Below, piece by piece: positions 1 through 64,000 of a DNA stretch of 64,000 nucleotides. The notes below the pieces were generated by a model. The model was not told where the DNA came from. It did not search any database and was given only the letters and a program-made list of their open reading frames with translations. Location of the stretch: assembly GCF_014196765.1 (NCBI RefSeq), contig NZ_JACIEE010000013.1:62001-126000 (forward strand), written 5' to 3'. The stretch's first letter is position 1; every line of letters begins with the position of its first letter. Both the position numbers and the translations under genes were made by a program. Source of the stretch: Mycoplana azooxidifex. GTDB taxonomy: Bacteria > Pseudomonadota > Alphaproteobacteria > Rhizobiales > Rhizobiaceae.

Positions 1-813
1 CGCCTTGATCCAGTCGGTGACGTTTCTGTTGTGCGCTTCCATCGACGCCGCACGGTCCAGAGACGGGGAGGCGGCTCGTGCAGTTGTGGACTGCTCCGTC
101 AGAACCTGGAAGGCGTCCCTGTCCCATATCAGCTCTGCCGCGGCGTCGCTGTCAGGAGCCGTGGGCATGCCGTTGGCGCTCGCGGCCTGCCGCCTTCGCT
201 TCCGTCTCCTCCAGAGCACCATGGCACCGCCGACGGCCAGACCGACAAGTGCCAGGTTCCAGAACTCGTTCTTGCCATCCGACGGAGCCGCGGATGACCG
301 GGGAGCGATAGCATCGCCCCCCGACCTTTCGGTCGTCGACGGGACGCTGTCGGCCTGCCGCGCACTCCGAGGCTGCTGCGAAGGCGTGGAGTTTTCGACG
401 GGCTTGACCTCGACGGTGGGTTCGACCGTGCTGGAAGCGGAGTCGCCAACGGGATCGAGCGGCTTTGTCTCGACTGCCGGGACCTTCTGTGATGGCGTTA
501 CGTTTTCGGACGCAGAGCCAGCAACGGCGGGCTTTTGGTCTTCTACCGCTGGAAGCGTAGGGAAAAGGCGATCGATCGTCGCCTGGTCCGCCGTCCCAGT
601 AGGAGGCAGGCTGTTCGCCGTCTGGTACGCCCGTAGAGCCGCGATCGATCTCTTGCCCCACACGCCATCGAGAGCGCCCGGCTTGAAGCCCTTGTCAGCC
701 AGCGCCTTCTGGATATCACGAACCGACCGCTCGGCTGCGGAGACCGAGGCGGCGGTAAGCGGGCTCAGCAAAGCTGCAGCAACAACCAGAACAACAATCG
801 GTCGGAACTTCAC
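1..813 (-). CDS. Secreted peptidoglycan-binding domain protein, partial (runs off left end)
   Basis: Reading the minus strand from GTG at 813 gives an open frame of 271 codons to the window edge with no stop. The start is preceded by a GGGGTGAGG ribosome site. Residues 1-28 form a signal peptide (short basic start, VVLVVAAALLSPLTAASV core, then AA). Residues of about 30-85 match the PG_binding_1 fold (RDIQKALADKGFKPGALDG, then a WG..S..AL..YQ pattern). A long Pro/Ser/Thr/Glu-rich linker follows, then one membrane segment (FWNLALVGLAVGGAMVLW) and a very basic cluster (RRRKRRRQ). The likely location is cell envelope, with the N-terminal domain in the periplasm. Its enzymatic role, if any, must lie in the missing C-terminus. 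The opposite strand has a long open frame, but it lacks this domain logic. Confidence 0.85.
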   Translation of the reverse strand, partial: MKFRPIVVLVVAAALLSPLTAASVSAAERSVRDIQKALADKGFKPGALDGVWGKRSIAALRAYQTANSLPPTGTADQATIDRLFPTLPAVEDQKPAVAGSASENVTPSQKVPAVETKPLDPVGDSASSTVEPTVEVKPVENSTPSQQPRSARQADSVPSTTERSGGDAIAPRSSAAPSDGKNEFWNLALVGLAVGGAMVLWRRRKRRRQAASANGMPTAPDSDAAAELIWDRDAFQVLTEQSTTARAASPSLDRAASMEAHNRNVTDWIKA

Positions 814-1074
814 GAAAACCTCACCCCGAAGTGGACGTCCACTATACACGGAGAGCATGTATGGCCAAGAGCTTGATTACATTCACGGTCCCGAGAACGT
901 GGACAATCGAGGCGAGAAGATTGCCAGGGCGGAACATGCCCAATGTAGCGCGCGCTCCCGGGGATCGGATCGGACTACGGCGCGGGATACGATGGGAACC
1001 GTCCCTGGCGTCCCCAGCCAGAATGCGAAAAGCCGCCGAGGCGGCCGCCCGTGAACGGAAGAAGCTGGCGGAGG

Positions 1075-1374
1075 AATTTTGCCCGGCGAAGATGACGAGG
1101 AACCCTTGTCTGCCGTGGTCCGGGAGACGGAGGAAGAACTAGGTCGCCGGTGATTTCTTGTGGCTGGGAGAGTATCGGCAGAGATGCAGGTGATGTTGGA
1201 CGTCAGAGAAATGAAGGTCTGCGAATTCGAGATGGAGTGGCCGCCCCGGTCAGGACGGACTGCGAGATTCCCGGAATCGGCCGCGCTCAATGGTTCACAA
1301 CACTCAAGCAACGGGAAGAGAAAGTTCTGAAAGGGCAGGGCGATATGCTCAGGGACCTTCAGCGCCTGAGATAG
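1075..1374 (+). pseudogene. Decayed NUDIX hydrolase remnant
   Basis: Three frames must be joined to read a NUDIX-like protein. One frame gives PGEDDEEPLSAVVRETEEEL, the NUDIX box type pattern with RE..EE. It ends in a stop near 1153, and the next frame reads AGDFLWLGEYRQR. The first frame resumes with CEFEMEWPPRSGRTARFPE, and near 1275 the sequence moves to a third frame reading IGRAQWFTTLKQREEKVL and the terminal LRDLQRLR. The order and wording match small rhizobial NUDIX proteins of about 150 residues. The N-terminal part is not recognisable. At least two or three frameshifts make a functional product unlikely. Confidence 0.6.
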
Positions 1375-1472
1375 ATGTTTCCTTCAGTCCCGAGAAGGGT
1401 CACATGTGTAGCCGAGTGCCTCTTGTGGCCGAAGGAAGACGCGGTCAGTCTTGTATGTAGTAGGACTTTCCG

Positions 1473-2186
1473 ATGGGGCAGACGTTGCAATACGATGAGG
1501 TGCGTGAAGTACGGCTACAGCTGTTTTATCAGAGGCAGACGACATCGCTGATGAGGAAAGAGGCCGCGGCCAGAACGGTCGACGAGGCCCTCAGCCTCGC
1601 ACAGGATGTTAGGCTTCCCAGGCTTTCCGTTGAATTCCGGCTGGCCGATGATGCCGAATATCTACCGGGGCGCTGGCGACTGGCGTCGGGACTTGGTGCG
1701 GCATTCGAAAACTATGTTGCCCGGCTGCAGGAGATGGAAAAGATCCGCTTTGCAAACAGCGTCATCCGCGGTCTTACATCTGCGTATCACGAGGCCTTTG
1801 ACGCCGTTGTCGAAGCGGCAGAGGCACTCGCGAACCTCGGATGGCCCGTCAACTGGCAGCAGAACATTCAGACCATTCTGGAGCCTACGGAATACGGTCT
1901 TCGCGACGGGAAACTTGTCGATCGTTTCTCGGGCCTGCCCGAGCGCGTGATGATGGGCGAAGAACTGCTGCTGCTTGGAACGGTCACGTACCATCGGCAG
2001 AGCCGTTCCGCGGACGACCTCGCTTCCTCGTTCAAACCCCAGACACTGACAGCGACAAACCGTGCTCTCCACGAAGGCATAGAGCTTCACCTGCGCGGTG
2101 ATGACGACGACCTTCCAGCCCAGTTCAGATATTGCAGCAACTGGATGCCTGGCAAATCCGGAACGTCGTATCGGATCGCCATTTAA
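1473..2186 (+). CDS. Hypothetical protein, 237 aa
   Basis: This is an open frame of 237 codons with ATG start at 1473 and a weak upstream AGGA. The composition is that of a soluble, fairly acidic protein with no signal peptide or membrane segment. Residues of about 70-150 look helical (ENYVARLQEMEKIRFANSVI, EAFDAVVEAAEALANLGW), and the rest is mixed. I do not recognise the family. It stands alone between a decayed NUDIX remnant and another unknown gene, so context gives no function. Its length and balanced codon use argue for a real gene. Confidence 0.6.
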   Translation: MGQTLQYDEVREVRLQLFYQRQTTSLMRKEAAARTVDEALSLAQDVRLPRLSVEFRLADDAEYLPGRWRLASGLGAAFENYVARLQEMEKIRFANSVIRGLTSAYHEAFDAVVEAAEALANLGWPVNWQQNIQTILEPTEYGLRDGKLVDRFSGLPERVMMGEELLLLGTVTYHRQSRSADDLASSFKPQTLTATNRALHEGIELHLRGDDDDLPAQFRYCSNWMPGKSGTSYRIAI

Positions 2187-2474
2187 GGGGCGTCATCGTT
2201 GTTTTGCCACGGAGAAACGGGAATCACTGCGAGTCTCTGCTGGCTCGGTGAGTTGCGCTGACCTCATCCCTGCGGCGACGCCGACATACTCGGAAACGGG
2301 CGCGAGTAAAGGTGAGACGAATACGATTTCCGCCTTTGGGGGGCGGGTATCGAAACACCGCCCGGCGGACGGACATCAGCGATGATGCTCGTTGAGCTGC
2401 CGCGCATTTTCTTATTGGCGCGCGCGCATTTGCGGTGCAACATCGATGATGAGACCAATCAGGAGAGATTTCGA
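2187..2474. other. Spacer without recognisable gene
   Basis: Only overlapping short frames of biased composition are present. None has a convincing ribosome site or a known motif. Confidence 0.5.
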
Positions 2475-2828
2475 ATGGTGCCAACTGCAGAAGTGTCTGC
2501 CTTGCAAAGCAGACAGATCATGGAATGCCTTAACATCGAACATATCCCTTCAATGGGGCAGGTGGCGCTGGACGATCTCAAGGCCGAGCTGGCCGAGCAG
2601 GGCGGCGATCTTTCGAACATATCAGCACCCCTCGTGACGAAGCTCGCAGCCGCGGCAGCCGAATATAGTGAGATGCGGAAGCAGCTTTCGAACTGGATGG
2701 CGGTGGAGTTCGACACATATCTGGAGCTATTCGATCTCCTTACTGAGCAAATGTCGCGGAACGGGATCGAGTACTCGACATCGATCGGAAATGTCACGCA
2801 CGTCTTGGGTGACGCGTTCGAGCCTTAG
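2475..2828 (+). CDS. Hypothetical protein, 117 aa
   Basis: ATG at 2475 is chosen because AGGAGAG lies eight bases upstream; a longer in-frame start at 2382 lacks such a site and adds a low-quality N-terminus. The product is acidic and apparently all-helical (LKAELAEQGGDLSNISAPLV, LAAAAAEYSEMRKQLSNWMA). There is no signal peptide or membrane span. The family is not recognised. It lies alone, with noncoding sequence on both sides. Confidence 0.6.
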   Translation: MVPTAEVSALQSRQIMECLNIEHIPSMGQVALDDLKAELAEQGGDLSNISAPLVTKLAAAAAEYSEMRKQLSNWMAVEFDTYLELFDLLTEQMSRNGIEYSTSIGNVTHVLGDAFEP

Positions 2829-3104
2829 AGGTACGAAATCTGGCGACGTTTCGCCGGCCTCCAATGCCGTCTGGTGCTCGTTGCAATCGACAGAGGCTAC
2901 CGACATGTTAGCGCCACGCGCCGTATTGATAGCCGTGTGCCAAAGTCCATTTCGTGCAATAGCTTGTCCGTGATAAAAAGGGCGCTCCCCGACGACGGGT
3001 TGAGCGTCCTTTCGTTGCAATTACTGCGATGTACCGTTCCAACGTCACCGTCCAAATAATTGAGGCTTGCCCTGTAGCTGTATTGGGGCCCGATGCCAGT
3101 GGCC
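2829..3104. other. Spacer without recognisable gene
   Basis: Several short overlapping frames occur on both strands, but none has a good start site or a family resemblance. Confidence 0.5.
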
Positions 3105-3797
3105 TCAGCACATTCGACCGATTGCAGGGGATGGTATCGACCTTTTCCAGAGACCATCCGCCAGCCCGACGCCGACCGCTGCGATTGCCCGCAAAAGTGC
3201 GGGTTCTTTCGAAAGCAGTGTGTCGCCATCAAAAAGCTGTCCCGCCGCCAGCAGATCGAACTCTTCCCCCAGCGGAATGACGCCTACGCTGATCCGGGAA
3301 CCCACTTCCATTGCATCTGCGTAGACGCAGGTTCCCATTGTCCTCCACGCCGGCTCGTCGCAGACAATAGTGATCTCCGCGCAAAACCTGCCGTCGTCTA
3401 TGACCTCGCGCACATAAAAGCCCTCAATCCGGCTCTGCGATTGCCCCGCGAAATCAAGCGAGCGGCGGGGTTCGAATTCAACGTAGGATACAGTTGGCGG
3501 AACGCGGTCAAGCTCGATTGTGGTCGACGAAGCCGTCCCCTCTAGTTCGTCGATCCGTGATACCGACACCGTCCCGCCATCCAGATGCCAATCGGCAATG
3601 AGGCCTTCAAGGTGGCGCAGGCGAAGGTTTCGCTCGGCAATGTCCTCGGTGGTCGCTCCCGCATGTTCGATCTCGATGAACTGCGAAGAGGGGGTGCCGA
3701 GCGCCTCATGCGCGGTAATGCCGGGGGAAAGCCGTTCAAGCCGCGCGAGCTGCGCCCGGAACGCTGCCGGGTAACGGTAAGGGTGAGAGATTCGCAT
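3105..3797 (-). CDS. Hypothetical protein, paralog of the gene at 4748-5428
   Basis: This is a 230-residue soluble protein. ATG at 3797 is preceded by AGGAGCC in the context CCAACCAGGAGCC, nearly the same leader as its paralog (CCAACCGGAGCC). Shared blocks with the 4748-5428 product are HPYRY near the N-terminus, an LE-LIA-W--DG block near 70, V-YV-F near 110, IEGFYVRE near 130, EITIVCDEPAW near 145 and SRISVGVIPLGEE near 175. Identity outside these blocks is low, so the duplication is old or the two copies arrived separately. No known domain is recognised. The conserved aromatic and acidic residues suggest a folded enzyme or immunity-type protein, but this is only inference. Confidence 0.7.
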   Translation of the reverse strand: MRISHPYRYPAAFRAQLARLERLSPGITAHEALGTPSSQFIEIEHAGATTEDIAERNLRLRHLEGLIADWHLDGGTVSVSRIDELEGTASSTTIELDRVPPTVSYVEFEPRRSLDFAGQSQSRIEGFYVREVIDDGRFCAEITIVCDEPAWRTMGTCVYADAMEVGSRISVGVIPLGEEFDLLAAGQLFDGDTLLSKEPALLRAIAAVGVGLADGLWKRSIPSPAIGRMC

Positions 3798-4138
3798 TTC
3801 TGTGGCTCCTGGTTGGTTTCAGGAAGGTTCACCGACAGCCATGCAAGAAAGAAATTTCGCGACCCCGTGGCGCGATCGGGCGGAGCTCGTAGACCCGTCC
3901 AGACCGCGGGTTGGCACAGGGCTATGTCTTGTAGGTTGAACGCAATTCCACGTTCTGTGCCATCCGCGAGCCATGGCGTCATGGCTCGGCCACATCCCAG
4001 ACCAGATATTGATGCGCTCCTTATATAATTTTTCACCGAACAACACGAAAACAACATCAAAAGGGAAGCTGTAACGCGGCGTTAAAGCGTGCGTACCTAC
4101 TGATAACTGCATGCAAAGACGCAGGCAGAGGAATTCTC
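3798..4138. other. Spacer between divergent unknown genes
   Basis: No gene is supported. The stretch separates the leftward gene ending its leader at 3797 from the rightward gene at 4139 and presumably carries both promoters. It becomes AT-rich around 4020-4060. Confidence 0.4.
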
Positions 4139-4627
4139 ATGTGGCACATAACGCCGAATAGCTCGCAATATGTCCTCCAACCCTCTTTGGAAGAAACGAA
4201 AGCTGTCATCGAGATCTTGAAGCGCTTCGAACGGAGCTTGCTGGAAGTGCCGGAGCCCCAGCCCGAATACTCTCGTTTCTACCTTGGAATCCTTCCTCAC
4301 GAGATTGTTTGGATGGGGGACAACACTGACAGCTACGTAGGCCCAAGGCCTTCCATGGGCGCTAAGCTGGACATTGAGGAGTTCGGAGAGGGTGGGTTGT
4401 CGACCTTAACGCCGTCTGGACTTCATGCGTTGATGTTGGAAGGAGCGCCACGAGGGGACATTCTGGACGCACTAGCTACTGCGCTTTATTGGGAACGCGA
4501 CCGTGTGACAAATGGGGAAGATCCAGATGTCCATCTCTCGAGTCTTGAGAGTTGTGTCGAAACAGTGGTCCACATTGTGCGGGACCTTTGCAGGATTTTC
4601 CCCCGGCCGAGGGCCGTTGCCAGGTAG
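4139..4627 (+). CDS. Hypothetical protein, 162 aa
   Basis: ATG at 4139 follows GAGGAATTCTC, a good ribosome site. The protein is soluble and acidic with a helical N-terminus (LEETKAVIEILKRFERSLLE), a central part rich in Gly and aromatic residues (YLGILPHEIVWMGDNTDSYV) and a helical C-terminus. The family is not recognised. It sits between two leftward paralogous unknown genes and faces the other way, so a three-gene accessory cassette is possible. Confidence 0.6.
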   Translation: MWHITPNSSQYVLQPSLEETKAVIEILKRFERSLLEVPEPQPEYSRFYLGILPHEIVWMGDNTDSYVGPRPSMGAKLDIEEFGEGGLSTLTPSGLHALMLEGAPRGDILDALATALYWERDRVTNGEDPDVHLSSLESCVETVVHIVRDLCRIFPRPRAVAR

Positions 4628-4747
4628 GCAGCGGTACCAGAAACTGGTTATTCCTTGAATAGCGGAACGCAACACACGCCCCGTATCAATCTTGATGCGG
4701 CAGGCCTCGAGCATCTGTCGCGCAGTCCGCTACCGAAGTCATATTAA

Positions 4748-5428
4748 TCAGTGCAAGGGCCCCAGATAAGGCATTGCGGAGAGGTCCGGCTTCTTGTGAA
4801 GAATGGCAATGATATTACCCACAACCCTCCGGGCCAGAGAAATAACACTATCCGACTTGAACTCATCGTCTCCATGGAGGACAGTCTCGTTGAGCGCTTC
4901 GGGTAGCTCCGAGCCAATGGGGATTGCGCAGATCGCGATTTGCGACGCGGTGCGTAACGCATGTCCATAGGGCCCATGTTCGAGCTCATTCCACACTGGG
5001 CCGTTACAGACGAACGTAATCTCCAGAGCGTCGCCCTCATCACCTAAAATTTTACGAAAATAAAAGCCTTCAATGAAAGCCGCTTCTTGGCTCTTCAATA
5101 CCATGCGCTCGACTTGCCCAAAGTGAACATATGTGACGCGGTCGCCGAGATCGCGTTGGAGGACAAACGGCCAGCATTCGCTGTGAACGAGCTCATCCAT
5201 AAATGCCACTGCATCAAACGCCTGACAGCCGTCGCCGATCCAATTGGCGATTAGGCGTTCGATGTGATTGAGGTACTGTCGGCGCGTGGAAAGTTCAGCC
5301 TGGCTCACGCCAGAAAACTCAATCGCCAGCCGTTCCAGGGGCTCGGTGCCAGCCGCAATGTCTTCGAGCCGCGCAATGGCGGCTGACATAGTTTCACGAT
5401 AGCGATGCGGATGAAGAGGCTTTTGCAT
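4748..5428 (-). CDS. Hypothetical protein, paralog of the gene at 3105-3797
   Basis: ATG at 5428 (protein start MQKPLHPHRYR) is chosen over an upstream in-frame start at 5554. It has a CGGAGCC ribosome site in a leader resembling that of its paralog, and homology to the paralog starts here. Length is 226 residues. Shared features are HPHRY at 6-10, the LE-LIANW--DG block, VTYVHF, IEGFYFRK, EITFVCNGPVW and SQIAICAIPIGSE. It is a soluble protein with no recognised domain. The upstream 400 bases are strongly AT-rich compared with the window. Confidence 0.7.
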   Translation of the reverse strand: MQKPLHPHRYRETMSAAIARLEDIAAGTEPLERLAIEFSGVSQAELSTRRQYLNHIERLIANWIGDGCQAFDAVAFMDELVHSECWPFVLQRDLGDRVTYVHFGQVERMVLKSQEAAFIEGFYFRKILGDEGDALEITFVCNGPVWNELEHGPYGHALRTASQIAICAIPIGSELPEALNETVLHGDDEFKSDSVISLARRVVGNIIAILHKKPDLSAMPYLGPLH

Positions 5429-5829
5429 ATGCGGCTCCGGTTGGAGGCACAATGCCAGTTTTCTTGGGCTTTGCAAGGAAGCAGCGAGCCTAGATGACGT
5501 GACGCCAGGATAGACTGCCCGCCCAATCAGATTATAACTTCGCGGCAGGGCCATGTATATCCTTGTAAATAACTTATCATCGAGCGAATATTACACACAA
5601 TATCATTTTCATGCCTCTTCAATACCTATATTAATAGCCAAACAAGCTCCTGCGACAATTGATATATTATAGATAGGAATACGAACCTATATCTTGCTTG
5701 GGTCATCTTTATGGGTTTCGGACATCTTTTGCTGTTTTCTACAACATGCTGCTGCGAGGTCTCCCGCTCCATGAGAAAGAAAAATTCCATAATTTGCATT
5801 ATGCAATTTTACATTGTAAGGGCTATTTA
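5429..5829. other. AT-rich spacer upstream of a truncated insertion sequence
   Basis: Base composition drops well below the window average, with runs such as ATATTATAGATAGG. A short dyad (ATAGG, eight bases, CCTAT) lies at about 5672-5689. No coding region is supported. The composition suggests imported DNA or a strong promoter region for the leftward gene at 5428. Confidence 0.45.
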
Positions 5830-6124
5830 GTAATGCGACAGTTGGGCCAGTTAGAGATGCGACAGTCTCGCCTCTCGACGCGCTGGTCAATGCCAACGTT
5901 GGGAGCAAGGATGACGACCTTCAGTCTGGTCGAGACCATCAGCGGTTGGAGTCGTCATGTCCTGTTTGATCACCATGTCGCAGAAAGAGTTGCATCGCCT
6001 CGAAGTCATCCAGAAGATCAGTGACGAGCGCCTGAGCGTTGTCCAGGGTGCCGAACTGCTCGCACTCAGTCGAAGTCAGGTCCATCGGCTGCTGCAGGCC
6101 TATGACCTGGATGGTCCGGCCGGG
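5830..6124 (+). mobile_element. Truncated insertion sequence end with transposase N-terminus (ISNCY-like)
   Basis: The left end contains the direct repeat ATGCGACAGT at about 5834 and 5859, the layout seen at ends of this transposon type. A transposase frame starts with ATG at 5957 and reads a helix-turn-helix segment: MSQKELHRLEVIQKISDERL, then AELLALSRSQVHRLLQAYD. This resembles the N-terminus of ISNCY-type transposases found in rhizobia. Homology stops at about 6120 after DGPAG, where the frame enters unrelated DNA and terminates at 6148. The catalytic part and the right end are missing, so the element is inactive. Confidence 0.65.
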
Positions 6125-6125
6125 T

Positions 6126-6301
6126 GCTGTCGAGCATTCTGCGCATGATTCTTCAGCATCGCGAATACCCTCCTTGGACAACCGCATTAGAAAGGTAGCG
6201 ATTTGAAGGACTGAGTTCCTATCCCGCTCAATGCCAAACTCTCGGTAGTGCGTCTTAAGCGCAGCCCTCGCTATTTGGACTTCTACCCACTGCTCCGGCA
6301 T
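6126..6301 (-). pseudogene. Hypothetical gene fragment cut by the insertion-sequence remnant
   Basis: Reading leftward from ATG at 6301 (or GTG at 6313, which abuts the stop of the preceding gene) gives MPEQWVEVQIARAALKTHYR followed by FGIERDRNSVLQIATFLMRL and SKEGIRDAEES. At about 6125 the frame runs into the insertion-sequence remnant and continues with unrelated residues. The coding part is plausible helical protein, probably the third gene of the SyrB-like block. The original C-terminus is lost. Family not recognised. Confidence 0.5.
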
Positions 6302-6313
6302 TCCAACGCACAC

Positions 6314-6799
6314 TCAAACTTCAAACCGAGCCAACATTTGTCGCAACTGTGCATTCTGCACTCTAAGTTTTTGCTCCAGCTGCAATCGCAGTCGGCGGAT
6401 TTCATTATCAAGCTCTTGAGCATGATCTCTTGGCGTCGCCAGTTGTACGGGCGTTGAATTAATTTCCGTCCGCCTTTTATTGGCGCGGCGGCGAGGCCCT
6501 TTCTCAGCCTCCTCGCTAGTGGCGACTACTAGTTGATCCTCTTTTCCCACTGCCGCCGCGGCGGCGATTGCCGCAAGCGTCGGCAAGTCTTCTATGTGCT
6601 CTGGGCCTTCCTGCGACGCACCGGCTGGGGCGCTTAATTCGAGGTTGGTCGAAGGAGGCACGGCTTCCAGCTCGGCCGTCTGCGCGATCATATCGGAATC
6701 TGACGATGCTTCTTCGCTTGTTGCTGAAATGACATCAGGCGCGTCGTGCTTATCGTGTCGCCTCATAAGGCCAACGAGAAATTTCCACGGAGACTTCAT
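6314..6799 (-). CDS. SyrB-like coiled-coil protein, short type
   Basis: The 161-residue product starts MKSPWKFLVGLMRR, a start typical of a family of rhizobial proteins usually encoded near syrB-like genes. The middle is low-complexity, rich in Ala, Glu, Ser and Thr, with a basic patch (KGPRRRANKRR). The C-terminus is a coiled-coil reading LDNEIRRLRLQLEQKLRVQN and ending LRQMLARF, which parallels the SyrB C-terminal coil in the neighbouring gene. A regulatory or protein-binding role is plausible from the family, but no function is demonstrated. It is followed directly by a truncated gene and preceded by a longer SyrB-like gene on the same strand. Confidence 0.6.
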   Translation of the reverse strand: MKSPWKFLVGLMRRHDKHDAPDVISATSEEASSDSDMIAQTAELEAVPPSTNLELSAPAGASQEGPEHIEDLPTLAAIAAAAAVGKEDQLVVATSEEAEKGPRRRANKRRTEINSTPVQLATPRDHAQELDNEIRRLRLQLEQKLRVQNAQLRQMLARFEV

Positions 6800-6928
6800 C
6801 TTCGTTGTCTAACCTCAACTACCGTCACTGAGGACAACTTCCCCGGCAACGATTGATCATCGCCGGGAATGGTCAGTTAAACGCCGATCCGGAATTCACC
6901 AGTTCGGGGATAGTACTGTTTGCCTGGT

Positions 6929-7597
6929 CTAGGATTGGCCAAGGCGTTTGCGAAGATCGGCGTTTTCGGCGCGCAGTTTTTCGGCCAACTGCTTCCTGAG
7001 GTTTCTATTTTCCTCTTCCAACTGGAGAAGATCAGCCATCTCGTCTCCCGCTGCAGCTAGCGATCTCGCTTCGACTGCGGGCTGTGGCGTACGCATCTTT
7101 CGGGGCTTTTTTTCAGGAGGAGTTGTTTGCGAGGTAGTTGGTGCTGCCTTCGCCCGCTTTACGCGCGGCTTCCGTGTCGCCTTCTTGATATCGGAAGTCG
7201 CAGCCGAAGTGCCGGCAGTTGCCGCGTCAAGCGACGCACTTTTTGGACGTGGCCCCCGGCGTTTCTTTTCCGGGGGAGGTGGAACTACATCTGCGCTTAC
7301 GCTGTCCGGGCTAACGACTGTGCTGGTCTCATCGGCCATATTTTCCTCCTGTGGTGGCAGTGAAGTCTTTCGCTGACCCATTGCAGGTGTCAACAGCCTC
7401 ATTTCGTTTTGTTGGCGCTCAGAGTGACGGAGCGAGCTCCTCATGGTTTGAGTGCTGATCTCGGATTGCGCCTCGGCTTCGACGTCGCGGGACATGGACT
7501 GAAGGTCCAGGTTTCCCCAGATGGAGGTCGGTTTCTGTGGCTTCCGCCGGCTTCCGCCCTTGTACTCAACCACGAAGTTTTTTTGTGGTCGCTTCAT
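6929..7597 (-). CDS. SyrB-like regulator with N-terminal SIWG motif region
   Basis: The frame from ATG at 7597 (AAGGACG upstream) encodes 222 residues. The N-terminal part carries KNFVVEYKGGSRRKPQKPTS followed by IWGNLD, a motif shared with the 57-residue gene at 16350-16523. The second half starts at an internal MADETS (7339), which has its own AGGAGG site five bases upstream, so a shorter 136-residue product is possible. The C-terminus reads ADLLQLEEENRNLRKQLAEK then LRAENADLRKRLG, closely resembling Sinorhizobium SyrB. SyrB is reported to repress syrM-type symbiotic regulation. The role here is inferred from similarity only. The Lys/Arg/Ala/Pro-rich middle looks disordered and DNA-binding. 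Confidence 0.65.
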   Translation of the reverse strand: MKRPQKNFVVEYKGGSRRKPQKPTSIWGNLDLQSMSRDVEAEAQSEISTQTMRSSLRHSERQQNEMRLLTPAMGQRKTSLPPQEENMADETSTVVSPDSVSADVVPPPPEKKRRGPRPKSASLDAATAGTSAATSDIKKATRKPRVKRAKAAPTTSQTTPPEKKPRKMRTPQPAVEARSLAAAGDEMADLLQLEEENRNLRKQLAEKLRAENADLRKRLGQS

Positions 7598-7967
7598 CAA
7601 TTTCGTCCTTGTGTATGGCTGCAGAGGGGAACATTTCCTGTTGCTGCGTCTGGTCAGGCAGAAGGAAATAAATCACGCTCGGTTTTGCCGATCCGAATTT
7701 TGGCGTCAAGTCATACACGCGGCGGTCACGCGTCAAATCCGCCGGTAAGAAATCGAGCATCCCGTTAGCGCAACATCGGAGGCAGTCCAACCCCGCTTCC
7801 ATTCATGGCGTCCTGGACCAGGTCCGGATCTCCGTCGATCAACCCTCAAGGGGTCGGCTAGCAAGCTGCCGCCGCTCCGCCTTCGTTGTCGCGGTGATCG
7901 CGACCGTACCTGTTCCTTTGAGGAGCCATCAGCGGGAATTGGCCCGCTTCCGATGGAGCACCTGAAC
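7598..7967. other. Spacer without recognisable gene
   Basis: It holds the presumed promoter of the leftward SyrB-like gene. Short frames on both strands have no convincing start or motif. Confidence 0.4.
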
Positions 7968-8144
7968 ATGGCACACGATCTTTCCCTCGCCCAGTCTCAC
8001 GCCTTCCACCTCTGCAATGACCTGATGGTCCCGATCACCCTGTTCAAATCCGGCGACGAATTCGGCGTCCTTCCGTCCGACGAACTCGATGACGAAGACG
8101 ATCTTGAGATCGTGCATGAATATTTCCCCCGCGGGTTTCATTGA
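7968..8144 (+). CDS. Small acidic hypothetical protein, 58 aa
   Basis: ATG at 7968 has GGAGC nine bases upstream; an alternative ATG lies at 7953. The product starts MAHDLSLAQSHAFHLCNDLM and carries FKSGDEFGVLPSDEL plus an acidic stretch DDEDDLEIVHEY. Similar short acidic proteins are common just upstream of the DUF3991/DUF1419 plasmid gene string in rhizobia, as I remember them, but the function is unknown. The gene lies on the same strand, 184 bases before the DUF3991-toprim gene. Confidence 0.55.
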   Translation: MAHDLSLAQSHAFHLCNDLMVPITLFKSGDEFGVLPSDELDDEDDLEIVHEYFPRGFH

Positions 8145-8328
8145 GACCCGCCTGTTTCTGCCGCTGGCGACCTGTCGGCCGCAAGGGAAGCTTCGCCGCA
8201 GCACATCGCTGAAACTTTTGTCAGTTGCTTGCAGCGCTCTTGCACCCTCCGCTCTTCGCGGCGAGTTGAAGGTGGCCCGCAAAATACGGGAATCAAGAAG
8301 GGACGGCCGCTCTGCGGCCGAAGAAAAT

Positions 8329-9357
8329 ATGATACGAGAAGAATTAGAGGCGCTGCGCGCAAAAGTCAGTTGCGAAGCCGTGCTGGAGCAGGCCGGCTAC
8401 GAAATCGATATGAAAGAAAGCACGCGACGCGCAGTCAAATACCGGCGTGGCGGCAGCATCGTCATCGTGACGCACGACGGACGAGGCTGGTTCGATCCGC
8501 TCAGCGACGAAAAGGGCGATGTCTTCGGCCTTGCCATGTTTCTCGAAACAATCCCATTCCCCACAGCAGCGGGAGCGGTCGCATCGCTGGTCGGGTTCCA
8601 GTTGTCACGACCGGAATGGAGGTTCTCCCGGTCATCAAGGCCGCCAGAGGACATTGCCGAACGTTGGAGAATCCGGCGCGCGCCGTCGCCCGGTTCCGGC
8701 GCCTGGCGCTATCTTCGCTGGGTGCGCTGGATCCCGCCGGCCATCGTGCGGCAGGCCATCCGTGAGTGTGTCTTTCGCGAAGGACCCTTTGGCAGTATGT
8801 GGGCGGCCCATGTCGACAGCCATGGCTGCGTTGTCGGCTGGGAGGAACGTGGGCCGGATTGGCGCGGCTTTTCGACCGGGGGCTCGAAGGTTCTTTTCCG
8901 GTTAGGACCAGGCGATGCCTCTCGTCTCTGCGTCACCGAGACCGCAATCGACGCGATGAGCCTCGCAGCGCTTGAAGGTCCGCGGGCCGGAACTCTCTAT
9001 CTCAGCACTGGCGGTGGGTGGTCTCCGGCCACAGATTCAGCACTTGCCGCACTTGCTATTCGGCCGGGACTTACCCTGGTCGCCGCCACGGATGCCAATA
9101 CCCAAGGGGACGTCTACGCTGAACGATTGCGTGCGCTCGCCGAGGCGTCCGGTTGCGACTGGCAGAGGCTACGTCCGCCGGCGGTGGACTGGAACGAGGT
9201 CCTCCAAAGCAGGGAAAAGGAAAAACAGGAAAGGAAGATAGAAAAGAAAGGTGGGCCTGCCGCATGCGCGCCGGCCGCATCAAGGGAGGCTTCGCCCGGC
9301 ATGCGCCGGCCCTTGACCCGGCCGGACACGAGGCCGGCAACGCGGGAGGGGTCATGA
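8329..9357 (+). CDS. DUF3991 and toprim domain protein
   Basis: The product of 342 residues begins MIREELEALRAKVSCEAVLE at 8329, where the family typically starts; the longer upstream reading lacks homology. Residues of about 10-75 form the zinc-finger/DUF3991 N-part (YRRGGSIVIVTHDGRGWFDP, GDVFGLAMFLE). The middle has the WVGWEERG-type segment and the toprim-like core: LCVTETAIDAMSLAALE supplies the conserved Glu, and LVAATDANTQGD supplies the D-x-D pair. Toprim folds occur in primases and topoisomerases, so a primase-like or nuclease role on plasmid DNA is likely. The charged tail (KEKEKQERKIEKKGG) is low complexity. It leads a string of same-strand plasmid genes. Confidence 0.8.
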   Translation: MIREELEALRAKVSCEAVLEQAGYEIDMKESTRRAVKYRRGGSIVIVTHDGRGWFDPLSDEKGDVFGLAMFLETIPFPTAAGAVASLVGFQLSRPEWRFSRSSRPPEDIAERWRIRRAPSPGSGAWRYLRWVRWIPPAIVRQAIRECVFREGPFGSMWAAHVDSHGCVVGWEERGPDWRGFSTGGSKVLFRLGPGDASRLCVTETAIDAMSLAALEGPRAGTLYLSTGGGWSPATDSALAALAIRPGLTLVAATDANTQGDVYAERLRALAEASGCDWQRLRPPAVDWNEVLQSREKEKQERKIEKKGGPAACAPAASREASPGMRRPLTRPDTRPATREGS

Positions 9358-9429
9358 AGGACTGAAGAGGATAGTAAGGTCGAAACGACAGTGCTGCCTT
9401 CGGTCCCAAATCCCGAAAGGATCAAGCTG

Positions 9430-10035
9430 ATGACCTCGATATCCCTCCCCCGCAAAGTGTTTCAGGGTGCAGCCAAGCGCGCCGACATGTTCCGCATGTT
9501 CGACCGGCACGCGAAGCGCCCCGACCGTTTCGGCGGTGATCAGACTGCCGTCTATGCCGGAGAATGGTTCGAGATCGATGAGAGCTCCTATAGCTACATG
9601 CTCGACATCCTCCCGCCGCTCTGGATGCGCGGTCCGACCTTTGCGATGCGAGAGTTCATGATCGGTTCGGTAACCTCGGTGTTTTACGCGATCCGGATCG
9701 ATGGCGCCGTCCGATACTTTCACACATACTGCGACCTCTCGGACCCGAACTCGATCGAGGCTATGCGGACCACGATCGTCGATCGGGAGATTCGGCCGGT
9801 TCAGGCAATGAGCCGTGAAGAACGGCTCGAGCATATCTGGAGCACGACCACCGACGACTATCGCGGCTATACCGGCGACCGTTGGCCGAAGTCGATGCAG
9901 GGTCATCGCACAGTCATGCTCTACGGCGGCAAGGAAGGCACCTTCCTCAAGCTGCTCGACACGCTGAGCGACGACGAAATCGCAGCCAAACTGCCGGTGA
10001 ATCTGCGTCACCTCCCCGCATCGCTGGCTGCCTGA
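9430..10035 (+). CDS. DUF1419 domain protein
   Basis: ATG at 9430 (MTSISLPRKVFQGAAKRADM) is chosen since GAAAGGATC precedes it and the family starts here. The 201-residue soluble protein carries the family's RMFDRHAKRPDRF segment, YAGEWFEIDESSYSYMLDIL, and LPPLWMRGPTFAMREFM. DUF1419 proteins are conserved on rhizobial plasmids between the DUF3991-toprim and methylase/helicase genes, and that order is kept here. The function is unknown. Confidence 0.75.
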   Translation: MTSISLPRKVFQGAAKRADMFRMFDRHAKRPDRFGGDQTAVYAGEWFEIDESSYSYMLDILPPLWMRGPTFAMREFMIGSVTSVFYAIRIDGAVRYFHTYCDLSDPNSIEAMRTTIVDREIRPVQAMSREERLEHIWSTTTDDYRGYTGDRWPKSMQGHRTVMLYGGKEGTFLKLLDTLSDDEIAAKLPVNLRHLPASLAA

Positions 10036-10124
10036 GCCAGACCATCCCCCTGCATCACCGCCAAGGACGGCCAGCCCCTGGGCCGATCGATGGCGCACGC
10101 CCTCAATTCAAAGGAGCTTTTCCC

Positions 10125-13083
10125 ATGAGTAATGATCTTTTTACGCTCGACATGTTCGGCTCGAGCGCACTTTCCTCCGGCCTCGGGCTTGGCGTTACCG
10201 CTTTGGGTGGGTTCCCGCCTGATGCTGCGAATGACGACGGTCCGGATCCCACGCCGCCGGCGCCAGCACCTGCCCTCCCCGTCGCTGGCACGCCTGTCCG
10301 GCGCGCGAGGCTTCGGACGAACTTCTATCTCGACGGCGACCGCGGACTGGCCGCCTCCTGCAAGGATCGCGCCCGCGCGAATGTCGCGGCGATCCTCGTC
10401 GCCGATTGCATCGCCAAGCAGGAACGACCGGCGACACCGAAGGAGCAGGCGCAGCTGATCTGCTTTACCGGCTTCGGCGCCGGCGAACTCGCCAACGGCA
10501 TGTTCCGGCGGCCGGGCGATGTCGATTTCCGGCACGGCTGGGACGACCTCGGTTCTTCGCTGGAAACTGCAGTCTCCGAAGCCGACTATACGTCGCTGGC
10601 ACGATGCACCCAGTATGCGCATTTCACCCCAGAGTTCATCATCCGGGAGATTTGGGCCGGGATACAGAAACTCGGCTGGCGCGGCGGCAGGGTGCTGGAA
10701 CCTGGTATCGGCACGGGCCTCTTCCCGGCCCTGATGCCGGAACCATATCGCGACGCGGCCTACGTTACCGGGGTCGAACTTGATCCGGTCACCGCCCGCA
10801 TCGTGCGCCTGCTTCAGCCGAAGGCTCGGATCATCAATGGCGACTTCGCCCGCACTGAGCTGGCGCCAGTCTACGATCTCGCCATCGGCAATCCGCCCTT
10901 TTCCGATCGCACCGTCCGCTCGGACCGCGCCTACCGGTCGCTCGGACTTCGCCTCCATGACTACTTCATCACCCGGTCGATCGACCTTCTGAAGCCAGGC
11001 GCGCTCGCCGCCTTCGTCACCTCACATGGCACGATGGACAAGGCCGATACGACGGCACGTGAGCATATCGCCAAGTCCGCTGACCTGATCGCCGCGATCC
11101 GCCTACCCGAGGGCAGCTTCCGCCGTGACGCCGGCACGGATGTCGTCGTCGACATCCTCTTCTTCCGCAAGCGCAAGACCGGAGAGCCGGAAGGCGACCA
11201 GATGTGGCTCGATGTCGATGAGATCAGGCCAGCCACCGACGACGAAGGCGCGATCCGCGTCAATCGCTGGTTCGCTCGGCATCCCGATTTCGTGCTGGGC
11301 ACCCATGCGCTGACCTCGGGGCCGTTCGGAGAGACCTATACTTGCCGCCGTCGCGGTGAGGATCTCGAAACTGCCCTCGCCGCAGCCATCGAGCTCCTGC
11401 CGAGTGATCTCTACGACGGCGAGCCGACGCCCATCGATATCGATCTGGAGGACGAGCTCGGGGAAATCGTCGATCTACAGCCGAAGGACGGCGCTGTCCG
11501 TGAGGGCAGCTTCTTCCTCGACCGGGCAAAGGGCCTGATGCAGATGCTCGACGGCTCGGCCGTACCGGTCACCATGCGCAAGGGTCGCTCAGGCGAAGGC
11601 GTGCCGGAAGAGCACGTCCGGATCATCTCCAAGTTGATCCCGGTCCGCGATGCCGTGCGCGAGGTCCTGAAAGCCCAGGAGACCGACCGGCCCTGGCGCG
11701 ATCTTCAGGTTCGCTTGCGCATCGCCTGGTCAAGTTTCGTTCGTGATTTCGGTCCGATCAATCACACAGTTGCCTCAGTTCAGGAGGATATCGAGACCGG
11801 TGAGGTCAAGGAAACCCATCGCCAGCCGAATCTCGCGCCGTTTCGTGACGATCCCGACTGCTGGCTGGCTGCCTCCATCGAGGACTATGATCTTGAAACC
11901 GACACGGCGAAACCGGGTCCGATTTTTTCCGAACGGGTGATTGCCCCGCCGGCTGCGCCAACCATCACCTCTCCCGCAGATGCACTTGCCATCGTGCTGA
12001 ATGAACGTGGTCACGTCGATCTCGACCATATCGCCGAGCTGCTTCATAGCGATCCCGCGGCAGTGGTCGATGAGCTGGGCGAGGCCATCTTTCGCGATCC
12101 TGCCGACGGATCGTGGCAAACCGCCGACGGATATCTCTCCGGGGCTGTTCGTACCAAGCTCACCGTCGCGCAGGCCGCGGCCGAGCACGATCCGCTCTAT
12201 GAGCGCAATGTCCGCGCCCTCCGGGATGTTCAGCCAGCTGACCTCCGACCCTCGGATATCACCGCCCGACTCGGCGCGCCGTGGATACCGGCCGCCGATG
12301 TCGTCGCCTTCGTCAAGGAGAAGATGGAGGCCGATATCCGCATCCACCATATGCCGGAGCTCGGATCCTGGACGGTAGAAGCGCGTCAACTCGGCTATAG
12401 CGCCGCCGGCACGTCGGTGTGGGGAACGAGCCGCCGCCATGCCGGCGACCTGTTGGCCGATGCGCTGAACAGCCGGGTTACCCAGATCTTCGACGTCTTC
12501 AAGGATGCCGACGGCGAGCGCCGGGTGCTCAACGTCGTCGATACCGAAGCCGCCCGCGACAAATTGCAGAGGATCAAGCAGGCGTTTCAGGACTGGGTCT
12601 GGACAGATCCGGACCGCACCGACCGGCTTGCCCGCGATTACAATGATCGCTTCAATAACATTGCGCCACGCAAATTCGACGGCTCGCATCTGAAACTCCC
12701 CGGCGCCTCTGGCGCCTTTACTTTGTACGGGCATCAGAAGCGTGGGATTTGGCGGATCATTGCCGATGGCTCGACCTATCTCGCCCATGCCGTCGGCGCC
12801 GGCAAGACGATGACGATGGCGGCCGCCATCATGGAACAGCACCGGCTTGGGCTGATCGCCAAGGCGATGCTGGTCGTGCCAGGCCATTGCCTCGCCCAAG
12901 CGGCGCGCGAGTTTCTGGCGCTCTATCTTCGCCTACGCGACCGAGGGCTCGCTCGACGCCTCGATGTGGCAGAACAACGAGCGCAAGGCCCGATTCATCG
13001 CCGCTGCCCTGTCGGGTGATACCTCGATCCGCCGGCTGGAGGATGTTGGCGAGGGTGCGGCCAACCAGTTCGCCATGGCCAAC
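10125..13083 (+). pseudogene. Plasmid methylase/helicase gene with large internal deletion
   Basis: ATG at 10125 follows AAAGGAGC. Residues of about 150-420 contain an N6-adenine methylase-like module: VLEPGIGTGLFPALM for the SAM site and the catalytic IGNPPF motif. A long linker and the helicase Walker A (AHAVGAGKTMTMAAAIMEQH) follow. At about 12926, after REFLALY, the sequence jumps and shifts frame. The other frame immediately reads FAYATEGSLDASMWQNNERK then ARFIAAALSGD, the C-terminal part of SNF2-like helicases of this family. The original frame stops at 13019. The helicase motor beyond motif I and the last part after about 13083 are therefore absent. Intact relatives are roughly 1,500-1,700 residues long. 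A methylase-only product might still be made. Confidence 0.8.
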
Positions 13084-13276
13084 CGCCGCCTGCGCGATCC
13101 CGGCCACTTGTCCTTCGCAGGGCTGTCAGCCCCGCTCGTCCTTCGCAGCAGGGATGCTCGGTCGCAGTTGCGTCGGTCCGGCCGTTCGGCGGTCCGGGAG
13201 GTGTCTTCGAGAAAAAATGAAGACAGGAAGGGCTGGCAAGGCGCCGGTCCGGAACACTCCCGAAAGGACAAATCCC

Positions 13277-15034
13277 ATGCAGATCATGAAGGTTGACCCG
13301 CGCGCGCTGAAGGAAAACCCCGACCGGATGCGCCAGTCTAAGTCGTCGCCGCAGGCCGACGCGCTGATGCTGGCGACGATCAGGGCCGTCGGCATCGTCC
13401 AGCCGCCGGTGGTCGCGCCGGAAACCGATGGTGGTAACGGCTACATCATCGACGCCGGCCATCGCCGCGTGCGCCTTGCCATCGCGGCCGGCCTGGAAGA
13501 AATCGAAATCCTCGTGGCCGACGCCGCGAACGACAACGGTGCGATGCGCTCGATGGTCGAGAACAGCGTCCGCGAGGCTCTTAATCCTGTTGATCAATGG
13601 CGCGGCATCGAACGCCTGGTCGCTCTCGGTTGGACCGAGGAAGCGATTGCTGTCGCTCTTGCCCTTCCCGTCCGCCAGATCCGCAAGCTGCGCCTGCTCG
13701 CCAACGTCCTGCCGGCCATGCTCGAACAGATGGTGCTGGGCGATATGCCGTCCGAGCAGCAGTTGCGGGTGATTGCGGCAGCAGGGCAGGTCGACCAGAA
13801 GGAGGTCTGGAAGGCTCACAAGCCGAAGAAGGGCGACACGGCTCCTTGGTGGCAGATTGCCAATGCGCTCACGAAGAAGCGGATGCATGCCAAGGATGCG
13901 AGCTTTGGCGACGATCTGGCTCAGGCCTATGGGATCGAATGGGTGGAGGATCTCTTCGCGCCGGCCGACCAGGACGGCCGCTACACCACCAATGTCGAGG
14001 GCTTCCTCGGCGCCCAGTACGAATGGATGACGAGCAACCTGCCGAAGCGCGGCGCGATCGTCGAGGTCAACAGCTGGGGCCAGCCGGAACTGCCGAAGAA
14101 GGCGAGCCAGGTTTACGGCAAGCCGTCGAAGTCCGATCACACGGCGCTCTATCTCGACCGCGATGGCAAGGTGCAGACGATCCAATACCGGATGCCCGAG
14201 ACTGCAAAGCCGAAGGGCGCTGGTGGCGATGGATCTGCCGCCGGCAGTGATGATGGCGACGCGATCGCCATGCCCATGGCCCGGCCGGACGTCACCCAGA
14301 AGGGCCATGATATGATCGGCGATTTCCGCACCGATGCCCTGCACGATGCGCTTGGCCGCGCGCCGATCGAGGATGACATGCTGATGGCGCTGATGGTGCT
14401 GGCCTTCGCCGGCCAGAATGTCCGCGTCGACTCCGGCGCAGACGGGACCTTCTACGGCGGCAAGCGCTTCTTGCGCCATGCGGTCGGACTGTTTGACGAG
14501 CATGGCAAGCTGGCCTTCGATCAGGATACGCTCAGGGTCGCCGTTCGCTCCGTGCTGATCGACGTCCTATCGTGCCGGCGGGGCATGTCCAACAGTGGCA
14601 TGGTCTCGCGCATTGCCGGCGAGGCGATCGGCGCCGACGAATTTCTGCCGAACATGGGCTCGGAAGATTTCCTCTTATGCCTGTCGCGCCAGGCGCTGGA
14701 GGCCTCTTGCGCCGAAGCTGCCGTCCAGTCAAGGCCCAAGGTACGAGAAACCCGCGCAGCGCTCGTCGAGCGTTTTGCCTGCGCGCACTTCGTCCACCCC
14801 TCGGGTCGTTTCGCGCCGCCAGCTGACGAGTTGCTCGACTGGATCCGGGCAGGCGCTGCCACGGATGTCATCGGCGCGGGGTCCCAGGATGACGGGGACT
14901 GCGATCTCGATAACCCATCGGAAGATCAGGCGGAACACGATGCCGACGCTGTGGTCGTAGGTGAACCGCGGGATGCGGATCTGCCCGATGATGATGAGCA
15001 TCACGAAGACGTCGACAAGAGGGTTGCAGCATGA
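13277..15034 (+). CDS. ParB-like nuclease domain protein
   Basis: ATG at 13277 (MQIMKVDPRALKENPDRMRQ) has GAAAGGAC upstream and is the family start. The product has 585 residues. Residues 1-110 form a ParB/Spo0J N-terminal domain: PVVAPE near the start, GYIIDAGHRRVRLAIAAGLE as the G-HRR box, and VENSVREALNPVDQ as the EN--R box. A ParB-type helix-turn-helix follows (WTEEAIAVALALPVRQIRKL). The C-terminal 250 residues are specific to this plasmid family. It is not in a repABC or parAB context, so it is probably an accessory DNA-binding or nuclease protein, not the plasmid's partition protein. Its stop overlaps the next gene by four bases. Confidence 0.8.
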   Translation: MQIMKVDPRALKENPDRMRQSKSSPQADALMLATIRAVGIVQPPVVAPETDGGNGYIIDAGHRRVRLAIAAGLEEIEILVADAANDNGAMRSMVENSVREALNPVDQWRGIERLVALGWTEEAIAVALALPVRQIRKLRLLANVLPAMLEQMVLGDMPSEQQLRVIAAAGQVDQKEVWKAHKPKKGDTAPWWQIANALTKKRMHAKDASFGDDLAQAYGIEWVEDLFAPADQDGRYTTNVEGFLGAQYEWMTSNLPKRGAIVEVNSWGQPELPKKASQVYGKPSKSDHTALYLDRDGKVQTIQYRMPETAKPKGAGGDGSAAGSDDGDAIAMPMARPDVTQKGHDMIGDFRTDALHDALGRAPIEDDMLMALMVLAFAGQNVRVDSGADGTFYGGKRFLRHAVGLFDEHGKLAFDQDTLRVAVRSVLIDVLSCRRGMSNSGMVSRIAGEAIGADEFLPNMGSEDFLLCLSRQALEASCAEAAVQSRPKVRETRAALVERFACAHFVHPSGRFAPPADELLDWIRAGAATDVIGAGSQDDGDCDLDNPSEDQAEHDADAVVVGEPRDADLPDDDEHHEDVDKRVAA

Positions 15035-15381
15035 CCGCCGCCCTCCAGTCGAAGATGCCAGCACCCACCCCCGATCTTTCGGGGGTGGAGTTTGCCACCA
15101 GCGCGGACGGCTTGGCCGTCGCCCGCATCGGTGACCTGGTCCTTGCCATGGCCGACACCGCTGGTCACAAACGCGATCTGGCCAAGCTGAACCGCGTGCA
15201 GACCCGCATGTCGGCAAGCACCCCCTGGGGTGGATCGCAGATGGCGGTCGTCTACGCCGAGGGCGTCGTCGCCCACATGACATCAGGCCATGGTGGCTTC
15301 CATCTTTCGTCGGATCGCAATGCCAAGGTTCATCCCCTGCTGCGGAAGGGCGCGCCCTGGTATGACTTCGGACCTCCGTGA
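15031..15381 (+). CDS. DUF7007-like protein, apparently truncated
   Basis: The start at 15031 overlaps the previous stop (ATGA), indicating translational coupling. The 116-residue product starts with a Pro-rich segment and LSGVEFATSADGLAVARIGD, then jumps to TRMSASTPWGGSQMAVVYAE and GHGGFHLSSDRNAKVHPLLR. As I recall the family, related proteins are longer both between these blocks and after the final WY. Here the protein ends DFGPP soon after WY, so an internal deletion and loss of the C-terminus are likely. The function of the family is unknown. Confidence 0.55.
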   Translation: MTAALQSKMPAPTPDLSGVEFATSADGLAVARIGDLVLAMADTAGHKRDLAKLNRVQTRMSASTPWGGSQMAVVYAEGVVAHMTSGHGGFHLSSDRNAKVHPLLRKGAPWYDFGPP

Positions 15382-15422
15382 CGGGCCGCGATAGGCGCGG
15401 TCCCTGAAAAGGAGAAGTAGTC

Positions 15423-16346
15423 ATGACGAAGAAAGCGGAATCGGATCGTATCGACATCTACACGCGGATCACCGATCGGATCGTCGAGGATCTCGAAATG
15501 GGCGTGCGTCCCTGGATGAAGCCATGGAGCGCCGCCAACACCGATGGCCGGATCACCCGGCCCGTGCGACACAACGGCCTTCCGTATTCCGGCATGAACG
15601 TGCTGCTCTTGTGGTCGGAGCAGATGTCGCGCGGCTTCTCCTCCTCGATGTGGATGACCTTCAAGCAGGCCCTCGAACTGGACGGAGCCGTGCGGAAGGG
15701 CGAAACGGGCTCGACGGTCGTCTTCGCCAGCCGGTTCACCAAGTCGGTGGCCGACGGAAACGGCAATGATGTCGATCGGGAAATCCCGTTCCTGAAGGCA
15801 TATTCGGTGTTCAATATCGAGCAGATCGAAGGTTTGCCCGACACCTATTCTACCCGGCCGGCCAAGGTGCGGGATCCCGTCGAGCGAATTGAAAGCGCCG
15901 ATCGCTTCTTCCGCAACACCGGCGCGGTTATCCGGCACGGCGGAAACCAGGCTTACTATTCGCCGGTCATGGACTATATCCAGATGCCGCCCTTCGAGGC
16001 GTTTCGCGATGCTGCCGGGTACGCGGCTGTCCTCAGCCATGAGGCGACGCACTGGACGGCGGCGGAACATCGTGTCGGACGTGACCTTTCCCGATATGCG
16101 AAGGACCGGACGGAACGCGCCCGAGAAGAACTCATTGCCGAGCTCGGCAGTTGCTTCTTGTGCGCCGATCTCGGCATCGTACCGGAGCTCGAGCCGCGGC
16201 CGGATCATGCATCCTATCTCCAGTCGTGGCTATCGGTGCTGGCCAACGACAAGCGGGCGATCTTCCAGACGGCGGCTCACGCACAGCGCGCGGTGAGCTT
16301 CCTTCATTCCTTGCAGCCGGAAGCCGATGTGAAGGCTGCGGCCTAA
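15423..16346 (+). CDS. ArdC-like antirestriction protein (ssDNA-binding plus zincin-like domain)
   Basis: AAAAGGAGAAG precedes ATG at 15423. The 307-residue product has the N-terminal ArdC domain (RITDRIVEDLEMGVRPWMKP, then NGLPYSGMNVLLLW, then MTFKQALELDGAVRKGETGS). The C-terminal zincin-like peptidase domain has AAVLSHEATHWTAAEHR, an HExxH-like variant reading HEATH, with the downstream EELIAELGSCFLCADLGI block that supplies the third ligand. ArdC proteins bind single-stranded DNA and protect incoming plasmid DNA from restriction. The location next to the transfer region fits that role. The gene converges on the leftward transfer genes. Confidence 0.85.
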   Translation: MTKKAESDRIDIYTRITDRIVEDLEMGVRPWMKPWSAANTDGRITRPVRHNGLPYSGMNVLLLWSEQMSRGFSSSMWMTFKQALELDGAVRKGETGSTVVFASRFTKSVADGNGNDVDREIPFLKAYSVFNIEQIEGLPDTYSTRPAKVRDPVERIESADRFFRNTGAVIRHGGNQAYYSPVMDYIQMPPFEAFRDAAGYAAVLSHEATHWTAAEHRVGRDLSRYAKDRTERAREELIAELGSCFLCADLGIVPELEPRPDHASYLQSWLSVLANDKRAIFQTAAHAQRAVSFLHSLQPEADVKAAA

Positions 16347-18355
16347 TGCTCAAGCGCGGTCGTCACCACCTGTGGCGGCCGCGTTATCCGTATCATTTTT
16401 GTCCTTGAGACCTTGTGCAATGTCAGCATCCAGCCTTCCCCAGATCGACGGTTTTTGGGCGTCAGGCTTGGGTTTGCGGGACGGTTTTCGTTCGACGAAG
16501 AACGGCTTGGTCTGCTGACGCATTGATCCTCCAGGCTGCGATTCGCGAGTGCAACGATATCGCACAGGGCGTGGTGGGCATGTGGCTGGATGAGCGGCCG
16601 GGCTGCCAACTGTTTCGAGCGAGTCCGCGACGACCCGCGTGACTGGAAGCTGCGACTGACCTGATCGATCTCGACCGTCGTCATGCCGCAGCGACGGGAG
16701 ATGTAGTCGGCGGTTTCCGGATCGTTGATGGCGGCAAAACTGATCCAGCTCGCGCTCTCGAACCACTTGCTGGAAGCGTCTCGCCCGCCATAGGTTTCGC
16801 GCAGCTGGCCGATCGACTGGTAGATCATTGTTAGCGTGATGCCATACTTTCTGCCGGCGTCTCGCGCGGTCTCCAGAATGCGCATGTAGCCGAGGCGGGC
16901 GATCTCATCGAGCAGGAACAGGGCGCGACCGTCCATTGCGCCATCGCGATTGTAGATCGCGTTCAGGAACGAGCCGATCACGACGCGCGCCAACCCGGCG
17001 TGGGTCTCGAGCGTCTTGAGGTCGATGTTGATGAACACGTCCGTCTTACCCGATGCGATATCTTCGGTCCGGAATGTCGAACCAGAAACCAGCTCCGCGT
17101 AGTTCTGGTACGAGAGCCAGTGTGTCTCCTTGATGGCATTGGCATAGACACCGGAGAAGGTTTCCGGCGTCATGTTGACGAAGGCAGCTACGTTCTCTTT
17201 CACGAAATCCGATTCCGAATTGTCATAGATGTCCTGCAGGCGCAGTCGCAGCTTCGGTTCGGGTTCGGACAAATTCTCGCGGACCTGGCGGAGCGTCTGC
17301 TGCCCCTTCGGTGTGTGGCCGGAAAGGCAGACATCGGCGATGATCGCCGTCAGAAGCTGTAGGCCGGAGGCGCGGAAGAAGTCGTCGCGCACTCCGCTTG
17401 CGCGACCGCTGTCGCTCATGATCCATGAGGCGACCGAGGCGATATCCTCCTCCTTCGTGCCGCCATACTGGCCGACCCAGTCGAGGGCGTTGAAGCCGGT
17501 TGCGGGTTTGCGCGGATCAAGAATCCTGACCCGCCTGCCCGCCTCCTCACGATGTTTCGACACCATGGGTGCGACCTCGTTCGACGGATCGAGCACGATA
17601 AGCGGCCCACCCCACTTCAGCGCTGTCGGGATCGTCACCGAGGTGGTCTTGAAACCACCCGATCCTGCAAAAACGATTCCGTGCGAGGAGCCGAATGAGC
17701 CGTCGAAGCAGAGTAGCGGAGGCTTGCCGCCGACGCCCCACGTTTCTCTGGTACCGGCACGGAAAGAGACGCTGGCGACGCTGTCGCCGTCGACGCGATA
17801 CCGCTCTCCGACCACGATGCCGCCAGAGTCCGGGAAGAGCTTCTCCGCTTCGGCAAGTTTCATCCAATCGGCCTCGCCGTGCAGGGCACGCTTGCCGATG
17901 ATCCGTTTCGGCGCAGCACGGGCGAAGGCGGCGTTGCCGAGCATCGCCACGCGTATCGCAATGCAGCCGGATACCAGCGCTGCGGCGGCGCCGACCATGG
18001 TCGATGGATCAAGATATAATAGCGTGGATTTTCCCACTGGCACCTGGGAGGACAGCGCTGCAAGGCGCACGCCTTCCCGCACGCAAGCCGTCAGGATGAC
18101 CGCGGCGCTTCCGATTACTGCGCCACAGCCTGCGGTGCGGATGCTCGCCGATCCCGCCGCCGCGAACAGAAAGATCAGGCCAAGTGCCGCAGCCGCCATG
18201 TAAGGAGCGGCAACCCCTGCCCGTCCCAAGGCAAGCTTTGCCGCTTCAGTCTTCCCGAACCCGGCAAGCCATGTCTCGATGCCGGTCATCGTGAATAGGG
18301 CAGCACACATCATGGCCACGGGCAGAATGACGAGAACGATCCTACTCGCTTTCAT
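16343..18355 (-). CDS. traG: Type IV coupling protein TraG (VirD4 family), altered C-terminus
   Basis: The 670-residue frame encodes the ATPase that links the relaxosome to the mating channel at the inner membrane. N-terminal membrane segments occupy about residues 1-140 ([36 protein letters not shown]). The Walker A is [14 protein letters not shown] near residue 230, and the Walker B is [14 protein letters not shown] near 480. Family similarity continues to [14 protein letters not shown] near residue 575. After that point the tail ([17 protein letters not shown] and onwards) does not resemble TraG, whose family continues with a segment of the EVLRM--DEQIVF type. A deletion or frameshift has probably replaced the C-terminus. 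The start at 18355 overlaps traD. Confidence 0.85.
16350..16523 (-). CDS. Small SIWG-motif protein downstream of traG, 57 aa
   Basis: GGAGG lies four bases before ATG at 16523, the strongest ribosome site in the neighbourhood. The protein reads [20 protein letters not shown], then [20 protein letters not shown] and an acidic tail. The K-FFVE-K-SR-KP--KPSIWG-LD pattern is shared with the N-terminus of the SyrB-like protein at 6929-7597. It overlaps the anomalous C-terminal tail of traG in another frame. I read this as a real small gene, with the traG tail an artefact of a lesion. Function unknown. Confidence 0.65.
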   Translation of the reverse strand: MRQQTKPFFVERKPSRKPKPDAQKPSIWGRLDADIAQGLKDKNDTDNAAATGGDDRA

Positions 18356-18557
18356 TGCCGAACGCCTCCGCCCCTATTGCCGTCAACCTTGATCGCTCGC
18401 TGCCGTCGGCCTTCAGACGTTGCTGCAGCTCGATCAGCGCGCCGAGCAGAAGCGCCCGTCTTTCGAAGCGGAGGCCGGCTTTGACGATCAGGCCACCAAG
18501 CTCGATCTTGTCGCGCGTGTCCTTCTTCCGGGCATCGGACGTTGCGTTCCTGCTCAT
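18342..18557 (-). CDS. traD: Conjugal transfer protein TraD
   Basis: ATG at 18557 ([20 protein letters not shown]) gives a 71-residue protein, the usual TraD size; the longer reading through traC is a shadow. The segment [20 protein letters not shown] is the family core. TraD is a small accessory protein of the relaxosome in Ti-type plasmids with unclear biochemical role. It sits between traC and traG and overlaps traG by 14 bases, so the three are co-transcribed. Confidence 0.85.
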
Positions 18558-18561
18558 TCGC

Positions 18562-18858
18562 TCAAGCCTCACTAGGGCTGCTCGAGCCCGCGCCAGACGC
18601 GACCGTCTCGGATTGCCGGCTGCCCGCGCTCCCTTCTGCCGCCGCTTTCCTTCCGCTCGTGAAGCGCTTGCCTCCGCGAAAGCGCTTCGCCAGTTCCTCG
18701 AACGCGGCCTGAAGGTCTGTCTCGTCAATTTCGATCTCGCCAAGGCCTGCCCGCAGCGCGATGCGGCCGATGCGCTCAGCCTCTCTCGTTTCCGCGTGCT
18801 TGAGCTGTTCCTGGAGCTTGGCGATTTCCTCGCGGATCTTGGAGGATGGTTTCTTCAT
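18562..18858 (-). CDS. traC: Conjugal transfer protein TraC
   Basis: The 98-residue product starts [20 protein letters not shown], a coiled-coil start typical of Tra[21 protein letters not shown] and [14 protein letters not shown] are the conserved middle. TraC is thought to help TraA process oriT. It starts the leftward traCDG operon, directly beside oriT and divergent from traA. Confidence 0.9.
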
Positions 18859-18912
18859 CTCTGGATTGTCCTCTGTTGCTGCCCATCGTGGTTCACGCGG
18901 CCAGAGTCGTTC

Positions 18913-19075
18913 AGATCGGCGTGCCGATCTACTAACAGAAATGCGAGTAGGCGGAGCCTACGCTTTTGAGCATCATCCCGACCGTTCGCAAGGAGCGGAT
19001 CCGAAGGGCGCAATTATACGTCGCTGATGCGACGCTCTGCTTTTGCCCTCGGCGGGGCATTCCGCTCCTTCCGAA
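18913..19075. other. oriT: Origin of transfer (oriT)
   Basis: Between divergent traC and traA lies AAGGGCGCAATTATACG (19004-19020), the conserved nic-region sequence of Ti-type/RSF1010-like oriTs, followed by CGTCGCTGATGCGACG (19019-19034), a perfect 6-bp dyad. A 15-base inverted repeat with one mismatch brackets it: TTCGCAAGGAGCGGA at 18985-18999 and TCCGCTCCTTCCGAA at 19061-19075. Two further perfect dyads lie nearer traC: AGATCGGC/GCCGATCT at 18913-18930 and GTAGGC/GCCTAC at 18947-18961. These probably bind TraA, TraC or TraD. The nic position itself is inferred from similarity. Confidence 0.85.
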
Positions 19076-19113
19076 CGCATTGATTTTGTTCGATCGAAGG
19101 AGCTTTTCTGGCG

Positions 19114-22100
19114 ATGGCCGTCCCGCACTTCTCAGTCAGCATCGTCGCCCGCGGTTCGGGCCGCAGCGCCGTGCTGTCGGCGGCGTATCGGCACTGCGCC
19201 AAAATGGACTACGAGCGGGAAGCCCGGACGATCGACTACACGCGCAAGCAAGGATTGCTGCATGAGGAGTTTGTCGTACCGGTCGATGCCCCGGAATGGC
19301 TGCAATCGATGATTGCCGACCGGTCCGTGTTGGGTGCGTCGGAAGCCTTCTGGAACAAGGTCGAGTATTTCGAGAAACGCTCCGATGCACAGTTCGCCAA
19401 GGACGTGACGATAGCGCTTCCGATCGAGCTATCGGCCGAGCAGAACGTGGAGCTTGTGCGGGATTTTGTGGCCAGACATATCACGGCCCAGGGCATGGTG
19501 GCCGACTGGGTCTTTCATGATGCGCCGGGCAATCCGCATATCCATCTGATGACCACGTTACGACCGCTGACCGAAGATGGTTTCGGATCGAAGAAGGTCG
19601 CTGTTACCGGCCCGGATGGCCAGCCACTTCGCAACGACGCGGGGAAGATCGTCTATGAGCTTTGGGCTGGAGGGCTCGCGGACTTCAACGCGCTTCGCGA
19701 TGGCTGGTTCGCCTGCCAGAACCGGCATCTCGCGCTCGCCGGGCTCGATATCCGTGTCGATGGCCGGTCGTTCGAAAAGCAGGGCATCGAGCTGACGCCG
19801 ACCATCCATCTCGGTGTCGGCGCCAAGGCGATCGAGCGTAAAGCGGACGAGAAGGGAGAGGCTGCTGCTTTGGAGCGCCTGGAGCTGCAGGAAGAGCGCC
19901 GGGCGGAAAATGCCCGCAAAATACAGCGTAATCCGGAGATCGTGCTCGACCTGATCACGCGAGAAATGAGCGTATTCGACGAACGTGACGTCGCCAAAAT
20001 CCTGCACCGCTATATCGACGATGTAGGTCAGTTTCAGAGTCTGATGGCGCGCCTCCTGCAGAGCCCGGACACATTGCGGCTCGACCGGGAGAGGGTCGAC
20101 TTTACAACTGGCGTGCGCGCGCCGGCCAAGTACACGACGCGTGAACTGATCCGGCTGGAAGCGGAAATGGCCAACCGAGCGATCTGGCTTTCGCAGCGAT
20201 CCTCGCACGGCGTTCGCAATGCCGTGCTCGAGGCGACGTTCGCCCGGCACGACCGTCTGCCGGGCGAGCAGAAAACGGCGATCGAGCATGTCACAGGCGC
20301 CGCCCGGATCGCCACCGTTATCGGTCGCGCCGGCGCTGGCAAGACAACCATGATGAAGGCTGCGCGCGAAGCCTGGGAGGCGGCCGGCTACCGAGTCGTC
20401 GGTGCGGCGCTAGCCGGCAAGGCAGCCGAAGGCCTGGAGAAGGAAGCGGAGATTCCCTCCCGCACCCTGTCGTCCTGGGAGCTGTGCTGGAACCAGGGTC
20501 GTGGCCAGCTCGACGACAAGACGATCTTCGTTCTCGACGAAGCTGGCATGGTCTCGTCCCGGCAGATGGCGCTGTTCGTGGAAACCGTCACCAGGTCTGG
20601 CGCCAAGCTCGTTCTCGTCGGCGATCCGGAGCAGTTGCAGCCAATCGAGGCGGGTGCTGCCTTTCGGGCTATTGCCGAACGCATCGGTTATGCGGAACTG
20701 GAAACCATCTATCGCCAGAACGAGCAATGGATGCGCGACGCATCGCTCGATCTCGCGCGGGGCAATGTCGGAAAGGCCGTCGAAGCCTACGAGGCCAACG
20801 GCAAGTTGAACGGCGCCGAGCTCAAGGCAGATGCCGCCACCAACCTCATCTCCGATTGGAACCGCGACTACGATCCAAACAAGTCCACATTGATCCTGGC
20901 GCATCTGCGTCGTGATGTCCGCATGCTAAATGAGCTGGCACGCGCCAAGCTTATCGAGCGGGGCATCATCGACCCCGGTTTTGCGTTCAAGACGACCGAT
21001 GGTGTCAGAGGCTTTGCAGCCGGTGACCAGATTGTCTTCCTAAAGAACGAGGGCTCGATCGGCGTCAAGAACGGCATGCTGGGCAAGGTGGTGGAGGCGG
21101 CGCCCGGTCGTATCGTGGTCACGATCGGCGAAGGTGAGCATCTGCGCCAGGTCTCGGTCGAGCAGCGCCTCTACAACAATGTCGACTATGGCTATGCCAC
21201 GACCGTGCACAAGAGCCAGGGCGCAACCGTCGATCGGGTCAAGATGCTTGCATCGCTGTCGCTGGACCGGCACCTCACCTATGTGGCGATGACCCGCCAC
21301 CGCGAAGATCTCGGCGTCTATTACGGCCGCCGATCCTTCGCCAAGGCTGGCGGTCTGGTCGAGATGCTGTCGCGAAAGAATTCGAAGGAAACGACGCTCG
21401 ACTATGCCGGCGGCAACATCTACCGGCAGGCACTCCGTTTCGCCGAAACCCGCGGCCTTCACCTTGTCAACGTGGCCAGAACCGTTGCCCGCGATCGTCT
21501 CGAATGGACAGTTCGGCAGAGCTCGAGGCTCCTCGATCTCGCTGGCCGGCTTGCGGCCATCGGAGCCAGACTCGGCTTCGCAACCTCAACATCGAGCACA
21601 GTTCTCAGACCAGCAAAGGAGGCCAAGCCCATGGTATCAGGCATTACCACTTTCCCGAAATCCGTCGGCCAGGCAGTCGAAGACAAGATTGCGGGCGACC
21701 CGGCGTTGAAGAAGCAGTGGGAGGAAGTGTCGATGCGCTTCCACCATGTTTATGCTCAGCCGGAAAGTGCCTTCAAAGCCGTTGATGTCGACGCGATGTT
21801 GCGCGACCAGTCGGCCGCGGCAACGACGCTTGCAAAGATCACCAGCGAGCCTGAAACCTTCGGCACCCTCAAAGGGAAGACCGGTCTGCTCGCAAGCCGC
21901 ACCGACAGATCGGACCGCGAGCAGGCGCTCAAGAATGTCACGCCGCTTGCCGACAGCATCAGCGACTATCTTCGCCAGCGCGGCGCGGCAGAACGACGAA
22001 ATCACGCCGAGGAACTGGCGGTGCGTAGACAGGTCGCGCTGGTGATCCCAGCTCTCTCGTCCAATGCGAAAAGTGTGCTTGAACGGGTGCGTGACGCCAT

Positions 22101-22422
22101 CGACCGTAAAGACCTGCCGTCAGGTCTTGAATATGCGCTTGCCGACAAAATGGTGAAGGCGGAACTCGAAGGTTTCGCCAAGGCCGTCTCCGAACGGTTT
22201 GGCGAACGGACATTCCTGCCGCTCGCTGCCAAGGAGGCGAATGGCGAGGCGTTCCAACGGGTTACCGCGGGGATGAACGCCGCGCAGAAGAGCGAAGTGC
22301 AACAGGCTTGGAACACGATGCGGACGGTGCAGCAGCTGTCTGCCCATGAGCGAAGTGTGACGGCACTCAAGCAGGCTGAGACACTTCGCCAGACGAGATC
22401 CCAGGGGCTTACCCTGATATGA
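19114..22422 (+). CDS. traA: Conjugal relaxase-helicase TraA
   Basis: The product has 1,102 residues, the normal length. AAGGAGC precedes ATG at 19114. The N-terminal relaxase of the MobQ/MobA-MobL type has the AYR tyrosine (SAAYRHCAK, Tyr25) and the metal-binding histidines His135, His142 and His144 (FHDAPGNPHIHLMTT). The RecD/TraI-like helicase follows, with Walker A VIGRAGAGKTTMMKA near 405 and Walker B KTIFVLDEAGMVSS. Later motifs are LVLVGDPEQLQPIEAG and YGYATTVHKSQGATVDR. The C-terminal 300 residues are helical. TraA nicks oriT, stays bound to the 5' end and unwinds the transferred strand. It leads the traAFBH operon; its stop overlaps the traF start. Confidence 0.95.
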   Translation: MAVPHFSVSIVARGSGRSAVLSAAYRHCAKMDYEREARTIDYTRKQGLLHEEFVVPVDAPEWLQSMIADRSVLGASEAFWNKVEYFEKRSDAQFAKDVTIALPIELSAEQNVELVRDFVARHITAQGMVADWVFHDAPGNPHIHLMTTLRPLTEDGFGSKKVAVTGPDGQPLRNDAGKIVYELWAGGLADFNALRDGWFACQNRHLALAGLDIRVDGRSFEKQGIELTPTIHLGVGAKAIERKADEKGEAAALERLELQEERRAENARKIQRNPEIVLDLITREMSVFDERDVAKILHRYIDDVGQFQSLMARLLQSPDTLRLDRERVDFTTGVRAPAKYTTRELIRLEAEMANRAIWLSQRSSHGVRNAVLEATFARHDRLPGEQKTAIEHVTGAARIATVIGRAGAGKTTMMKAAREAWEAAGYRVVGAALAGKAAEGLEKEAEIPSRTLSSWELCWNQGRGQLDDKTIFVLDEAGMVSSRQMALFVETVTRSGAKLVLVGDPEQLQPIEAGAAFRAIAERIGYAELETIYRQNEQWMRDASLDLARGNVGKAVEAYEANGKLNGAELKADAATNLISDWNRDYDPNKSTLILAHLRRDVRMLNELARAKLIERGIIDPGFAFKTTDGVRGFAAGDQIVFLKNEGSIGVKNGMLGKVVEAAPGRIVVTIGEGEHLRQVSVEQRLYNNVDYGYATTVHKSQGATVDRVKMLASLSLDRHLTYVAMTRHREDLGVYYGRRSFAKAGGLVEMLSRKNSKETTLDYAGGNIYRQALRFAETRGLHLVNVARTVARDRLEWTVRQSSRLLDLAGRLAAIGARLGFATSTSSTVLRPAKEAKPMVSGITTFPKSVGQAVEDKIAGDPALKKQWEEVSMRFHHVYAQPESAFKAVDVDAMLRDQSAAATTLAKITSEPETFGTLKGKTGLLASRTDRSDREQALKNVTPLADSISDYLRQRGAAERRNHAEELAVRRQVALVIPALSSNAKSVLERVRDAIDRKDLPSGLEYALADKMVKAELEGFAKAVSERFGERTFLPLAAKEANGEAFQRVTAGMNAAQKSEVQQAWNTMRTVQQLSAHERSVTALKQAETLRQTRSQGLTLI

Positions 22423-22985
22423 AAATGCGCCATCGAGAGAGAATACTCCGGCGCCTCAGCCGGCTTGTCTGGCTCTACCGGATCACCAGCGTCAGCCTGT
22501 TCACGCTTGGCTTTATTGTGCTGCTCGGAGGTGCAGGCTTCAGGGTCAATCTGACGCCGAGCGAACCGCTGGGTCTGTGGCGGATCGTCGAACCCGATCG
22601 CCCGATCCTGGTCGGCGATCTGGTCTTTATCTGCCCCCCGGCCACTAACGAAATGCGCCAGGCGCGCGCGCGAGGATATCTGCGCTTCGGGCTCTGCGCC
22701 GGCCGCGTCGCGCCACTGATCAAGACCGTTGTGGCGACATCCGGACAGGTGATCGAAATCAGTGACGATGTGCGTGTCGATGGTCGGCCGATGCCTCATT
22801 CGCGTGTCGCTCGGATGGATGGCCAAGGGCGCGAGATGGCGCCTCATGACGGTGGTGTCGTTCCGCCTGGTACGGTCTTTCTACATTCCGAATTTCCGGG
22901 GTCGTTCGATAGCCGGTATTTCGGGCCTCTTCCAATGGACGGCATCCTCGGATTGGCGCAGGAGGTATGGACCTATGCGCCGTGA
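22419..22985 (+). CDS. traF: Conjugal transfer peptidase TraF (S26 family)
   Basis: The ATG at 22419 overlaps the traA stop (ATGA). The 188-residue product has one N-terminal membrane anchor (RITSVSLFTLGFIVLLGGAG). The catalytic Ser of S26 signal peptidases sits in NLTPSEPLGLWRI, and the Lys in LIKTVVATSGQVIEI. TraF of Ti plasmids matures and cyclises the pilin TrbC. Pilus genes (trb) are not in this window and should lie elsewhere on the replicon. The C-terminus PGTVFLHSEFPGSFDSRYFG is typical. Confidence 0.9.
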   Translation: MKMRHRERILRRLSRLVWLYRITSVSLFTLGFIVLLGGAGFRVNLTPSEPLGLWRIVEPDRPILVGDLVFICPPATNEMRQARARGYLRFGLCAGRVAPLIKTVVATSGQVIEISDDVRVDGRPMPHSRVARMDGQGREMAPHDGGVVPPGTVFLHSEFPGSFDSRYFGPLPMDGILGLAQEVWTYAP

Positions 22986-24147
22986 ACTTCTTCGGACGGT
23001 CGTGCTTGTCGCACTTTCTACCAGCACCGGCTGGATCGGCTGGAGTGGTGATGCGCTCCTGCTTCCGATAGTGGCGGCCTTCCCGCTGCTCTGGTCTTTG
23101 GCGCGGACGCGCCTGCAGGCGGCTGCCATCTCCGGGGCATACTTCCTCGCTGCATCGCGTGGCTTGCCGCTGGGGGTTGCGAACTTCTATGAACAGGATA
23201 TCTGGCCCGGTCTTCTGCTTTGGCTGGTCGCTTCCTCTGCGTTTGTCATCGTACATTCCGTGCTCTGGACGGTTCACCAGGGATGGCAGAGGCCGCTTCG
23301 ATACGTGGCTGCTTGCGGTGCCATGGCGGTTCCACCGTTTGGCATTCTGGGATGGGCACATCCGATCACCGCAGCCGGCGTCTTGTTCGCAGGTTGGGGA
23401 TGGTGGGGTCTGGCAGCGATGGCAGCCGGCCTGGGCGTCATGACGACGCAATATCGGCCGGCTGCAGCCATGGCCATGACAGGCTTATGGCTCTGGTCCG
23501 CCGCCGAGTGGACACCGCCGGTTCTACCTGCGTCGTGGATCGGTGTCGACCTTGAAATGGGTGCATCCCTCGGACGTGAAGCGGGCCTCCATCGTCAAAG
23601 GGAACTGATCGATATAGCTCGCGGTCACCCGCCGGGCACGACGATCGTGCTGCCGGAGAGCGCTCTTGGCTTCTGGACGCCGACGGTTGGCCGGCTCTGG
23701 CAGAAAGGGCTCATCGGGACGGACATCACCGTCATGGCTGGAGCGGCAATCATCGATCAGCAGGGCTATGACAACGTGCTCGTGACGATATCAGCTGAGG
23801 AGAACGAGGTTCTCTACCGGGAGCGGATGCCGGTCCCCGGATCGATGTGGCAGCCATGGCGAGGCTGGATTGGTGATGGCAATGATGATGAAGGCGGCGC
23901 GCGGGCACATTTCTTCGCGAGCCCCGTCGTCGACGTCGGCAATGCGAAAGTCGCGCCGCTGGTCTGCTACGAGCTGCTCCTCGTCTGGCCGGTGTTGCAA
24001 TCGGCATTCCACCGCCCCGACGCCATCGTCGCAGTCGGAAACGGCTGGTGGACTGCGGGGACGTCTATCATCGACATTCAGCAGGCGAGCAGCGAGGCCT
24101 GGGCCCGCCTGTTTGATCTGCCGCTCGTCATCTCATTCAACATTTGA
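22975..24147 (+). CDS. traB: Conjugal transfer protein TraB (nitrilase-like)
   Basis: ATG at 22975 overlaps traF by 11 bases and gives 390 residues. Residues 1-190 hold several hydrophobic segments (LLWLVASSAFVIVHSVLW, AMAVPPFGILGW). Residues of about 200-390 form a nitrilase-like domain with Glu in TTIVLPESALGFW and Cys in KVAPLVCYELLLVWP. TraB is conserved in Ti-type tra operons and raises transfer efficiency; its substrate is unknown. The gene order A-F-B-H is complete. Confidence 0.9.
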   Translation: MRRELLRTVVLVALSTSTGWIGWSGDALLLPIVAAFPLLWSLARTRLQAAAISGAYFLAASRGLPLGVANFYEQDIWPGLLLWLVASSAFVIVHSVLWTVHQGWQRPLRYVAACGAMAVPPFGILGWAHPITAAGVLFAGWGWWGLAAMAAGLGVMTTQYRPAAAMAMTGLWLWSAAEWTPPVLPASWIGVDLEMGASLGREAGLHRQRELIDIARGHPPGTTIVLPESALGFWTPTVGRLWQKGLIGTDITVMAGAAIIDQQGYDNVLVTISAEENEVLYRERMPVPGSMWQPWRGWIGDGNDDEGGARAHFFASPVVDVGNAKVAPLVCYELLLVWPVLQSAFHRPDAIVAVGNGWWTAGTSIIDIQQASSEAWARLFDLPLVISFNI

Positions 24148-24161
24148 AACATGGAGCTCGC

Positions 24162-24770
24162 ATGCTGGATGCTGCGCTGATCAAGGAATGTGCCGACCCA
24201 TCGTTGAAGCCGGCAATCGTCGAACAATTCGTACAGGCGGCCGGCTCGGACGATCCGCTCGTCGTCACGGTTAAGTCCGGCGGCCGTCTGATCCTCGTTC
24301 CCAAACCGAAAACGCCTGAGGAAGCGCTCGAAATTGTCCGTGAGAACATTGGTGGCTCTGTCGTGCGGGTCGGTCTCACCCAGATCCCGGCGGGCATTGG
24401 CCTGAAGGACGCGTCGGAGCTTAAGGGCGATCTCGTAGACCCCTGCGCCAACCTGCGGATGGGGACGGCAATGTTTGCAAAGATCCTCCGCATTGTTGCG
24501 AAATGGTATGGAAATCCGACGAGCGAAGAGGTGTTCCCGCAGCTGTTCGACGATGCGGTACACGCCTGGCAGACCGGAAAATTCGAGGGCGAGAGTGTGT
24601 TTCAGGCTGAGAATCCGGGTGGCGCTGTCGTCCAGCAATCGGCAGTGGAGGTCGATGATGCTGACGAAGAAGGGGAAGACGCCCCCTCCTTGAAGCCGGA
24701 GGACGATCCGATCAAACCCGACAACGCTGGTATTCGCATCGATCTTACGAGGATTGGGGGGCAGAAATAG
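24162..24770 (+). CDS. traH: Conjugal transfer protein TraH
   Basis: GGAGC lies seven bases before ATG at 24162. The 202-residue product starts MLDAALIKECADPSLKPAIV. The segment NIGGSVVRVGLTQIPAGIGL resembles lytic-transglycosylase-like parts of the TraH family, followed by LVDPCANLRMGTAMFAKILR. The C-terminal 50 residues are acidic and probably disordered (EVDDADEEGEDA). No signal peptide is evident. It ends the traAFBH operon. A VirB1-like role in opening the cell wall has been suggested for such proteins. Confidence 0.85.
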   Translation: MLDAALIKECADPSLKPAIVEQFVQAAGSDDPLVVTVKSGGRLILVPKPKTPEEALEIVRENIGGSVVRVGLTQIPAGIGLKDASELKGDLVDPCANLRMGTAMFAKILRIVAKWYGNPTSEEVFPQLFDDAVHAWQTGKFEGESVFQAENPGGAVVQQSAVEVDDADEEGEDAPSLKPEDDPIKPDNAGIRIDLTRIGGQK

Positions 24771-24816
24771 AGAGCGGATCGGTGCTCTGCTCGTGGAATG
24801 AGCGTAGTGACTGTTC

Positions 24817-25186
24817 TCAGGTTGCCGGGAGAGAATAGCGGCTGAGAACCGCCTCATCGCCCTCGATGCTGATCTCGATGACCTCGTTGAGGAGTTCCTC
24901 GCCGCCGGCAATCTCCTCCAGGATGAGTGCGAACAGGTCTCGCTGCAATGCCGGAACGACCTGAGGTACGATGATGATTAATCCGGCATGGATCTCTTCG
25001 CTGCCGTAGAGTTTTCTGAAATCGCGCGCGTTTTTGGTCACGAAGGTTTAGCAACGATGCGCGGCATCAGATCCCAATCCTTTTCGCCGCTCAAGTCTAA
25101 CCAGTTTACATGGAAGCCGTCGTGGCCGTTATCCTGAGCAACGGCCACGAGAGCGTGTGCAGGCATTCATCAATCAGGAACTTCAC
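24817..25186 (-). pseudogene. Broken DUF5615 PIN-like toxin gene
   Basis: From GTG at 25186 the first frame reads MKFLIDECLHT, the start of DUF5615 PIN-like proteins. A second frame carries LVAVAQDNGHDGFHVNWLDL and SGEKDWDLMPRIVA. The third carries TKNARDFRKLYGSEEIHAGL and continues to SRYSLPAT. Two frameshifts separate these parts, so no intact protein is possible. The first acidic residue of the PIN-like site (FLIDE) and KDWDL are still readable. The gene follows a DUF433 antitoxin gene by four bases on the same strand, the normal order of VapBC-like pairs of this class. Confidence 0.75.
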
Positions 25187-25190
25187 GATG

Positions 25191-25814
25191 TCAGCTGTCG
25201 GACGATTTGTTGGCGGCCCTCGGCAGCGAGAGACGCTTTGCAGATTTCACGGTCGCGCCAAGGTCGGAAAGTTTGCGCGGCCTGCCCCGTGCCGGGTGAG
25301 CGGCGGTCCAGATCTCCGCGAGTTCGACCATACGCGTGGTGAGCGACGGATAACCATCGACGATCTCCTCGGTGGTCGCCCCCTGAGCCTTCATGGCGGC
25401 AATCGTCCTGACTGGAACCCGGGTCTTACTGAAGACCGGTTCGCCGCCAAGAACACCCTTTACGCTCCCGATAACCCGTTCTGCTTCCCGAAGTGCCTCC
25501 GCACGTGCGGCAAGCTGTTCGCGTGCGCGGGCCACATCCACGATCAGATAATCGTCTGCTCGAACGGTGTCAGCATCGGGATTTTGGTCTATCGTGTCGA
25601 AGAGCCGCTGACGGCGCTCAGCCGACAGGATCGAACCGACCCCATACCATAGCTTGAGACGCAGCAAGTCATCGTCGGAAAGCGCTCGCCCTTCATCTTC
25701 AGTGAGACGTCGGGCAATGATCCGTTTGTCGATTGCGTTATGCACCGACTTCACGGCGATTTCGCTGACGGCAGCTGCTTCCGCAGGCGTGTAAGCGCGT
25801 GATGTGACAGCCAT
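25191..25814 (-). CDS. DUF433-domain antitoxin (VapB45-like)
   Basis: ATG at 25814 (MAVTSRAYTPAEAAAVSEIA) follows CGGAGAATGATT. The 207-residue protein has an N-terminal helix-turn-helix-like part (AYTPAEAAAVSEIAVKSVHN), a central linker, and a C-terminal DUF433 domain reading GGEPVFSKTRVPVRTIAAM then GATTEEIVDGYPSLT. DUF433 proteins pair with DUF5615 PIN-like toxins. The toxin gene directly downstream is frameshifted, so this antitoxin is an orphan that may persist as a DNA-binding regulator. Confidence 0.8.
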   Translation of the reverse strand: MAVTSRAYTPAEAAAVSEIAVKSVHNAIDKRIIARRLTEDEGRALSDDDLLRLKLWYGVGSILSAERRQRLFDTIDQNPDADTVRADDYLIVDVARAREQLAARAEALREAERVIGSVKGVLGGEPVFSKTRVPVRTIAAMKAQGATTEEIVDGYPSLTTRMVELAEIWTAAHPARGRPRKLSDLGATVKSAKRLSLPRAANKSSDS

Positions 25815-26003
25815 AATCATTCTCCGTGTGGAGAACATATAACCCACTTGAATACGGTTGTGAAGGGCGACTTTGGATTTGCTTGTATCCGCTTGCGACA
25901 TCGCGCCCGGTGCGATCAACTCAGGCGTCTTGGTCAGGAACAACCAGTTCGACGAGGCTCACCGCAAGCGCCCGTGCGATATCGTGTTGAAAGTTGGACA
26001 TTG

Positions 26004-26066
26004 CATGAATTAAAAATAGACGGCTATATGCTTTAAATTAGTCGGACCATGAATTAAGAATGGTCG
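26004..26066 (+). repeat. Direct repeat pair upstream of the AAA/DUF4143 remnant
   Basis: CATGAATTAAAAATAGACG at 26004-26022 and CATGAATTAAGAATGGTCG at 26048-26066 match at 16 of 19 positions, with 44 bases between their starts. The stretch is AT-rich and ends just before the ATG of the decayed ATPase gene. It may have been an operator or promoter duplication. Confidence 0.45.
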
Positions 26067-26067
26067 A

Positions 26068-27310
26068 ATGATCGAGCACCTTAACCCTTGTTGAACGCAA
26101 GGCGTTTCCTCTGGTCGAGGCTGCGCTGGCAGATACCCGTGTGGTCTTGATAACCGGGCCGCGACAGGCAGGGAAGACGACCCTTGCGCGCATGTTTTCG
26201 GATAAGGACCGCCCCTATATCACACTGGATGATGCCGGTACCTGAATGCTGCGAAAGCGGATCCGACTGGTTTTATCAGAGGGATCAAGCGTGCGGTTAT
26301 CGACGATGTGCAACGGGCGCCGACCTGATGCTCGCGATCAAGGCGAGCGTAGATATGATGAGGAGGCCGGCCGTTTTCTGCTGACAGGTTCCGCTAACCT
26401 GGCAACCATACCGACGATTGCCGACTCCTTGGCCGGGCGCATGGCCGTTATCCCGCTCCTTCCCTTTGCACAGGCTGAAATCCGGTCAAGCCCGGGCCGC
26501 ATGCTTGATCGCCTGTTCGCGGGAGAAGAGCCGGCGGTCGAGGGTGAGGTTGTCTTGGGCAAAGACATGATGAACGTCGTTCTAGCCGGCGGCTATCCTG
26601 AAGCCCTGAGACGAGCTTCCGTGGCCAGACGCGTCTCATGGCTCGAGGACTATGTCACCTTGATACTGGATCGCGACGTCCGCGACATCGCCAACATAGA
26701 TCAGCTCGATCGTCTGCCACGCCTCCTGAATATACTCGCCGAGCATGCGGGGCAGTTGATCAACAATAGCGGCTTCGGTTCGGCGCTAGGACTGTCCGGG
26801 GTAACGGCCCAGAAGTACATCGCTATCCTTGAGCGTCTGTTTCTCGTGAAAACCCTGGTTCCATGGTCGAACAACCGGCTCAGTCGGCTCGTTAAAACGC
26901 CGAAGCTCCATTTCATCGACACCGGACTGCTCGCCGCATTGCGTGAGGATGAGTTGGTCCGGCTGTCTGAAGACAAAACCCGGTTCGGCGCGCTGCTGGA
27001 AAGTTTTGTCGTCTCGGAGCTTATGAAGCTAGCGTCCTGGTCCGAAAGGCGCATGGCGTTCTCACACTATAGAACAAAGGATCGCGATGAAGTCGATGTC
27101 GTGATCGAAGATCGACGTGGCCGGATCATTGGTATCGAAGTCAAGGCTTCCGCGACCGTAAAGGCAGATGATTTTCGCGGGTTACGTCAGCTACAGGACG
27201 CTGTAGGTGAGCGGTTCGTGCGTGGTTTGGTCTTGCACGATCATGACCGCATCACCTCCTTTGGAGAGCGACTTCAAGCGGCGCCGTTGTCAACATTATG
27301 GTCGATGTGA
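26068..27310 (+). pseudogene. AAA/DUF4143 ATPase gene with several frameshifts
   Basis: Starting at ATG 26068 the reading must change frame about four times before 26390 to follow the family. The pieces are MIEHLNP, then FPLVEAALADTRVVLITGPR with QAGKTTLARMF (Walker A), then LNAAKADPTGFIRGIKRAVI with DDVQRAP (Walker B), then DLMLAIKASVD, then GRFLLTGSANLATIPTIADS. From there the frame is intact to 27310 and contains the DUF4143 part (HFIDTGLLAALREDELVRL, DEVDVVIEDRRGRIIGIEVK). Intact members are about 390 residues. The lesions cluster in the ATPase half, so function is lost. A C-terminal fragment from an internal start could in principle be made. Confidence 0.75.
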
Positions 27311-27459
27311 GTGGGGGCGGGCTGGCACAGGCGGCGTTCCAAGGAGCAGGAGTGGCCCGGTGCTGCATAGACGCTCGAGTGGCTCATCTTGCCGGAAATG
27401 ATCGTCTCGACCGCCAGACGAAGCACACTCTGTGCCGCAAACTCCGACCCGGCCCCAAA

Positions 27460-28164
27460 TCATATCAGCTGGAGCTTTGTCGCGATGGCTGTGGCTTGAG
27501 GCAGAGACACCGCTTCAAGGGTTTTGCGCGCGTTGTTCAAATGGAACACGACGGTTGATGATTTGATTTCCTCCATCGCCGCTATGTCCTTCATCGATTT
27601 GCCTTCTGCAGCCCATCGCAGGCACAGCGCCTGTTTCGGCGTCAAGGCCGCCACGATCGTCCCGGTCGCCGTTCCAATGCAATTCTGTAGGCGGCAATGG
27701 AGTTGTGCGACGGCTGTCGCCGCAACCACTTCGTCGACCGGCAGATCGGCAAATCGTTCCGGCTGGACGGTCGTCATCGTCAGTACGGCCAAGTGGCCGA
27801 AGCCTGTCTTGATAGGTATCGACAGGCCGCCACGCATGCCCGACGCCTGTGACGCCGACAACAGATCACCGGCCTGGGACCTTGCCAGCATGCGCCATTG
27901 CTTCAGCTCCCAGCGAAACGCCCGCACACTTTTCCTTGCCAGCATGATGACGGGATCGTGCAATGCCCAGTTTCCCCTCAGGTATCGCTCCTGCCATTCG
28001 AATGAGGCATTGGAAACCAGCCTCGTGCCCGATGGCCGGATATCCAGGTAGATGAATTTGTCAAAGCCGGCACGCTCGACGATACGGCCCAGTTCACGTT
28101 TCAGCATGCCGGCGTCCTGAGCCGTGGACGCAAGGTCAATGATCTTGAGAAGCCATCTTTGCAA
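27460..28164 (-). CDS. LuxR-family autoinducer-type regulator
   Basis: The 234-residue product has the size of TraR. The N-terminal autoinducer-binding domain keeps the signature residues: FEWQERYLRGNWALHDPV supplies Trp, Tyr, Asp and Pro in the TraR spacing, and FRW supplies the later Trp. The C-terminal LuxR helix-turn-helix reads LTPKQALCLRWAAEGKSMKD then STVVFHLNNARKTL. One usual residue is changed: the Glu after the TPR/TPK turn is Gln. Ligand binding of acyl-homoserine-lactone type is therefore plausible but not shown. No luxI homolog is in the window. It lies 38 bases downstream of an alpha-oxoamine synthase gene on the same strand, so the two are probably co-transcribed. Confidence 0.85.
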   Translation of the reverse strand: MQRWLLKIIDLASTAQDAGMLKRELGRIVERAGFDKFIYLDIRPSGTRLVSNASFEWQERYLRGNWALHDPVIMLARKSVRAFRWELKQWRMLARSQAGDLLSASQASGMRGGLSIPIKTGFGHLAVLTMTTVQPERFADLPVDEVVAATAVAQLHCRLQNCIGTATGTIVAALTPKQALCLRWAAEGKSMKDIAAMEEIKSSTVVFHLNNARKTLEAVSLPQATAIATKLQLI

Positions 28165-28202
28165 ATTTCACGCCTCCCTTTCTGGCAGGATCTCGCGGCG
28201 GC

Positions 28203-29453
28203 TTACAAGTGCTGGCGAACTTCTTCTCTGATGCTGTCGATTGCCGCGCAAAGACCACGGATCTCGGTTTCGCTGTGGGACGCAGTGAGGCAGATCCGAA
28301 GGCCAGCCTCACCACGTGCGACCGTGGGAAAGAAGACGGCGGAAGTGTAGAAGCCGAGCTGAAGCAGCTGCCGGGCGGCAGCGACCGCAAGAAGTTCGTC
28401 ACCGAAGCGAACGGTGCGAATGGGGAGATGGGAATGGCTGTCCGGTGATGGCAGTAGCCCGTCAAGGAGGGCCAGGTTATGGCGCAGTGCCAGCTGCCTT
28501 GCGGCGAGCTCCTCCGTTCGATGAATTTCTGCCGATGCATGTGCGGCGCCGATTGCGGCGGTGTTCAACGAAGCGGAGAATGCATACGCGACTGAAAATC
28601 GCCTGAACAACAGCTCTTGAGACGCTGTTCCCAGCATGAGGATGCCACCGGACGCGCCAAACCCCTTGCCTAGCGAAGCGGCGACGATGGTTCGCTCACC
28701 CAATTCCGAAAATACGGATCGTGCGAATCCCGAGCCTTCAGTGCCGATGAGGGAAACGCCATGTGCATCGTCGATGTAGAGGAAGAGCCCGTAGCGGTCC
28801 TGCAACGAAAGCAGATCGGCAAGCGGTGCAGCTCCACCCATCGAATACACTCCGTCGCAGACATAGATGACGGCTGGGTGGCTGCGGCACAGTGCTTCCA
28901 ATGCCGCCATGTCGTTGTGAGGAAGGGTCTCGACCCTCGTTTCTGCGGCAATTGTCGCCTTGTGATATGCCAGCGTCGCGTGTGCCAAGCGGTCGAACAC
29001 GACCAGCGGCTTCCGCCCTCCCGTCAGATGACCCGATGCCAGCAACGGAAGAGCGCTCATGTTGGCCGCAAGCACGGTGGTGAAGGTCAGGACCTTCGCG
29101 CGAAACAGACTGGAAAGGTCGGTCTCGAGTTCTCCCAGGGTCTCGAAATTGAGACGGGTCCGGGCGCACGACCAGTGCAAGGCGCCGGCTTTGAGGACCC
29201 CCTCCGCAGCACCGGCAACGATGGCAGGGTGATTGTCGAGGCCAAGATAGGAGCAGCGGACAAAGTCGGTGATACGGGGCCCGCCTTGCGCCAGCTGAAC
29301 GATGCGGCCATCGCGTGGTGCTGCATAGATCGCCATGATGCCCTGGTAATGGGCTGCCGCGAAGTTGGGGCTGGCGGCCGTGATCATCGCTGCGGTATTA
29401 CGGAACTGACGAGCGGCGGACCGATCCCGGGGATCTTCAGGAGCGTTGGGCAT
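28203..29453 (-). CDS. Alpha-oxoamine synthase family PLP enzyme
   Basis: ATG at 29453 has GGAG six bases upstream and gives 416 residues. The family (5-aminolevulinate synthase, KBL, BioF, serine palmitoyltransferase, CqsA) condenses an amino acid with an acyl-CoA. Seen here are SCARTRLNFETLGELETDLS in place of the GS-G-R-x-G loop, VCDGVYSMGGAAPLADLLSL, the cofactor-binding IDDAHGVSLIG (His231) and the PLP lysine in SLGKGFGASGG (Lys263). The substrate is not predictable. The loop near 93-105 differs from KBL/BioF consensus. It lies between a response regulator and a LuxR gene, reminiscent of signal synthases CqsA and LqsA, but that function is a hypothesis. Confidence 0.8.
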   Translation of the reverse strand: MPNAPEDPRDRSAARQFRNTAAMITAASPNFAAAHYQGIMAIYAAPRDGRIVQLAQGGPRITDFVRCSYLGLDNHPAIVAGAAEGVLKAGALHWSCARTRLNFETLGELETDLSSLFRAKVLTFTTVLAANMSALPLLASGHLTGGRKPLVVFDRLAHATLAYHKATIAAETRVETLPHNDMAALEALCRSHPAVIYVCDGVYSMGGAAPLADLLSLQDRYGLFLYIDDAHGVSLIGTEGSGFARSVFSELGERTIVAASLGKGFGASGGILMLGTASQELLFRRFSVAYAFSASLNTAAIGAAHASAEIHRTEELAARQLALRHNLALLDGLLPSPDSHSHLPIRTVRFGDELLAVAAARQLLQLGFYTSAVFFPTVARGEAGLRICLTASHSETEIRGLCAAIDSIREEVRQHL

Positions 29454-29554
29454 GACACTCTCCACTTGCTACCAGTGCGGGAAGAAGGCCATGCCGCGCG
29501 CGCCGTGACAACGAAGCTCCTGCTAAAGAAACATCAAGATTCTTCAAAGCCGCC

Positions 29555-30247
29555 TTAGGCGCCATCGACGACGAATCCGTTCGAACGGATCGTCCGAATC
29601 ATCTTTTTACCCGTCGTCTGTTCCAGCCGCCGTCTGAGCTTAGCGATATGCACATCGACGGTCCGGTGTTCGACATGAAAATTGGGCGGCCAGGCGGCTT
29701 CTATCAGATCATTTCGGTCCCGTACGCGGCCCGGTTCCTCGATAAGTCGCTTGAGCAGTCGGAACTCGATGGGACTGAGTTGGGCCGAGCCAATGTCGGA
29801 TTTGATCATGGGCAGGGGCTCATCGATTTCCAGATCGCCAAAACGCAGGATTGGCTGCGATCTTACGCGGACATGACCGTGCCGTTTGTCGCAAAGGCCG
29901 TTCAGGTAGGCGATGATGTGCTCGGGGGAGACGGGTCGGACGAAGACTTCGTCGATGCCGGCCTTGAGCAATTGGAGAAGGTGGCACTCCTGTCGTGCCG
30001 GAATGAGCGCCAAGAGCGGGAGATGGGCCGTTGCGGAGTTCGATTTGTGGGCGCGGCAAAAGAGGAGAACGGTGCTTGGATCTGCGCTACAATCCACAAT
30101 CGTCGCCAGGGCGTCGGCAGCTTTGGATTTGGACAGTGCGTCCGCACTCTCCGCCAACGCCGTCGGAAAACCGGCACTGGCCAGGATGTGGCTCATAAGA
30201 AGATAAAAATCTGGATCCTCGGAATGAATGACAACGAGGTCGGTCAT
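29555..30247 (-). CDS. OmpR-type response regulator with atypical receiver
   Basis: The 230-residue protein has an N-terminal receiver-like domain and a C-terminal winged helix (LSPIEFRLLKRLIEEPGRVR, RTVDVHIAKLRRRLEQTTGK, IRTIRSNGFVVDG). In the receiver, acidic residues are kept at the start (SEDPD), and Asp52 (ATIVDCSADP) could be the phosphoacceptor. The conserved Thr/Ser position reads LIPAR and the conserved Lys is Arg104 (FVRPVSPEH). Phosphorylation-dependent switching is therefore doubtful. No histidine kinase gene is adjacent. It shares layout and motifs with the gene at 39086-39781 on the far side of the same cluster. Confidence 0.8.
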   Translation of the reverse strand: MTDLVVIHSEDPDFYLLMSHILASAGFPTALAESADALSKSKAADALATIVDCSADPSTVLLFCRAHKSNSATAHLPLLALIPARQECHLLQLLKAGIDEVFVRPVSPEHIIAYLNGLCDKRHGHVRVRSQPILRFGDLEIDEPLPMIKSDIGSAQLSPIEFRLLKRLIEEPGRVRDRNDLIEAAWPPNFHVEHRTVDVHIAKLRRRLEQTTGKKMIRTIRSNGFVVDGA

Positions 30248-30279
30248 TGAACTTGCCCCAATCTTTTCCTGTGACCTTC

Positions 30280-30303
30280 GTCAGCCGGCACTGGCCGGCT
30301 GAC
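30280..30303 (-). terminator. Perfect hairpin between transporter operon and response regulator
   Basis: GTCAGCCGGC, four-base loop ACTG, GCCGGCTGAC: ten perfect pairs. It lies after the binding-protein gene stop and before the response-regulator start on the minus strand. No T-run follows, so it may be a factor-dependent terminator or an mRNA-stabilising stem. Confidence 0.5.
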
Positions 30304-30326
30304 TTCGGTAACCTTTGGCCCTCCCC

Positions 30327-31392
30327 CTACCGCACCCAATTGTTCCAGCGCTGCAGCAGCATCTTGGCGTTGGCATTGATCCACTCAGCGTCGGGAATGA
30401 TCACACTGTCCTTGAGGTCCCTGGTTGTCGGCATCGACTTGCGCGCCTCGGCGGACATCAGCGCGATGGCCTCGCTGCTTGGCGGCGTGCAGGAGAGTAT
30501 GTCGCAAGCCTCGGCCTGTACGGTCGGATGATCGAGCCAGAACGCTATGAGCTTGAGGGCGTTGCTCTTGTTGGGGGCGCCCTTGATCAGGGCTATGCGG
30601 TCGCCAACCAGGAAGGATGCCTTGTATGACCAGTCGATCGGCAGCCCCTCGGTTTTCATTGCTTTTGCCCTGGTCAACCAGATTTGGCCGAGGTCGTATT
30701 CGTTGTTGCGGAAGCCCTGCACGCTCTGGTCGCCGGTCTTCCACCAAAGGGTCACGTCGTCTCTGATTTCATCCAGTTTGTGAAATGCTCGGTCGACATC
30801 GAGAGGAAAGAGGCCACCCTTTTCGACGCCGTCCGCCAGGAGCGCCGCGGCAAGAACGCGCCAGGGATCATCGAAGTTCGGGAATGCCCGTCCGCCCGGA
30901 AAGGCCGGCCAAGTCCCACATGTCGGCCCAGGTCTCCGGTACCCTTGTTGTCTCGCTCTTGCGATAGACGAGCAGGGTTGCCGTGGACTGGAGCAAGGCG
31001 CCTCCGGCTGCACACGCATTGCGGGCAAGATCGGGTCTGGCAGTATAGGCTGCGCAGAACTCCGTGAGGTCTTCGGTAACCTCCCGGTGCGCCTCGGACG
31101 CTGCCTGAATCTCTCCGTCGAGATAGAGGTCCCAGTTGATATTGCCCGCCTTGACCATGGCGGCTGCCTTGGCCCGCATTTCTGCATTCGTGGCGGAAAC
31201 GACCATCACCGCAATACCGGTCTCTGCCGTGAAGGGATCGAACCAGGCCTTCTTCAAGGCACGGTCATAAGCACCGCCTGTGGATGCGATGATGACCTGT
31301 TCCTGAGCCTGCGCCTGGATAACGGACGTCGCGAAGACGAGAACGGCAAGCCACGAAAGCCGGCGTGAGAATGGGCGTCGTGTCGAATTCAT
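30327..31392 (-). pseudogene. Spermidine/putrescine-type periplasmic binding protein, single frameshift
   Basis: ATG at 31392 overlaps the upstream permease stop (ATGA). The first frame encodes a signal peptide (LSWLAVLVFATSVIQAQA) and a PotD-like start (QVIIASTGGAYDRALKKAWF). It ends at WADMWDLAGLSGRTG. From about 30908 the family continues in another frame: FPGGRAFPNFDDPWRVLAAA to the end (ANAKMLLQRWNNW). Removing one G from the GGCCGGCC at 30903-30910 restores DLAAFPGGRAFPNF and an intact protein of about 354 residues. The lesion may be a real mutation or a sequencing error. The transporter operon is otherwise intact. Confidence 0.8.
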
Positions 31393-32276
31393 GGGCATTC
31401 ACTCCTCTGGGTTCTGGTTTCTTTGTCTGTAGAAAGAAGTTGGGCGATGCCGATGAGGGCAAGCGATGCGACGACGGTTACCGTTGATGCCGCAGCTATG
31501 ACGGGGGTCAAGTTGAAGTCGATATCCTCGAACATCTTGCGGCTGATCGTCTTGCCGTCCACGTCCGAGATGAAGAAGGCAACCGTCGCCTCATCGAACG
31601 AGGCAAGAAAGGCGAAGACGGCGCCGGAGAAAATGCCTGGCGCGATATTGGGGAGCGTCACGTGCAGAAAGGTCTGCAGGCGGTTGGCACCGCAGTTGAG
31701 GCTGGCCAGTTCCAAGGCGGGGTCAACGCGTTGCAAGGCGGCCGTTACCGTAATCACGACGAAGGGGACTGCAAGGACCGTGTGCCCGATCAGAAAGCCT
31801 GTCAGACTACCTGTTAGATCCAGTGGGGCGAACACCAGATAGAGTGCCACGCCGAGCACGATGTGCGGCACGATCATCGGCGCAAGCGACAGCGCGTGCA
31901 AAAAACCTTTGAACGGTATGTCTCCCCGAACCAGTGCCAGGGCCGTCATCGTCCCCACGGTCGTGGCGGCGAAGCAAGTGGCGAAAGCGATCTTCAGGCT
32001 GAACCAGGTGGCGGACATCCAGTCCGGATCGTTGAAGAACGCCCGGTACCAGTCCAATGTCAGACCTTGGGGAGGAAACTGCAGATAGGCGGTGGTGCTG
32101 ATCGACATCGGGATGATGATGAGGGTCGGCAGGATCAGGAAAAAGAGCAGCGCGATGATGCCGAGGGTCTGAATGCAGGAGAGGATCACCTGCAGCTTGA
32201 TGTCAGTGGAGCGTGTGCCCATCGAACTGCCGTCCGCCGCAAGGGCCCGCTGGGCGATGTTTCGATCAATGAACAC
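31389..32276 (-). CDS. ABC transporter permease, PotC-like
   Basis: The 295-residue product has six or so membrane segments (GIIALLFFLILPTLIIIPM, VLAVPFVVITVTAAL and others). The EAA-type coupling loop reads LELASLNCGANRLQTFLHVT then LPNIAPG. The start is GTG at 32276, overlapping the upstream permease gene by 11 bases; ATG at 32222 is an alternative. It is the second permease of a spermidine/putrescine/iron(III)-type importer. Confidence 0.85.
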   Translation of the reverse strand: MFIDRNIAQRALAADGSSMGTRSTDIKLQVILSCIQTLGIIALLFFLILPTLIIIPMSISTTAYLQFPPQGLTLDWYRAFFNDPDWMSATWFSLKIAFATCFAATTVGTMTALALVRGDIPFKGFLHALSLAPMIVPHIVLGVALYLVFAPLDLTGSLTGFLIGHTVLAVPFVVITVTAALQRVDPALELASLNCGANRLQTFLHVTLPNIAPGIFSGAVFAFLASFDEATVAFFISDVDGKTISRKMFEDIDFNLTPVIAAASTVTVVASLALIGIAQLLSTDKETRTQRSECP

Positions 32277-33153
32277 TTTGGAACCCTTTGCTCAGTGAAA
32301 TTGCTTTGCGGAACACGAAGACCGTCAACAGGGTTACGGTGAGGAGAATTGTTGACAGCGCTGCGGCGAGCGGCCAGTCGAGAAGGACAACGGTTTGCTG
32401 TCCGATCAGTGTCGCCATCAGCATCGAACCAGGTCCACCAAGCAGGGCCGGTGTGATGTAGAAGCCGAGTGCGAGAACAAAGCACAGAACCGAACCGGCA
32501 AAGACGCCCGGTAGACTGAGCGGCAAGGTGACGAGCAGGAACCCGCGCAGGGGTCCTGCGCCCAGGTTGGCCGCAGCACGGACGAGATCTGCGGGCAAGG
32601 TTCTCAGCGTGGCGTAAATCGGGAGAATTGCGAAGGGCAGCAAAATATGGGCCATGCCGAGAATGACCGCTCCCTGCGTGTAGAGCAGTTTCAGAGGGTG
32701 GTCGATCAAGCCCGTGGTGCGAAGCAGTTCGTTGACGATGCCGTTTCGCTGCAGCAGGACGATCCAGGCATAGGAGCGAATGAGGACCGAGGTCCAAAGC
32801 GGGATGAAGACGCACGCGGCAGCCAGCAATGCTGCTCCTCCGCGCAGGCGTGTCATGGCGTAGGCGACGGGATAGGCGAGCAGCACGCAACTGACGGCGA
32901 CGGACGCTGCAGTTGCCATCGTGGTTGCCAGGACGCCGAGGTAGAGCGGATCCCGCCCAAGCCGCAGGTAACTCGCACCACCGTTTGAAAGGCTGAGCCC
33001 GACCAGTTCGGTAACCGGATAGATGAAGCCAATAGCCAAAATGGCGAGGAGTGGCAGGACGAGTATCGCAGATGTCAGCGAACTGTAACGACTGGCATGA
33101 CCGGTGTCGGCCAGGGCGCGCAAGGCGCGTATCGGAGAGCGGGGCATGCTCAC
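32266..33153 (-). CDS. ABC transporter permease, PotB-like
   Basis: The 295-residue inner membrane protein starts with GTG at 33153, overlapping the ATPase stop (GTGA); ATG at 33147 is possible. Hydrophobic segments include LTSAILVLPLLAILAIGFIY and VAVSCVLLAYPVAYAM. The coupling loop reads VRAAANLGAGPLRGFLLVTL. It pairs with the PotC-like permease downstream. Confidence 0.85.
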   Translation of the reverse strand: MSMPRSPIRALRALADTGHASRYSSLTSAILVLPLLAILAIGFIYPVTELVGLSLSNGGASYLRLGRDPLYLGVLATTMATAASVAVSCVLLAYPVAYAMTRLRGGAALLAAACVFIPLWTSVLIRSYAWIVLLQRNGIVNELLRTTGLIDHPLKLLYTQGAVILGMAHILLPFAILPIYATLRTLPADLVRAAANLGAGPLRGFLLVTLPLSLPGVFAGSVLCFVLALGFYITPALLGGPGSMLMATLIGQQTVVLLDWPLAAALSTILLTVTLLTVFVFRKAISLSKGFQSVH

Positions 33154-34250
33154 AGGCGCCTCCCGTTTTCGGCGTGGAAAAGCTTCAGCTTGTCGGATGG
33201 CAAAGCGACCGCCAGCATCCCGCCCAGTTCTGGCAGGCCGGCAAGTTCATTCGGCACCTGTATGCGAAGTGTCAGCCCTTCCATATCCGTCAGACGGACG
33301 TGGGCGGTTCGGCTCGCGCCGGAGAACACCAGGTTCTCCAGCGTGCCGGTCACGCCCGAAGCTCCGGGCGGGCAAACGCCGATGTGCTGCGGTCGCACCG
33401 CGATCGACACCATTGTCCCGACAGGCAGTGGCTGCGTCCCCGTCGTGGCAGTCTCGATGATCGCGCCGGAGGCGATGCGGATCGTCGCGGCGCCGCATTC
33501 ATATCCGACGACCACGCCCGGAATGAAATTGATCGTACCGACGAAATCAGCAACGAAGGCGCTTTGCGGTTCGGTGTACAGCTCGAGTGGACTGCCTATC
33601 TGTTCGAGCTGCCCCTTGTGCATGACCGCCACCCGATCCGACAACGTGAGAGCCTCTTCCTGGTCGTGCGTGACGTAGACGACGGTCGCGCCGAGTTGCT
33701 GTTGAAGTCGTTTGACTTCCAGTTGCATCGCCTCGCGGAGCTTCTTGTCGAGTGCGCCCAGAGGCTCGTCCATCAGCAGCACCGGCGGATTGAATACCAG
33801 CGCACGGCCGACAGCGACTCGTTGCTGCTGTCCACCGGAGAGCTGGTGCGGATAGCGATGTGCAAACGCGCTCAACTGCACCATGTCCAGCATGGCGTCC
33901 ACGCGTTTGCCGAGGTCCTCTCTGCGGGGTCGCTTCCGCATTCGCAGCGGGAACTCGAGGTTCTTGCGAACCGTCATGTGAGGAAACAGGGCGTATTTCT
34001 GGAAGACCATCCCGATGTCGCGTCGGTTCGGAGCGAGCCGCGTGATGTCTACATTTCCAACGACGACCGAGCCGGTCGTCGGCCGTTCGAAACCAGCGAT
34101 CATCGTTAGAAGCGTCGTCTTTCCCGATCCGGACGGACCGACGATTGAGACAAACTCCCCTGCCCCGATATCGAGATCTGTCTCATGAACGGCGTATGTG
34201 GCGTCGTACGCCTTGCGGATTCCGCGAAGTGAAAGGCTTTGTCCGATCAA
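33150..34250 (-). CDS. ABC transporter ATPase, PotA-like
   Basis: The 366-residue protein has Walker [13 protein letters not shown]-loop [12 protein letters not shown], signature [15 protein letters not shown], Walker [15 protein letters not shown] and H-loop [14 protein letters not shown], followed by a C-terminal TOBE-type domain. It energises the two permeases and is the first gene of the leftward operon. The intergenic region to the divergent gntR gene is about 207 bases. The substrate class (polyamine, small organic acid or iron) cannot be told from the ATPase. Confidence 0.9.
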
Positions 34251-34411
34251 TTCATTCCCCTTTTGTTTTGTTTGGATGCTTTCGAGTTGTGCGAAGCCGG
34301 CCCGGAGAAGGGCTCGTAGAGCTCGCTCCGAAGCGTAAGGCGGTGACTTGCAAACCTTGAAACGTTATAGGTTTTAGTGCGCCAAACTTTGCAAAGACTT
34401 TACATTTGCAT

Positions 34412-34427
34412 TTTTGTTGCACCAAAA
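34412..34427. promoter_or_regulatory. Candidate GntR operator, upstream copy
   Basis: TTTTGTTGCACCAAAA lies 30 bases before the gntR start in the divergent region. It differs at one base from the perfect palindrome at 35180-35195, so autoregulation and control of the leftward transporter operon are likely. Confidence 0.6.
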
Positions 34428-34457
34428 AAGAAGTCTGTCAACACGCTTGAGGCGAAA

Positions 34458-35147
34458 ATGAGTGCGACACAATCGACATTGGGGAAGCAGATGCAGGCGC
34501 CGAATCTCGGCGATACCACCTATGAAGAGTTGCGAGACCGATTGACGCGGGGGGTCTACCGTCCCGGCGACAAGTTGACGGTGAGATCGGTTGCCGAGGC
34601 ATTGGGTGTCAGTTCCACGCCGGCGCGGGATGCGATCAACCGGCTGGTCGCGGACAACTCGCTAGTCTACGCTGGGCCGAAGACGGTCATTGTACCCGTT
34701 CTGACGGAGGCTGACCTGAGGGAGATCACGTATATCCGCCTGGCGCTCGAGGGGCTGGCGGCAGAGTTGGCGATGGAAAGACGCCAACCGGAAGATGTTG
34801 AAAATCTGATGGAAATACAGACAAAAATCAATTCTGCGCTTTTGGCAAAATCCTATGCGGCGGCGCTGTGGCACAACAAGGAGTTCCATTTTCTCGTCTA
34901 TCGCCTCAGCGGAATGCCGCACCTGGTCGCCATGATCGAGGCGCAATGGCTGCGCGTTGGTCCGTCCTTCTATGGGCTTTACCCGCACTTTGCCGAGGAG
35001 CGGCAGGGTGTGCGCAATCATCAGATGGCGATAGAAGCCATGATGGATGGTGACCGGGGGGCTTTGCGGGCGGCATTCGAGAACGATATCCGCGAAGGTT
35101 ATCGCCAGTTGCGCTCCGGACTTCTTGATGGGCGGATCCGTTCGTAA
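34458..35147 (+). CDS. GntR-family regulator, FadR/FCD type
   Basis: ATG at 34458 (MSATQSTLGKQMQAPNLGDT) follows GAGGCGAAA and gives 229 residues; an upstream in-frame start overlaps the operator and is less likely. The N-terminal winged helix reads TYEELRDRLTRGVYRPGDKL then VRSVAEALGVSSTPARDAIN. The C-terminal FCD ligand domain has the metal-type pattern LREITYIRLALEGLAAELAM, NKEFHFLVYRLSGMPHLVAM and NHQMAIEAMMDGD. It probably senses a pathway acid. Near-identical palindromes before its own gene and before the enzyme operon point to its targets. Confidence 0.85.
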   Translation: MSATQSTLGKQMQAPNLGDTTYEELRDRLTRGVYRPGDKLTVRSVAEALGVSSTPARDAINRLVADNSLVYAGPKTVIVPVLTEADLREITYIRLALEGLAAELAMERRQPEDVENLMEIQTKINSALLAKSYAAALWHNKEFHFLVYRLSGMPHLVAMIEAQWLRVGPSFYGLYPHFAEERQGVRNHQMAIEAMMDGDRGALRAAFENDIREGYRQLRSGLLDGRIRS

Positions 35148-35179
35148 ACTTTTTGATGCGTGGACTTGACGTCGGCTTC

Positions 35180-35195
35180 TTTTGTTGCAACAAAA
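35180..35195. promoter_or_regulatory. Candidate GntR operator, perfect palindrome
   Basis: TTTTGTTGCAACAAAA is a perfect 16-base palindrome located 50 bases before the aminotransferase start. It matches the upstream-of-gntR copy at 15 of 16 bases. Confidence 0.65.
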
Positions 35196-35244
35196 TGTGA
35201 AGCTTCTATAAAGTCACGAAGTTACCGCAACAGAAAGCAGTCCA

Positions 35245-36585
35245 ATGCACAGCCATGCGCCAGCCGGTCCGGCCGGGGGATGCCCCGTGTCCAGTCGTCT
35301 CTACCGCCGCGGTTGCCGGGTTCTACCAGGCGGCCTCACCCGATCCACCATCGATCTCGATCCCCACCCGATCTACATGGCTGCTGGAAAGGGCGCCTAC
35401 GTGACGGACGTGGACGGCAACCGTTTCCTTGATCTGAACAACAATTTTACGACCTTGATTCACGGGCACGGCTATGAACCTGTCGCCGACGCTGTCAGCC
35501 GTCTGCTGCGCAGCGGTACCTGCTTTGCCAATCCAACCGAACACGAGATCGCTCTGGCCGAACTTCTCGTTTCTAGGATCCCGGCCATGGAACAGGTTCG
35601 CTTTGTCAACACCGGGACCGAAGCTGTCATGTTCGCGCTCAAGGCAGCCCGAGCCTTCACCGGCCGACCGGCCATTGTCCGCTTCTCCGGTGCCTATCAC
35701 GGGGCCTATGACTGGGCCGAAAACGGGCAGAACGGCCTTCCTTCCGGCTTCGCGCCGCGGCTTCAAGCCTACCGTGGCGCGCCCGAGAGCATCTCGGATG
35801 ACGTCGTCGTATTGGACTTCAATCGGATTGACGCACTGGAGGACGCGCTTGCGGCACATGCCGGGCGCCTGGCAGCCATTCTCATCGATCCTGTGCCGAG
35901 CCGGGCCGGGCTTCTCGCTCCCCTCCCCGAATTTCTCGAGCGTCTCTCCAGCTTCGCGCGCCGCAACGGCACGCTGATCATCGCAGATGAAGTTCTCAAT
36001 CTGCGCCAGGGCTATCAAGGCGCCTCGGCGAGGTTTGGGCTTCGGCCCGATCTCATCACCGCCGGAAAGATCATCGGCGGCGGTTTCCCGATCGGGGCGA
36101 TCGGCGGTCGCGCCGAGGTCATGCAGGTCTTTCGCTCGGACGGAAAGTCGCCGGCGGTACCCCAGGGCGGTACATTCGCCGCCAATCCTGTCTCCATGGT
36201 GGCGGGCCTCGTGGCGATGGAAGCGATGACCCCCGATGCCTTCGTCCAGTTGGAGGACTTGGGGAATGGGTTGAGAACTCGGTTGACGGCGATCGCCGCG
36301 CGCCATGATGCGGCCTTCACGATCGCCGGGAGCGCGTCCTTGTTCCGTATTCACGCCAAGCGGACGTTACCGACAACCTATGCCGATGCCGTCATGTCTG
36401 GCGCAGAGGCCAAAATCATGCGCCGCCTTGGCCGTTTCTTTCTCGGCAGGGGTGTTCTGTTGCCTTTCGGGGCGGCGGCCTGCCTTTCGACGGCGATGAC
36501 GGCCTGCGAGATCGATGCCATCGCCGAAGCCTTTGAAATGTTCATCACCACCGACCAGGAACGCAGCCAGGAGAGCCAGTCATGA
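35245..36585 (+). CDS. Class III aminotransferase, glutamate-1-semialdehyde aminomutase-like
   Basis: The 446-residue PLP enzyme resembles HemL-type aminomutases. Seen are YVTDVDGNRFLDLNNNFTTL, FVNTGTEAVMFALKAARAFT (phosphate-binding GTEA), FSGAYHGAYDWAE, the cofactor Asp region LIIADEVLNLRQGY and the PLP lysine in LITAGKIIGGGFPIGAIGG. It is unlikely to be the housekeeping HemL given its place in an inducible operon. It may move or shift an amino group on a keto substrate. Its stop overlaps the next start by four bases, so it is coupled to the thiamine-diphosphate enzyme. Confidence 0.8.
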   Translation: MHSHAPAGPAGGCPVSSRLYRRGCRVLPGGLTRSTIDLDPHPIYMAAGKGAYVTDVDGNRFLDLNNNFTTLIHGHGYEPVADAVSRLLRSGTCFANPTEHEIALAELLVSRIPAMEQVRFVNTGTEAVMFALKAARAFTGRPAIVRFSGAYHGAYDWAENGQNGLPSGFAPRLQAYRGAPESISDDVVVLDFNRIDALEDALAAHAGRLAAILIDPVPSRAGLLAPLPEFLERLSSFARRNGTLIIADEVLNLRQGYQGASARFGLRPDLITAGKIIGGGFPIGAIGGRAEVMQVFRSDGKSPAVPQGGTFAANPVSMVAGLVAMEAMTPDAFVQLEDLGNGLRTRLTAIAARHDAAFTIAGSASLFRIHAKRTLPTTYADAVMSGAEAKIMRRLGRFFLGRGVLLPFGAAACLSTAMTACEIDAIAEAFEMFITTDQERSQESQS

Positions 36586-38297
36586 ATAGCATTTCCATCG
36601 AGCAAACCGTCGCCGACCGTGTGGCCGAAGCGCTCTTGCGGCACGAGGTCGAGTTTCTCTTCGCGCAAAGCCTGCCCTCGGCACTGGTGCTCGCCGCCGA
36701 GGAGCGCGGCATCCGCCAGATCGCCTATCGCCAGGAAAATATGGGTGGGGCGATGGCCGATGGCTATGCGCGCCTGTCCGGCAGGGTCGGTGTCGTGGCC
36801 GCGCAGAACGGCCCCGCAGCGACACTTCTGGTTCCGCCACTTGCCGAAGCCTTAAAGGCCAGCATTCCCGTCGTGGCGCTGGTGCAGGAGGTCGATCGTG
36901 ACCAGGCCGACAAGAACGCATTCCAGGAGCTCGACCACATTGGGTTGTTTCAGGCTTGCACCAAATGGGTCCGGCGGGTCCACGTCGAAGATCAGATCGA
37001 GCACTACATCGAGGCGGCCTTCACGGCTGCTACCTCGGGCCGCCCGGGGCCTGTTGCCTTGCTGCTCCCGGCGGATCTGTTGCGGGCCCGTATCAAGCCG
37101 CAACAGGGGCTGAGACGCACGAGCCTTGGACGCTACCCGCTCGATCGGTGCCGGCCGAGTGACGAGGTGATCAAGCGCGCGGCACGGTGGATCGCCGAGG
37201 CGAAGAGACCGGTCGTGCTCGCCGGCGGCGGTGTGCACGGCGCGAGCGCTTCGTTCGAGCTTTCCCGGCTGCAGGAACTGGCGAGCCTGCCGGTCTGCAC
37301 GACAAACATGGGAAAGGGTGCCGTAAGCGAATTCCATCCCTTGTCGCTCGGTGTACTCGGCTCCCTGACCGGTCCCCGATCTCTCGGCACCTATACCCGG
37401 CCCTTTCTCGAGAACGCTGACCTCGTAATCCTGGTCGGGACACGCACCAACCAGAACGGTACCGACAACTGGAGCCAGATCCCACCATCGGCCAGGCTAC
37501 TTCATATCGACATCGATCCGACAGAGATCGGGCGAAACTACGAAGCAACCCGGCTTGCGGGCGATGCAAGGGAAACCGTCGAGGCTTTGTGCGATGCGCT
37601 CGAAAACGAGGATCTCGCCTCCCGCCATACGGTTCGTGCCGATCTTGAACGGCAGATCGCCGACTGCTGGGCACAGTTCGAGGAGGCGCGCCAGCCTGTG
37701 GCGCACTGCGATCGCGGTCCGATCCGGCCCGAGCGGGTGATGAGTGAGTTACAGCCCTGGCTTCATCGCGATCTGACTGTCGTTGCCGATGCGAGCTACT
37801 CGTCCATGTGGGTCGTCGGGCAGTTGCGAGCACCGCGCGCGGGAAGCCGGTTTGTGACGCCCCGCGGGCTGGCCGGACTCGGCTGGGGCGTGCCGCTCGC
37901 CATCGGCGCCAAACTCGCCGAGCCGGACAGACCGGTGGTCGCGGTCGTCGGTGACGGCGGCTTTGCCCATAGCTGGGCGGAACTTGAAACCATGGTCCGT
38001 CTCGGAGTTCCCGTGGTTATCATCGTTCTGAACAATGGCATTCTCGGTTTCCAGCGCGATGCCGAGACAGTGAAATTTGGCCGCTTCACCTCGGCATGCC
38101 ACTTCGCGCCCGTCGATCATGCCGCGCTGGCCGCCGCTTGCGGATGCCGTTCGGCTCGTATCGACGATCCTGCTCAGCTCTCGTCGACGATAGCGGCCGC
38201 CATTGAGGCGAACGAGCCCTTTCTGATCGAGGTTATGACGGATCCGGATGCGCATCCGGCGCTTTCGATCTTTGCGGCGATGGACCAGGCGGCGTGA
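36582..38297 (+). CDS. Thiamine-diphosphate enzyme, acetolactate synthase-like
   Basis: The 571-residue product has the catalytic Glu in YRQENMGGAMADGYARLSG near residue 50, a central Rossmann-like domain, and the thiamine-diphosphate motif VVGDGGFAHSWAELETMV to VVIIVLNN near 450. The family includes acetolactate synthase, sulfoacetaldehyde acetyltransferase, oxalyl-CoA decarboxylase and carboligases. No regulatory ilvN-like gene is near, so a biosynthetic acetolactate synthase role is unlikely. A decarboxylase or carboligase acting on an alpha-keto acid derived from the aminotransferase step is a reasonable guess. Confidence 0.85.
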   Translation: MNSISIEQTVADRVAEALLRHEVEFLFAQSLPSALVLAAEERGIRQIAYRQENMGGAMADGYARLSGRVGVVAAQNGPAATLLVPPLAEALKASIPVVALVQEVDRDQADKNAFQELDHIGLFQACTKWVRRVHVEDQIEHYIEAAFTAATSGRPGPVALLLPADLLRARIKPQQGLRRTSLGRYPLDRCRPSDEVIKRAARWIAEAKRPVVLAGGGVHGASASFELSRLQELASLPVCTTNMGKGAVSEFHPLSLGVLGSLTGPRSLGTYTRPFLENADLVILVGTRTNQNGTDNWSQIPPSARLLHIDIDPTEIGRNYEATRLAGDARETVEALCDALENEDLASRHTVRADLERQIADCWAQFEEARQPVAHCDRGPIRPERVMSELQPWLHRDLTVVADASYSSMWVVGQLRAPRAGSRFVTPRGLAGLGWGVPLAIGAKLAEPDRPVVAVVGDGGFAHSWAELETMVRLGVPVVIIVLNNGILGFQRDAETVKFGRFTSACHFAPVDHAALAAACGCRSARIDDPAQLSSTIAAAIEANEPFLIEVMTDPDAHPALSIFAAMDQAA

Positions 38298-39070
38298 TGA
38301 ACCAACGGCCAGAACGGGTCGCGGTGGTGACAGGTGGCAGCTCCGGCATCGGACTGGCCACGGTCGCCACCTTCCTCGAGACAGGTTTCAACGTGGCTTT
38401 CTTCGGGCAGAACCCGGACCATGTCGAATCCGCCAGGAACCGGCTCGTTCGCCGCTTTGGTGCCCACCGGATTCTGGCAAGGTGCGTCGATCTTGCCTTG
38501 CCGAAGGAGATCTCCAGCTTCTTTCGTGAGGTGGAGGCGCACTGGCAACCGGTGGACACGCTGGTCTGCAATGCAGGCATCTCGCCCAAGGGTGGGAACG
38601 GTGCGTCACCGTTCCTGACGCTGGACCTGGCAGAATGGAACCGTGTCCTTGCCGTCAACCTGACCGGCACGATGCTGTGCTGTCAGGCGGTGCTTCCGGC
38701 CATGCTGGAGCGGGGCTTTGGCCGTATCGTGTTGATCGGCTCCATTGCTGGTCGGACCGTCCCGCGGGTCGCCGGAACCGCCTATGTGGTTTCGAAGGCA
38801 GGGCTTGCCGGACTTTGCCGTTCGCTGCTCGCAAGCTGCGCCGGCAGCGGCGTGACCGTCAACATGATCGCGCCCGGCCGCATATTGACCGAAATGACCG
38901 GACCAGCCGACAGCGAGACGAACCGTGCCGCTCTCGGTCGGATCCCCGTCGGTCGTCTGGGTGACGTCGGCGATATAGCAGCTGTCACCGGCTTTCTTGC
39001 CTCACGGGATGCCGGCTTCATCAACGGTGCGATCGTTGACGTGAACGGAGGCGAATTTGCGCCCTTGTGA
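38297..39070 (+). CDS. Short-chain dehydrogenase/reductase
   Basis: ATG at 38297 overlaps the preceding stop (TGATG). The 257-residue product has the nucleotide motif VVTGGSSGIGLATV, the structural LVCNAGISPKGG, and the catalytic set Ser (VLIGSIAGR), Tyr-x-x-x-Lys (AYVVSKAGLAGL). The C-terminus ends VDVNGGEFAPL, typical of FabG-like enzymes. It would reduce or oxidise a keto/hydroxy product of the upstream enzymes. Confidence 0.85.
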   Translation: MNQRPERVAVVTGGSSGIGLATVATFLETGFNVAFFGQNPDHVESARNRLVRRFGAHRILARCVDLALPKEISSFFREVEAHWQPVDTLVCNAGISPKGGNGASPFLTLDLAEWNRVLAVNLTGTMLCCQAVLPAMLERGFGRIVLIGSIAGRTVPRVAGTAYVVSKAGLAGLCRSLLASCAGSGVTVNMIAPGRILTEMTGPADSETNRAALGRIPVGRLGDVGDIAAVTGFLASRDAGFINGAIVDVNGGEFAPL

Positions 39071-39085
39071 GACCGGACACGGCTG

Positions 39086-39781
39086 ATGAGCAAGGTTCTT
39101 GTTTGCGTCGCAGACGCCCAGCTCTTCTTGTTGCTGAGACATCTGCTGGCAGGCGAAGGCTTTGACGCGGTGCTTGTCAGCAAGCCATCGGAGATCGGGT
39201 CGCTGGCCGAGCTGGATATTTCCGCGCTCGTGATCGCCTGGCCGGGCGAAGAGGGACAAGGGCCGGCCCTCCTTTCGTGCGCGCGATTGGAATTTCCGTC
39301 GGCTTCCGTGATACTCCTGTCAAGGGACGGAGCGGCAGTCCGCCCCGGCGAATGCGACCTCTTCCTTCAACGCCCTTTCGATCCTGCGTCCTTGATGGGT
39401 TTCCTGCGTCGTCTCGCTCAGACGCAACGCGCTATCGAACCCGGCGACAATCCGGAAAGCCTCCTGAGGTTTGCCGATCTTGAAATGAACCTCGCAATGA
39501 TGAGCGTGCGCAGGGGCGGAAACTCGGTGCATCTGAGTGCGCTGCAATTCCGTATCCTGCGCCGGCTGCTGCAGGAACCGGCAATGGTCTGCGATCGCGA
39601 AGAGCTCATAAAGTCCTGTTGGCCGGTCAATGCGGACGTTGAACCTCGTACCGTCGATATTCATATTGGCCATGTTCGTCGCGCGCTCCAGGCGCGTGGC
39701 CCGGATCTGATCCGAACGGTTCGCGGCAGAGGTTATGCCCTCCAGTGCCCAGAGAATGGATGCGTCGATCACCCGGCATAA
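39086..39781 (+). CDS. OmpR-type regulator with degenerate receiver
   Basis: The 231-residue product matches the protein at 29555-30247 in layout. The winged helix reads VHLSALQFRILRRLLQEPAM, RTVDIHIGHVRRALQARGPD and IRTVRGRGYALQ. In the receiver part the phosphoacceptor position reads SALVIAWPGEEG with no Asp, and the Lys position is Arg (LQRPFDP). It should therefore work without phosphorylation, through ligand binding, protein contact or amount. It closes the rightward operon, 15 bases after the SDR gene. Confidence 0.8.
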   Translation: MSKVLVCVADAQLFLLLRHLLAGEGFDAVLVSKPSEIGSLAELDISALVIAWPGEEGQGPALLSCARLEFPSASVILLSRDGAAVRPGECDLFLQRPFDPASLMGFLRRLAQTQRAIEPGDNPESLLRFADLEMNLAMMSVRRGGNSVHLSALQFRILRRLLQEPAMVCDREELIKSCWPVNADVEPRTVDIHIGHVRRALQARGPDLIRTVRGRGYALQCPENGCVDHPA

Positions 39782-39836
39782 CCGGGATTCAGGAAGGCTG
39801 TCTGGTACGCGGGGGCCGGGGCCGGACAACAACGAC

Positions 39837-39862
39837 GCTCCCCGGCGGCTTGGCTGGGGAGC
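39837..39862 (+). terminator. Hairpin after the rightward operon
   Basis: GCTCCCC, twelve-base loop, GGGGAGC lies 56 bases after the regulator stop. No clear T-run follows, so termination is probable but not certain. Confidence 0.5.
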
Positions 39863-40295
39863 CCGCATCTCAGCTAATTACATTTTAGAACCTTATTTGA
39901 TGGAAGCGCTCCCAAGTTCTTTCCTAACGACGATTTTGTGGATGGCGGCAGAGTCCGACGTTTGGCTCTGTGCAATTCTCCAATGCTTAGGCACTCGGGC
40001 GGATCGCATCATCGACCCTGCGTGTATTGGGGTAAAACTAACAATCCTCGTCCGGGCTAAGGTTACCGATCGTTGCCGCAGGAAATCGACGATGGTGGGT
40101 GTCCGTAGCGCTGTCGCAACTTTGAACACCTTAGCCACGGGCGGATACCAGTCCAACCCGCCAGTAAAAGCGCTTGACGCAACAACTATTGCTTCCGCCG
40201 CTGTTCCGTAGCGGGGACTTGCACCACTGCGGCAGTGGCCATAGAGCTGACGCCAGCAACGGCTGATGTGACAGTCGAGCCACAGGGAAACTTAG
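39863..40295. other. Spacer without recognisable gene
   Basis: Moderately AT-rich sequence. A leftward frame at 39893-40156 and a rightward one overlapping it have no known motif or good start. Promoter for the next small gene presumably lies near the right end. Confidence 0.4.
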
Positions 40296-40559
40296 ATGCC
40301 CAAAAAGCCTAAGAACGAACACTCTGAACTATCCGGCGAGTTCACCGAGGACGACATCACAGTGCTCGTCGACATCTTCCGGCCTGCTGGCACCAACAAA
40401 GATTGGAGCCTTGAGGTGATCACTCAGAACGAAGACGTCTTCGGGTGGGAGGATGGCTTCGCGACCGATCGAGACGCATTCAACGAGTTCCTGGCCACGG
40501 TTGCTCGAGACGGGATCCGGTCGTTTTTGGAAGATGATGATGCGCCCTCCGTGCATTGA
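40296..40559 (+). CDS. Small acidic hypothetical protein, 87 aa
   Basis: AGGGAAAC precedes ATG at 40296. The product starts MPKKPKNEHSELSGEFTEDD and contains a regular pattern (ITVLVDIFRPAGTNKDWSLE, AFNEFLATVARDGIRSFLED) that looks like a folded small alpha/beta protein. It is acidic and soluble. I do not recognise a domain. It stands alone between spacers. Confidence 0.6.
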   Translation: MPKKPKNEHSELSGEFTEDDITVLVDIFRPAGTNKDWSLEVITQNEDVFGWEDGFATDRDAFNEFLATVARDGIRSFLEDDDAPSVH

Positions 40560-41097
40560 GGTGTCTTTCCCCTTCAAATGCCTTCATCTGCGGTCACAAA
40601 CCCCAGATTTCGGCCACGCTGAGAAGACGCGATCCACGGCTACGTATCGGTAGCAGTGGCCGCAGATACACGCACGCGTCGCAAGCTCTACAGATTGCGA
40701 AAATGTACAGCGGAAGAGAGCTGAATGGAAAGCTGTGCAGGCAGGACTTCGGTGCGGGAACCAAGCAAGCCTCTGATCAATTTTTAGACGCATTCTGGTC
40801 GAATGGCGATCAGTTCGGCGCGCCTCCGGTTCCTCCCCCGGTCGCATTGTTGAATATGCCGAGCAGGAGCTGAAGTGCTGGATGCCGATGCCCTCAGCCA
40901 ATCTCAGCCGCGCCTCCGTGCCCTCCCCCTGGGACGGCGACGACGTCCAGCAGCTTGACGGGTCGGCCCTAGCGAGCCCATTCCGCCGTGTGGCAAAGAT
41001 CGAGATCGAGTAGCTAGCAGGGGGCAAAGTTCGACATCGCATCTGGCGATTGAACAGATCGTGAATCGGGCGGAACGGAGTCCGGAGGTGCGCGCGC
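40560..41097. other. Spacer, possible gene remnant
   Basis: A rightward frame ending at the TAG at 41011-41013 reads GRIVEYAEQELKCWMPMPSA and FRRVAKIEIE, which looks like protein but has no start. It could be the tail of a lost gene. No other gene is supported. Confidence 0.35.
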
Positions 41098-44013
41098 TTA
41101 CCAGCCCTCTTCCAATACTCGCGCCAGCATATCCGCAAAGAAATCCGAGCTTTGTCGGGACAGGCAGAGCGGCGGCTTGATCTTCAGCACGTTCAGGTGA
41201 TCGCCGGTCGGCTGCATGATAACGCCGAGGTCGAGAAGCCGGTTGCAGATGGCCGCTGTTTCCTGCGTGGCCGGCTCCAGCGTTTCGCTGTCGCGAACGA
41301 ACTCTACGCCGAGGTAGAGGCCCATGCCATGCACCGCGCCGATGATCGGGATGCGCGTTCTAAGCGCCTCTAACCGACTCCTGAGGTGATCGCCGACGGC
41401 GCGTGCGTTCTCCTGCAGTTTCTCGTCGCGCATCGCGTCGAGCACGGTCATACCGACGGTGCAGGACACCGGGCTGCCGCCGGCGGAGGAGAAGAAATAG
41501 CCCTCCTTTTCTAGCGATTCCGCGATGGCGCGTGAGGTAATGACAGCTCCGAGCGGGTGACCGTTGCCCATGCCTTTGGCTATGGTGACGATGTCGGGCA
41601 CCACGCCCTGCTCTTCAAAGCCCCAAAAATAGTGGCCTAGCCGGCCATAGCCGACCTGAACCTCGTCGGCGATGGTCACACCACTACGTTCGCGCACCAA
41701 CCGGTACACTTCCTTGAGGTACCCCCGTGGTAGTGGGATGCCGCCGGCATTCCCGTAGACGCTCTCGGCGATGAAGCCGCCGATCCTTTCGCCTTTGGCC
41801 TCAATCGCCGCGAGCGCCGCCTCGACATCGGCAATGTAGCCGGCCGCCGAATCCGGGCCGCGATGCATCCCCCGATAGGTGTTGGGCGATGTTACGGCAT
41901 GCACCCAGCCCGGTCGCGTGCTCAGCGCCCGCGGGTTGTCGGCGATCGAGGTGGAGACGGCGTCACTCGCCACCGTCCACCCATGATAGGCTTCGAGCAA
42001 GCTAATGATGTTGCGGGCTCCGGAATGCGCCCAGGCGAGCCGCAGCGCCAAGTCGTTGGCCTCGGAACCGGAATTGACCAGGAACACCGTGTCCAGCTCT
42101 TCGGGGGCAAGATCGGCGAGCCGCCTGGTAAATTGCACAATCCCAGCGTAGTGAAAGCGCGAATTGGTATTCAGAAACGACCACTGCCGCCCAACGGCTG
42201 CGGAGAGCTGCTCGTGGCCATGGCCGAGGAGCGCGACGTTGTTGACCATGTCGAGGTAGGTCCGGCCATCCATGGCATACATATGCTCGCGATATCCGCG
42301 CTCGATTTGCGGCGGCTGCTGGTAATAGTTCTTCTGCGGTCTGGCGAAATGCGCCTGCCGGATTTCGAGCAATGCTTCACTTTCCAATCCCGGAGCGTCG
42401 AAATCGCTGCCAAAGAGCACCGATGGAGATGGGCAGAGGTGAGACCAAGCGCTTGCCTGATGTGGCATGACGAATGGTGGCGGAGTCAAATCCCTTTCGC
42501 GACAGAACTGCACCCGCAATTGGCCGGAAGCGTCAACCCTGCCGATCGCGGCGCCTGCGCCGATCATCTGGCCTTCGACGTTTGCAGTCTCTATACCGAA
42601 GATCAACAGGGAGACGTGGTCACCGTCGATGCGCAGCGCGCCGTTTTCGCCAGAGACGACACCGGCGAACGGCGCAACCAGCCTGGAACCGGCCGGAACC
42701 TGCGCCTCGATGCAAAGCGCATGGGTCTCGGGTGCCGTCGCGGCGTGGTGCCGGGTGCGTGACAGGCGGAATTCGCCATAGCGGGTGATCGCAGCGCCGG
42801 TTTCGGCCGCCGCCTCCTGCAGGAGTTTCCGCTCGATGCCCTCGTCGACCCAATTACCACTTTCGAAGAGCGGGCTCAGCGTATCCAGGTTCACCGTCCG
42901 GAAAGAGGGGGGCGCGATATCCGGCAGAAGTCGCTGCATCGCCGGCACGGGCCGGGCAGCGGCTGCCATGCCGGCCGCTTCCAGAATCGCCGCTTGCATG
43001 ACCTCGATCGGCAGACTGGTTGCGACCTCGAAGATCGTGCGTTCATTCTCGATATTGCCGGCGGCATATTCGTTGTCCGGCTCCAGCGCCAGCTGATATT
43101 CGCCACTAGCCACCAAGACACATGCCCGCTGCACGACGAGCGGCCAGAGCGCCTTGAGCTCCGCCTCGTTGAGCGGATGCTCGGCATGGAATGCCCTAAC
43201 GGCGGGCAGGATAACGAAAGCATCGCCTCCCGAGTGGTGCAGCAACGCCGAACAGCAGACGGCAAGGTCTGCCGCCAGCCAGCCGTGCGTCAGGTCGCCG
43301 AAATCGATCACGCCGCGCGGGATCGGATTGCCGTCGGCATCTGGCGTGGCAACGACATTGTCATCGGTAATGTCGTGATGGATCGCCTGGCTGCGCAGTC
43401 CGGTGCGGAGCGGAGCGATATGGCGTTCGGACTCTTCCAGCGCGGCGGCAATTCGCGTTTTCACTCGCTTGTCGGGAACGGCGGTTAGCAATGCGGTCGC
43501 GACTGGCATTGCCTGCTGAAGGTCCCACTGGATCTGTCGATCGAGGCCGCTATGGTCGAAGCCTACAAGGCCTTTCGCCAACTGGCCGCAGACCTGGCCT
43601 AGGGCTGCGACGGTGATCGCCGGCAGGAATTTCCGCCGCGTCAGCGGTTCACCATCGAGGTAATCGAGCAGACGAACCTGGCAAGGTTGGCCGCTGATGT
43701 CGATCGACAGGATGGTTTCACCGGAGCTGGCGACGATCGCCCGCGGAACGAGGAGAGTGGAAGCAGAAGCAGCCAGATGCTGCATCGCCGCATTTTGGGC
43801 CTCGAGTTCGATGCGCCGATACTCGGCATGACAGATCTTCAGGACATACCGCTTGCCGCCGACATCGATGCGGAAGTTCCTGTCCTGCTGGCTGCCAAGT
43901 TCGACGATATCGCCGACAAGCCCATAATGGTCACGAAAAATCGCCTCGGCGGCCGCGACAGACACGTTCGGCCTCGGTAGGTCTGCGCGCGCTACAGCGC
44001 CTTTCTGCAGCAT
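41098..44013 (-). CDS. Fusion of APH-type kinase, M23-like domain and class III aminotransferase-fold enzyme
   Basis: ATG at 44013 has GGAG nine bases upstream and gives 971 residues. Residues of about 30-330 form an aminoglycoside-phosphotransferase/choline-kinase-type domain: RNFRIDVGGKRYVLKIC, catalytic AIHHDITDDNVV, magnesium site GVIDFGDLTHGWLAADLAVC. Residues of about 440-540 resemble an M23/lipoyl-like beta domain (SRLVAPFAGVVSGENGALRI). Residues of about 570-970 form the aminotransferase part with FLVNSGSEANDLALRLAWAH, GVTIADEVQVGYGRLG and PLP lysine in IVTIAKGMGNGHPLGAVI. In animals the separate relatives are a hydroxylysine kinase and phospho-lyases for phosphoethanolamine or phosphohydroxylysine. 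A kinase plus phospho-lyase on an amino alcohol is a sound inference. Co-directional with an amine transporter operon. Confidence 0.85.
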   Translation of the reverse strand: MLQKGAVARADLPRPNVSVAAAEAIFRDHYGLVGDIVELGSQQDRNFRIDVGGKRYVLKICHAEYRRIELEAQNAAMQHLAASASTLLVPRAIVASSGETILSIDISGQPCQVRLLDYLDGEPLTRRKFLPAITVAALGQVCGQLAKGLVGFDHSGLDRQIQWDLQQAMPVATALLTAVPDKRVKTRIAAALEESERHIAPLRTGLRSQAIHHDITDDNVVATPDADGNPIPRGVIDFGDLTHGWLAADLAVCCSALLHHSGGDAFVILPAVRAFHAEHPLNEAELKALWPLVVQRACVLVASGEYQLALEPDNEYAAGNIENERTIFEVATSLPIEVMQAAILEAAGMAAAARPVPAMQRLLPDIAPPSFRTVNLDTLSPLFESGNWVDEGIERKLLQEAAAETGAAITRYGEFRLSRTRHHAATAPETHALCIEAQVPAGSRLVAPFAGVVSGENGALRIDGDHVSLLIFGIETANVEGQMIGAGAAIGRVDASGQLRVQFCRERDLTPPPFVMPHQASAWSHLCPSPSVLFGSDFDAPGLESEALLEIRQAHFARPQKNYYQQPPQIERGYREHMYAMDGRTYLDMVNNVALLGHGHEQLSAAVGRQWSFLNTNSRFHYAGIVQFTRRLADLAPEELDTVFLVNSGSEANDLALRLAWAHSGARNIISLLEAYHGWTVASDAVSTSIADNPRALSTRPGWVHAVTSPNTYRGMHRGPDSAAGYIADVEAALAAIEAKGERIGGFIAESVYGNAGGIPLPRGYLKEVYRLVRERSGVTIADEVQVGYGRLGHYFWGFEEQGVVPDIVTIAKGMGNGHPLGAVITSRAIAESLEKEGYFFSSAGGSPVSCTVGMTVLDAMRDEKLQENARAVGDHLRSRLEALRTRIPIIGAVHGMGLYLGVEFVRDSETLEPATQETAAICNRLLDLGVIMQPTGDHLNVLKIKPPLCLSRQSSDFFADMLARVLEEGW

Positions 44014-44041
44014 GTCATTTCTCCGGTGGTTTCCCATCTGT

Positions 44042-44773
44042 TCACTTGCGTGCCAGGCTGAATGCGAAATGGCTGCCGCGGTGATAGTCGAGGGCGTGCA
44101 CCACTGGCTTTGCAGCGGCGTTGAAGCACGTCTCACGGATCAGGAGAGCGGGGCCGAAGTCACGCAGGTCGTTGCGCTGGACGACGTCGTCCGGAAGCAT
44201 GACCGCGGATACGGTCGCAGCCGACATGCGCGGCCTGCTCTTGTATTGGTCCAGCAGGTCGAGGAGCGAGCCGCTCCAATCGATGTCGTACAAGCGGGTC
44301 GGGACAATGCCGCGCGGAATGTAGTCGATGCAGTAGAGAATCGGCTCGTCCCCGTGCAGCCGCAAGCGCTCTAGCCGGATGACGCGTTCGCCCTTGTCCA
44401 GCCGCAGCTGTTCGGCCGTGTCGGCCTCGGGCGCCTCCTCGGCGATTGACAGCACTTTGTTGACCGTCGCATAGCCATAGTGCCGCGCCATGTCGGTGAC
44501 GCTTTCGAACACCGTGATCGGCCTGTCCACGTGAATGGCGGACATTGCGGAGACGAAGCGGCCCCGTCCGTGCTCTACATAGATGACGCCGTCCTGCTCG
44601 AGCAGTTTCAGCGCCTCGCGCAGGGCGGGGCGGGAAATCTTGAAGCGCTGCGTCAGTTGCGCTTCGGTCGGCAATTTGTCACCGGGATTTAGCCCCTCCT
44701 CGCGGACAAGGTCAGCAATGCGGTCGCGAAGCTGGATGACCAAGGTGCGCGTGTCGCGAAGGGGTTCGACCAA
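44042..44773 (-). CDS. GntR-family regulator, UTRA type
   Basis: The start is uncertain. The conserved part begins near TTG at 44773 (LVEPLRDTRTLVIQLRDRIA), and an upstream extension to 44965 shows no homology. The winged helix reads IADLVREEGLNPGDKLPTEA then FKISRPALREALKLLEQDGV. The UTRA ligand domain follows (VIRLERLRLHGDEPILYCID, YIPRGIVPTRLYDID). UTRA regulators typically sense small amines, acids or sugar phosphates. It lies directly before the kinase-aminotransferase gene and at the end of the transporter operon, so it likely controls both. Confidence 0.75.
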   Translation of the reverse strand: MVEPLRDTRTLVIQLRDRIADLVREEGLNPGDKLPTEAQLTQRFKISRPALREALKLLEQDGVIYVEHGRGRFVSAMSAIHVDRPITVFESVTDMARHYGYATVNKVLSIAEEAPEADTAEQLRLDKGERVIRLERLRLHGDEPILYCIDYIPRGIVPTRLYDIDWSGSLLDLLDQYKSRPRMSAATVSAVMLPDDVVQRNDLRDFGPALLIRETCFNAAAKPVVHALDYHRGSHFAFSLARK

Positions 44774-44810
44774 TTTCCTCTCACTCCGAGTGAACAATGA
44801 TACGATGTTC

Positions 44811-44822
44811 TTGTCTGACGAA
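44811..44822. promoter_or_regulatory. Candidate GntR-UTRA operator near its own gene
   Basis: TTGTCTGACGAA shares the core GTCTGAC with TCGTCTGACAAC before the amino acid binding-protein gene. Its place supports a gntR start downstream of this point. Confidence 0.4.
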
Positions 44823-45013
44823 TTTGAGAAGGTCAAGCGCAGCGCATTGACCCGAGCGCCTGCAACCAACGGCGTTGCATCGCCAATCCTGATTTCGCGA
44901 ACGCCCCTGCTTAGGCTCAAGTTGTCTGTTGTCTTATAACTTTGGGATCGACGTGTCGCCCTCAAGCCCAGACACGGTCGAACCGCAGCAGATTCGCCGC
45001 GCAGCCTGCACGC

Positions 45014-45722
45014 TTAGTGCAGGAGTTGGCTGAGAAATTGGCTCGCGCGATCCGTCTTCGGACGGGCGAAGAATGCGTCCGGCGGACCCTCTTCCACGAT
45101 CCGGCCCTGGTCCATGAAGATGACGCGGTCGGCGACCTGGCGGGCAAAGCCCATCTCGTGGGTGACGCAGACCATCGTCATCCCCTCGCCTGCCAGTGCG
45201 ACCATCGTATCCAGCACTTCTTTGACCATCTCGGGGTCGAGCGCAGAGGTCGGCTCGTCGAACAGCATGACCTTCGGGTTCATGCACAGCGCCCTTGCAA
45301 TCGCCACGCGCTGCTGCTGGCCGCCTGAAAGCTGACCGGGATCCTTCCCGGCCTGTTCCGGAATGCGCACGCGGTTCAGGTAGTGCATAGCGATCTCGAC
45401 GGCCTGCTTGCGCGGCATTTTCTTGACCCACATTGGGGCAAGCACGCAGTTCTCAAGGATCGTCACGCACGGCATCTGCCTTGCGCTCGTCCTCGTCGAG
45501 CTCAATGCCGCCGACAACGATGCTGCCCTGCTGATGAGCTTCGAGGCGGTTGATGCAGCGGATCAAGGTCGACTTGCCGGAGCCCGAGGGGCCACAGATG
45601 ACCACCTTCTCCCGACGCGCGATGGTGAGGTTGATATCGTCGAGTGCGTGATAGTGCCCATACCACTTGTGCACGCCGCTGATATTGATGTCGGAGGAGG
45701 CCATGTCGATCGAAGTGGGCAT
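45014..45722 (-). pseudogene. Amino acid ABC transporter ATPase with internal deletion
   Basis: From ATG at 45722 the first frame reads INISGVHKWYGHYHALDDIN and Walker [20 protein letters not shown], ending soon after [12 protein letters not shown]. The second frame then carries [20 protein letters not shown], signature [17 protein letters not shown], Walker [15 protein letters not shown] and H-loop VTHEMGF to 45014. The stretch expected between them, which holds the Q-loop (a GMVFQ-F-LFPHL type sequence of about 16 residues), is missing and the frame is shifted. A functional HisP/GlnQ-type ATPase cannot be made. The transporter would need an ATPase from elsewhere. Confidence 0.85.
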
Positions 45723-45739
45723 TCTGTGTCTCTAGGATG

Positions 45740-46570
45740 TTACTTCAGGACCAGCCAGCCTGACAGGATGATGACGAGGGCGCCCGCGAGCGTATGAAGC
45801 TCGGTGGGTGCGGCAAAGAACAAGGCGCCGTAAAGGCATCCCCAGATGATCTGGCTGTATTGAAAGGGAGCGACGACCGAAGCATCGCCGGTGCGAAAGG
45901 CGCGGACGAGCAGCAGGTGCCCTCCGAAAAGGAAAAGGCCGCCGGCGAAGGCGGACAGCAGATCGGACATGCCGATGGGTTCAAATCCGCCGGTCGACAG
46001 GGCGGCCCCCAAGGCGACTGCGGCAAGGACCACCAGCAGCGTCGAAACGAGGGCCATGTCCGGCTCGGTCTGCTTTGTGCGTCGGAGCAGCAGGAGCGAC
46101 AGCGCAAACACAAGCGCAGAGCCCGCCGCTGCCGCATGGCCGAGGTTGAGAGATATCATGCCCGGCCGCAGTGCGATGGCAACACCGAAGAAGCCGACGA
46201 TCACCCCGGACCACGCAATTGGCGACAGCCTTTCTCCAAGCAGGAGAAACGCCAGCACGGCGACGAGGATCGGGGTCAGGAACGCGAGCAAATAGGCTTC
46301 GGACAAGGGCAGCATCGAAAACGCGTAGTGGATCAGGATGGTGTCCAGCGCGAGCAGGAATGCCCGCGCGAGCGCAAGGCCCGGATAGCGCGGCAGGAGC
46401 GACGCAAGTGTGCCCGTCGTACCGACCTGGACCAGGAGCAGCAGAAGTGCGGCAACTGTCACCATGAAAGTGACCTGCGGCACGGCAAAGCGTTCGGCCA
46501 AAAGCTTCACCAACACGTCCGTGCCGGAGAAGACCGCAAAGGCGGTGAAACCCAGTATTGCGCCACGCAT
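45740..46570 (-). CDS. DMT superfamily (EamA) transporter
   Basis: The 276-residue protein has about ten hydrophobic segments in two repeats (VTFMVTVAALLLLLVQVG, AYLLAFLTPILVAVLAFLLL, SALVFALSLLLLRR, LLSAFAGGLFLFGGHLLLVR). EamA proteins move amino acids, nucleobases or other metabolites across the inner membrane, often outward. It lies inside the amino acid ABC operon, between permease and ATPase genes, which suggests it handles the same substrate or an overflow product. Confidence 0.8.
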   Translation of the reverse strand: MRGAILGFTAFAVFSGTDVLVKLLAERFAVPQVTFMVTVAALLLLLVQVGTTGTLASLLPRYPGLALARAFLLALDTILIHYAFSMLPLSEAYLLAFLTPILVAVLAFLLLGERLSPIAWSGVIVGFFGVAIALRPGMISLNLGHAAAAGSALVFALSLLLLRRTKQTEPDMALVSTLLVVLAAVALGAALSTGGFEPIGMSDLLSAFAGGLFLFGGHLLLVRAFRTGDASVVAPFQYSQIIWGCLYGALFFAAPTELHTLAGALVIILSGWLVLK

Positions 46571-46603
46571 ATTCGCGCGCGTGCCACCAGCCGGGATGAC
46601 GCG

Positions 46604-47575
46604 TCAACGGGCATTGAACCGTCCGAACCGGGCTTCGATGCGCGCCTGCATCAATTCAAGCCCGATTGAAAGCATCCAGTAGATCATCGAGGCGGTGATC
46701 AGCATCTCGATGTGGCGGAATTCCGTCTGCCCCAGCGTGCGCGCCAGGTACATCAGCTCCCAGACACCAACCACCGAGACGAGCGAAGAGTCCTTCAGCA
46801 TGGCGATGAACTGGTTGCCGGTCGGTGGTATGATGACCCGCATCGCCTGGGGGAGGATCACCAGCCCCATCGTCTGGCTGGGGCTGAGACCGAGTGCGGT
46901 CGCACCTTCCGTCTGACCGCGCGGAATACTCTCGATGCCTGCCCGAAAGATTTCCGTCATGTAGGCGCCATAGCAGAGCGACAGCGCGAGTATGCCAGCT
47001 GGTATGGCGCCAATGACATAACCCACCTGCGGCAGGCCGAGATAGATGATGTAGATCTGCATTAGAAGCGGCAGGCCGCGGAAGAGTGAGGTGTAGAAGG
47101 TAGCGAGGCCATAGACGACGCCATTCTTCGACAGTTTCGCTATAGCACCGGCAAGTGCAATAGCAGTGGCGATGGCGATGGAGACCACCGAGATGTAGAG
47201 CGTGGTGACGACGCCTTGCGAAATCAGAAAGCCGATCTTCTTGGCGATAAAGGCGAAGGACAGGTCGAAGGAATAGAAGAACAGCATCAGAAGGACGAAG
47301 AGTTCTATCCAGACGCCGGCGATCTGCCATCGGCGTGGCAACTGCCGCAACGCCTTCCAGTTCAGGGCCATGATCAGCGCGATCATCAGCGCCCCGATCA
47401 GCCGGCCCAGCGTCGGATTGACCTCCAACCACGAGGATGATGTCGGCAGCAGGTGGCCGATCCAGGCCGGGCTGATACCGAGCCCGTAGACCGCCAGCGT
47501 CACGAGCGCCAGCATCAGGAACATCCCGGACCGCCGCGCAACATCCGGATAGGTAAGTATCAGACGACCAATCAT
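46604..47575 (-). CDS. Polar amino acid ABC transporter permease
   Basis: The 323-residue protein has an extended N-terminal membrane part and the HisM/GlnP core (VVTTLYISVVSIAIATAIAL). The coupling motif reads FRAGIESIPRGQTEGATALG then LSPSQTMGLVILPQAMR. One permease is present, so a homodimer or a single long permease arrangement is likely. Upstream lies the FAD oxidase gene, downstream the EamA gene. Confidence 0.85.
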   Translation of the reverse strand: MIGRLILTYPDVARRSGMFLMLALVTLAVYGLGISPAWIGHLLPTSSSWLEVNPTLGRLIGALMIALIMALNWKALRQLPRRWQIAGVWIELFVLLMLFFYSFDLSFAFIAKKIGFLISQGVVTTLYISVVSIAIATAIALAGAIAKLSKNGVVYGLATFYTSLFRGLPLLMQIYIIYLGLPQVGYVIGAIPAGILALSLCYGAYMTEIFRAGIESIPRGQTEGATALGLSPSQTMGLVILPQAMRVIIPPTGNQFIAMLKDSSLVSVVGVWELMYLARTLGQTEFRHIEMLITASMIYWMLSIGLELMQARIEARFGRFNAR

Positions 47576-47591
47576 GCCTTAATCTCCGGCG

Positions 47592-48872
47592 TTAGGCTGC
47601 GCGTTCGCGCCACCAGTCCTGTGCCTGCAGTTTCCAGTAGGTGAGTTGGGCCACGGCCAGCCCAGCATAGCTGCCGGCCCATACAAGCCCGAACGGCCTG
47701 AAGAGCTTGTAGCGGTCCGACTGTCCGAGAATGCCCTCGGCAACCAGCTTGCCGCCAATGGCCGTCGTGTTCAGCCCATGCCCGCCGAACGCCGTGCAGT
47801 GCCAGACACCCGGTTGCATCTCGCCGATCTGGGGCATGAGGTGGCGTGCGTAAGACATCAGGCCGGACCAGGCGAGCTCCGTCTTCAGATCCTTAAGCTG
47901 CGGATAGGTGCCCGTCATTTCGCGGCGCAACTCCGCGGCCAGGGCGACGGGTGACGCGGCCCGCGTAGTGATCCGTCCGCCCCAAAGCACGCGCTTGCCG
48001 CCCTCCACCAATCGATAGTAGTCTCCCGCACGACGGTTGTCTCCGATCGCATCCGTCGTCGCAATGGCTGTGCGAATCAGGTCGGGCGCTTCCTCGCTCA
48101 GCATCACGTAGGTGGCGATTGGAAGGAACGACCGCTTCAGCCGACCGTTCAGGGTTCCGGTATAGCCGCCTGTGGTGAAGACGACGTGGCGCGCCTTTAA
48201 GCGGCCACCGGCCGTACCGATCGTCTTTTCGGCGCCATGGAGCGCAGCGTCAGTGGCGGCCGAGCCCTCGTAGATCCGCCCGCCGAGGCGTTCGATCTCG
48301 GCTGCGACCCCGCGAAGGTAGTTCAGGGGATGGATATGAAAGGCGTTGGGATCGCGCAGCCCCTGGAAATAACGGCTGGACTTGAGGACAGAGCGGACCT
48401 GTTCGGTGTCCCGGTACTCAAGCTCATAGCCATAGTTTTCCCGCATGGCTTCGGCATGCGCCTTGAGGCTGTCACCATCGTCATAGCGCAGGACGCCGGT
48501 GATGCCCGGCTGCATCTTCGCGCTGTCTATCTTCAGCGCATCGATGGTGTCACGCACGAAGTCCACCCCCTCGATCGAGAGGCGGTGGATCTGCCTTGCT
48601 GCGTCCGGTCCCGCCATCCGGGCGATGTTGTCGCCCCCCGCGGCAAATCCAGGGCTGACAAAACCGCCATTTCGGCCTGAAGCTCCAAAGCCGACGCTTT
48701 CGGCTTCGAGCACGATGACCGATTGGCCAGCCCGCGCCAGTTGGAGCGCAGTTGTCAGACCAGCAAGCCCGCCACCGACGATCACCGTGTCACACTCGGT
48801 TGTTCCTGACAGGACTGGTCTGACCTTCGGATCGGCGATTGTGTCTTTGTAGTAAGTCTGGGGATAGGACAT
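47592..48872 (-). CDS. FAD-dependent amine/amino acid oxidase (DadA/PuuB-like)
   Basis: ATG at 48872 (MSYPQTYYKDTIADPKVRPV) gives 426 residues. The FAD motif is DTVIVGGGLAGLTTALQLAR, with GFGASGRNGGFVSPGFAAGG typical of DAO-fold enzymes such as gamma-glutamylputrescine oxidase. The C-terminal flavin contact is TAFGGHGLNTTAIGGKLVAE. It probably oxidises a primary or secondary amine taken up by the adjacent transporter. Lying between the binding-protein and permease genes, it is part of the same operon. Confidence 0.85.
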   Translation of the reverse strand: MSYPQTYYKDTIADPKVRPVLSGTTECDTVIVGGGLAGLTTALQLARAGQSVIVLEAESVGFGASGRNGGFVSPGFAAGGDNIARMAGPDAARQIHRLSIEGVDFVRDTIDALKIDSAKMQPGITGVLRYDDGDSLKAHAEAMRENYGYELEYRDTEQVRSVLKSSRYFQGLRDPNAFHIHPLNYLRGVAAEIERLGGRIYEGSAATDAALHGAEKTIGTAGGRLKARHVVFTTGGYTGTLNGRLKRSFLPIATYVMLSEEAPDLIRTAIATTDAIGDNRRAGDYYRLVEGGKRVLWGGRITTRAASPVALAAELRREMTGTYPQLKDLKTELAWSGLMSYARHLMPQIGEMQPGVWHCTAFGGHGLNTTAIGGKLVAEGILGQSDRYKLFRPFGLVWAGSYAGLAVAQLTYWKLQAQDWWRERAA

Positions 48873-48905
48873 TTTCACTCGCGCAAGCAACGACGATAGC
48901 AAGAT

Positions 48906-48929
48906 TGCGGGCGACCATGGCCGCCCGCA
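48906..48929 (-). other. Intercistronic stem-loop after binding-protein gene
   Basis: TGCGGGCG, eight-base loop, CGCCCGCA: eight perfect pairs between the binding-protein stop and the oxidase start. Such stems often stabilise the upstream mRNA so that binding protein is made in excess. Confidence 0.5.
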
Positions 48930-48940
48930 TTGTGTCCGGT

Positions 48941-49768
48941 TCAGTCGGCGCTGTAGTCCTTGCCGTACCACTTTGTGGTCTGGCTTGAGAGCGTGCCGTC
49001 CTTCTTCATTTCCTCGATGATCTCGCCAACCTTCTTCGTCCAATCCGGATCGACCTTTTCGGCGATAACGACCAGCGGCTCCTTGAACGCGTACTCGCCC
49101 TCGAGGATACGCAGCGGATAACCGTTCTTGATCGCGTTCAGCGCGGTCTGCTCGGGGGCGATGACGGCATCGAGGCGGACGCCGGCACCGAGACGCAGGT
49201 CGTCGAAGGGAAGCATGGAGTCAGCAAAGGTGCGGACTTCACCCGGTTCGATCTTGTACTCGATCGGGGGAAGACCCGGCGCATCGATTTCGAGCTGGCG
49301 GCGAATGAAATCCTCGGAGGTCGTAGCCGTTTCGACGCCGATAATCTTGCCATTCAGGTCGGAAACCGACTTCGCCTCGCTGTCCTTGTGCAGCACGTAG
49401 ACATAGGGGCTGTAGTAGTAGATGCCAGCGAAATCGATGACGTGGGCGCGAGCCTTGGTCGGCGTCACGGAGCCGACGCCTAGATCGTAGCGCCCCTGCC
49501 AGCGTCCGCCGGTCAACGTCGCCCAGTCCGGCGTCTGGAAACTGACCTCGACACCGAGGCGCTTTGCTATTTCCCTGGCAACGTCGATATCGAAGCCAAC
49601 CATCTCATTGTTGTCGTCGAGATAGCTCTGCGGCGGCCACCCGCTGTTGGTGGCGACGACCAAAGCCTTGTTGCCAATGACGCGGTCAAGCGTTTCGCCG
49701 GCCTGTGCGGCGGTCACGAACGCCAGTGCGGCAACGCCGATGGCAAGCTGTGTTAACAGTTTTCTCAC
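48941..49768 (-). CDS. Amino acid ABC transporter periplasmic binding protein
   Basis: The 275-residue product has a signal peptide (MRKLLTQLAIGVAALAFVTA, cleavage after AQA). The family pattern is complete: GWPPQSYLDDNNEMVGFDID, VAREIAKRLGVEVSFQTPDW, GRYDLGVGSVTPTKARAHVI. The Arg that holds the ligand carboxylate is expected in TKARA. AGGAGGATC precedes the start. It is the first gene of the leftward amine operon. The ligand is a small amino acid or amine; context favours one with an oxidisable amino group. Confidence 0.9.
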   Translation of the reverse strand: MRKLLTQLAIGVAALAFVTAAQAGETLDRVIGNKALVVATNSGWPPQSYLDDNNEMVGFDIDVAREIAKRLGVEVSFQTPDWATLTGGRWQGRYDLGVGSVTPTKARAHVIDFAGIYYYSPYVYVLHKDSEAKSVSDLNGKIIGVETATTSEDFIRRQLEIDAPGLPPIEYKIEPGEVRTFADSMLPFDDLRLGAGVRLDAVIAPEQTALNAIKNGYPLRILEGEYAFKEPLVVIAEKVDPDWTKKVGEIIEEMKKDGTLSSQTTKWYGKDYSAD

Positions 49769-50119
49769 GAGATCCTCCTGATTGATGGGTCAGCGGCACG
49801 TTCCCAATTGTGTAAGTCGTCTGACAACTAAATTTAGAGAAGATGGTCGAGTTTGAGTCAAGGGAAGAACCAGAATCGCACCATGAAACGATCTGATGAG
49901 CCCATGCGGGTTTGTAATGGCTCGCGCGGCCGAAGCCGTTGTCCCTGGCGGTCCGAAGGGGCTGAAGCGATCGTATAAGGCGATACGTGAGGCGACCGTC
50001 TCTGATACCGGCGGCGAGAACCGATCAAGCGGCAGCGCTGACAGCTTGATGGATATGCCATAGCAAGCCGTGCGCAACCGCAGCTGCTTCTTCGGATACA
50101 ATAACTTGCGCTGAAGGCC
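49769..50119. other. Intergenic region with promoter of the amine operon
   Basis: No gene is supported. It contains the shared GTCTGAC element at 49816-49828 in an AT-richer stretch, upstream of the binding-protein start. Confidence 0.45.
49816..49828. promoter_or_regulatory. Candidate GntR-UTRA operator at the transporter promoter
   Basis: GTCGTCTGACAAC is an imperfect dyad (GTCGTC / GACAAC around T) sharing GTCTGAC with the element at 44811-44822 near the gntR gene. It lies 48 bases upstream of the binding-protein start. Confidence 0.4.
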
Positions 50120-51247
50120 CTATTGCGCGAGCTCGCGAGGCTCCAGAGCCCGCCCGGCGATGGAACGACCTTTCGCGTCGAATAGATGGATGTCATGCGC
50201 TCGGGCAGTGAAGCGGATAGTGTCCGTCCTTGCGTACGTTTTTTCGTCCGCTGCCTTGATCAGGTATTTTTGGGCAGAACCGGCCAGATCGACGTAAAGA
50301 ATCTGAACTTCGCCTAGATACTCCACAAAATCGACCGTGCCGGTGAGCACCGGGCCACTTTCCCCGGATGCGGTGATCTGCGTGTTTTCAGGGCGAATGC
50401 CGATGCTGATTCTTTCGCCCACTGGCAGCGCCCCGCGATCGGCGGAAACGTCTAGCGCCGCACCGCACTCAAGCATGAGGTGCATAACGCCTTCCGACTT
50501 CCCGACGACCGTGCCTTCGAGAAGATTCATCGCGGGCGAGCCGATGAACTGGGCGACGAAAAGGTTGGCCGGTCGCTTATAAAGTTCAAGGGGAGTTCCA
50601 ACCTGCTCGATGTTCCCGTCTTTGAACACGACAATGCGATCGGCCAAAGTCATCGCCTCGACCTGATCGTGGGTCACATAGATCATGGTCACGTCCGGCA
50701 TGCTTTGCTTCAACTTCGCGATCTCGATCCGCGTCGCCACGCGCAACGCCGCATCGAGGTTGGAAAGCGGTTCGTCGAAGAGAAAGACCCGCGGATTGCG
50801 TACGATGGCGCGGCCGATGGCAACGCGTTGCCGCTGTCCGCCAGAAAGCGCCTTCGGCAACCGCTTTAGATACTTGCTCAATTGCAGAATCGCCGCCGCC
50901 TTTTGAACCCTGTCGTCGATCTCAGCCTTTGGAGCCCTGGCAATGCGCAATCCGAAGGCCATGTTTTCATAGACCGTCATATGCGGATAGAGGGCGTAGG
51001 ACTGGAACACCATGGAGATACCGCGCTTGCAGGGCGCCACCGTGTTCATCCGCTCTCCGTCGATGACGAGGTCGCCGGATGTTATCGTCTCAAGACCGGC
51101 GATCGAGCGAAGCAATGTCGACTTTCCGCAGCCGGAAGGACCGACGAAGACAATGAATTCTCCCGATTTTATTTCGAGGTCGATGCCGTGGAGGACTTCG
51201 AGATCGGCATAAGCCTTGCGTATGTTTCTCAGCGACAGATCAGCCAT
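50120..51247 (-). CDS. Sugar ABC transporter ATPase (UgpC/MsmX type)
   Basis: The 375-residue protein has Walker A VFVGPSGCGKSTLLR, Q-loop MVFQSYALYPHM, signature ALSGGQRQRVAIGRAI, Walker B VFLFDEPLSNLDAAL, H-loop YVTHDQVEAMTLADR and a C-terminal TOBE/regulatory domain (IGIRPENTQI). It is the last gene of the leftward sugar-amine operon and energises the CUT1 permeases encoded upstream in the same operon. Confidence 0.9.
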   Translation of the reverse strand: MADLSLRNIRKAYADLEVLHGIDLEIKSGEFIVFVGPSGCGKSTLLRSIAGLETITSGDLVIDGERMNTVAPCKRGISMVFQSYALYPHMTVYENMAFGLRIARAPKAEIDDRVQKAAAILQLSKYLKRLPKALSGGQRQRVAIGRAIVRNPRVFLFDEPLSNLDAALRVATRIEIAKLKQSMPDVTMIYVTHDQVEAMTLADRIVVFKDGNIEQVGTPLELYKRPANLFVAQFIGSPAMNLLEGTVVGKSEGVMHLMLECGAALDVSADRGALPVGERISIGIRPENTQITASGESGPVLTGTVDFVEYLGEVQILYVDLAGSAQKYLIKAADEKTYARTDTIRFTARAHDIHLFDAKGRSIAGRALEPRELAQ

Positions 51248-51294
51248 CGTTCCCGCTCCATTATTCTGATTTCACCCCGTGAGGACGCGTACCG

Positions 51295-52698
51295 TTAGGG
51301 CGCGAGCCCGGCCAGGAACCGCGTCACCCGATCCGGCTTCCTGTTGAGAAGTTCGAGGTCGTTCTTCCGGCGAATGGCCCGGCGCACGACCTTGGCGCCC
51401 ACATAACGCAGGGGCTCTGGCGGCAGCTGAGTCCGTTTGTCGATGCCGACCAGCCCACACCGGCTCCACACATCGTCGCGTCCGAGGACAAGGCTTGCCA
51501 TGATGCGCCCGGCGACCGGCGCTTGCGCGATGCCCGTGCCGTTGAAACCCATGGCATAGAAGATGTTCGGGTGGTCCCTGAGATGATCAAAAACCGGCAG
51601 GTGCTGCGCCGTGCAGTCGATAGGACCGGTCCAATCGTAGAGAACGGGCACTCCCTTGAGTTGCGGGTAGACCCGATGCATCTCACGGATATTGTCCACC
51701 CCCGCGTCGCCGCTGCGGTTGAAGCGGGCATCTATGCGGTCCCCAAAGGCAATGCCGCCCGTGCCCCGCCCGAAGATGACCTCTCCGCCCGGCGTTCGCT
51801 GATAATAGAGCACGTGATGCTGCGCATCGCAGACCGATGCGCCATCCACCCAGCCGAGTTCGTCCAATATTTCGGGTGCAGGTGCCGTGGCGATGACCTG
51901 ACTGCTGACCACATAGAGATAGGGGTGCAGTTCCGGAATGGCCGACAGCCAGGCGTTTGCGGCCAGGACCACTTTGCCGGCAGAAAGCGCGCCATTCGCG
52001 GTTCGCAATTGCGGTCGGTCGCCCGGCGCGATTTCGAGAACCGGGCTATGCTCGTGGATGACGATGCCCCTGGAAAGGGCCAGTTGGCGTAACCCGATGG
52101 CCAGTTTTGCCGGTTGGACGGTCCCTGCCCTGTCCTCGACGACGCCGGCATAGGAGGCGACGGAACCCGTGCGGAGCAGGATATCTGCGCGATGGAGCGG
52201 CCGGAAGCGCTCTTCGCCGAGCGTATGGCACAAGTCATAAGCTTGCGCCCAGGCGCCTTCCTGTGCAGTTGAGCTTGCGGTCCACAGCCACCCGTCGAGC
52301 CGAAGATCCATGTCGACGGTGCCGGCGGCCTGCAAGCCGCTCAGTTCCTCGACGGCATCGGTCGTCGCCCGGCACAGCATGAGCGCGTCATCTTCGCCCA
52401 CAAGCGCGCGCAACATGTCAATTTCCGCAAACCAGCTGTGGACCTGTCCGCCATTGCGGCCCGAGGCGCCCGACCCGCAGAAATCCGCTTCGAGAACGGT
52501 CACGCGCATCTGCGGGGCTTGGTCCTTTATACGGAGAGCCGTCCAGAGGCCGGCATATCCGCCGCCGGCGATCGCCACGTCACAATCCGCGTCTCCCAGA
52601 AAAGGCGGAGTGACCGCGTCCGCATCAATGCTTTGCAGCCAGAAGGAGCGGTCCCCCTTTGCTGCAGCCACAGGCGGCCTCATCTTGATGGTGTTCAT
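51295..52698 (-). CDS. FAD-dependent oxidoreductase (DAO family)
   Basis: ATG at 52698 is preceded by AGGGGGC at proper spacing; ATG at 52704 overlaps the kinase stop and is an alternative. The 467-residue product has CDVAIAGGGYAGLWTALRIK, CGSGASGRNGGQVHSWFAEI and the C-terminal FYAMGFNGTGIAQAPVAGRI. These are the DAO-fold FAD contacts. It is related to the oxidase at 47592-48872 but clearly diverged. Next to kinase and SIS genes, an amadoriase-like or secondary amine oxidation of a sugar-amine conjugate is plausible; substrate not proven. Confidence 0.85.
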   Translation of the reverse strand: MNTIKMRPPVAAAKGDRSFWLQSIDADAVTPPFLGDADCDVAIAGGGYAGLWTALRIKDQAPQMRVTVLEADFCGSGASGRNGGQVHSWFAEIDMLRALVGEDDALMLCRATTDAVEELSGLQAAGTVDMDLRLDGWLWTASSTAQEGAWAQAYDLCHTLGEERFRPLHRADILLRTGSVASYAGVVEDRAGTVQPAKLAIGLRQLALSRGIVIHEHSPVLEIAPGDRPQLRTANGALSAGKVVLAANAWLSAIPELHPYLYVVSSQVIATAPAPEILDELGWVDGASVCDAQHHVLYYQRTPGGEVIFGRGTGGIAFGDRIDARFNRSGDAGVDNIREMHRVYPQLKGVPVLYDWTGPIDCTAQHLPVFDHLRDHPNIFYAMGFNGTGIAQAPVAGRIMASLVLGRDDVWSRCGLVGIDKRTQLPPEPLRYVGAKVVRRAIRRKNDLELLNRKPDRVTRFLAGLAP

Positions 52699-52700
52699 GT

Positions 52701-53564
52701 TCATGCCCCCTGAGTCTTGCGGATGACGCCATCGTATTTGTCCAGCAGCCATTGGGGAATTGCCCGGATCGGCTGGGGAAACCCACCGAGGTGGGTGCAG
52801 GTTTCCGCTGCCCTTGCAGCGGACCGATCGAGGGCGACCGCCTCGGACAGGCTTTCGGCGATGCGCGACAGGAGGAAGGTGGCGATGAAGCTATCACCCG
52901 CGCCGCAGGTATCGACCACAGTCACCGGCACGGAGCCCGCGGCAAATACCTTGCTGCCATTGTCGTAGAAAGAACCGCGCCTGCCGCAGGTGACCACGAC
53001 CTGACGCGCACCCTCCGCTTTGAGCTTCGCGATCAGAGGCTCGACAGGCTCGGCCGGATCGTCTGGGCCGGAGGCGAAGACCAGCGGCACGCCGTCAAGC
53101 GAAAGGTCGAAGTGCCGTGTGGACACGTCGATGCTGAACGGTACGCCATTCGCAACGAGGCCACGGACCAACGTTTCGCTTGAATTCGTACCGAGATGGA
53201 CCCAATCGGCATGCAGCAGAGCCTCATAGCGCTCGGCGCTCGGAACATAGTCCTGCCCGACGCCCAGGGATTCGAGAAGGAAGCGCCGCTCGCCCGCATC
53301 GTCTGTTAGCAACGTCACGGCTGAAGAGCCCGGGCGTATTTCGACGTCGCCCGGGTCGAGTCCAGCCTCCTCGATGGCACCGAACATGATCTGCGCTTCC
53401 TCGTCCGGCCCCAGCGCACCGAAGTACCGGGCATCCAAGCCTTGCCGCCGCCACTGCACGGCAACATTGAGGGCATTGCCACCCACGGTGACAAAACCCT
53501 TGGTCAGGTAGGCGTCAAGGCAATTGTCACCGACGGCAATCAGATTGGGACTGGCGTTCTTCAT
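52701..53564 (-). CDS. PfkB-family sugar kinase (fructosamine kinase-like)
   Basis: ATG at 53564 (MKNASPNLIAVGDNCLDAYL) follows GGAAGAAGC and overlaps the stop of a 49-codon ORF (ATGA). The 287-residue product has the N-terminal PfkB pattern FVTVGGNALNVAVQWRRQGL, and the catalytic motif VVDTCGAGDSFIATFLLSRI with the base Asp. Short PfkB enzymes of this kind include FrlD fructoselysine 6-kinase. With a FrlB-like SIS protein in the same operon, phosphorylation of a fructosamine on the sugar 6-OH is the best guess. Confidence 0.8.
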   Translation of the reverse strand: MKNASPNLIAVGDNCLDAYLTKGFVTVGGNALNVAVQWRRQGLDARYFGALGPDEEAQIMFGAIEEAGLDPGDVEIRPGSSAVTLLTDDAGERRFLLESLGVGQDYVPSAERYEALLHADWVHLGTNSSETLVRGLVANGVPFSIDVSTRHFDLSLDGVPLVFASGPDDPAEPVEPLIAKLKAEGARQVVVTCGRRGSFYDNGSKVFAAGSVPVTVVDTCGAGDSFIATFLLSRIAESLSEAVALDRSAARAAETCTHLGGFPQPIRAIPQWLLDKYDGVIRKTQGA

Positions 53565-53710
53565 GCTTCTTCCAATTGGTCGAAATCTGGAGCGATACTC
53601 CACAGTCCCATATGCCGGACGCTGATCTCGCCCGACTGCTCGACAGTCCTGCGGAACGGATGGTGCTGAAAGGTGAAATTCGCATCGACAGGCTGCACGC
53701 GTTTCAACAT
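53561..53710 (-). CDS. Small ORF coupled to the PfkB kinase gene, 49 aa
   Basis: ATG at 53710 is preceded by AGGGGGG, and the stop overlaps the kinase ATG (ATGA). The peptide starts MLKRVQPVDANFTFQHHPFR and contains SGEISVRHMGLWSIAPDF. No hydrophobic segment is present. It fills the whole gap between the permease and kinase genes. Coupling and ribosome site argue for translation. I do not recognise the sequence; a leader role for kinase translation is an alternative. Confidence 0.6.
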   Translation of the reverse strand: MLKRVQPVDANFTFQHHPFRRTVEQSGEISVRHMGLWSIAPDFDQLEEA

Positions 53711-53718
53711 GATCCCCC

Positions 53719-54579
53719 CTATTTCCCGATACCTTCGGCCAGCCCCCGGATGAAGAAGCGCTGCGCCGCAAAGAAGGTAACCACGATGGGAAGTGCGGAG
53801 AGCGTCATCGCGGCGAAGACGACGGCATAGTTCGTTCCGTGCTTTGCCATGATGGAGGTAAGTCCGACGGGCAGCGTCTGCAGGTCCGCCCCGCTGGTGA
53901 AGATCATCGCGAACAGGTACTCGTTCCAGGCGAACAGAACGTGCAGGATCACGCAGGAAACCAGGATCGGCTTGCACAGCGGCAGCGTCACCCGCCAGAA
54001 AATCTGGCCTTCACTGGCGCCGTCCATTGTGGCGGCCTCATCCAGGTCGCGTGGCAGGCCAAGCATGTAGGCGCGGATAAGGAAGGTCGTGAAGGGAATG
54101 CGGAAGGCGGTGTAGAGAATGATCAGAGCCCAATAGGTGTTGTAGAGGCCCAAGTCCTGCATCATTCGCACCAGCGGGATAACCGCGACCGTCGGGCTCA
54201 GCATGAGGCCGCCAAGAACGATGCCGACGAAGAACGGCTTTCCGGGCAGCTTCGACCGGGTCAGGCCATAGGCGGTCCAAGCGCTGACAAACACCGTGCA
54301 GACGGCCGATCCCAAGGTGACGATCACGCTCGTCGCGATATAGTTCCGGATGCCCTGGTTCCAGGCAGAGATGTAGTTTGCGATACTGAAGCCGCTCGGC
54401 AGCGCAAACGGGTTGCCGAAGATTTCAGCATTGGTCTTGAAGCCGTTCAGCGCCATCCAGAAAAGCGGATAGAGGACGACGACGCCGAGGCTGGACAGGA
54501 ACGCGACGAGGCAGACCTTCGCCAAAACGGCAACGAAGTCGGTACGCTCAGTTTCCCGCGATTGACTGGAGACGCTCAC
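53719..54579 (-). CDS. Sugar ABC transporter permease, MalG type
   Basis: The 286-residue inner membrane protein has about six spans (VCLVAFLSSLGVVVLYPLFW, VGIVLGGLMLSPTVAVIPLV) and the coupling loop DEAATMDGASEGQIFWRVTL. It starts at 54579, overlapping the MalF-type permease stop. It is half of the CUT1 channel. Confidence 0.9.
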   Translation of the reverse strand: MSVSSQSRETERTDFVAVLAKVCLVAFLSSLGVVVLYPLFWMALNGFKTNAEIFGNPFALPSGFSIANYISAWNQGIRNYIATSVIVTLGSAVCTVFVSAWTAYGLTRSKLPGKPFFVGIVLGGLMLSPTVAVIPLVRMMQDLGLYNTYWALIILYTAFRIPFTTFLIRAYMLGLPRDLDEAATMDGASEGQIFWRVTLPLCKPILVSCVILHVLFAWNEYLFAMIFTSGADLQTLPVGLTSIMAKHGTNYAVVFAAMTLSALPIVVTFFAAQRFFIRGLAEGIGK

Positions 54580-55541
54580 AGGTCGATCCTCCGTCTCTTC
54601 GTGTACCAGAGCTGCGCAAAACCGGTCAAAAGCGTGATGACGAAGATGACCGATGCGATCGCCGCACCATAGCCGAAGTCATTTTCGATGAAGCCCTGCT
54701 GATAGAGCCATGTCCCCAGCACCTGGCTGCTGTTGTTAGGCCCGCCGCCGGTCATGACCATGACCTCGTTGAAGACCTGGAATGCGCCGGCGATCGTGAC
54801 GATCACCATCAGCCCGGTCATCTCGCGGGTCAGCGGGAATGTGATGTTCCAAAGGCGCCGCCACGTCCCAGCCCCGTCCATGATCGCTGCGTCATAGAGC
54901 TCACGCGGGATCTTTTGGATCGCGATGGCGAACAGCAGCGTCGAATAGCCGAAGCCCTGCCACTGACTCATGGCGATGATGGCATAGATGGCGGTCTGCT
55001 CCTCGCCGAGCCAGGCGCGCGACCAATCCGCAAGGCCTATCTGCGTCAGCGCCGAATCCAGAAGGCCGATGTCGGGTTGATATATGAAATAAAACAGCAG
55101 GCCGGTCACGGTTATCGAGATGGCCGACGGCACGAAGTAGATGGCACGCCAGAACCGGCGCCATCTCTCTTCACTGAGCCCCTCGATCAGCGCAGCGAGG
55201 ACGAAGGCGCCGAAAACCTGGATGATGACAGAGATGACGGCATAGAGCGTGTTGTTGACTATCGCCGTCCAAACCACGGGATCGCTTTGCAGGCGCCGGT
55301 AGTTGTCCAGTCCGACGAAGGCGGTTTCGCCCGTGAAAATGTCCTGGTTCTTCGTGCTGACGAGAAAGTTGTCGATGATCGGATAGTAGACGAACCAGAG
55401 GATCAGGACGAAAGCGATCACGATCCATCGGAACGAGAGTATCCCGGTTATCGGGCCGAGCCGGCCCCTTTCAGGCCGGCGCGACCCGGTGAAGCCGATT
55501 TTGACGGCTCCACCCTTGTAGTCATGCTTCATGGCAGTCAT
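54576..55541 (-). CDS. Sugar ABC transporter permease, MalF type
   Basis: The 321-residue protein has membrane spans (WIVIAFVLILWFVYYPIIDN, VISVIIQVFGAFVLAALIEG) and the coupling loop DAAIMDGAGTWRRLWNITFP. It lies 14 bases after the binding-protein gene and overlaps the MalG-type gene. Confidence 0.9.
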   Translation of the reverse strand: MTAMKHDYKGGAVKIGFTGSRRPERGRLGPITGILSFRWIVIAFVLILWFVYYPIIDNFLVSTKNQDIFTGETAFVGLDNYRRLQSDPVVWTAIVNNTLYAVISVIIQVFGAFVLAALIEGLSEERWRRFWRAIYFVPSAISITVTGLLFYFIYQPDIGLLDSALTQIGLADWSRAWLGEEQTAIYAIIAMSQWQGFGYSTLLFAIAIQKIPRELYDAAIMDGAGTWRRLWNITFPLTREMTGLMVIVTIAGAFQVFNEVMVMTGGGPNNSSQVLGTWLYQQGFIENDFGYGAAIASVIFVITLLTGFAQLWYTKRRRIDL

Positions 55542-55555
55542 CCCGGGCCCTATCC

Positions 55556-56881
55556 CTATTTGGACGAAGCCGCCGCTACCTTAACGCGCTCCACCACCTC
55601 TTCTGGTGTCAAAGTGCCGCCGATGAGCGCCTGCAGACCTGCGAGCCAGGCAGCCGCCACGCGCGGCGGGTTTGCCGTATCGAGCCAGGGCATGAGATAG
55701 GACGAGGCCGCGATCACCTTCAGACCATCGACGACGGTGGGGTTCATGGTTTCCGCCGAATAGCCGCCGACTGTCGCGCTCGGCTGGCCATAGGGCGGCG
55801 CCGACAGGATCTTCCCGTTTTCAGCCGAGGTGACGAATCGCATGAAGTCGACCGCGAGCGGAATGTTCTTCGAGGCTGCGCTGATCATGTAGCCTTCCGG
55901 CGCGCCCTCGATGGCTTTGATGTCGCCCTTGGCATCCTTCGGAGCCGGCAGCTTGAAGAAGCCGAAGTCGTCGCGCTTCAGAGCGCCATCGGCCGTGGCT
56001 TGGTCGAATTCGATGATCTCCTGGTAGTACATGGCGGACTTGCCATTGCTGAACTGCTGCAAGGCCGATGCATAGGAAGAGCCATTGGTGCCGGCGCCAT
56101 CGGAGCACTCGTCGATCAACTGCTTGAACTGCGTCAGGCTGACGACATAACCGGGATCGCTATATTCGGCCGTAGCCGGGACGAAGTCCTTTTCAAGCGT
56201 CGCCTGCGGCACGTTGTAGGAAAGCAGCTGCCCCGCATAATGAACGCCCGGCCAGCCTTCCTTGTTGCCGAACGAAATCGGCGTGGAGCCTGACTTGCGC
56301 AGGGCTGCACAGGCGCTCAAAAGCTCGTCGAAGCTCTTCGGTTCGGAAACGCCCGCCTTTTCGAACAGGCTCTTGTTGTACCCCATGAACTTGGCATCGA
56401 GATAAAGCGGAACACCGTAGAGCTTGCCATTGTACTGGAAGGCGGAGACTGCGGCGGTGGCAAGCGTCTTGCCCCATTCGGTCTGCGGGCCGATGACCGG
56501 GGTCAGGTCGACGGCGCGATTGCCGCGCACAAAATTCTCGCCCCAACTGCCCGTCCAGGTGAAGTAGATGTCAGGCAACGAGTTGGATGCGACCAGGGCC
56601 TTGGTCTTGCCCTTCACGCTGTCGTCGCTCTCCTGGATGAGCTCGATCTTCACGTCGGGATGAAGCTTTTCGTATGCCTTTGCCGCGTCGACAAAAAAGG
56701 GAGAGAGTTGCTGCAGGCCGAATTTCGTCAGCACGCTGATCGTGCCCGTATATTCGACCGCGGCACTAGGATCGGCCGCAACCGGGTCTGCCGCTGCCAC
56801 GGCGCTGGTGCCGCTGATGACGAATGCTGCTGCAACGAGCGATCCGAGGCTCGTCGTGCTCAAGAACGTGTTGGCTTTCAT
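55556..56881 (-). CDS. Sugar ABC transporter periplasmic binding protein
   Basis: ATG at 56881 (MKANTFLSTTSLGSLVAAAF) follows GAGGAACTG and gives 441 residues with a signal peptide ending near AVAAADP. The extracellular solute-binding family 1 pattern is present (FFVDAAKAYEKLHPDVKIEL, LPDIYFTWTGSWGENFVRGN, GKLYGVPLYLDAKFMGYNKS). Ligands of this family are oligosaccharides, polyols or sugar conjugates. The operon suggests an Amadori compound. Confidence 0.9.
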   Translation of the reverse strand: MKANTFLSTTSLGSLVAAAFVISGTSAVAAADPVAADPSAAVEYTGTISVLTKFGLQQLSPFFVDAAKAYEKLHPDVKIELIQESDDSVKGKTKALVASNSLPDIYFTWTGSWGENFVRGNRAVDLTPVIGPQTEWGKTLATAAVSAFQYNGKLYGVPLYLDAKFMGYNKSLFEKAGVSEPKSFDELLSACAALRKSGSTPISFGNKEGWPGVHYAGQLLSYNVPQATLEKDFVPATAEYSDPGYVVSLTQFKQLIDECSDGAGTNGSSYASALQQFSNGKSAMYYQEIIEFDQATADGALKRDDFGFFKLPAPKDAKGDIKAIEGAPEGYMISAASKNIPLAVDFMRFVTSAENGKILSAPPYGQPSATVGGYSAETMNPTVVDGLKVIAASSYLMPWLDTANPPRVAAAWLAGLQALIGGTLTPEEVVERVKVAAASSK

Positions 56882-56936
56882 TTCGCAGTTCCTCTCTTTT
56901 GTCGTCGTTTTTTGGGGCATGCAAAGGTCCCGGGAT

Positions 56937-56963
56937 CCGGTCCGGCGGTGATCGCCGGACCGG
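56937..56963 (-). other. Strong stem-loop before the binding-protein gene
   Basis: CCGGTCCGGCG, five-base loop, CGCCGGACCGG: eleven perfect pairs in the gap between the SIS gene stop and the binding-protein start. No T-run follows on the minus strand, so it is more likely a processing or stability element than a full terminator. Confidence 0.55.
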
Positions 56964-56970
56964 GAAACGT

Positions 56971-57984
56971 TCAGTATTCGACGCGCTTGTAGTAGCGGCG
57001 CGTGGTCAGCGGATGATCGCGCAGGACTTCCAGATGCGCGCTCAGGCGCTCAAGCATCGTTGCCAGGATGACAGGGGAAATGAGGCTGCGGGTCTTGGCG
57101 GAAATGCCCGGAAGGCCGGCCGATGCCGCATCGAGGATGCGCACCTTGTCGGTGTAGCGCTTGGCGAAGCTTTCCACCCGGTCGGTCAGCGGCCGGCTGG
57201 CGTCTTCTCCTTTGAAGATGAACAGGCTGACGCCCGGCTCCACCAGTTCCAGCGTGCCGTGGAAGAAGTCGGACGCCTGCACCGGACGAGTGCGTATCCA
57301 CTGCATCTCTTCGAGAATGCACATGCCGTAGTAGTGAGCCTCCGGCCAGACGGAGCCCGCCCCGGTGAAGATGTGATAGGTCTCGTCCTTGATTTCCTTC
57401 GCAAGGGCTGCGGCGTTCGCCTCGTAGCTTTCCTTCACCGAAACCAGCAGTTCCGGCAGCAGCTTGAGTTCGGCCACGGTCGCGTCGAAATTACCATATT
57501 CGCCACGTTCTGCGAGAAGCGCGAGAACGATGATCAAGGATTGCAGGTAAAACGATTCCGAGGAGGTGTCGTCTTCGGCAAAATTGGTGAAGTTGTAGTT
57601 GGCGTCGCGACCGAGAGGCGTATCCTTGTGCCCGGTCAAGGACAGCGTCTTCACGCCGCGCTCCTTGAGGAAGGCTAGTAGCTGCACGCTTTCCTTCGTC
57701 GTGCCCGACAGCGAGGGCAGGATGACCAGCGCCTTCTCGTTCAAACCGGCCGGCGGCTCCAGAACGACCTGCGCCGAATAGGCTGCCGAAACCGGGAAAA
57801 GCGTCGAATTCCGCGCAAGTTCGATTGCCGGCTGGGTGAGAAACTGCACGCCGCCGGTCCCCATGAAGAAAATGCGTTCCAGACCGTCGTTCAGCAATTC
57901 GCGCATCAAGTGACGCACGTCCTGCGCTATTGCAACTGCGCCGCTTTGAATCTTAACAAAGCGATCTCTATCGAAGTTGAGCAT
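56971..57984 (-). CDS. SIS-fold sugar isomerase/deglycase (FrlB-like)
   Basis: ATG at 57984 (MLNFDRDRFVKIQSGAVAIA) follows GGAAGG and gives 337 residues. Two SIS domains are seen: ERIFFMGTGGVQFLTQPAIE with VILPSLSGTTKESVQLLAFL, and ETYHIFTGAGSVWPEAHYYG with QASDFFHGTLELVEPGVSLF. The FFHG-LE segment matches deglycases such as FrlB that split fructosamine 6-phosphates into glucose 6-phosphate and amine. First enzyme gene of the operon, downstream of the candidate LacI operator. Confidence 0.8.
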   Translation of the reverse strand: MLNFDRDRFVKIQSGAVAIAQDVRHLMRELLNDGLERIFFMGTGGVQFLTQPAIELARNSTLFPVSAAYSAQVVLEPPAGLNEKALVILPSLSGTTKESVQLLAFLKERGVKTLSLTGHKDTPLGRDANYNFTNFAEDDTSSESFYLQSLIIVLALLAERGEYGNFDATVAELKLLPELLVSVKESYEANAAALAKEIKDETYHIFTGAGSVWPEAHYYGMCILEEMQWIRTRPVQASDFFHGTLELVEPGVSLFIFKGEDASRPLTDRVESFAKRYTDKVRILDAASAGLPGISAKTRSLISPVILATMLERLSAHLEVLRDHPLTTRRYYKRVEY

Positions 57985-58062
57985 TAGAACCTTCCCGTTT
58001 TGCGCGTCGCAAGATCGCCTTCGTAGCGAGACCGCGTCTTGCGCAAATGATTTTTGAGACAA

Positions 58063-58080
58063 TGTGAGATCGATCTCACA
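58063..58080. promoter_or_regulatory. Candidate LacI-family operator, perfect 18-base palindrome
   Basis: TGTGAGATCGATCTCACA lies between the lacI-type gene and the operon it precedes, 79 bases before the SIS gene start. Even-length palindromes centred on CG are the usual LacI/GalR operator form; this one has AT-CG-AT at its centre. Confidence 0.65.
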
Positions 58081-58152
58081 CATATTTAGCGCATAAGAAT
58101 CTGGCGCTGGCAAGTAGGGAGCTCAAAAAATTTCGGACGGGGTGTCCGGCGC

Positions 58153-59175
58153 TCAGACGCCTCTTCTCCGGCTGACGGAGCCTCGAACTATCAGTTTGGT
58201 TTCAAAGCGAAATTTTTGCGGTTGGCCACTTTTCCCGGAGAGTCGATCGAACAGCAGCCGGGCTGCTGCGCGCCCGATTTCGGCCACTGGCTGCGAGACG
58301 ACCGTGATCTGCGGATCGGTGAACGTCGCCAAATTGAAGTCGTCGAAACCGATCAGTGAGACGTCGTGGGGAATCGAAATGCCCATGGAACGGAAGGCGA
58401 GAAGCGCGCCTTGTGTCATCAGGCTGTCAACCGTGAAGAGCGCGGTCGGTGGGGTCTTCTGGCTGAACAGGCGTATGGTCGCATCCACTGCGTGATCTAC
58501 CGTAGATTGTGAAACGGAAACCATTCGATCGTCCGGTGCAATTTCGCCGGCGGCAAGTGCCGCCCGGTAGCCGCTCATGCGCTCGCGCGAGGTGAAGATG
58601 CGCATGTCATCCTGCAGCAGTCCGACGCGACGATGGCCCATCGCGATAAGGTACTCGACTGCCTTGCGCGCCCCGCCTTCGTTATCGACGACGACGCTGT
58701 CGCAATCGACTCCCTCTGCGACACGGTCGATCAACACCAGCGGCACGTTTTCGGCGATAAGTCGCAGCAGATGGGCGTTGCTCTCGGCCGACGTCGGCGC
58801 CACGATGAAGCCGCGGATACTGAGCGACTGGAGGCTTTCCAGCAGGGAGACTTCCTGCCCGAGTTCCTCCTCGCTGCTACCGATAACCAGATTGTACCCG
58901 CACTCGCGGGCGAGGGCTTCAATGTCGTGCGCGATGCGGGCGAAGAACGGGTTCTGTATATCGCCGAGGATACATCCGACGATCGGCAACTGCCCGTTGC
59001 GCAATGCTTGCGCCAGGCGGTTGCCGCGATAGCCGAGCTTTTCCGCAGCCGCATGAACCTTCTGTGCGGTTTCGTCGCCGACATAGCCATAACTGTTCAG
59101 GGCGCGGGCAGCCGTTGCACGCGACACATTCGCCAGCGCCGCCACATCCTTCAAAGTCGCCGGTTTCCGAAGCAT
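58153..59175 (-). CDS. LacI-family transcriptional regulator
   Basis: ATG at 59175 has AAGGG upstream; ATG at 59190 is an alternative. The 340-residue product begins with the helix-turn-helix ATLKDVAALANVSRATAARA and hinge helix YRGNRLAQALRNGQLPIVGC. The periplasmic-binding-like effector domain follows (NLVIGSSEEELGQEVSLLES, VSLIGFDDFNLATFTDPQIT). It probably represses the downstream operon and is relieved by a sugar-amine or its phosphate. Confidence 0.9.
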   Translation of the reverse strand: MLRKPATLKDVAALANVSRATAARALNSYGYVGDETAQKVHAAAEKLGYRGNRLAQALRNGQLPIVGCILGDIQNPFFARIAHDIEALARECGYNLVIGSSEEELGQEVSLLESLQSLSIRGFIVAPTSAESNAHLLRLIAENVPLVLIDRVAEGVDCDSVVVDNEGGARKAVEYLIAMGHRRVGLLQDDMRIFTSRERMSGYRAALAAGEIAPDDRMVSVSQSTVDHAVDATIRLFSQKTPPTALFTVDSLMTQGALLAFRSMGISIPHDVSLIGFDDFNLATFTDPQITVVSQPVAEIGRAAARLLFDRLSGKSGQPQKFRFETKLIVRGSVSRRRGV

Positions 59176-59190
59176 TTCACCCTTCGCCAT

Positions 59191-59885
59191 CGCACAAGCA
59201 TGATCCAAAACGATCCTCCTTGTAGCGTCGGGTCGACGGTTCGCATAGACATGCCGCCGCGGAAAGCAGCATACCGTCAGCAACCGCCGGCCATGGCCCC
59301 GCACCGGCTTGTCCGTCAGGGATACCACTCACTACAACGCGAAGCGCTCTGGAGGCTGCCTGGGCTTGGGTCTGTTGTTGTATCGCTTCGAATGCACCGG
59401 AACAAGCTCGCGACGGCTCTTGCCAAATTGGGACGTCGGTGAGGATCGAGCAATCGTATTCGGTCATTACCTTGATCGGGATGTTGATTGCCGGGTGATC
59501 TTGACCCTCTTTATCATTTCGTCGTGGCCCGGCTGTTTTCTGAAAGAAGGAATTTCAAACAACCCCTTACATGTTACTAGGTGGGACAATACCAAACGGA
59601 AAATCGGGTCAAATCCTGCTGGAACTCAACACGGACCGTCATCGGGCACTTCCACTGCGTCCAACTCGCCCGATGTCGCGAGAAGATGACTTCGGCCGCA
59701 CGCACGGGATCTTCGAGCGTCGGGCTTCTCGACAAAGCGCCAAGGATGTCGCTACACTGATCGTGGTTATGTTGGGAGCATGACCGGGGAGGTTTATCGC
59801 TCTTTGGCGTAGGCGCCAAAACTTGGATCCGTTCGTGTCCCGGCACGAGCGGCCAATATGCTTTGAAGGGCTTGGTATCGACAGC
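59191..59885. other. Long spacer before the cox cluster
   Basis: No convincing gene is present in these 695 bases; short frames on both strands lack starts and motifs. It holds the lacI promoter at the left. At 59803-59820 a dyad TTTGGCG-TAGG-CGCCAAA occurs 66 bases before coxC and could be a regulatory site. Confidence 0.4.
59803..59820. promoter_or_regulatory. Dyad upstream of coxC
   Basis: TTTGGCGTAGGCGCCAAA: seven perfect pairs around TAGG. It may be an operator for the cox genes; there is no direct evidence. Confidence 0.35.
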
Positions 59886-61094
59886 ATGAATGAAACGGCC
59901 GCTTCCTTCAGCTACAATCCGATCCTTGTTGCGTTGTCAGTCCTGGTGGCGATCCAGGTCGGATATGTCGGCATCAGCCTGGCGATCTTCATTCCCGGTG
60001 CCTTCGCAAATCGGCGACGCCTGCTGATTGCCGGTTCGGCAACGACGCTCGCGGTCGGAATCTGGAGCATGCATTTCATCGGCATGCTGGCAATCACTAC
60101 CGCCATCACGATCGATTATGCCGTCCTGCCGACGCTTCTGTCGTTCTTCGTGTGTGGCCTGGTCACCGGAATCGCCATCTATCTGGCGAGCCTGCGCTCC
60201 CAGCGCCTGCTGGTTTTGGCCGCAATCGCCATGGGGCTTGGAATCACCACGATGCACTATGTCGGCATGATGGCGATCCATTCCGTCGCGCATCTGAGCC
60301 ACGACCCGGCCTATATGCTGGCAAGCGTTTCGATCGCCATCGCGGCATCGGGCCTAGCCCTCTGGCTGGCATTCTCCGCCGACCGGCGACCGCCGCTCTT
60401 TCTCTGCGCCGTTGTGCTGGGCTGTGCCGTCTCGGGTATGCACTATGTAGCGATGGCTGGAACGACAATGCATGTAGCCGGGTCGGATGCGACGACCGTG
60501 AAGTCCGTCATTTCCAGCGACATGCTGGCCATCATCGTCAGCGTGATAGCCTGTTCCATATCCGCGGTCTTCATGCTGGCACTCATTCCGACCGACGCGA
60601 ATGATCTGAAGGGCGACGCAGGATGGACGTCCGCCATTTCGGTCGCGACGCCGCAGGAAGCAGCCGTGACCCGCGGAGAACGCGCTCCTGGCGAGGGACA
60701 AGTCCTCGCGGCAGCAGCCGGTTCCGCCATCGACTTCCTGCCGATCGAGAAGAACGGCAATCGCTTTCAGATCGCAGCCGATGAAATCGCCTCGGTCCAT
60801 TCAAACGCGCACTACACCTACATCTTCAACGGCCGGGACGATCTGTTCTGTCCCCTGTCGATCACCGACATCGCCAACCGGCTGCAGAAGACCACGTTCT
60901 TTAGGACCCACCGAAGCTATATCGTCAATCTGGATTTCGTCACCCGGATCAAGAAGACGGGCGATGCCGGCGTTGCGGAACTCGATACGCCGGTGCGGCG
61001 CACAGTGCCGGTGAGCCGCGCGCGCATGGTCGCATTGCGCCAGGAACTCGCAGCCTTCAAAGCCGCCAATCCAACCGGCCCATCCGAAACTTAG
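59886..61094 (+). CDS. coxC: MHYT-LytTR membrane sensor regulator (CoxC-like)
   Basis: ATG at 59886 (MNETAASFSYNPILVALSVL) gives 402 residues. The N-terminal MHYT domain has about seven spans and three copies of the signature: SMHFIGM, TMHYVGM and GMHYVAM, proposed to bind a metal that senses CO, O2 or NO. The C-terminal LytTR DNA-binding domain reads ADEIASVHSNAHYTYIFNGR and FRTHRSYIVNLDFVTRIKKT. This membrane-bound regulator layout is that of CoxC and CoxH from carboxydotrophs. It precedes coxMSL on the same strand. Confidence 0.85.
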   Translation: MNETAASFSYNPILVALSVLVAIQVGYVGISLAIFIPGAFANRRRLLIAGSATTLAVGIWSMHFIGMLAITTAITIDYAVLPTLLSFFVCGLVTGIAIYLASLRSQRLLVLAAIAMGLGITTMHYVGMMAIHSVAHLSHDPAYMLASVSIAIAASGLALWLAFSADRRPPLFLCAVVLGCAVSGMHYVAMAGTTMHVAGSDATTVKSVISSDMLAIIVSVIACSISAVFMLALIPTDANDLKGDAGWTSAISVATPQEAAVTRGERAPGEGQVLAAAAGSAIDFLPIEKNGNRFQIAADEIASVHSNAHYTYIFNGRDDLFCPLSITDIANRLQKTTFFRTHRSYIVNLDFVTRIKKTGDAGVAELDTPVRRTVPVSRARMVALRQELAAFKAANPTGPSET

Positions 61095-61272
61095 GTCACC
61101 CCTCCTGTCGCAGTTCGTGCGCGCCGTGCATGCATTTCGTGCATATCGGGGCGTTTGGTGTGGTTGCGCTTGTCATGCGATGCCGATGGCGGCCTCGTTG
61201 CCACAGCAGGTGTCGTGACCGAGGAAACACGACAGCTGGCATGGACGACGACGCTTTGGGAGGAGCGGCATC

Positions 61273-62139
61273 ATGATACCTGGGACATTCGCCTATCATC
61301 GCCCGACGACGATCGGCAGCGCCGTCGCGCTACTGATCGAACTGGGAGAAGACGCACGCCCGCTGGCAGGCGGTCACAGTCTCATCCCCCTGATGAAGAC
61401 ACGGCTTGCATCTCCCGAACACCTCATCGACCTTGCGGGCATCGACGGCCTTAGCGGGATCGCGCGTTCGGATGACGATATCGTCATTGGTGCAATGACG
61501 ACTCAGCACAGCCTTATCGGCTCTTCGCTTCTCTCCGAGTTGGCGCCGATCATTCGCGAAACGTCACTGATGATCGCCGATCCGCAAATCCGCTACAAGG
61601 GAACGATCGGCGGCAACTGTGCCAACGGCGATCCCGGCAATGACATGCCCGCACTCATGCAGTGTTTGAACGCCCGTTACGCGCTGACGGGCAACGAGGG
61701 AAGCCGCGAAGTCCTGGCGCGCGATTTCTACCTTGGCGCCTATGAAACAGCACTGGCTGCCGGCGAGATCCTGACTGCGGTCCGCATTCCCGTTCCGGCA
61801 GCGGGCCACGGCTATGCCTACGAAAAGCTCAAGCGCAAGGTCGGCGACTATGCGACGGCGGCGGCGGCAGTGATGATCACCATGGCTGGCGACACGTGCA
61901 TGAGCGTCTCGATCGGCCTCACCAATGTCGCCGAAACTCCGCTGTGGGCGGAGGAAGCGGGGCGCCTGCTCGTCGGCACAAAACTGGACGAAGGTTCCGT
62001 CGCAAGCGCGGTCGCGGCCGCCGAAGCGATCACCGATCCGGCCTCCGACATGCGCGGCCCGGCGGACTACCGCACCAAGATGGCCGGCGTCATGCTGCGC
62101 CGCGCGCTCGAGCGGGCCCGGTCCCGCGCCACGGCTTGA
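61273..62139 (+). CDS. coxM: CO dehydrogenase medium (FAD) subunit CoxM
   Basis: The 288-residue product has the two flavin motifs of CoxM: AGGHS in [20 protein letters not shown], and TIGGN in [19 protein letters not shown]. The C-terminal domain ([20 protein letters not shown]) is typical. CoxM passes electrons from the iron-sulfur subunit to the quinone pool. GGGAGGAGC precedes the start. The gene order M-S-L matches known form I cox operons. Confidence 0.9.
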
Positions 62140-62149
62140 GGAAGACACG

Positions 62150-62646
62150 ATGACCAAATCGCACATCAAAGTCACGATCAACGGCAAGGCGGTCGAAGCG
62201 CTCGTCGAGCCGCGCACGCTGCTGATCCATTTCCTGCGCGAGCAACAGAACCTGACCGGCGCCCATATCGGCTGCGACACCGGCCACTGCGGCGCCTGCA
62301 CCGTCGATATCGACGACATGTCGGTGAAGAGCTGCATGACCTTCGCAGTCCAGGCGGACGGCGCCAGCATCACCACGATCGAAGGCATGGCGAACGCGGA
62401 CGGAACGCTGAGCGCGCTGCAGGAAGGCTTCCGCATGATGCACGGCCTGCAGTGCGGCTACTGCACACCCGGCATGATCCTTCGCGCGCACCGGCTGCTC
62501 CAGGAAAACCCCGACCCCACCGAAGACGAGATTCGGCACGGGATCGCCGGCAACCTCTGTCGCTGCACGGGCTATGTCAACATTGTAAAGGCCATCCAGT
62601 ATGCGGCCGCCAAGATCAACGGAACCCCATTCCAGGAGGCGGCAGA

Positions 62647-62650
<4 letters not shown>
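62150..62650 (+). CDS. coxS: CO dehydrogenase small (2Fe-2S) subunit CoxS
   Basis: ATG at 62150 ([20 protein letters not shown]) gives 166 residues. The plant-type cluster ligands are in [16 protein letters not shown] with a further Cys in KSCMTF, and the second cluster ligands in [11 protein letters not shown] and [13 protein letters not shown]. It lies 10 bases after coxM, and its stop overlaps the coxL start (ATGA). Confidence 0.95.

Positions 62651-64000
<1,350 letters not shown>

What the first reader, a model, noticed from the sequence alone, without database searches (positions are those of the whole stretch)
27460..39781. Divergent cluster joining a LuxR regulator, an alpha-oxoamine synthase and a keto-acid enzyme set: candidate undescribed signalling or metabolite system
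Seen: leftward genes for a PotABCD-type transporter, an atypical response regulator, an alpha-oxoamine synthase and a LuxR protein; rightward genes for GntR, class III aminotransferase, thiamine-diphosphate enzyme, SDR and a second atypical regulator. Known: members CqsA and LqsA of the oxoamine family make alpha-ketone signals, and thiamine-diphosphate carboligases make acyloins. Inference: together these could make, import or recycle an alpha-amino or alpha-hydroxy ketone sensed by LuxR or GntR. I know of no described system with this exact set.
Basis: partly seen in the sequence, partly recalled or inferred. Interest (0 to 1): 0.75.

Follow-up and report, generated by a model that had tools for sequence, protein, structure and literature searches.

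The report
Metabolite-cued plasmid transfer control cassette
A set of uptake, enzyme and regulator genes next to a conjugative plasmid's transfer genes looks like a switch that turns on the plasmid-transfer activator TraR when a particular small molecule, still unknown, is being taken up; it looks less like a maker of a new signal.

Summary
In detail: the genes are there, in the stated divergent layout. The reading changes. The LuxR protein is a TraR-type conjugation activator beside traAFBH. The oxoamine synthase (AOS) belongs to the uncharacterised PRK07505 subfamily, not CqsA/LqsA. The two arms form a conserved regulon in Hyphomicrobiales, often on plasmids. The core of a palindrome, TTTTGTTGCAACAAAA, stands before PotA (53 of 57 loci), the aminotransferase (53 of 58) and reg2-AOS (38 of 69), and before other tested genes in 0-2. 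The window has exactly two copies, one heading each arm. Best reading: the GntR protein represses uptake and metabolism of an aminated compound, and traR ends one repressed run, so the compound would cue conjugation, as opines do on Ti plasmids. The set without TraR lies on S. meliloti pSymA, where the published rctR/rctC circuit (unidentified signal) probably is this locus; locus tags could not be verified, and one paper's statement on pAtC58 speaks against it. New: coupling to TraR on type I plasmids, the shared operator, the regulon's extent. Not shown: substrate, induction, TraR activity. Here PotD and traI have interrupted frames. TraR linkage: 8 of 90 loci.

The parts
27460..28164 (-). 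TraR-type LuxR regulator, last gene of the leftward run, 38 bp after AOS
   Evidence: (PRK13870 160.9 bits, below its 250-bit cut-off)
28203..29465 (-). alpha-oxoamine synthase (AOS), PRK07505 subfamily
29555..30247 (-). reg2: atypical OmpR-type regulator with degenerate receiver
30327..31398 (-). PotD-type substrate-binding protein, frame interrupted (two overlapping parts in different frames)
31389..32276 (-). PotC-type permease
32266..33153 (-). PotB-type permease
33150..34250 (-). PotA-type ATPase
34412..34427 (.). operator copy 1, TTTTGTTGCACCAAAA, between PotA and GntR
34377..35147 (+). GntR-FCD regulator, RctR-like; real start probably the in-frame ATG at 34458 (inference)
35180..35195 (.). 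operator copy 2, TTTTGTTGCAACAAAA, before the aminotransferase
35245..36585 (+). HemL-like class III aminotransferase (AT)
36582..38297 (+). ThDP enzyme, PRK06112 subfamily
38294..39070 (+). SDR
39086..39781 (+). reg1: atypical OmpR-type regulator, RctC-like by position
   Evidence: pSymA counterpart
16343..18355 (-). TraG coupling protein (type I transfer region)
19114..22422 (+). TraA relaxase
   Evidence: similarity to annotated TraA
22419..24770 (+). TraF, TraB, TraH
   Evidence: TraB; similarity to annotated genes of SL42

Best explanation
The cluster is a metabolite-responsive regulon that also decides when the plasmid moves. Without its substrate, the GntR-FCD protein binds TTTTGTTGCAACAAAA at both arms and represses them. 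When the substrate, an aminated small molecule imported by PotABCD, is present, repression lifts. The aminotransferase, ThDP enzyme and SDR then metabolise it; reg1 is made with them; and the leftward run makes transporter, reg2, AOS and finally TraR, which activates the adjacent type I transfer genes. It works like traR in the octopine and agrocinopine operons of Ti plasmids, and its regulator/enzyme/reg1 half corresponds to the rctR/rctC region of S. meliloti pSymA. Shown by sequence: gene content, conservation, operators, tandem order, TraR family. Inferred: repression, induction by substrate, direction of metabolism, read-through into traR, the RctR/RctC identity.
For: The set, apart from TraR, is in seven plasmids in several layouts (in the last, L010, AT, ThDP and reg1 are unannotated and AT and ThDP match only in part). 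In 121 Rhizobiaceae genomes the AOS family is in 4 and the ThDP family (over cut-off) in 10; all 4 AOS genomes have both on one contig 3.0-9.9 kb apart. Operator core TTTGN6CAAA exact upstream of AT in 53 of 58, PotA 53 of 57, reg2 38 of 69, against AOS 0 of 88, reg1 0 of 24, SDR 0 of 48, ThDP 2 of 54; shuffled means 0.00-0.33. When reg2 does not follow PotD it carries its own site (36 of 55), when it does, seldom (2 of 14), Fisher p 0.0008. In L056 and L059 two sites stand directly before a reg2-AOS-TraR unit; in the six other TraR-tandem loci, window included, sites lie only at the PotA/GntR and AT promoters. AOS-TraR tandem in 8 of 90 loci. pSymA 1021 has 4 Trans_reg_C proteins, 2 of them in this cluster, and 1 of 18 GntR genes within 6 kb of one. 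Literature on rctR and on traR in opine operons.
Against: TraR is linked in only 8 of 90 AOS loci. A separate traR promoter cannot be excluded (the simple scan of 27300-34400 found 0 promoter-like sites, 1.6 expected). No canonical tra box was found in the window. PotD is frame-interrupted and the only LuxI-type synthase found in the genome is split between frames, so this copy may be impaired. With one mismatch allowed the operator core also appears before AOS in 18 of 88 (shuffles 7.8). Locus tags for rctR and rctC are recalled; the primary paper is not held. PMC13274422 says pAtC58 does not present the rct activation circuit (section 20), yet an A. fabrum pAt record of 542,869 bp carries the whole cassette without TraR (L006): either their criterion was stricter or the identification is wrong. 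R. etli p42d, which uses rctA/rctB, has no OmpR-type protein, so reg2 is not RctB if rctB lies there.
Confidence: 0.63

Rival explanations
1. Signal synthesis: the AOS, with aminotransferase, ThDP enzyme and SDR, makes an amino- or hydroxy-ketone that is exported, re-imported and sensed (first reader's idea, modified so that GntR or the receiver-like regulators sense it).
For: AOS usually has a reg protein near it outside Bradyrhizobium (61 of 66). In Mesorhizobium B2-1-8 AOS lies by a second aminotransferase, an EamA transporter and a GNAT, and in five of 14 Bradyrhizobium loci an aminotransferase at 51-52% lies near AOS and SDR without the importer (L066, L083, L085, L088, L091, the last by a short match only).
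Against: An importer is linked in most loci examined (PotA in 49 of 66); exporters were not searched for systematically. FCD-GntR and linked hydrolases in relatives suit breakdown. AOS scores far below the alpha-hydroxyketone synthase cut-off. The core occurs in an 18 kb stretch without AOS (L115).
Confidence: 0.17
2. Ordinary catabolic cluster beside transfer genes by chance; traR next to AOS is a coincidence of plasmid mosaicism.
For: Most AOS loci lack TraR. On class I plasmids traR is said to lie always near the tra operons (PMC6341043 passage), so cargo inserted there ends up beside it. A single origin of the AOS-TraR linkage is not excluded.
Against: TraR follows AOS on the same strand at close distance: 38 bp in the window, 38, -4 and 57 bp in three annotated plasmids, ORF starts within 74 bp of the AOS match in the other four, over two cassette layouts. 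In L056/L059 the operators stand immediately before reg2-AOS-TraR. Another catabolic cassette ends in a related regulator near TraR.
Confidence: 0.18

Closest known systems
rctR/rctC activation circuit of S. meliloti pSymA (Nogales et al. 2013, not held; described in PMC13274422, passages and section 20 read)
   Same: Repressor next to an operon of several enzymes, the rctC product that drives conjugation through rctB, an unidentified signal; the pSymA homologs of GntR-AT-ThDP-SDR-reg1 lie in that order (L002).
   Different: pSymA uses RctA/RctB and a type II transfer system; here the transfer genes are type I and the end point is TraR. Locus tags not verified; that paper finds no circuit on pAtC58, though an A. 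fabrum pAt has the cassette.
traR in the occ (octopine) and arc (agrocinopine) operons of Ti plasmids (PMC6341043 passages)
   Same: traR is a gene (distal in occ) of a nutrient-controlled operon beside tra genes; an octopine Ti record shows ABC genes, then traR.
   Different: Regulator is GntR-FCD rather than OccR or AccR; different enzymes; two atypical response regulators and an AOS added; no known tumour opine.
Mannopine/TmsP control of pAoF64/95 (PMC6341043 passages)
   Same: A GntR-type repressor of opine genes, with a mot transporter, controls TraR activity.
   Different: There traR is monocistronic and control acts through TraM; here traR is in the regulated run, and no TraM was found (control silent).
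Group I-C plasmids such as pLPU83a (PMC13055273 abstract, PMC9601222 passages)
   Same: TraR without a working linked TraI (here split between frames).
   Different: Those have rcgA/rcgR before traR; not looked for here.

Membership tests
rctR/rctC circuit | Transcriptional repressor adjacent to an operon of several enzymes | tested here: met
   gene order; operators; that GntR represses is inferred
rctR/rctC circuit | Response-regulator gene (RctC) associated with that operon | tested here: met
   reg1 directly after SDR; on pSymA the only GntR of 18 within 6 kb of an OmpR-type protein; that reg1 is RctC is an inference
rctR/rctC circuit | Target rctB antirepressor | tested here: inconclusive
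   no labelled RctB held; p42d has no Trans_reg_C protein
rctR/rctC circuit | Type II transfer system under RctA | tested here: not met
   window and contig C20 carry TraG-Ti, traAFBH, trb and repABC; rctA itself and other contigs not searched
rctR/rctC circuit | Absence from pAtC58, as stated in PMC13274422 | tested here: inconclusive
   A. fabrum pAt record NZ_CP119418 carries the cassette, which speaks against identity or shows a stricter criterion there
Opine-operon type control of TraR | traR inside a transport/catabolism run controlled by a substrate-responsive regulator | tested here: met
   anatomy and operators only; transcription and ligand not tested
Opine-operon type control of TraR | Substrate induces transfer | not testable with these tools
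   needs bench work
Opine-operon type control of TraR | TraI and TraM partners | tested here: inconclusive
   TraI in two frames on C20; TraM not found, but the control was silent
CqsA/LqsA alpha-hydroxyketone systems | Autoinducer synthase of that family | tested here: not met
   NF005526 70 bits, cut-off 428
CqsA/LqsA alpha-hydroxyketone systems | Cognate sensor kinase | not tested
   no search made

The most novel reading that the evidence does not exclude
A portable conjugation-cue module: one GntR regulon with paired receiver-degenerate regulators that rhizobial plasmids couple to whichever transfer master switch they carry (RctA/RctB on type II, TraR on type I), with the PRK07505 oxoamine synthase making or converting the small molecule that the GntR protein or the degenerate receivers sense. 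A second cassette with other enzymes uses the same trick.
Probability: 0.25. Interest if true: 0.82.

Novelty: new variant of a known kind. Interest (0 to 1): 0.6.

Why it matters
The signal that releases conjugation of RctA-type rhizobial symbiosis plasmids is called unknown or unidentified in the papers seen (passages of PMC13274422, PMC7403402, PMC8628070). If this cassette is the rctR region, its transporter, enzymes and operator narrow the search to substrates that can be screened with one reporter. It would also extend nutrient-cued plasmid transfer beyond tumour opines and show one cue module shared by plasmids with different transfer machineries.

Tried and rejected
LuxR as receptor of an AOS ketone: rejected on TraR family and pocket residues. 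AOS as CqsA/LqsA, KBL, BioF or ALAS: all below cut-off. reg2 as RctB: p42d has no OmpR-type protein. The small conserved protein A2 as RctB: no match on p42d. Canonical tra box: one 3-mismatch site read on both strands, chance level. Ligand from PDB neighbours: AOS nearest 8xha-type (254 bits), ThDP nearest BbmA, AT nearest 6k8h gave no substrate; no listed paper was on BbmA. ThDP in viral contigs: no match. Independent captures of TraR: not established; 22% of bootstrap trees have one group. The reg2 model was not compared with a structure library.
Full report
Observation. The gene kinds named are present at the stated coordinates and strands. The leftward genes run with gaps of under 90 bp, several overlapping. 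PotD is not intact: its two parts lie in different frames that overlap.

Surroundings. The cluster lies beside a type I conjugation region: TraG, TraA, TraF, TraB and TraH. Contig C20 of the same genome carries trbI, trbG, trbL, trbE, trbB and repABC and probably is another part of the same plasmid (inference). The genome's only LuxI-type match, on C20, is split between two frames. No TraM match was found, but the control genomes were silent too.

The LuxR protein. TraR 1h0m is the nearest solved structure; NCBIfam TraR scores 160.9 bits, under the 250-bit equivalog cut-off. W57, Y61, D70 and W85 are kept in the window protein (L056 and L059 have F61, L059 also A70); their role in AHL binding is recalled. 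Y53 is lost in 8 of 8 AOS-linked TraRs and kept in 11 of 15 others (four TraR-like ORFs under 200 aa had been dropped), so acyl specificity may differ. LuxI-type genes were absent from the plasmid records of L004 and L005 and from the genomes of L056 and L059 (whose completeness is not told), and from the record of L003, which has no TraR; they were present in the records or genomes of L001, L015, L016, L018, L053, L079 and L121.

Conservation. A scan of GTDB genomes with the AOS alignment gave 167 relatives, of which the best 80 were kept. Tblastn of the window proteins with thresholds set afterwards gave, of 66 non-Bradyrhizobium loci: AT 50, ThDP 47, PotA 49, GntR 52, SDR 41, a reg protein 61. 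None of the 14 Bradyrhizobium loci passed; some have more distant SDR and aminotransferase genes near AOS. Flanks of 10 kb and contig ends make these lower bounds. Of the 12 loci with none of AT, ThDP, GntR or PotA nearby, 11 genomes hold the ThDP family. In an even sample of 121 genomes of the family, AOS is in 4 and the ThDP family, over its cut-off, in 10; the 4 AOS genomes have both close together. The core occurs in an 18 kb stretch without AOS (L115). In some relatives the core sits with M81 peptidase, amidohydrolase or hydantoinase genes, which suggests breakdown of an amide-bearing compound (inference).

Operator. Searching 58 GntR/PotA intergenic stretches for dyads gave TTTTG-N6-CAAAA. 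The exact 8-base core is in 31 of 58 such stretches as first cut (shuffles mean 0.24, largest 1). With fixed upstream stretches, which reach past the misplaced starts of some GntR matches, it is before PotA in 53 of 57 and before AT in 53 of 58; before reg2 in 38 of 69; before AOS, reg1 and SDR in 0 of 88, 24 and 48; before ThDP in 2 of 54. With one mismatch, AOS has 18 of 88 against 7.8 in shuffles. Shuffles were of single letters; the other genes are the better control, and related loci are not independent. The motif was found on one promoter and then tested on the others; these counts leave the window out. The consensus is nearly the same at the three promoters. In the window the 16-base pattern occurs exactly twice with up to one mismatch, both exact, at 34412 and 35180 (the shuffled expectation for the whole window is 0.87, so the places matter, not the number). 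Thus the GntR regulon is read as PotABCD, AT-ThDP-SDR-reg1 and reg2-AOS. Where reg2 does not follow PotD it has its own site in 36 of 55, where it does, in 2 of 14 (p 0.0008). TraR in tandem with AOS (8 of 90 loci: 89 AOS loci plus the window, some ending soon after AOS; L016 has a fragment) therefore falls inside this regulon in either layout.

The regulators. In reg1 and reg2 the receiver's acidic pair is mostly lost and its lysine replaced by R, S or T; the reg2 rows keep an aspartate at the phospho-acceptor-like site (my reading of the alignment). The model of reg2 (mean pLDDT 87, pTM 0.53, 16 rows) shows a five-stranded receiver-like domain and a winged-helix-like C-terminus. They form one family apart from PhoB and KdpE-like outgroups (support 0.999; inner forks weak), together with regulators that end another catabolic operon (amidohydrolase; MmgE/PrpD and ornithine cyclodeaminase nearby) near TraR or LuxR/LuxI in four plasmids. 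The response regulator directly before TraR in three of those falls with the outgroups.

Known counterpart. In PMC13274422 (passages and section 20), rctR encodes a repressor of an adjacent operon of several enzymes, the rctC product activates the antirepressor gene rctB, the environmental signal is unidentified, and 13 of 30 pSymA-like plasmids have the circuit. On pSymA 1021 only one of 18 GntR genes lies within 6 kb of an OmpR-type protein, and it is this one. PMC3272708 calls SMa0956 a glutamate-1-semialdehyde aminomutase (passage), and PMC7268258 lists potABCD3, SMa0951-3, among transport genes essential for symbiosis (passage). That these are genes of this cluster, and that rctR and rctC are SMa0955 and SMa0961, rests on numbering and recall, since the record held has no annotation. 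Against it: the same paper says pAtC58 does not present the circuit, while an A. fabrum pAt of 542,869 bp has the cassette; other papers place rctB on pAtC58 under the agrocinopine regulator AccR (PMC4231840, PMC5215187 passages). PMC6341043 (passages) gives traR as a gene of the occ and arc operons. I found no paper in the held library that ties traR to this gene set; the library is partial.

Verdict. A conserved GntR regulon for uptake and metabolism of an unknown aminated compound, probably of the pSymA rctR/rctC type, coupled here to TraR. It works like opine-controlled traR operons; it is not filed as a member of the rct circuit proper, because the transfer system is type I and rctB was not identified.

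Noticed in passing
L135, L136, L137, L139 (Rhizobium C104, R. beringeri, R. daejeonense, A. tumefaciens pAt): A different catabolic cassette (ornithine cyclodeaminase, MmgE/PrpD, amidohydrolase, CN hydrolase, mostly also TauD and RraA) ends in a relative of reg1/reg2 and lies next to TraR or LuxR-LuxI, in three of the four with trb or tra genes in the stretch.
   Followed up: partly
L010:9467-9697 and homologs; own genome C20:5225-5422: A small conserved protein (about 65-86 aa, motif around YGxxAxxAxAyCALdA) beside reg1 or reg2 in many loci; no match in the window, one on another contig of its genome.
   Followed up: partly
window 30874-30905: PotD reading frame is interrupted; real or assembly error not decided.
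   Followed up: partly
own genome C20:17747-18227: TraI-type synthase split between frames, its first frame running into TrbB.
   Followed up: no
window 18913-18930: 18-bp dyad AGATCGGCGTGCCGATCT before traA, a perfect palindrome in SL42; possible tra box or oriT element; not among the dyads before repA on C20.
   Followed up: partly
L001, L005, L006, L010, L117, L118, L121: A HEPN/nucleotidyltransferase gene lies near the cassette in these loci.
   Followed up: no
L109, L114: Related ThDP enzymes (53-54%) sit with a CoA-transferase III gene (both loci) and, in L109, a Dak1 domain gene: possibly another undescribed pathway.
   Followed up: no
window 25191-27310: DUF433 and DUF4143/AAA genes lie between traH and traR; a DUF433 gene is also annotated after traH in several related plasmids.
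   Followed up: no
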